Source of the DNA: Paracoccus tegillarcae
Lineage (GTDB): Bacteria > Pseudomonadota > Alphaproteobacteria > Rhodobacterales > Rhodobacteraceae
Direction: 5' to 3'
Assembly: GCF_002847305.1 (NCBI RefSeq)
Contig: NZ_CP025411.1
Location: 1-20,460 of the forward strand
DNA length: 20,460 nucleotides
Below, piece after piece: positions 1 through 20,460 of this stretch. Made by a program: the position numbers and the translations under genes. The notes below the pieces were generated by a model. The model was not told where the DNA came from. It saw only the letters and a program-made list of their open reading frames with translations, and made no database searches. How positions within the stretch are numbered: position 1 is the stretch's first letter; each line of letters begins with the position of its first letter.

Positions 1-866
1 CGGATGTCATGCGCCCTGAGAACAGCGGCCATGTGGTTTTCCAGTGAATGCCCCATGCGGGATTTGCGACGGTTCTGGACACTGAGGGAAAAGCTGATGA
101 AGCCGTCCACGTCCGTGCCGTCCGCGCTCGTGAACCCCGCCTCGATCCGCGAGGACACGACCCGGCGCTCCAGCCGCCGGAACAGGGCTTCCTCGTGGTC
201 CAGCCACGCGATGAGCGCCGCGTCCGGGTCGTCCTCGGCGCGGACCTCGGGCAGGGTGAGGCGGGCAAGATCGGAGAACTCGGCCGTCTTCGGGAACGTG
301 GTGCCGAACCTGTCGATGATGCTGTCCAGCTTGTCGGCTTCCGGTTCCTCGAACTCGACGCCGATCTCGTCCAGAATGAAGCGGGCCGCGAAATCCAGCT
401 CCGGTTCCTCGTCGGAGAACTCGCGGGACACGAACGACTTGCCCTCGGGACGCAGACCGAACAGCCAGAAGAGCTGCTGCTCGCTGGTGGACCCCTCCGG
501 GGCCACGATGAACCACAGGACGCCACCCTGGTCCTTGGCCAGGAACAGGGTGTCTCCAGCCTTCATGGCTTCCGTGACAGGGTTGGAAGGGTAGTAGAGC
601 CGCCATTCGGCGGCGCGGGGCTTGTTTAGGCGCGCGTCGTAGTGCGTGGCCCAGCTCTCCTCGGTGAAGCCCTCCTGATCGCCGCCCAGCCAGATATATA
701 TCGCCGGAAACCTCTCTTGGTGGTTCTCGCCCAGAAAGTCGTCCCGCATCTTCTTCGTCGTGCCAACCTCGTGCTGGTTGGATGTCTTCGGCTCGGCGTC
801 CACGGCGGACAGACGCTTGACCCCGACGCCCTCGAAATAGTCAGACAGTTGCCCGCGTTTTATCAC
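1..866 (-). CDS. EcoRII-like type II restriction endonuclease, N-terminal part (continues at 20460)
   Basis: This minus-strand frame starts at a GTG (866-864) preceded by a strong GGAGGTGA Shine-Dalgarno and overlaps the end of vsr by 26 bp. It stays open to base 1 and resumes in phase at 20460, giving 408 residues in total; EcoRII itself has about 404. The 288 complete codons here cover the EcoRII N-terminal (B3-like, effector-DNA-binding) domain, including SNQHEVG near residue 32, a WLFGLRPEGKSF segment, and the start of the catalytic domain at KSRMGHSLENHMAAVL. Family members cut at CCWGG, usually needing two copies (type IIE). Specificity here is inferred from the adjacent Dcm-like methyltransferase and Vsr. 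It is the last gene of a methyltransferase-vsr-endonuclease operon. A frame at 7-606 on the same strand is a shadow. Confidence 0.93.
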   Translation of the reverse strand, partial: MIKRGQLSDYFEGVGVKRLSAVDAEPKTSNQHEVGTTKKMRDDFLGENHQERFPAIYIWLGGDQEGFTEESWATHYDARLNKPRAAEWRLYYPSNPVTEAMKAGDTLFLAKDQGGVLWFIVAPEGSTSEQQLFWLFGLRPEGKSFVSREFSDEEPELDFAARFILDEIGVEFEEPEADKLDSIIDRFGTTFPKTAEFSDLARLTLPEVRAEDDPDAALIAWLDHEEALFRRLERRVVSSRIEAGFTSADGTDVDGFISFSLSVQNRRKSRMGHSLENHMAAVLRAHDI

Positions 867-1314
867 CGCTCACCTCCAGTGTTTTTATATCCGATTTCAA
901 CCACATGGCGCACTGATCGACAACGCTGTCGAAGGGCAGGCGGGTCTTTCCCTTCAACGCGCACTCCCAGACTATGCCGATGCGCCAGCCCGCTTCCGCC
1001 AGCGCCTCGCACTGGTGCCGGTCGCGCTCGATGTTGCTGCCGATCTTCTCGCGCCAGAAGTCCTGGCGGCTTTTGGGCCAGCGAAACAGGTGACAGTCAT
1101 GGCCGTGCCAGAAACACCCATGCACAAAGATCACCGCGTTCCGGCAGGTGAATACCAGGTCCGGCCTGCCCGGAAGATCTTTGCGATGCAGACGGAAGCG
1201 GAACCCGCGTCCGTGAAGCGCGGACCGGATTGCCAGCTCTGGCTTGGTGTTCTTCCCTTTGACAGCGGCCATCATCCGGCTGCGGACGCTGGTGGATACG
1301 ATGTCGGCGGGCAT
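841..1314 (-). CDS. vsr: Very-short-patch repair endonuclease Vsr
   Basis: This 157-residue protein nicks DNA 5' of the T in T:G mismatches produced by deamination of 5-methylcytosine at methyltransferase target sites. Visible family features are the catalytic Asp52 in LPGRPDLVF, the CFWHGHDC block, and zinc ligands Cys67, His72, Cys74 and Cys118. His70 corresponds to the active-site His69 of E. coli Vsr. The N-terminus (SxxMxxVKGKNTKPEL) and the length match full-length Vsr. Its ATG shares one base with the TGA of the upstream methyltransferase (TGATG), so the two are probably translationally coupled. Its 3' end overlaps the endonuclease start. The setting implies that it guards the CCWGG-type sites modified by its neighbour. 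Confidence 0.95.
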   Translation of the reverse strand: MPADIVSTSVRSRMMAAVKGKNTKPELAIRSALHGRGFRFRLHRKDLPGRPDLVFTCRNAVIFVHGCFWHGHDCHLFRWPKSRQDFWREKIGSNIERDRHQCEALAEAGWRIGIVWECALKGKTRLPFDSVVDQCAMWLKSDIKTLEVSGDKTRATV

Positions 1315-2660
1315 CAGTCCGCCGCAATCATACGCTCCAGCTCGGCAACCAGCGGTTCGCCTTCCTCCTGCGGAATGTCTGCTGTCCGCCGCGCCAGACG
1401 GGCCGGGGGCTGCGTCTCAGCCAGTGGAAGCATTGCCTGGACGGGATTGGGAACTTCCCGTCCGTCCAGCTCCATCGCTTCGGCGATCCGCGTCTGCATG
1501 AGCTGCGCGACGGCGTTCACGACCGGCACGACAACGGCATTGCCGAACTGGCGGTAGGCCTGTGTATCGGAGACAGGGATTTTCCACTCGGTCTGCCGGG
1601 GCTTCTCGAACCCCATCAGGCGGGCGCACTCACGCGGCGTGAGGCGGCGCGGGCGGTTGCCCTTCTGCTCGATCAGGATTTCGGAGCCATCCTTGTAGTA
1701 ACGGGCCGACAGGGTGCGGGCCACATCGTTGGGGCCGAACAGCGAAAACCCGAACCCGTTCCCGGCGCTGCGGTGCTTTTCCTTGTATCCCTGAAGGTAG
1801 GTCCACATGTGTTCGGTCAGTGTGTATTTCGGATCGACTGTCTTATCGAGGATGGTGCCAAGTGTAGGACCGTCACCCTCCGGCACGGCGAGCTGGTCGA
1901 AGTCGAACTCGATGCTGTGATCCTTGAAGCCGACAATGAAGATGCGCTCGCGCTTCTGGGGCACCCAGGGTGTCGAGCTGATGACCTTGTGGAACACCCG
2001 GTAGCCCAGCTCCTTCTCCAGCACATGAATGATCGTGGCGAAGGTCTTGCCGCCGTCATGGCGCTCAAGGTTCTTCACATTCTCCAGCAGGAAGGCAGGG
2101 GGCCGGTGATGGTCGATGATCTTGGCCAGATCATAGAACAGCGTGCCCTGCGTATCGCACAGGAAGCCGTGCGGACGGCCGAGGGCGTTCTTCTTGCTAA
2201 CGCCCGCAATCGAGAACGGCTGGCACGGAAAACCGGCCAGAAGAACGTCATGGTCCGGGATTGTCTCCGGCGCATCCGCGTAGGGCCGCACGTCTTCCGC
2301 GAAGACATGTTCGCTGTCGGCAGGCTCGGGGAAGTTGGCGCTGTAGGTCTCCCGGCTGAACCGGTCCCACTCGGCCGTGAACACGCAACGCCCGCCGATG
2401 GCCTCGAAGGGAAGGCGCAGCCCCCCGATCCCGGCGAAGAGGTCGATGAACCGGAACCCCGTGGGTCGCTCGCCCGTGCAGCGCGCGTCGGCCGTCTGGC
2501 GCAGCTTCTCCAGCCGGAGCTGGTCGATCCGCTTGCCTTCGCCCTTCATGTTGCGCCGGATTGTCCGGTCACTCACGCCCAGAAGCTCCGCCGCTGTGTC
2601 GATGTCGAGACCGGCGCGCTCCATCAGTTCCGCAAATTCTGTCCGTGGATGCGCGTTCAT
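1314..2660 (-). CDS. Dcm/M.EcoRII-like C5-cytosine methyltransferase with N-terminal HTH
   Basis: This 448-residue enzyme transfers a methyl group from S-adenosylmethionine to cytosine C5. The motifs appear in order: FIDLFAGIGG (motif I, about 71-80), GFPCQPFS with catalytic Cys146 (IV), ENVKN (VI), QKRERI (VIII), a target-recognition region, RPRRLTPRECARLMGF (IX) and QFGNAVVVPV (X). The recognition region (GNGFGFSLFGPN through ARTLSARYYKDGSEILI) closely resembles E. coli Dcm and M.EcoRII, so CCWGG methylation is likely. Residues 8-37 look like a helix-turn-helix (TAAELLGVSDRTIRR). M.EcoRII-type enzymes are known to repress their own promoter, and a short dyad lies 29 bp upstream of this start. 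The gene leads the operon with vsr and the EcoRII-like endonuclease. Confidence 0.95.
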   Translation of the reverse strand: MNAHPRTEFAELMERAGLDIDTAAELLGVSDRTIRRNMKGEGKRIDQLRLEKLRQTADARCTGERPTGFRFIDLFAGIGGLRLPFEAIGGRCVFTAEWDRFSRETYSANFPEPADSEHVFAEDVRPYADAPETIPDHDVLLAGFPCQPFSIAGVSKKNALGRPHGFLCDTQGTLFYDLAKIIDHHRPPAFLLENVKNLERHDGGKTFATIIHVLEKELGYRVFHKVISSTPWVPQKRERIFIVGFKDHSIEFDFDQLAVPEGDGPTLGTILDKTVDPKYTLTEHMWTYLQGYKEKHRSAGNGFGFSLFGPNDVARTLSARYYKDGSEILIEQKGNRPRRLTPRECARLMGFEKPRQTEWKIPVSDTQAYRQFGNAVVVPVVNAVAQLMQTRIAEAMELDGREVPNPVQAMLPLAETQPPARLARRTADIPQEEGEPLVAELERMIAAD

Positions 2661-2688
2661 GTGCCTGCCCCTGCTCTGTGTCTGTTAT

Positions 2689-2701
2689 TGACAACATGTC
2701 A
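2689..2701. promoter_or_regulatory. Dyad upstream of the methyltransferase, possible autoregulatory operator
   Basis: TGACA-aca-TGTCA is a 13-bp inverted repeat 29 bp upstream of the methyltransferase ATG, inside the 141-bp intergenic region. The downstream enzyme carries an N-terminal HTH, so the dyad is a plausible operator for self-repression. That role is inferred; only the symmetry is seen. The same region also holds an ACATTTGTTC / ACATTTTGTTC direct repeat at about 2738-2759. Confidence 0.4.
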
Positions 2702-2801
2702 TAATCTGTCCCAGCGGCTTTGGGAACCCCGTTTCTGACATTTGTTCACATTTTGTTCTAACACCGCGTTAAGGCCGAACAGCGCGGGATGAGGCAGAAT
2801 T

Positions 2802-3521
2802 TCAGATATGATCCCAAACCACTTCGGTGGCGAGATACTCGCGGATCACCGTTCGCACGACAAATTGGCCTTGGTCCATTACCGCGAAACGGTAGACATC
2901 TGGTTGAACGACCACCCACCCATCTGGCCTCATATCTTCGCCGGATACCAGCCGCTGCATCAAGCGGCTGCCTACCTCAGGCCATCCGGCCCCGTAGTCG
3001 ATAGTTTCAAAGTTGGCCAACATATCCGGGGACAGGGTAGGGATCGGCTGGATCGCCACCCGCGCCGGTTCACCCTCCGCTGGTTGTCCATGCTCGAACA
3101 GCACATGGCCTCGGGCATTCTTCACAACGACATTCTGAATCCTGGCCATGTCCGGGACAAAGGTGATCCGATCGTTTCCATCCTCGTCCTTGACGATCTG
3201 AAGTTGGGACTCAATTTCATCCTGAAGGCGGTAGTTGCTGTCCAGTATCTTCTCGGATCGCGCTACAACCTGCTGATCCGGGTCTGCGCTCCCCGCGAGA
3301 ACCGATCCCAGGAATGCTGTGAAATATTCCTCGTCATTCGAGAACGAAGTGTTGCAGGACTTGCATATGCGGACTGTCGGAAGGTCATTCGGAAAGGGGC
3401 GATCAAGTATGGTTTTTGAGGGAACATGGTCGAGATTGCTCTCGACATTTTTCAAGCCAGCATTGCAGTGGATACACCACCCCTTGTGCCGTTCGTCGGC
3501 ATAATCCCGCATTTGCTTCAT
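2802..3521 (-). CDS. HNH-type zinc-finger protein, putative endonuclease
   Basis: This 239-residue protein has an N-terminal treble-clef/HNH-like core: CIHC (residues 16-19), LDHVPSK (about 30-36), then CKSCNTSFSNDEEYF (about 53-67). The arrangement CxxC - DHVP - CxxCN - DEEYF recurs in a family usually annotated as hypothetical or HNH endonuclease. The final HNH histidine is not obvious, so nuclease activity is not certain. The remaining 170 residues contain no motif I recognise. The start is supported by a GAAAGGAAA Shine-Dalgarno. It lies 29 bp downstream of the resolvase on the same strand, between two DNA methyltransferase systems. A role as nuclease partner of the divergent methyltransferase/ATPase pair is inference. 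Confidence 0.75.
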   Translation of the reverse strand: MKQMRDYADERHKGWCIHCNAGLKNVESNLDHVPSKTILDRPFPNDLPTVRICKSCNTSFSNDEEYFTAFLGSVLAGSADPDQQVVARSEKILDSNYRLQDEIESQLQIVKDEDGNDRITFVPDMARIQNVVVKNARGHVLFEHGQPAEGEPARVAIQPIPTLSPDMLANFETIDYGAGWPEVGSRLMQRLVSGEDMRPDGWVVVQPDVYRFAVMDQGQFVVRTVIREYLATEVVWDHI

Positions 3522-3550
3522 CGGTAATTTCCTTTCGACTTCAATGAGTT

Positions 3551-4090
3551 TTACGCCCGCCGCACGGTTCTTTCGCTGACTTTGAACAGTCGCGCGATCT
3601 CCTGAACGGCACGGTGTTCGTCATCTCTCATGCGGCGCACCTCGTTTTTTTGAGCAGGCGACAGGGCAGGGGGCCTGCCACCGATGCGGCCACGCTTGCG
3701 CGCGGACGCCAGACCTTCCTTGGTCCGTTCGGAAATCCGTTCCCGCTCGAACTGTGCAATGGATGCGAAGACGTGGAACACAAGGCGACCGGCCGGTGTC
3801 GTCGTATCTATGTCCTCGGCAAGGGACCGGAAGCCGGCACCGCGTTCGCGGATCGTGTCCACGATTTCCAGAAGATCCTTCAACGACCGGGCAAGGCGGT
3901 CGTATTTGGTGACGGTTACGATATCGCCGTCGCGGAGCTGGTCCAGCATTCTGTCCAGCTCGGGCCTCTCACGCTTCGATCCACTGATCCGGTCGGCAAA
4001 CAGCTTGTTTGCTCCGGCCGCCGTCAGAGCGTCCGTCTGGGCATCGAGGCTCTGGTCATCCGTGCTGACGCGGGCATATCCGATAATCAT
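3551..4090 (-). CDS. Serine resolvase/invertase family recombinase
   Basis: This 179-residue site-specific recombinase has the family layout: MIIGYARVSTDDQ with catalytic Ser9 of RVST; TKYDRLARSL; the AEDIDTTTPAGRLVFHVFASIAQFERERISERTKEGL dimer-helix region; and a C-terminal helix-turn-helix (QEIARLFKVSERTVRRA). The ATG at 4090 was chosen because MIIGYARVST is the conserved N-terminus. The frame is open further upstream to 4333, but that part has no family character and runs through the start of the divergent methyltransferase. Known relatives resolve plasmid multimers or transposon cointegrates, or invert DNA. No transposase is present, so multimer resolution or a relic of insertion are both possible. 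The 88-bp divergent gap is where a res site could lie. Confidence 0.93.
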   Translation of the reverse strand: MIIGYARVSTDDQSLDAQTDALTAAGANKLFADRISGSKRERPELDRMLDQLRDGDIVTVTKYDRLARSLKDLLEIVDTIRERGAGFRSLAEDIDTTTPAGRLVFHVFASIAQFERERISERTKEGLASARKRGRIGGRPPALSPAQKNEVRRMRDDEHRAVQEIARLFKVSERTVRRA

Positions 4091-4178
4091 CTTGCGAGAT
4101 GGCCAGAAACGTATAGTTTTGTCCAGAATGTAAAGACCAACCAAAGCCCCGACAGGTGGCGCGTGGAGCCATAAAAGA

Positions 4179-5258
4179 TTGGAAGATGGACCCGAGCCAG
4201 AACCGTTAGGTGAAGTTGTTGATCTATTCTGCGGCGTCGGCTCTCTGAGCCACGGCCTCATGCGGGCCGGTTTCGATATCAGGGCAGGATACGACACCGA
4301 CAGACGCTGCCAACACGCATTCGAGACAAACAACGAGGCGACTTTCCATACAAGGGATGTTGCGCTGTTGCAGCCGGAAGAAATCCTGGCTCACTTCTCA
4401 GGCGAGCGTCCGTCCGTGCTGGCAGGTTGCGCTCCATGCCAACCCTTCTCGACTTACAAGCAGCGCTATGACGAAGACCCGAGATGGGATTTGGTTGATA
4501 GCTTTGCGCGACTTGCCGTGAAGGTCTCGCCAGACTTCATCACAATGGAAAACGTCCCCGCACTTCTGAAATACAAGGCTGGGGCCGTGTTCTCGAAATT
4601 CAGCCAGACTCTTCAGAATGCAGGATACCATGTGAGTTGGCAGGTCGCGAAATGTGAGCTGTTCGGCGTGCCGCAGAAACGACGACGCCTCGTTGTGGTT
4701 GCCTCTAAGGCCGCGAATCCGCCCCAGCTCTCGCCGACGCATCAAACACCGCTGACGGTGAAGGATGCGATTGCAAACCTGCCGCCTGTCGCGGCGGGAA
4801 CAAGAGCGGAAAACGATCCACTGCACATCTCGGCGTCCCTGTCCGAGACCAATCTACGCCGCATCCGCGCATCACAGCCGGGCGGAACTTGGCGGGACTG
4901 GCCCTACGAACTGAGGGCAAAGTGTCATCAGCGATCGTCCGGGAAAACATACTCGGGGGTGTATGCGCGCATGGTCTGGGATGCGCCGTCTCCGACGATG
5001 ACAACCCAATGCTATGGGTATGGCAACGGTCGATTTGGTCATCCTGAGCAGGACAGGGCCATTACCTTGAGGGAAGCGGCGCTCTTGCAGTCCTTCCCGC
5101 CCCAGTATTCATTTTTGCCCGATGGCGAAGCTCCGAACATGTCTGAAGTCGGCAGGTGGATCGGCAACGCCGTTCCGGTCGGGCTGGCGCAGGCGATCGG
5201 CAGATGTATCGGTTCGGTGATTGAGGAGAACGAGTTTGGCAGCAAAGAAATCACCTGA
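4179..5258 (+). CDS. C5-cytosine DNA methyltransferase, second and distinct
   Basis: This 359-residue enzyme carries the C5-MTase motifs: VVDLFCGVGSLSHGL (motif I, about 13-27), GCAPCQPFS with catalytic Cys87 (IV), MENVPALL (VI), FGVPQKRRRLVVVAS (VIII), TLREAALLQSFP (IX) and IGNAVPVGLAQAI (X). It is clearly different from the Dcm-like enzyme in motif details and recognition region, and its target cannot be read from sequence. The start is a TTG at 4179; no ATG is available in frame before motif I. It overlaps the downstream ATPase gene by 23 bp, implying one transcription unit. C5-MTases next to GHKL ATPases are known from predicted restriction-modification clusters with MutL/MORC-like proteins. 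Confidence 0.93.
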   Translation: MEDGPEPEPLGEVVDLFCGVGSLSHGLMRAGFDIRAGYDTDRRCQHAFETNNEATFHTRDVALLQPEEILAHFSGERPSVLAGCAPCQPFSTYKQRYDEDPRWDLVDSFARLAVKVSPDFITMENVPALLKYKAGAVFSKFSQTLQNAGYHVSWQVAKCELFGVPQKRRRLVVVASKAANPPQLSPTHQTPLTVKDAIANLPPVAAGTRAENDPLHISASLSETNLRRIRASQPGGTWRDWPYELRAKCHQRSSGKTYSGVYARMVWDAPSPTMTTQCYGYGNGRFGHPEQDRAITLREAALLQSFPPQYSFLPDGEAPNMSEVGRWIGNAVPVGLAQAIGRCIGSVIEENEFGSKEIT

Positions 5259-6894
5259 TCCCTACCGCTTCGAGATTTCGCTGAGTGTCCTGAACCATCT
5301 CGGGCGGAACCTATACAGGAACTTTGTCACGGTTCTTGGCGAGGCAATTTCAAACTCTTGGGACGCCAACGCCAAGAACGTCTGGATCGAGATTGACCGG
5401 GAAAATTCGTCATTTTCGATAAAGGACGATGGCGACGGCATGGACAGCGGAGATTTTCAGGGAAAATTCCTGAAGATCGGATATTCCAAGCGCAAGTCGG
5501 GTGGCAGCAAGTCTTCCACCGGACGGCCCTATATCGGTGCCAAAGGTATAGGCAAACTGGCACTGCTTTCATGCGCAAAGCGCGTTTCCGTGTTCTCCAA
5601 AACAGGCGGCACAGACTACGTGGGCGGTGTTATCGACAATGCGGGCCTGGACGGCGCAATTCTTGGTGACAGAAGCACCGAAGAGTATCCGCTGGAACAA
5701 CTGGACTTCTCGCTCATCAGCGAACTGCGTGAAGGCCACAGAAAGGGCACGATAATCTACTTCGAAGGCACGAACGACCAGCTCAAGAACTCCGACGCCT
5801 ACATAAAGAAGCTTCTTGCCCTGAGCTTCAAATTCTCGCTGCTGGACGAAGAGTTTACGATCCATGTCAGCGGCGATCCCGTCACTGTTGACGACCTGAA
5901 GCCGTTGTCCGACGCGACCCAGTTTCTATGGAGCGTCAACGGCTACACCGACGCCTATATTGATGGATTGAACAATCTCGAACTGCCCGTGTCGGAAGTG
6001 ACGACACCGTTGGATATCAAGGGGTTTGTCGCATCGGTAAAGAAACCGGCCAACCTCAAAATCACCGGAACCGACGAGCGCGCCACAATCGACCTGTTTG
6101 TGAATGGCCGACTCCGCGAGAAGAACATCATACGGCACATCCCATCCCAACGAATTGTGGAAAGCTATATCTACGGCCAAATCCACTTTGACACCCTCGA
6201 TCGCGAAGGCACCGATCCCTTTACCAGCAGCCGGGAAGGTATCGTGGAAGACGATGAGAAATTCCGCAGTCTGATGGATTATCTCAAGCGGGACCTGCTC
6301 ACGAAGATCATTGATGAGTGGGACAAGTTTCGCCTGGAAGTCAAAGACGAAGGTGACGACGACAACACACGGAAGTCCAAACGGGATCGAAAGGCGCAGG
6401 CGCTTGTGTCAGAGGCCAAGAAGGACTTTCAACCTGATGACGACGCGCCCACAAAGGATATTGTGGAGGAGTGGCTCACTGAAATGCAGGCGGATGCGGA
6501 GTTCAACACCTCTGCATACGTCGACTGTTTTCTGTCCGAAAATTTGGTCCGCAAATACATTGGCCACAAAAATCTCAGCCCGATCGACGGTATTCAGAAA
6601 GAGATTGTGAAATTCAAAGAGCGCGAAGAGAAGACGAAGCAGGCTGCGAATATCAGCTTCCCGATCCGGCAAATCTCTCTTGACCTGAGCTACTTGGATA
6701 TGGACGCACTGGCGTTCACGGCGGAGGGCAGCAAGAACACAAACACTCAATCACTTTGGGGTGACGCTATCGGCTTCAAGCCCGTCAGAAATGCCGTAGG
6801 CCACACAGGACGCCTGACAAATGTGGCCAAAAACCATTTGAACACGACCTTTGAGAATATCAAAGCACGGGTCAGGACTCTGCTGTCAAACTGA
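5236..6894 (+). CDS. GHKL ATPase (MORC/MutL/Hsp90-like), restriction-modification associated
   Basis: This 552-residue protein has an N-terminal Bergerat ATP-binding fold: EAISNSWDA (residues 36-44, Mg-binding Asn40), KDDGDGM (63-69) and GAKGIGKLALLS (101-112). A Ser5-domain-2/transducer-like middle region follows (VNGRLREKNIIRHI), then a charged stretch at about 375-395 and a helical C-terminus. TTG at 5236 was chosen over TTG 5221 because GAGGAG lies 7 bp before it and the protein then starts MAAKKSPDPYRFEIS. It overlaps the methyltransferase 3' end. Iyer, Abhiman and Aravind described MutL/MORC-like GHKL ATPases in bacterial restriction-modification clusters, and this pair fits that class. 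The presumed role is an ATP-driven DNA clamp controlling cleavage. The linked nuclease would have to be the HNH protein or a domain not recognised here. Confidence 0.85.
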   Translation: MAAKKSPDPYRFEISLSVLNHLGRNLYRNFVTVLGEAISNSWDANAKNVWIEIDRENSSFSIKDDGDGMDSGDFQGKFLKIGYSKRKSGGSKSSTGRPYIGAKGIGKLALLSCAKRVSVFSKTGGTDYVGGVIDNAGLDGAILGDRSTEEYPLEQLDFSLISELREGHRKGTIIYFEGTNDQLKNSDAYIKKLLALSFKFSLLDEEFTIHVSGDPVTVDDLKPLSDATQFLWSVNGYTDAYIDGLNNLELPVSEVTTPLDIKGFVASVKKPANLKITGTDERATIDLFVNGRLREKNIIRHIPSQRIVESYIYGQIHFDTLDREGTDPFTSSREGIVEDDEKFRSLMDYLKRDLLTKIIDEWDKFRLEVKDEGDDDNTRKSKRDRKAQALVSEAKKDFQPDDDAPTKDIVEEWLTEMQADAEFNTSAYVDCFLSENLVRKYIGHKNLSPIDGIQKEIVKFKEREEKTKQAANISFPIRQISLDLSYLDMDALAFTAEGSKNTNTQSLWGDAIGFKPVRNAVGHTGRLTNVAKNHLNTTFENIKARVRTLLSN

Positions 6895-6950
6895 CGGCTT
6901 CTTAGGTCAGCCGATCCGAAAGGAAGAGCGCGGCCGTAACTTGGCGGTTT

Positions 6951-6995
6951 CCGGCAAAAACCTGCCACAACCTCTTTTATTTTGCCGGGGGTTTT
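6951..6995. terminator. Stem-loop with T-run between converging genes
   Basis: CCGGCAAAA (6951-6959) pairs with TTTTGCCGG (6980-6988) across a 20-nt loop and is followed by GGGTTTTTG, a Rho-independent-like signal for the plus-strand ATPase operon. A further hairpin, GCCAAGT-gactg-ACTTGGC (7003-7021), follows and may serve the converging metal operon. The 209-bp gap 6895-7103 shows no gene. Confidence 0.6.
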
Positions 6996-7103
6996 TGTCC
7001 CTGCCAAGTGACTGACTTGGCGTGGGGCAGGGCAGGGCGGCACAAACGGCCGTTTACGCCGTGGCTTGACGGTTATGGCCCGGCGTTATTGTCTTTGCAC
7101 CAG

Positions 7104-7940
7104 TCACTCTCGCAGATCAGCTCGCGCGTCTCGGATGATTGTCCACGAAGAATGCAGGAACAGTGCCGCTATACCGAAGGCGACGATCAGGTCCGGCCAG
7201 GCGCTGCCAAACCATGCGACAAGCCCGGCCGCGACTACCACGGCGAAGTTGCCGATGGCATCGTTGCGCGAGAACAGCCAGACCGCCCGCATGTTGGCGT
7301 CTCCCTTCCGGTGCTTCAGAAGGGGTAAGACGGCAAGGATATTGACGATCAACGCGCCCATAGCGAATGCGCTCATCAGCCCTGCCTCGGGCGTGGCTTG
7401 GTTCAGGACGCGCCAGAGCGTGCTGGCAACGACCCCGAGACCCAAAAGGCCAAGGAACAGGCCTTGGATCATGGCGGATCGGGCACGCCACGTCAGGCTC
7501 CAGCCGATGGCGAGCAAGCCGAGAAACGTAATCGCCCCGTCGCCGAGAAAATCGAGGGCATCCGCCTTCAGCGCCTGCGAGCCGGACAGAAACCCACCCG
7601 CCATTTCCACGACACCATAGCCAAGGTTGAGCACCACCACGATCCAGAGCGCCCAGCGATAGGACGGGTCCTTGTAGCCCGGATCGGCCGAGACATCGTC
7701 ACCCTCGATCCGCTCGAAACCGTAGCCTGTCGATTCCAGCGCCAAGCGCACCTTTGGAAGATAGTTTTCCGCGATGCGCAGCGTGATGATGTGGGTTGCC
7801 GCCGAAACCTTGACGTCCTCCGCCGAGACGCCAGCCGACCGCGCAGCACGCTCGATCTCGGCCACATCCTTCGCGCAATCCATCCCCTGCACCCGCATCC
7901 GGATCGGAGCGGTTTGCGCGCCGGTTTCGGGTGTGCTCAT
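7104..7940 (-). CDS. Cation diffusion facilitator with N-terminal HMA-like domain
   Basis: This 278-residue protein has an N-terminal ferredoxin-like heavy-metal-associated domain (about 10-80, RVQGMDCAKDVAEIE) and six hydrophobic segments typical of CDF transporters, from about residue 95 onward. In TM2 the metal-site region reads DALDFLGD, and in TM5 SRNDAIGN, so the classical HxxxD pairs are replaced. The HMA loop has only Cys22: the second Cys of CxxC is a Lys/Asp region, so metal binding there may be weak or altered. There is no C-terminal cytoplasmic metal-binding domain as in CzcD. It sits 9 bp after czcD, so it is part of the metal-inducible operon. It probably exports a divalent metal across the inner membrane; which metal is unknown. 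Confidence 0.87.
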   Translation of the reverse strand: MSTPETGAQTAPIRMRVQGMDCAKDVAEIERAARSAGVSAEDVKVSAATHIITLRIAENYLPKVRLALESTGYGFERIEGDDVSADPGYKDPSYRWALWIVVVLNLGYGVVEMAGGFLSGSQALKADALDFLGDGAITFLGLLAIGWSLTWRARSAMIQGLFLGLLGLGVVASTLWRVLNQATPEAGLMSAFAMGALIVNILAVLPLLKHRKGDANMRAVWLFSRNDAIGNFAVVVAAGLVAWFGSAWPDLIVAFGIAALFLHSSWTIIRDARADLRE

Positions 7941-7949
7941 GACACCGCC

Positions 7950-8885
7950 TCACCCGTGATCGCTGCGCGCGTCGCCGTCTGCAATCTCGACAGTCACATG
8001 CTCGACGCCCGTTAGCTCTTGAACTCGTTTCTTGACTTCGAGACGCACCTCTTGGGCATTCGCGCCGGATTCGATGTCGACCTCCAGTGTCGCCATCGGT
8101 CGTTCCTGAGTGATCGACCACGCGTGAATGTGATGGGCGCGCGCGACACCGGCAATATTCGCCGCGAGATCGGATGCGATTGCGCGGGTGTCGAAACCGC
8201 GTGGCGCTCCCTCAAGCAAAATGTGTCCGCTTTCACGCACGACGCTCCAGGCGGAGCGCAGGATCAGCAGGACAACGAACACTGATAAGATCGGATCAAT
8301 CGGGGTCCATCCCGTCCAGATGATGACCAATGACGCGACAATGGCAGCGACGGACCCCAACAAGTCTCCCATGACATGAAGCGCGGCGGCCCGCACATTC
8401 AGGTTGTCGCCTTCGGCACGCGACAGCACCCAGAATGCGAGTATGTTGACGATAAGACCACCGACAGCGACCCAGAGCATGAGTCCACCAAGGACTTCTG
8501 AGGGGTCACGCAATCGGTGGAAAGCCTCGACGACGATCCAGATGGCAATGGCGAACAGGCTCAGCCCGTTCACGAAAGCCGCGAGGACTGAAAAACGGTC
8601 GAACCCGTAGGTGCGCTTCCAATCTGCCGGTTTACGCGCAAGTCGGAACGCCAGCCAAGCAAGGATGAGAGACGCGAAATCGGTCAACATGTGACCGGCA
8701 TCCGCCAGAAGCGCGAGACTGCCGGAGATAAGCCCGCCGACGACCTCAGCCCCCATGAAACCACCGGTAAGGATTGCAGCAATCGCGATTGCCCGCTCTT
8801 TGGACCGCCGCTCTTCTTCCGGTGCGTCTTTGGACAGGGTCGGGCCGTGGGAATGGCCGTCCCCGTGATCGTGGCCTACGGCCAT
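7950..8885 (-). CDS. czcD: CzcD-type cation diffusion facilitator (Zn/Cd/Co efflux)
   Basis: This 311-residue inner-membrane antiporter exports divalent metal in exchange for protons. It has a His-rich N-terminus (GHDHGDGHSHG), six TM helices, HxxxD metal ligands in TM2 (LLADAGHMLTDFAS) and TM5 (ALHVMGDLLGS), and a C-terminal cytoplasmic domain with HHIHAWSITQERPMATLEVDI, all as in CzcD. The ATG is preceded by GGAG at an appropriate distance. It is the middle gene of a three-gene minus-strand operon, after the membrane methyltransferase and before the HMA-CDF protein. It is expected to be induced through the CadR-like regulator at 9753. Confidence 0.95.
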   Translation of the reverse strand: MAVGHDHGDGHSHGPTLSKDAPEEERRSKERAIAIAAILTGGFMGAEVVGGLISGSLALLADAGHMLTDFASLILAWLAFRLARKPADWKRTYGFDRFSVLAAFVNGLSLFAIAIWIVVEAFHRLRDPSEVLGGLMLWVAVGGLIVNILAFWVLSRAEGDNLNVRAAALHVMGDLLGSVAAIVASLVIIWTGWTPIDPILSVFVVLLILRSAWSVVRESGHILLEGAPRGFDTRAIASDLAANIAGVARAHHIHAWSITQERPMATLEVDIESGANAQEVRLEVKKRVQELTGVEHVTVEIADGDARSDHG

Positions 8886-8940
8886 TTCTTAACTCCGTGT
8901 TCGAGTTGTGACCCGACGAAATTTGCAAATTGCAGCGAAG

Positions 8941-8970
8941 CGATGACGAAACAGGTCAATTTCGTCATCG
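8941..8970. repeat. Perfect 11-bp hairpin at the end of the membrane methyltransferase gene
   Basis: CGATGACGAAA (8941-8951) and TTTCGTCATCG (8960-8970) form a perfect inverted repeat with an 8-nt loop. On the minus strand it contains the stop codon (8967-8965) of the methyltransferase and precedes czcD. There is no T-run, so it may stabilise or partially terminate the operon mRNA rather than end it. An AATTTGCAAATT palindrome lies just beyond, at about 8920-8931. Confidence 0.7.
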
Positions 8971-9564
8971 GCTTTCACCACCGTTTTCTGTCAAATAGCC
9001 CGGCACCCCGAGAAAACGAGGCGCGCTCTTGCAGTAACGCCGGTACGGATCGCCATAGATCTCTTCCAACCAAGGCTCTTCGGCGAACGGAGCGAGAGCC
9101 AGGGCTGCAACGCCGCTCGCGGCGATGATCCAAGCCGATGGCGATGCGGAAAGAACGGCCCATCCGGTCAGAATGCCCATGTCGGCCAGATATTGCGGGT
9201 TGCGCGTGTAGCGATATAGGCCGTCAGTCTTCAGCTGGCCCCGCGCGCCGCTCGTTGCATCCATACCAATGCCGAAGACGCCCCGCCATACGATTATGTT
9301 TCCTCCGACGATGAGCGGCACACCAACGCCGAACCTGAGCCAATCGAACCAATCGAGCGCATTCCATTCGATAATGCCGACAATCGGCGCAGCTACGAAT
9401 ATTACCACGGTCGGGGTCCAGACCATGGCTTGCGTGAACACGGTGACCCGGCCGGTCGGCCATAAACGATGGGATGGAAAAAGGATGGACCAAATAAGTA
9501 TCGCGGCGAGAAACGCCGCGCATATCAGCGCGGCGATAGTCACTGCTCCTACGTAAAAGCTCAC
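8965..9564 (-). CDS. ICMT/PEMT-type integral membrane methyltransferase
   Basis: This 199-residue protein has five hydrophobic stretches and the C-terminal signature of the isoprenylcysteine carboxyl methyltransferase / phospholipid methyltransferase family: GLYRYTRNPQYLADMG (about 135-150), then EEPWLEEIYGDPYRRYCKSAPRFLG (about 166-190), where SAM binding takes place. In bacteria such genes are often found beside CzcD/metal-efflux genes, but the substrate is not known. It is the first gene of the minus-strand metal operon, about 147 bp downstream of the MerR-type promoter. That long leader holds no ORF I can support. It acts in the inner membrane. Confidence 0.88.
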   Translation of the reverse strand: MSFYVGAVTIAALICAAFLAAILIWSILFPSHRLWPTGRVTVFTQAMVWTPTVVIFVAAPIVGIIEWNALDWFDWLRFGVGVPLIVGGNIIVWRGVFGIGMDATSGARGQLKTDGLYRYTRNPQYLADMGILTGWAVLSASPSAWIIAASGVAALALAPFAEEPWLEEIYGDPYRRYCKSAPRFLGVPGYLTENGGESR

Positions 9565-9710
9565 GATGCCGTCTCCGGCTGATCGACTTTTCTTGGGCCG
9601 ATATGAACTTGGTTATGCGGCATCCGCTGCACCTTGCCTAGAATATTTGGCCCGACATCGGGGCGGAAAAACACGAGTCATTACAAGCCTCTGGATTCGC
9701 TACTTCCGAC

Positions 9711-9741
9711 AAGATAATATCTCTAGCGACTAGAGGTTCAA
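9711..9741 (-). promoter_or_regulatory. MerR-family operator/promoter of the metal operon
   Basis: On the minus strand, a TTGAAC -35 (9741-9736) and a TATCTT -10 (9716-9711) are separated by 19 bp, the stretched spacing activated by MerR regulators. The spacer contains the dyad CTCTAG-cga-CTAGAG (9721-9735). This matches CadR/ZntR/PbrR-type promoters. The site lies 12 bp upstream of the regulator ATG, so it can serve both directions. Confidence 0.87.
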
Positions 9742-9752
9742 GAGGTAATCCC

Positions 9753-10169
9753 ATGCTTTCGATTGGCGAGCTTTCCAGACGCACCAGGGTCAAGGTTCCG
9801 ACCATCCGCTACTACGAGACTGTCGGCCTGCTGACCGCACCCGAGCGCACCGGAGGCAATCAAAGACGATACGATCAGGCGGGCCTGGAGCGGTTGAGCT
9901 TCATCAGGCACGCACGTGAACTCGGTTTCTCGATTGAAGCGATCTCGTCGCTGATCGAGCTTCAGGATCACCCCGACCGGTCCTGCCAGGCGGCGACCGA
10001 GATCGCCGCCGCCCAGCTTTCAGATGTCCGGGCGAAGATCAAACGGCTCCACGCGCTGGAGAAGGAACTTTTGCGCATCGCCGATGGGTGTGACGGCGAT
10101 GGCGTATCGGAAGACTGCTATGTGCTGGCGTCCCTCGCCGACCACGACCTGTGCCAGCGGGAGCACTGA
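9753..10169 (+). CDS. MerR-family metal regulator, CadR/PbrR-like
   Basis: This 138-residue regulator has an N-terminal winged helix (MLSIGELSRRTRVKVPTIRYYE), a dimerization coiled coil (about 80-110) and a C-terminal metal-binding loop. Cys78, Cys113 (GCDGDGVSEDC), Cys122 and Cys134 are present. CadR and PbrR use cysteines at about 77, 112 and 119, so Cd, Zn or Pb sensing is likely, but the metal is not fixed by sequence. AGAGG precedes the ATG. It is divergent from the methyltransferase-czcD-CDF operon and shares the operator at 9711-9741. It should bend DNA to activate that promoter when metal is bound. Confidence 0.93.
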   Translation: MLSIGELSRRTRVKVPTIRYYETVGLLTAPERTGGNQRRYDQAGLERLSFIRHARELGFSIEAISSLIELQDHPDRSCQAATEIAAAQLSDVRAKIKRLHALEKELLRIADGCDGDGVSEDCYVLASLADHDLCQREH

Positions 10170-10251
10170 TCGGTCAGAACTTGAACATTTGTGTCACCAA
10201 CGCGAAACACCGTTTCAGGGCATCTCATGCCCATCCGCGCGAAGCGCCGGG

Positions 10252-10289
10252 CCTGTCGGCGGGTGGCATTCAGGCTACTCGCCGACAGG
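10252..10289. repeat. 10-bp inverted repeat downstream of the MerR gene
   Basis: CCTGTCGGCG (10252-10261) pairs perfectly with CGCCGACAGG (10280-10289) around an 18-nt loop. A second, outer pair, TTTCAGG (from about 10213) and CCTGAAA (about 10294-10300), is nested around it. No gene is visible in the 213-bp gap 10170-10382. The structure may be a transcribed RNA fold or a recombination relic; I cannot decide. Confidence 0.6.
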
Positions 10290-10332
10290 TCATCCTGAAA
10301 TCGCCCACCACCTGGATCACGCCAGAACGCAA

Positions 10333-10360
10333 AAGGCCCCCGCCTGCTGACGGGGGCTTT
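10333..10360. terminator. Bidirectional Rho-independent terminator
   Basis: The stem CCCCCG/CGGGGG, extended by G-C, G-T and A-T pairs, encloses the 8-nt loop CCTGCTGA. A-run and T-run sides flank it (AAAAGG on the left, CTTT on the right). It lies between the converging merR-like and ardC-like genes. Confidence 0.75.
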
Positions 10361-10382
10361 GATCATTTCGGCGGTGCGGCTG

Positions 10383-11267
10383 TTACTCGGCGGCCATCCG
10401 GTCGGCCTGCGCGGTGCGGTCCATGATGTAATCCACGGCCTTCTGGGCCTCGGACGCGGCGCGGAATATCGCGCGGCTGTCTTCCTTCATCGCCTCCAGC
10501 CATCCTTCGACATAGGCCGCGCTCTGGTCGAATTCAGGCTCCACCCCGATCTGCGCGCAGAGCATGCAGTTTCCGATCTCCGCGACCAGCTCCTCGAACG
10601 CGTAGGCCTTGCGGTCATTGAACCGCCCCAAACGGTCCAGCCGCTTTGTTGCGCCTGTCCAGTGGGTCAGCTCATGCGCCAAGGTGCCGTAATACCCTGC
10701 GGCCCGGTGAAATGTACCAATCGGAGGCATGTGAATCCTGTCGATCTTGATGTTGTAATAGGCGCGCGGCTCCTCGGTCACGTCGATCTGCGCGCCGGTC
10801 GCGGCAAAGAACGCCTCCAGCTCGGGGTCGGCCTCAGTGCCAAGATCACGGGGCGGATCGGGCAAGATGTAGAACTCGGCGGGCAAGCCCTCGATCTGGT
10901 CTGCGTTGAACACGCGGTAGGCCTTGGCATAGGGGATTTGCCGTTCCTCGCCGTTCTCGTCCTCGCGCTCGACAGTGCCGTATTTCACCACGGTTGCAGA
11001 TTTCTCACCCTTGCGGACATGACCCCCAAGCTGCTTGGCCTGATTGAACGTCATCCAGCGGGCTGAACTGTAATCCTTGGCCATCGCGGTTGCCCAAAGC
11101 ATCAGGATGTTGATGCCCCGATAGGCTTCACCGTTGAACCGTTCCGGCAAGCAGACCCCTGCCCCTCCGCCGGTCCACGGCTTGCGCCATGGCGGCGTCC
11201 CCGTCTCGATCTGCGCAATGATCTGGTTGGTGACATGGGTGTAAACGTCGAATTTCTCTTTGGTCAT
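10383..11267 (-). CDS. ArdC-like antirestriction protein with zincin peptidase domain
   Basis: This 294-residue protein has an N-terminal ssDNA-binding ArdC domain (MTKEKFDVYTHVTNQIIAQI, GTPPWRKPW, YRGINILMLW, TFNQAKQLGGHVRKGEKS) and a C-terminal metallopeptidase-like domain with the zinc motif HELTHWTG and downstream EELVAEIGNCML. ATG at 11267 was chosen because an AGGAGG lies just before it and the conserved N-terminus begins there; the open frame extends to 11420 without family sequence. ArdC proteins travel with plasmids and shield incoming DNA from host restriction. Here it shares a plasmid with the plasmid's own restriction system, and lies toward the mobilization genes. It is probably expressed early after transfer. 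Confidence 0.92.
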   Translation of the reverse strand: MTKEKFDVYTHVTNQIIAQIETGTPPWRKPWTGGGAGVCLPERFNGEAYRGINILMLWATAMAKDYSSARWMTFNQAKQLGGHVRKGEKSATVVKYGTVEREDENGEERQIPYAKAYRVFNADQIEGLPAEFYILPDPPRDLGTEADPELEAFFAATGAQIDVTEEPRAYYNIKIDRIHMPPIGTFHRAAGYYGTLAHELTHWTGATKRLDRLGRFNDRKAYAFEELVAEIGNCMLCAQIGVEPEFDQSAAYVEGWLEAMKEDSRAIFRAASEAQKAVDYIMDRTAQADRMAAE

Positions 11268-11838
11268 TTGTGACCCTCCTCGCATGATGCGGTCGGGGTC
11301 AGTTTCCCTTTCCGCCGATGGGCGGGCCTTCCTGTTCTGTTGTTTGGAATGCCCATGCATTCCGAACGGCAGAGCAGGTAAGGGCAAAGCCCGTCCTGCG
11401 GCCTGGCGGGGCCGTGACAACCGGGTGGAGGGCGTGAATCTGGGAGGGAACCGCGCGCCTGCGCGTGGGAGGAACCGGGATTCTCGACCGGAACCGACGC
11501 CGAAGGCGGCGCTTGCCGGTTTTCACGGCCCTGCCGGGATGGCAGGCGGATCAACAGGATTTGGAAAGGGTCAGGGCTGGGGTGAGCGGTCCTCGGCCCG
11601 TCGATCCCCTGCTCTGTCTAACGCTCAAAGCGAGACCGGCACACCGGCCGGGATCACGGGATCATGTTTCCCCGAAGCATGGAAACCGGTCGTTCCGGCT
11701 AGACGCGGCGAAAGAGGAAAGAGAGCCCAGAGTCACGGATCCTGCGCTTCGCACGAACGTCAGCTTTGCTATGGGGCGGTATTGCAGCGGAACTGTCGAT
11801 GAGTTGACAGTGAGTGGGACCTCTGCAAACCTTCGGCA
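11268..11838. other. 571-bp stretch without a supported gene
   Basis: Several frames are open here, but they are Arg/Pro/Gly-rich, overlap one another and resemble no family I know. What stands out are dyads: CGCAT-g-ATGCG at 11281-11291, the 22-bp hairpin at 11331-11378, and CCTGCC-gggat-GGCAGG near 11540. The region should hold the ardC-like promoter on its left side and that of the SRPBCC gene on its right side. Confidence 0.6.
11331..11378 (+). repeat. 22-bp long hairpin with 4-nt loop, possible structured RNA
   Basis: Positions 11331-11352 pair continuously with 11357-11378 around the loop CCAT. All 22 positions pair in plus-strand RNA, four of them as U-G wobbles. On the minus strand those four become A-C mismatches. 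One skipped base (T at 11379) allows four further pairs (CCTT/AAGG). The wobble asymmetry favours a plus-strand RNA or single-stranded DNA role. No known RNA family is recognised. Confidence 0.7.
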
Positions 11839-12306
11839 ATGCGGGAAATCGTTCTTTCTTCTTATCTGAACGCGCCGCTTGATAGGATCTGGACCGAAGT
11901 CCAAAGGCCGGAGCTCCTGTCCTTTGTAGCCCGTCCTATAGTCGAATTTAGTCCAGTGGTACCGAGTTCTTTTCCAGAGGCGTGGGAGGCAGGCGACTAC
12001 ATCGTGAGTATGGCCTGGCGCGGCATCGTTCCATTGGGAAGGCAGACCATTAGCATTTCCCATCCAGAAGCCCCAAGCGGCACAAGACAACTCCGCGACA
12101 ACGGACATAGCGCGATGATCAAGCGTTGGGATCACCTAATCACTTTGGAGTTAGACGGCTCCGGTACGCGCTACACGGATCGGGTCGCGATAGAAGCGGG
12201 CATTCTTACACTGCCCGTTGCGAGGTTTGCGGAGTCTTTCTACGCGCATCGACAACGACGGTGGCAAAAGCTGGTGGATTCCGACTTCGATTATGGGATT
12301 GCCTGA
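11839..12306 (+). CDS. SRPBCC (START/Bet v1-like) family protein
   Basis: This 155-residue protein has a polyketide-cyclase-type helix-grip fold pattern: an N-terminal beta strand (MREIVLSSYLNAPLDRIWTEVQRPELL), a beta-rich middle (WDHLITLELDGSGTRYTDRVAIEAGI) and a long C-terminal helix (VARFAESFYAHRQRRWQKL). The fold binds hydrophobic ligands in a central cavity. No ligand or reaction can be inferred. No strong Shine-Dalgarno is visible. It stands alone between the ardC-side gap and the broken HAD gene, with lower GC and more AT-rich codons than the tra genes, and looks like separately acquired cargo. Confidence 0.75.
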   Translation: MREIVLSSYLNAPLDRIWTEVQRPELLSFVARPIVEFSPVVPSSFPEAWEAGDYIVSMAWRGIVPLGRQTISISHPEAPSGTRQLRDNGHSAMIKRWDHLITLELDGSGTRYTDRVAIEAGILTLPVARFAESFYAHRQRRWQKLVDSDFDYGIA

Positions 12307-12451
12307 AGGGAACATTCGCACGGTGGCGGTTAACGGCAGCAAAGTCCGCATTGTATGAATCCAAACAGCACCTTGTGAAGGTCAGCATAGGCGCTGTCTG
12401 GCCCCTTCCCTTCGGGCATCCAGCCGAGGATATATCCGGGCAAGATGAACG

Positions 12452-12914
12452 TCAGCCCGACCGCATCGCCGCGACCAGCTCGTCCACATGCATTGCCTTC
12501 ATGCCCGCCGCGCGCGAACCCATGATGTCGGCGTGGGGCTTATCACCGACGAACAGCACCCGGCCCGCCTTGACCTGCAACCCGTCCAGCACCGCCGCGT
12601 AAATCGCAGGTTCCGGCTTGATCGCCTCGACCTTGCAGGACAGCACCTCCACGTCCAGCGGATCGGGCAGTGCGCCTCGCAGCGCCGTCACGTAGTCGCT
12701 GGCGAGATTGGAACAGAGCGCCAGGCGCAGCTCCTTGCCGCGCAACCGCGCCCAGATATCCGCCATGCCGCTTCTCCGGCGACAGAGCATTGAACAGCGG
12801 CCGGAAGGCCTGCCGTTTGTCGGTGATTTCGGCCAGCGTTCCGAAGGCGTCGAAACACACCGCCTCGATCCCGTCGAAGATCGGCGGAAGATCAGTGAGA
12901 GAGGCCGGGGTCAC
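12452..12914 (-). pseudogene. HAD-superfamily hydrolase, internally deleted and frameshifted
   Basis: Two minus-strand frames each hold one part of a HAD hydrolase. The upstream frame has the nucleophile motif (IEAVCFDAFGTL, around 12851) and ends in family sequence at about 12771 (ALSPEK). The downstream frame resumes at about 12766 with ADIWARLRGKELRLALCSNLA (motif II), then AIKPEPAIYAAVL (motif III) and VLFVGDKPHADIMGSRAAGM (motif IV). In intact relatives the two parts are separated by a cap domain of roughly 60 residues or more; here only a few bases remain, and the frame changes at the joint. So the cap was deleted and the frame broken. Its 5' end overlaps the relaxase 3' end by 23 bp. 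Confidence 0.85.
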
Positions 12915-14199
12915 GGTCGATCTCCCTGTCGATCTCACGTTCGTTCTCTTTCTCGACCTCCTGATCCTTTTCCTGGTCGCGCGCGTCCTCGATCTCCAGC
13001 TTCTCGCGCGGCTTGTTCAGCACGTCTTTCAGGCGCTCGTTCACGGACGGCTTGCGCTCTTCCCGCCCGGTGTCCTCGCCAAGCTCGGGATCGCTATGCC
13101 CGTCCAGCCTGTGAACCGCCGCCTGGCCATCGCGGCCCGCGTCCTTTTCCATGATCTCCTTCAGGCGCTCGCGCGCGTAATTGCGGCCTTCCAGCTTCGG
13201 CGCGTCGTCCCGATCTTCTGACCGACCCACGACCCGCGCCAACCGTTCCCGCATATCTTCCGGCCCGTCCCGCGCGCTACGCTCCTTCGCGGCAGCCGCC
13301 CGTAGCGCAGCCAGACCGGCCGAGACACGCCCCTGCCCCGCGTCCCGCTCGGCCCCGTAGGTCTCCCGCGCGATGTCCAGCCGCTCGCGCAACTCGCGGA
13401 AGGCGGCGCGGGCCTGACGAGCCGCATGGACCACGGCCCCGCGCTCGGTGACCGGGACATATTCCCGACCCTGGCGCTCGGCCATCGCCTTGGCCCGGCG
13501 CTCCATGGAGTTCGCCGCCGGTCCCAGCTTCAGCTCCGGGTCACGGTCCAGCTCCTCGGCAGAAAGCTGATCACCCCGCTCCAGCGCTGCCTCTCGCTGC
13601 GCTTCGAGCGACCGGTGATCGACCCGCTCGACCTCCCCTGCCCGCTCCAGGGCGCGGTTCTGTAGATCGGCCCAGACACCGCGCATCTGCTCGATCTCCA
13701 CACCGCCGGTCTTCGCGGAATCGAGTACGCGCGTCTTGGCCGTGAAGCCCTGCGCTTCCAGCTTGCGGGTGGAGGTCAGCACGTGGGCGTGGTGGTTGCG
13801 CTGATCACCCTCGCGATGAGGGGCGTGGATCGCAACATCGACGGCCACCCCGTAGCGGCTGACCAGCTCCTGAGCGAAGTCGCGGGTGATCTGCGAGCGG
13901 TCGTCGGCGCTGATCTCGGACGGCAGGGCCAGCTCCCATTCGCGGGCGGTGACGGAGTTGCGGCGGGTCTCGCTGGCCTCGACCTCGTTCCAGAGTTTCG
14001 AGCGGTCCAGCGCCCAATCAGGGGCGTCCTTCGGGGCCAGGATGAAGGTCTCCTCGATGCCCTGCTTGCGGGTGTAATCGTGGACGCGGCCTTCGCGCTG
14101 GCACTCGATGCGCTCACCGACGCGGTAGGCTGCCGCCGCCGTGGCGGAGCGCCCGGCGCTGCGTTTGATCGTCTTCACGGAGAGGTGGTAGCTGGCCAT
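12892..14199 (-). CDS. mobA: MobA/MobL-type relaxase (MOBQ)
   Basis: This 435-residue DNA strand transferase nicks oriT and stays covalently bound to the 5' end. The N-terminal domain reads MASYHLSVKTIKRSAGRSATAAAAYRVGE; Tyr25 occupies the position of the catalytic tyrosine of RSF1010 MobA. The metal-binding histidine motif is at about 125-140 (HAPHREGDQRNHHAHVL). The second half is highly charged and helical, ending in Glu/Asp/Arg-rich repeats (EREIDREIDRD), with no helicase or primase domain, so it is shorter than Ti TraA. It is divergent from the traD/traG-like genes across an oriT region, an arrangement seen in Ti and IncQ-related mobilization loci. Its 3' end overlaps the broken HAD gene. 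Confidence 0.93.
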   Translation of the reverse strand: MASYHLSVKTIKRSAGRSATAAAAYRVGERIECQREGRVHDYTRKQGIEETFILAPKDAPDWALDRSKLWNEVEASETRRNSVTAREWELALPSEISADDRSQITRDFAQELVSRYGVAVDVAIHAPHREGDQRNHHAHVLTSTRKLEAQGFTAKTRVLDSAKTGGVEIEQMRGVWADLQNRALERAGEVERVDHRSLEAQREAALERGDQLSAEELDRDPELKLGPAANSMERRAKAMAERQGREYVPVTERGAVVHAARQARAAFRELRERLDIARETYGAERDAGQGRVSAGLAALRAAAAKERSARDGPEDMRERLARVVGRSEDRDDAPKLEGRNYARERLKEIMEKDAGRDGQAAVHRLDGHSDPELGEDTGREERKPSVNERLKDVLNKPREKLEIEDARDQEKDQEVEKENEREIDREIDRDPGLSH

Positions 14200-14713
14200 G
14201 CGCCCTACCCCGCCCTGTGATGAAGCGAACGATCATAACGCGCGCCGCTGCTGACCCCGGCCCAGGCCCCGACATGGGCCACCGGGTCAGCCGTCTTTTC
14301 CCCCGAGGCATGCGCCCCGAACCGGGGCGGAACGATGGGAAAAGACAGCCCGCCCGATGCCGCCCGCAAGGTGGCTGAGGCTCGGGCTTGCCTGTGAGAT
14401 GCCCCTCGATCCCCGGCCTCCTGGCGGGCGGGATCGGGGACCGGCTCACAGGCGGTTTGCCACCGGCAAACCCGGCAAGGAAGGACAGGCCCGCGACGGT
14501 CATTCCGCGCAGCCCGCAAGCGCGGCACCCCCGGCGATCCAGCCCCGGCTACGGGGCACAGGATGCCGTCAGGGGGTCGCGCAGCGGGACGCCATCCAAC
14601 CGCGCAGGTTGGTCGTAGAGGGTTTGGGAGAGGCGATGCCGTCTCCCATTTCGATGCGCGCCGCATCGAACGGGTCTGCCATCGGCTGGGGCTTTGCCCC
14701 GGAGAGATCGCAC
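14200..14713. other. Gene-free, hairpin-rich part of the transfer region
   Basis: Between the relaxase start and the nic-proximal hairpin lie nested inverted repeats. GTCTTTTCCC (14293-14302) pairs with GGGAAAAGAC (14337-14346), enclosing CGCCCCG-aac-CGGGGCG (14313-14329). GCCTGTGAG (14390-14398) pairs with CTCACAGGC (14445-14453). GGTTTGCC-acc-GGCAAACC occupies 14454-14472. No frame here looks coding. The structures may bind relaxosome proteins or control relaxase transcription. Confidence 0.75.
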
Positions 14714-14760
14714 GCAAAGCTCGGAACCGCAGGTGGAGAGTTTGCATAAGTGCGCCCTTG
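14714..14760 (+). other. oriT: Origin of transfer (oriT), IncQ/Ti-type nic
   Basis: TAAGTGCGCCCT (14747-14758) matches the conserved nic-region core of RSF1010/R1162 and Ti-type MOBQ origins. By analogy the nick falls between G14754 and C14755. Just 5' of it, GCAAA (14714-14718) and TTTGC (14741-14745), extended by CTC/GAG with one bulge, form the hairpin that MOBQ relaxases recognise. It lies between the divergent relaxase and traD-like genes, where such origins are found. Confidence 0.87.
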
Positions 14761-14846
14761 TCCTTTACAGGCCTACGGGTAAGCGCTTAGGCTCGATCTG
14801 GCAAGAGATACCTCACCACCTGCATTCTTCAAAGGGGATTCCCGAT

Positions 14847-15149
14847 TTGTCCGAGACCGAGCTGGACCGCGCCGAGAAACGCTACGCCCAAGCCAAGGCC
14901 CGGCTTCAGGCCCTGCGCAATCGGGAAGCCACGCGACAGCGCAAGCTCGACACCAGGCGCAAGGTCATTCTCGGGGGTGCTTTGCTCGACCTCGCGGAAC
15001 GGGACAGCGGCGCGGCGGCGATGGTGGATCGGCTGATCCGCAACCTCTCCCGTGACCAGGACCGCAAGGCTTTCGCGGAGTGGGACGGCGCGACCCCCGG
15101 CGGTGACAACTCCCCTGCCCGTCCCTCCGATCCTGACGGGTCCGGGTGA
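14847..15149 (+). CDS. traD: TraD-like conjugal transfer/mobilization accessory protein
   Basis: This 100-residue basic protein has an N-terminal helical part (ETELDRAEKRYAQAKARLQALRNREATRQRKLDTRRKVILGGALLDLAERD) that matches the small TraD/MobC-like family beside MOBQ relaxases. The KxDTRRKVILGGALL block is the recognisable core. Family members bind near oriT or assist the relaxosome. TTG at 14847 was chosen for the AAAGGGGA 7 bp upstream; the open frame before it runs through oriT and has no family character. It ends in a TGA that shares a base with the traG-like ATG (TGATG). Family assignment is moderately sure. Confidence 0.78.
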   Translation: MSETELDRAEKRYAQAKARLQALRNREATRQRKLDTRRKVILGGALLDLAERDSGAAAMVDRLIRNLSRDQDRKAFAEWDGATPGGDNSPARPSDPDGSG

Positions 15150-16876
15150 TGCGCTCCGTCATGCTCTTCATGGGGGGCCTTGCGCGGTTCTTCTATCGGC
15201 TGATCGCCACCCCCATCCTCTTCGGGTGGATGATCGGGGCCATGGCGTTCGGCGCGATGTTGGGGTTCGTCATCGGGGGCGTTGTCACGATATCGGCCTT
15301 TGGTCCCCCGCTCGGCCAATCGGCATGGGAATGGGCTATCCTCGCCCCCTGTGTGTTCATCGGCGTGGTCTTCGGATTCCAGTACTGGCGCAATGTCTCC
15401 GGGGCCGATGTCTTCTTCGGGCTGACCGGCGACAGTCACGGCTCGGCCCGCTTTGCCAGTCGCAAGGAGCTGAAGAAGCAACAGGGCGGTGACGGGCTTC
15501 TGATCGGACGCAATCCGGGCACCGGGCGGCTCTTGCGCTATGACGGTCCCGCCCATCTGATCACCCTCGCCCCGACCCGGGCCGGGAAAGGCGTCGGCAC
15601 CGTCATCCCGAACCTGCTGGTGGTGGACCGCTCTGTCCTGGTCATCGACCCGAAGGGCGAGAATGCGCGGATCGCGGGCGAGGCCCGGCGGCGCTTCGGC
15701 ACGGTCCATGTCCTCGATCCGTTCGAGGTCTCCGGGATACCCTCCGCTGCCTACAACCCGCTCGACCGGCTGACACCGGACAGCCTCGATCTGGGTGAGG
15801 ATGCTGCCTCCCTGACGGAGGCGCTGGTGATGGACCCGGCCGGACAGGTGCAGGAGGCGCACTGGAACGAGGAGGCGAAAGCCATCCTCGGCGGGCTGAT
15901 CATGTTCTGCGTCTGCCACGAGGACCGCGACCGCCGGTCCCTCGCCACCGTCCGGGAATACCTCACCCTGCCCCCGGATCGGCTGAAGGCGCTGCTGGAG
16001 CTGATGCAGGACAGCGACACGGCGGGCGGGCTGATCGCCCGCGCCGCCAACCGCTTCCTCGGCAAGGCGGATCGCGAAGCCGCCTCGGTCCTGTCCAACG
16101 CGCAGCGGCACACGCATTTCCTGGACAGCCCCCGGATCGCCAGATGCCTGGCGCGCTCGGACTTCGCCTTCTCCGATCTGCGCCACCGGATCACTTCCGT
16201 CTTTCTGGTGCTGCCGCCCAACCGGATGGACGCCTACAGCCGCTGGCTGCGCCTTCTGGTCTCTCAGGCCCTCCAGGACATCGCACGGGACGCGGAAGTG
16301 GCCACAGGCGCGCCAGCGGCCCTGGCAGCGTCCGATGAGGCCCCCGTGGCCGCCCCTGCCCTCTCCGGGGCACCTGCGGCCCCTCTGAGCGCCACAGGAC
16401 GCCTGAAGGCTCCCACGCTGTTCCTGTTGGATGAGTTCGCCGCTCTCGGCCGTCTGGAGGCCGTGGAGCGCGCCATGGGACTGATGGCGGGGTATGGATT
16501 GCAGCTCTGGCCGATATTGCAGGACATGAGCCAGCTCCGTGATCTCTACGGCGACCGGGCGAATACCTTCATCGCCAATGCAGGCGTCCAACAGGTCTTC
16601 GGGGTGAACGACTTCGAGACAGCCAAGTGGCTGAGCCAGATGATCGGCCAGGAAACCTCGCGGTTCCAGACCGACAGCTTCAAGCCCGGCGACGGCCCCA
16701 GCTTCTCCAACCACCTCACCGGCCGCGATCTGCTGACCCCCGATGAAATCATGCAGATGCCGCCGAACGTCCAGCTCCTGCGCGTCCAGGGCCAGCCCTC
16801 GGCGCTGGCGCAGAAGCTGCGCTACTACGTTGATCCCGAGTTCCGGGGGCTGTTCGTCCCGCAGAACGCCGCCTGA
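15149..16876 (+). CDS. traG: VirD4/TraG-type type IV coupling protein
   Basis: This 575-residue hexameric ATPase couples the relaxosome to a type IV secretion channel. Two N-terminal membrane segments (about 20-50 and 61-79) are followed by DSHGSARFA, a Walker A (APTRAGKGVGT, about 141-151), DPKGEN (167-172), and a Walker B (LFLLDEFAALGRL, about 424-436), then GLQLWPILQDMSQL and the C-terminal DPEFRG. Residues 386-418 form an Ala/Pro-rich stretch before Walker B that looks like an inserted linker. ATG 15149 is coupled to the traD-like stop; GTG 15146 is an alternative. No other type IV secretion gene exists on the circle, so transfer must use a helper's mating apparatus. A 663-residue antisense frame is a GC-driven shadow. 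Confidence 0.95.
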   Translation: MRSVMLFMGGLARFFYRLIATPILFGWMIGAMAFGAMLGFVIGGVVTISAFGPPLGQSAWEWAILAPCVFIGVVFGFQYWRNVSGADVFFGLTGDSHGSARFASRKELKKQQGGDGLLIGRNPGTGRLLRYDGPAHLITLAPTRAGKGVGTVIPNLLVVDRSVLVIDPKGENARIAGEARRRFGTVHVLDPFEVSGIPSAAYNPLDRLTPDSLDLGEDAASLTEALVMDPAGQVQEAHWNEEAKAILGGLIMFCVCHEDRDRRSLATVREYLTLPPDRLKALLELMQDSDTAGGLIARAANRFLGKADREAASVLSNAQRHTHFLDSPRIARCLARSDFAFSDLRHRITSVFLVLPPNRMDAYSRWLRLLVSQALQDIARDAEVATGAPAALAASDEAPVAAPALSGAPAAPLSATGRLKAPTLFLLDEFAALGRLEAVERAMGLMAGYGLQLWPILQDMSQLRDLYGDRANTFIANAGVQQVFGVNDFETAKWLSQMIGQETSRFQTDSFKPGDGPSFSNHLTGRDLLTPDEIMQMPPNVQLLRVQGQPSALAQKLRYYVDPEFRGLFVPQNAA

Positions 16877-16895
16877 GCCCCGGAAAGGAGCCGCC

Positions 16896-17453
16896 ATGTC
16901 ACAAGAATCCGATCAGCCCGAGTTCCCTGCCCTCTCCGACGATGAAATCCACAAGAGCCTCGATGACATCGCCACGCTGCTCGCGGGCCAGTCGAACCGG
17001 ATGGATGAACAGACGAAGGTGCTGAACCGGTTGAGCGAGGTTGCCATAGCGGCAAGGCAGGCGGCGTTTGCCGCGCGGGAACAGACCGATCCCGAACACT
17101 ACGCCGACTTCGCCGTCAAACTGATGGAAGACCGCACCGGCAAGATCATCGACCGGATGAACGATGTGGCCAGCGGCCTGATCCGCGCCTCGAACCACAC
17201 CGCGACGGTGCTCAAGGAAGCGGAACAGGATCGGTCGGCCGTGCATCGCCAGCTCTGGGAACGGGAACAGCGGCTCGATCAGTGGAAATCGCGGTGGTGG
17301 CTATTTGGTCTGGCTGCGCTCGTCCTGGCTCTGGCGATGGCCGTCACGCTGCCCCGCTTCCTCGCCAGCTATGGTTCCACTTGCGCTGTCCTCGGCGGTG
17401 TCTGGACGACCACATCCGCAAACACCGATGTCTGTGCCTTCTACGGGGATTGA
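16896..17453 (+). CDS. Hypothetical single-TM protein with coiled coil, tra-linked
   Basis: I do not recognise this 185-residue protein. Residues 15-130 are hydrophilic and helical, with coiled-coil character (LSEVAIAARQAAFAAREQ, VLKEAEQDRSAVHRQLWEREQRLDQW). One transmembrane helix follows at about 134-151 (WWLFGLAALVLALAMAVTL), then a short tail with two cysteines (163 and 180) that could form a disulfide on the outer side. AAAGGAG precedes the ATG by a suitable distance, and the gene follows the traG-like stop by 19 bp, so it belongs to the same operon. A link to the coupling protein or to the cell envelope is plausible, but this is inference from position. Confidence 0.8.
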   Translation: MSQESDQPEFPALSDDEIHKSLDDIATLLAGQSNRMDEQTKVLNRLSEVAIAARQAAFAAREQTDPEHYADFAVKLMEDRTGKIIDRMNDVASGLIRASNHTATVLKEAEQDRSAVHRQLWEREQRLDQWKSRWWLFGLAALVLALAMAVTLPRFLASYGSTCAVLGGVWTTTSANTDVCAFYGD

Positions 17454-17498
17454 TGCGAAGCGCTCGATTTGCTGCTTTGTCCTTTTCTCAGCATCTGG

Positions 17499-17547
17499 GC
17501 CGCCAAAGGCGGCGAGGAGGCTCTGCCTCCTCTGCCCCGAAGGGGCA
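17499..17547. repeat. Three back-to-back GC hairpins
   Basis: GCCGCC-aaa-GGCGGC (17499-17513), GAGGAGGC-tct-GCCTCCTC (17514-17532) and TGCCCC-gaa-GGGGCA (17533-17547) abut with no gap. They are followed by CCGGGATATTTATGGAACAA. From memory, this chain resembles a common extragenic repeat of Rhodobacterales genomes. It lies just after the tra operon and may act as a terminator or mRNA end. Confidence 0.7.
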
Positions 17548-17646
17548 TTCACCACCGGGATATTTATGGAACAAAGATATCATGGTAGGATGGCTCTGCG
17601 GTACAGGCGGGGACGCCGATGGCCGTGAACGGAGATGTCTCCGAGC

Positions 17647-17682
17647 GCCCTTCCCCTGCAAAGCGGAGGGGCGTTTTTGTGG
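17647..17682 (+). terminator. Rho-independent terminator upstream of the origin
   Basis: A GC-rich stem (around CCCCTGC-aaa-GCGGAGGGG, with one bulged A) is followed directly by CGTTTTTG. It faces the plus strand and would isolate the replication region from tra-operon transcription, or end a short transcript starting near 17560. Confidence 0.65.
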
Positions 17683-17828
17683 TGGGATGCTGAGGGCAAA
17701 GTGGCTGACGGGTCAGCGGAGTCTGAGAAGCTGGGTGTTATATATGTGTTAGAGTCTGTGTTACGCGAATCATGACATCCACTAAGCAACTGAAGTTGCT
17801 ACGTAAAACAGCCCGATTTTCGGCCTTC

Positions 17829-17975
17829 GGTGGGTGATATTACGATACGGGGTGTGTGATCTTACGAAAGATGGTGTGTGATCTTACGAAAGCCGGTCGG
17901 TGGGTGATACTACGAATCCCTTGCCTTGGTGGGTGAAATTACGAATAGTGTCCGAATGGTGGGTGAAATTACGAA
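17829..17975 (+). repeat. oriV: Replication origin iterons, six copies
   Basis: Six direct repeats of GGTGKGTGAWMTTACGAA start at 17829, 17851, 17873, 17899, 17928 and 17958. The first ends in ACGAT, copies 2 and 3 carry GTGTGTGATC, and copies 5 and 6 are identical. Spacing grows from 22 to 30 bp. They lie directly upstream of, and the last inside, the 5' end of repA, so they are probably RepA binding sites for initiation and autorepression. A dyad, AGCAACT-ga-AGTTGCT, lies upstream at 17785-17800. Confidence 0.9.
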
Positions 17976-19041
17976 GCCGGATCGGACGCCTCTCCTCCCC
18001 TTGCGACACGCACAGGGGGATTTCTTTGTTTGCGATATCTTCGATGCAGCGCCCAAGGGCGACATGGCGTCGATGGCCCACCCGATTTTCACGCTCTCGA
18101 CCAAGCCGGACACCAAGAAACGGCGCTACGTGGCGGCTGATGGAAAGAGCTACGTGGAGATCAGACCCAACATGATCGGGCTTGCGACCGTCCATGACCG
18201 CGATGTGCTGATCTACTGCATTTCGCAGGTGATGGCGGCTCTGAATGACGGCAAACAGGTTCACAGAACCCTCCGATTCAAGGCCTATGACCTTCTTGTC
18301 GCGACGAACCGTCCTGTCGCCGGAACCGGATACAGCGGTCTGAAAGCCGCGCTGGAACGTCTCCAGGGGACGCAGATCGAAACCAATATCACCACGGGGG
18401 GCGTGGAACAGATTGACGGCTTCAGCCTGATAGACCGCTACCGCATTGTTCGCGAAACCCGTGATGGCCGGATGCTCGATCTCGAAGTCACCCTTTCCGA
18501 TTGGGTCTTCAACGCGATTGCCGGGGACGACGTTCTGACGCTCAATCGCCGCTACTTCCAGCTTCGCAAGCCTCTGGAACGTCGTTTGTATGAGCTGGCC
18601 CGCAAGCAATGCGGGACGCAACCGGAGTGGAAGTGCGGCTTGGACAAGCTGAAGGACCGAACCGGCTCCACGTCTTCCGACAAGGAGTTTCGGCGTCTCG
18701 TCAGAGCCATCTGCAAGGCTGATGAAGAACACAACCACATGCCGGATTATGCCTTTAGAATGGAAGCGGACATCCTCACGGTAACGCCCAAACCGGAGTT
18801 TTTGGAGAACTACGCTCCCAAACCGGAACAGGACAGGCTGACCGGCGGCTACGTCCTGCCCCTCTCGCCCGACACACTGGAGCGGGCGCGGGAACTGGCT
18901 CCCACATGGGACATCACGGTTCTGGTCGGAGAGTGGCGGAGCTACGCCGCCAGACAAAAGGAACCACCGAAGAACCCGGATGCCGCGTTCCTCGGTTTCT
19001 GCAAGAGTTGGTTCAAAAAGCGTGGCCGCAACGGCTGGTAG
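17956..19041 (+). CDS. repA: Plasmid replication initiator RepA (RPA family)
   Basis: This 361-residue initiator belongs to the alphaproteobacterial replication initiator A family: RHAQGDFFVCDIFDAAPKGDMASMAHPIFTLSTKPD, RPNMIGLATVHDRDVLIYCISQVMAAL, then the winged-helix core with LNRRYFQLRKPLERRLYELARKQCG and a second helix-turn-helix (LDKLKDRTGSTSSDKEFRRLVRAI). It should bind the iterons just upstream. Start choice is uncertain: GTG 17926, ATG 17956 and TTG 18001 are all in frame. ATG 17956 is the only ATG and keeps the family's N-terminal RHxxxDFFVCDI segment. It places the last iteron within the first seven codons. A 357-residue antisense frame is a shadow. Confidence 0.92.
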   Translation: MVGEITKPDRTPLLPLRHAQGDFFVCDIFDAAPKGDMASMAHPIFTLSTKPDTKKRRYVAADGKSYVEIRPNMIGLATVHDRDVLIYCISQVMAALNDGKQVHRTLRFKAYDLLVATNRPVAGTGYSGLKAALERLQGTQIETNITTGGVEQIDGFSLIDRYRIVRETRDGRMLDLEVTLSDWVFNAIAGDDVLTLNRRYFQLRKPLERRLYELARKQCGTQPEWKCGLDKLKDRTGSTSSDKEFRRLVRAICKADEEHNHMPDYAFRMEADILTVTPKPEFLENYAPKPEQDRLTGGYVLPLSPDTLERARELAPTWDITVLVGEWRSYAARQKEPPKNPDAAFLGFCKSWFKKRGRNGW

Positions 19042-19076
19042 AGTAATTACTCAAACACTCATTCGCTCAAATACTC
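19041..19076. promoter_or_regulatory. Phased ACTC-box array at the end of the partition operon
   Basis: GAGT at 19041, ACTC at 19049 and 19057, GCTC at 19065 and ACTC at 19073 are tetramers separated by 4-bp AT-rich spacers in exact 8-bp phase. The array spans the repA stop and the last codons of the ribbon-helix-helix gene. It resembles the ACTC boxes bound by ParG of plasmid TP228. A centromere role is inferred. Confidence 0.75.
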
Positions 19077-19268
19077 GGACCAGAGATCACGGGTGATGTC
19101 GGAGATAGACCGGCCCTCCTCGACCGCCTTCATCTTGATCCTTCGATAAAGCGTTTCCTCGATCTCGGCATTCAGGCGCTTCTTCCTCTCTGTTGTCTCG
19201 GTGACTTCATGCAGGATGCGCTTGCGCGCCTCGTCCCCACGGCTTGGACGTTTGGCGGAAAGAGCCAT
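19059..19268 (-). CDS. Ribbon-helix-helix partition partner (ParG-like)
   Basis: This small 69-residue protein has a basic, flexible N-terminus (MALSAKRPSRGDEARKRIL) and a C-terminal ribbon-helix-helix (RLNAEIEETLYRRIKMKAVEEGRSISDITRDLWSEYL). This is the layout of ParG-type centromere-binding proteins, whose mobile N-terminus stimulates the partner ATPase. ATG 19268 shares a base with the parA stop (TGATG), and GGAGGT precedes it, so the pair is coupled. It is expected to bind the phased ACTC-type tetramers around the operon, to repress it and to join the plasmid to ParA. Confidence 0.87.
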   Translation of the reverse strand: MALSAKRPSRGDEARKRILHEVTETTERKKRLNAEIEETLYRRIKMKAVEEGRSISDITRDLWSEYLSE

Positions 19269-19918
19269 CACGCGACCTCCCGTTTTGCGGTCGCAAGCAT
19301 CGCCAGTATTTCGTTGCTCAGCGCCGTGGTTTCCGCCCTCGCCTTTGCATTGTCAGCGTCGAACACCGTCAGCCCTTCCGATGCCGTCTGCGGATAGACT
19401 TGGCGCTGCGTGATCGTCGTTTCACAAACGGGCAAGGCATAATCGTCTAGCGCGGTTCGCACGTCGCTGCCCAGCCGGGTTCCTTCCACGATCCGGGAAA
19501 CAACAAAACCGGCGCGCGGCGATCCGTCCGTGACCTCCTGTCGCGCCTTGATGAACTCGACAAGATCGGATGCGGCCCAGATGTCATAGGGCGACGGCTG
19601 AACCGGTATCAGGACAAAGTCGCTGACCTTGATGCAGGCTGCGATCATGTCCTCCAGCTTCGCCGCACCGTCGATCACCACATGGTCGTAGTTTGCCGCC
19701 ATACTGGCGAGAGTTTTGACGTTGTTGGGACGGTCAAGCGCGACCAGCTCGATTGGGTTGTCTTCGCTGGCTGCGTGCCAGTCACGGGCGCTGCCCTGGG
19801 GGTCGCTGTCCACAATCAGAACGGAATGGCCCAGCTCATGCAGCGATCTGGCCAGATTGGTGCTGATCGTGGTCTTGCCGCTGCCACCCTTGGGATTCAG
19901 GACGGAAATTATGCTCAT
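19268..19918 (-). CDS. parA: ParA-family partition ATPase (type Ib, ParF-like)
   Basis: This 216-residue Walker-type ATPase segregates plasmid copies over the nucleoid. It has the deviant Walker A KGGSGKTT (residues 10-17) close to the N-terminus, with no extra DNA-binding domain, which marks type Ib. DSDPQGSARDW (about 37-47), VVIDGAA (Walker B, about 80-86) and LIPVQPSPYDIWA follow. It forms an operon with the small ribbon-helix-helix protein. The upstream 180 bp carry two groups of tetramers in 8-bp phase, consistent with an operator bound by that partner. Confidence 0.95.
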   Translation of the reverse strand: MSIISVLNPKGGSGKTTISTNLARSLHELGHSVLIVDSDPQGSARDWHAASEDNPIELVALDRPNNVKTLASMAANYDHVVIDGAAKLEDMIAACIKVSDFVLIPVQPSPYDIWAASDLVEFIKARQEVTDGSPRAGFVVSRIVEGTRLGSDVRTALDDYALPVCETTITQRQVYPQTASEGLTVFDADNAKARAETTALSNEILAMLATAKREVA

Positions 19919-19933
19919 TGCTCTGCCTCATTT

Positions 19934-19969
19934 GTGTATTTACTCAAAAGTGTAACTGAGTATCTGAGG
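19934..19969. promoter_or_regulatory. Phased tetramer array in the parA promoter region
   Basis: Tetramers GTGT (19934), ACTC (19942), GTGT (19950), GAGT (19958) and GAGG (19966) follow an 8-bp period with AT-rich 4-bp spacers, 16-51 bp upstream of the parA ATG. ACTC and GAGT are exact boxes; the others are degenerate. This is a likely operator for the ParG-like protein. Confidence 0.65.
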
Positions 19970-20031
19970 TGCGGCAAGTTTCGTGTGAGCTGATGTCATT
20001 CAGACATAAGCAAGGAAGCGAGTGACAGACC

Positions 20032-20059
20032 ACTCATTTACTCAAAAGCTCATTTGAGG
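20032..20059. promoter_or_regulatory. Second upstream ACTC-box array
   Basis: ACTC (20032), ACTC (20040), GCTC (20048) and GAGG (20056) are separated by ATTT, AAAA and ATTT, again in exact 8-bp phase. The array lies about 115 bp upstream of parA and 40 bp from the end of the EcoRII-like gene. With the arrays at 19041 and 19934, it could form the centromere or part of the operator. Confidence 0.7.
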
Positions 20060-20099
20060 ACAGTGCGGGGCAGGGGACTTAGCGCGAATGCTATGCGCG

Positions 20100-20460
20100 T
20101 TATAGCTGCCCCTGACGCGCCCTGACCTCGCCGATGAAATCACCGACAGACCAGAGCCAGCCGCGCTGCGCATCGGTGTAGCTGCCGTGAACAGGGGAGG
20201 GGATCACGAGCTGAAGGCCGGACGCCTCCATCTGACCGGTCTGCGGTTCCGAAATCCCCGGCTCCAGTGTCAGAAGGTGCTTGCGGCTGATCTTCTCGGC
20301 CTCCGCGAGAACCTGCCTCCAGCGATCCTTGCAGGTGGACTTTGCCCCAAGCATCGTCAGGCGTGCGTCTCCACCGGCCGGAGCCGCCTGATAGGTCTCC
20401 AGATCGGGAAACAGGAAATCCGGCTTGTGCTTGTGTTCCGTAATCGCGCCCCGGACGTGC
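20100..20460 (-). CDS. EcoRII-like type II restriction endonuclease, C-terminal catalytic part (continues from 1)
   Basis: The frame enters from the right edge without a start codon and ends at TAA (20102-20100). It codes for the EcoRII C-terminal nuclease domain. KPDFLFP carries the acidic residue of the PD-(D/E)xK fold (Asp303 of the joined protein). GAKSTCKDRWRQV carries two lysines four apart (Lys329, Lys333), the same spacing as the EcoRII catalytic lysines. KHLLTLEPGIS and the LQLVIPSPVH segment follow and are typical of the family. The codon split over the junction (bases 2, 1 and 20460) is CGG, so the protein reads AHDIRHVRGAITEHKHKPDF without a break. It cleaves unmodified foreign DNA in the cytoplasm. 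Its 3' end lies about 40 bp from an array of ACTC boxes upstream of parA. Confidence 0.93.
   Translation of the reverse strand, partial: HVRGAITEHKHKPDFLFPDLETYQAAPAGGDARLTMLGAKSTCKDRWRQVLAEAEKISRKHLLTLEPGISEPQTGQMEASGLQLVIPSPVHGSYTDAQRGWLWSVGDFIGEVRARQGQL

Follow-up and report, generated by a model that had tools for sequence, protein, structure and literature searches.

The described systems closest to the locus studied here are type II restriction–modification (R-M) systems of the BbrUII/HgiDII type (NF050001), which consist of a C5-methyltransferase (MTase) and a GHKL ATPase with a PD-(D/E)xK nuclease domain. The window, namely, the whole 20,460-base contig that was analyzed, resembles them in having an MTase gene followed by an ATPase gene, in the GHKL head, and in the target-recognition region (TRD) of the MTase, but it has an all-helical HEPN-like domain in place of the C-terminal PD-(D/E)xK domain. 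The ATPase head scored 275.7 bits against NF050001, over residues 15–378 only and below the whole-protein cut-off of 550; the C-terminal PD-(D/E)xK domain is absent, and an adjoining C5-MTase with a similar TRD is present. Vsr genes lie near the BbrUII/HgiDII relatives in three loci (L095, L163, and L166).

In R-M loci, paraMORC ATPases with a fused HEPN (Ymh) domain are described, and a PrrC/RloC-like role was proposed for them (Anantharaman et al. 2013, PMC3710099). According to that paper, these fusions combine a GHKL ATPase with a C-terminal HEPN domain and are encoded in R-M neighborhoods, as appears to be the case in the window; however, the window protein had no match to Hypoth_Ymh (PF09509) at E ≤ 5, and the published set may or may not cover its family. 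PrrC and RloC, anticodon nucleases that join an SbcC/Rad50-like ATPase to HEPN, likewise have the HEPN domain C-terminal to the ATPase, and PrrC is coupled to R-M, but their ATPase is of the ABC type rather than GHKL, and PrrC is reported beside type Ic R-M rather than a single C5-MTase (PMC3710099). VcSduA, a GHKL-type Shedu (paraMORC3) protein whose anti-phage activity is lost in mutants, also has a GHKL head and a C-terminal nuclease (PMC12137116). Its tail is a DUF4263 PD-(D/E)xK domain, whereas that of the window protein is helical, and the text of the VcSduA paper never uses the word methyltransferase. A search of open-licence literature by title and abstract start found no description of an MTase plus GHKL-HEPN family. 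Prior notice of the MTase/GHKL gene pair is possible; the legend to Figure 2 of Iyer 2008 (PMC2292703) names Erythrobacter and Roseovarius.

A four-gene cassette on a plasmid

Positions 10214–17443 of the window match a region of plasmid pP73D that holds zincin, relaxase, and transfer genes, indicating that the window is a plasmid. The four open reading frames that a preliminary description had grouped as a candidate second defence system are all present (Table 1).

Table 1. Features of the cassette and its genes in the window.
Feature	Coordinates	Strand	Basis or remark
Cassette, all four genes	2802..6892		DNA similarity to the pP73D/Thalassovita lineage (blastn boundaries)
HNH-like Cys4 protein, 239 aa	2802..3521	-	Pfam HNH_5 below cut-off; invariant Cys4/DH/N
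Small serine recombinase, resolvase/invertase type	3551..4090	-	Pfam Resolvase 3.3e-48; ORF open to 4111 and beyond
C5-cytosine DNA methyltransferase, core gene 1	4179..5258	+	Pfam DNA_methylase 6.8e-59; TTG start
GHKL ATPase, whole second core gene	5221..6894	+	HATPase_c_3 5.8e-18
GHKL ATPase and S5-like region, residues 1–378	5221..6354	+	Start probably 5236
C-terminal HEPN-like domain, residues about 384–557	6370..6894	+	E440-x3-R444, R523-N-A-V-G-H528; predicted RNase effector

The same four genes occur in identical order and orientation in pP73D (NZ_CP004397.1), a Thalassovita contig, a Pseudooceanicola MAG, and Roseovarius sp. A-2, and this recurrence argues that the arrangement is not due to chance. 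With the window included, the block is kept whole in five Roseobacter-group copies from two plasmid lineages, the Thalassovita copy being split over contig ends (L003 and L101). These are not independent cases, because the Thalassovita copy and pP73D have 99.6% identity across 4.8 kb, and because more of the plasmid than the cassette is common to the window, L004, and L005. The neighboring R-M operons differ between the two lineages, and the DNA similarity between the lineages covers the cassette, both edges of which are outer stop codons (blastn). Since the pP73D block adjoins a different R-M operon, the MTase–GHKL block is separable from the R-M operon at its left, as the preliminary description had supposed.

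The recombinase has DNA relatives on other plasmids that lack the four-gene block, and it stands in one orientation in all five copies of the cassette. No direct or inverted repeats of at least 12 bases were found in 3500–4300; the inverted pairs in 2600–7200 (25 listed of 27) were unremarkable, being 72 to 92% complementary. The lack of repeats and the single orientation do not support an invertible switch, and the switchable control considered earlier is abandoned. We read the gene as a plasmid resolvase, a companion of the defence unit and not one of its parts.

The methyltransferase–ATPase core and its helical tail

To define the core, we compared 83 loci, comprising 80 collection loci (the best 80 of 145, with identity down to about 48%) together with pP73D, the window itself, and its duplicate cut L002. 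A C5-MTase gene lies directly upstream (gene position −1) of the GHKL ATPase gene in 78 of the 83, which bears out the proposal of a second defence-type module with an MTase–GHKL core. No C5-MTase was found in the L081 stretch, and none adjoins the ATPase in L008, L014, L018, and L023. The pairs are on the same strand in 77 of 78 cases and overlap in 71, with a median gap of −11; the overlap is overstated because the starts used were the most upstream start codons. In the window, the two genes overlap, the ATPase gene starting ahead of the MTase stop at 5258. Among the best 80 loci are members of Bacteroidota, Chloroflexota, Planctomycetota, and CPR, as well as two archaeal MAGs.

The MTase has the catalytic Cys87 named in the preliminary description, within a PC motif. 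Its TRD, taken as residues 222–300, is 66, 66, 67, and 73% identical to those of four REase-type partners, figures raised by the conserved motif columns that this stretch includes, and the full-length identity to the same partners is 47 to 57%. The TRD identity to the distant L167 partner is 32%. M.HgiDII is reported to target GTCGAC (PMC5867850), and the TRD likeness suggests that the C5-MTase probably has this specificity. GTCGAC occurs twice on the plasmid against 8.4 expected but ranks only 15th of 32 palindromes (18/34, 11/32, and 8/27 in three relatives); as it is not singularly avoided, we rejected avoidance as evidence of specificity.

The ATPase motifs marked by E41/N45, D69, and G106 are intact. 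Among the matches listed, the closest ATPase homologs are mostly 552 aa long, which implies a TTG start at 5236; the residue first described as Asn40 is therefore N45 in the 557-aa numbering. At E ≤ 5, Pfam families matching the window ATPase were HATPase families only. Foldseek and VIA-align searches with the whole ATPase model, which covered the head and did not reach the tail, gave lists filled with GHKL proteins, also in a viral library (phage RIIA and topoisomerases). A tree of the heads placed the HEPN type apart from the REase type; its support is weak (73/98), its branches are long, and the Mza row falls on the HEPN side, so it carries no conclusion.

The AF2 model of the tail is all-helical (helices 412–449, 456–475, 494–502, 512–527, and 534–556), with no strand beyond residue 346. 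In six relatives with similar heads (L116, L117, L163, L164, L095, and L165), the tail ends in an [ED]-[LI]-K core, which we read by eye as PD-(D/E)xK; L116 exceeds the NF050001 cut-off. This core is absent from the window tail in both the alignment and the model. The earlier observation that no helicase is visible holds, as does that on the PD-(D/E)xK nuclease with respect to the ATPase.

HEPN domains are defined by a helical fold, an Ex3[KR] motif, and, where helix 3 ends, an Rx4-6H motif with N, D, or H following the R (PMC3710099). An R-[N/D]-x3-H motif is present in the tails of all 81 loci (80 caught by a regular expression, plus L034, which has S for the P of the others), the residue after the R being N in 28 and D in 53. 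This is Rx4-6H with a polar residue after the R, and in the AF2 model it lies at the end of helix 3 and the start of the helix 3–4 loop, H528 being directly past helix 512–527. E-x3-R, a form of Ex3[KR], is likewise found in 81 of 81 loci; in the window, it falls within helix 412–449, from which we infer that this helix would be the counterpart of HEPN helix 2. An alignment of 39 tails has 13 invariant columns, R and H among them.

The HEPN assignment has no support from profiles or from the fold searches, which covered the head. Pfam HEPN_Swt1 matched one of 56 ATPase family members (E 0.026), and PF09509 was absent from the 25 families listed of 38 for these 56 members. With hhalign, the tail gave 0.4 and 0.1% against Swt1 and Ymh sets (5 and 3 sequences), and decoys gave 0.6% (HNH family) and 0.8% (its own head); the Swt1–Ymh positive control gave only 0.1%, so this comparison is powerless. 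A PDB profile search returned nothing HEPN-related (DEPTOR chains only, E 0.5–0.6), and the tail alone matched pieces of the same family in a protein database, with an HEPN annotation in 0 of 120 listed (of 311). Motif and helix position, the two grounds for the assignment, suggest that the tail is a HEPN-like domain and the likelier effector.

A proposed modification-gated mechanism and its alternatives

With moderate confidence, we propose that the two genes form a modification-gated defence module, in which a C5-MTase is combined with a GHKL sensor ATPase that has an RNA-cutting HEPN-like effector. The C5-MTase would mark the host's own DNA, probably at GTCGAC. The MORC-like ATPase, presumably a dimer, would sense target DNA that lacks the mark, which is presumably also what its BbrUII/HgiDII relatives do; by closing on such DNA in an ATP-driven step, it would let two HEPN domains meet. 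The paired domains might then cut RNA, stopping translation and aborting the infection. The RNase activity, the trigger, and the abortive outcome, like the specificity, are what we infer from domain content and relatives. The core unit probably also serves plasmid retention.

The four genes, or the HNH, MTase, and ATPase genes, could instead form a restriction system whose effector, the HNH protein, cuts DNA, which we consider unlikely. The HNH-like protein matches HNH_5 (PF14279) with an E value of 0.0036 and 17.6 bits against a gathering cut-off of 27.5; 24 of 25 members of its family match at E ≤ 1, the best at 6e-5. Across 25 aligned sequences, C16, C19, D31, H32, C53, C56, and N57 do not vary, and the Cys4/DH/N pattern is present in 114 of the 120 matches listed. 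We take the four cysteines to be a zinc site, and the D/H and N residues to be those of an HNH endonuclease. In favor of an HNH effector, the cassette is common to two plasmid lineages with different neighbors, the HNH gene of L081 begins 1 base past the ATPase, and that of L050 precedes the MTase by 331 bases on the same strand. HNH genes are also neighbors of an MTase and a REase-type GHKL protein in L095 and of MzaB/MTase/Vsr in L104, and Iyer et al. 2008 (PMC2292703) note a possible co-occurrence of paraMORC1 proteins and HNH genes. However, the GHKL partner in L095 has its own REase-like tail, the window HNH gene is transcribed away from the MTase–ATPase pair, and, of 77 loci outside the cassette group, only L050 and L081 have an HNH gene in the stretch compared; the stretches spanned 4.2 to 17.7 kb, and a few such neighbors may be missed because 10 of the 77 were under 8 kb. 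The earlier suggestion that the HNH protein could be the effector is not supported, and the rarity of HNH neighbors largely corresponds to the outcome that the preliminary description had named as refuting it. The HNH gene is not a random neighbor either, since 8 of 20 loci from HNH searches outside the cassette group carry Vsr; it is probably an accessory nuclease recurring beside 5mC/Vsr systems, a companion and not core.

It is similarly improbable that the ATPase is a non-nucleolytic, MORC-like silencer that clamps or compacts unmodified DNA, its helical tail being an RNA- or DNA-binding or dimerization part. VIA-align with the ATPase model ranked the ATPases of MORC3, SMCHD1, MORC4, and MORC2 first, and HEPN is assigned from motif and helix position; however, the R and H needed for a catalytic HEPN domain are invariant. 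Least likely is plasmid addiction with little anti-phage effect, in which the MTase would be an antidote and the ATPase-HEPN protein a poison on plasmid loss. In its favor, the plasmid that carries the block is small, pP73D has been typed as mobilizable, and an IS1380 interrupts the pP73D ATPase gene while the MTase is intact, as such a pair predicts; against it, several homologs are on megabase contigs (e.g., L011, L012, L018, and L020), and this role, being compatible with defence, is not exclusive.

Returning to the modification-gated module, we see about an even chance that it retains the methylation check of HgiDII/BbrUII (TRD and GHKL sensor) and replaces the penalty with RNA cleavage by HEPN, in a two-gene operon spread across phyla and archaea, so that siblings would share one sensor and differ in a DNase or RNase. 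With PADLOC models, the ATPase head scores as a restriction enzyme of type II though the DNA-cutting part is absent, a warning for annotation. If the proposal is true, methylation-based recognition of self and non-self DNA would be wired straight to RNA destruction inside one ATPase, with no second system. Matched relatives with DNase and RNase tails would permit a domain-swap test of how GHKL/MORC proteins read methylation and fire an effector, which is of relevance to eukaryotic MORC proteins too.

The four-gene cassette and its plasmid

All four genes that the preliminary description had joined into a candidate second defence system beside an "EcoRII" operon were confirmed at their positions. 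The MTase has an intact Cys87 and the ATPase intact GHKL motifs; the HNH call is weak in Pfam (score under the cut-off), and the Cys4/DH/N signature of the HNH-like protein is invariant among 25 aligned sequences. The window, which is an entire contig of its assembly (G000:C4, 20,460 bases), is a small alphaproteobacterial plasmid, because its right half aligns with the genes of Celeribacter indicus pP73D for a zincin, a relaxase, and transfer and its ORF list contains, by eye, replication and ParA-like genes. The several GGTGGGTGAAATTACGAA-type repeats lie upstream of the presumed replication gene and resemble plasmid iterons, and the HAD-hydrolase-like gene, apparently split across two overlapping reading frames, is probably a broken remnant (both by eye).

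Features of the window
Feature	Position	Strand	Remark
Restriction-enzyme gene	runs off position 1		left-end R-M operon; matched records say only "type II restriction endonuclease"
Vsr	841-1314		left-end R-M operon
Dcm-like MTase	1314-2660		left-end R-M operon
HNH-like protein	2802-3521	-	cassette
Serine recombinase	3551-~4090/4111	-	cassette
C5-MTase	4179-5258	+	cassette
GHKL ATPase	5221-6894	+	cassette
Match to pP73D	10214-17443		right half
HAD-hydrolase-like gene	12452-12938		
Near-identical direct repeats	17828-17976		

Positions 2802 to 6892 are DNA common to pP73D and a Thalassovita contig at 89–93% identity, with edges that rest on a single between-lineage comparison. The adjoining R-M operon differs, being of dcm-vsr-MvaI/BcnI type in pP73D and Thalassovita and matching that of the window at 68–72% in short stretches only; the window's own operon is also present in a Pseudooceanicola MAG and Roseovarius sp. 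A-2 (L004 and L005, the other window-type copies). All five copies carry the four genes in one orientation, and they represent two plasmid lineages, because the Thalassovita and pP73D copies are 99.6% identical over 4.8 kb. Set side by side, window 1–2762 and pP73D (L001) 2180–5175, to which the Thalassovita contig (L101) is 99.6% identical, place one cassette beside two different R-M operons. Both operon types would read CCWGG, provided that "EcoRII", a label from the preliminary description, holds for the left operon; in that case, one CCWGG system would seem to have taken the place of a different one. In pP73D, the ATPase gene is interrupted by an IS1380 transposase gene (L001 7688–11105), and the MTase gene is intact.

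Neighbors of the ATPase and of the HNH-like protein

An alignment of ATPase homologs yielded 145 confirmed relatives in the genome collection, of which the best 80 were kept; because these are the most similar, the set captures too few divergent forms. Adding the window, its duplicate cut L002, and pP73D brought the comparison to 83 loci. The gene directly upstream of the ATPase encodes a C5-MTase in 78 of them (exceptions: L008, L014, L018, L023, and L081), on the same strand in 77 of the 78 and overlapping the ATPase gene in 71, a count that is overstated since the most upstream start codons were taken. The HNH-like gene accompanies the ATPase in the window, pP73D, L004, and L005 and lies at the opposite end of the Thalassovita contig; outside the cassette group, it turned up in just 2 of 77 collection loci, L050 and L081. 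Of the proposed system, the MTase–ATPase pair was supported as a core; the HNH protein as its effector was not. In a sample of 394 genomes from the host's family, 2 encode the ATPase and 10 the HNH protein, the host being counted in both totals. Recombinase relatives at 79–84% DNA identity lie on Octadecabacter and Roseobacter plasmids, where 8.5 kb of sequence showed no annotated HNH, C5-MTase, or GHKL gene; close to the Roseobacter relative are genes for an N6-methylase and a phospholipase D family protein.

Of the 83 loci, 28 have a Vsr gene no more than six called genes from the ATPase, 18 of them with Vsr immediately downstream; counted by profile over the whole stretch, the number is 36, the window's own Vsr being that of the left operon. 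For the HNH family, 22 loci outside the cassette group were available, and L050 and L081, reached via the ATPase, were excluded, leaving 20, with short or one-sided context in L094, L157, L158, and L159. Vsr lies ≤2.3 kb from the HNH gene in eight (L095, L096, L099, L104, L154, L155, L161, and L162), or 6/18 with three alike Rhizobium/Sinorhizobium plasmids counted once, and directly adjacent in two (gaps of 2 and 38 bases). The eight include L104, which contains MzaB, and L095, with an MTase-GHKL(REase)-Vsr arrangement. Because 100 related genomes hold 45 Vsr places, approximately 0.0015 would be expected per 12.7 kb of genome. This shows that the HNH family recurs near Vsr far above background, an association rather than joint function, since defence genes generally cluster.

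Other arrangements were seen. On a related plasmid backbone (L097, G355:C18:5000-18365), a lone HNH-family gene stands between a relaxase gene and one resembling window 10383–11420, with no match to MTase, Vsr, or GHKL in that stretch. In a Planctomycetota MAG (L081, 1275–10368), DISARM drmA, drmB, and drmC (PADLOC) are directly followed by genes for a GHKL-HEPN protein and an HNH-family protein; the 17.6-kb stretch gave no C5-MTase match. P0318, a 307-residue metagenomic protein matching the HEPN-like tail, has a precomputed DNA_methylase domain (PF00145) and may be a fusion, or a fragment that links both core genes.

Proposed mechanism and the MTase target region

Earlier publications already describe GHKL-HEPN fusions in R-M neighborhoods (PMC3710099), GHKL ATPases with methylases, Vsr, and HNH (PMC2292703) or with C5-methylases and Vsr (PMC8011034), and an anti-phage GHKL-DNase protein (PMC12137116). 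In titles and abstract beginnings of the open-licence literature, we found no account of an MTase plus GHKL-HEPN two-gene family or of a target region common to the MTases of HEPN-type ATPases (with a C-terminal HEPN-like tail, a predicted RNase) and REase-type ATPases (BbrUII/HgiDII-like, ending in PD-(D/E)xK). Most likely, the MTase would mark self DNA and the GHKL ATPase would close on unmarked DNA, as modelled on BbrUII/HgiDII; the HEPN domains would then pair and cut RNA, stopping translation in the cell, by analogy with PrrC/RloC and paraMORC-Ymh as proposed in PMC3710099.

Over a target-recognition stretch of 79 columns that we chose, the MTase is 66, 66, 67, and 73% identical to partners of REase-type ATPases, figures raised by some conserved motif columns inside the stretch, against 47–57% for whole proteins. 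The partner at the distant locus L167 reaches 32%. Eight other HEPN-type MTases span 48–84%, so effector type does not divide the target regions. M.HgiDII recognizes GTCGAC, according to PMC5867850. From these comparisons, we infer that the site that is marked and checked may be identical or similar in HEPN-type and REase-type systems, which would differ in the effector.
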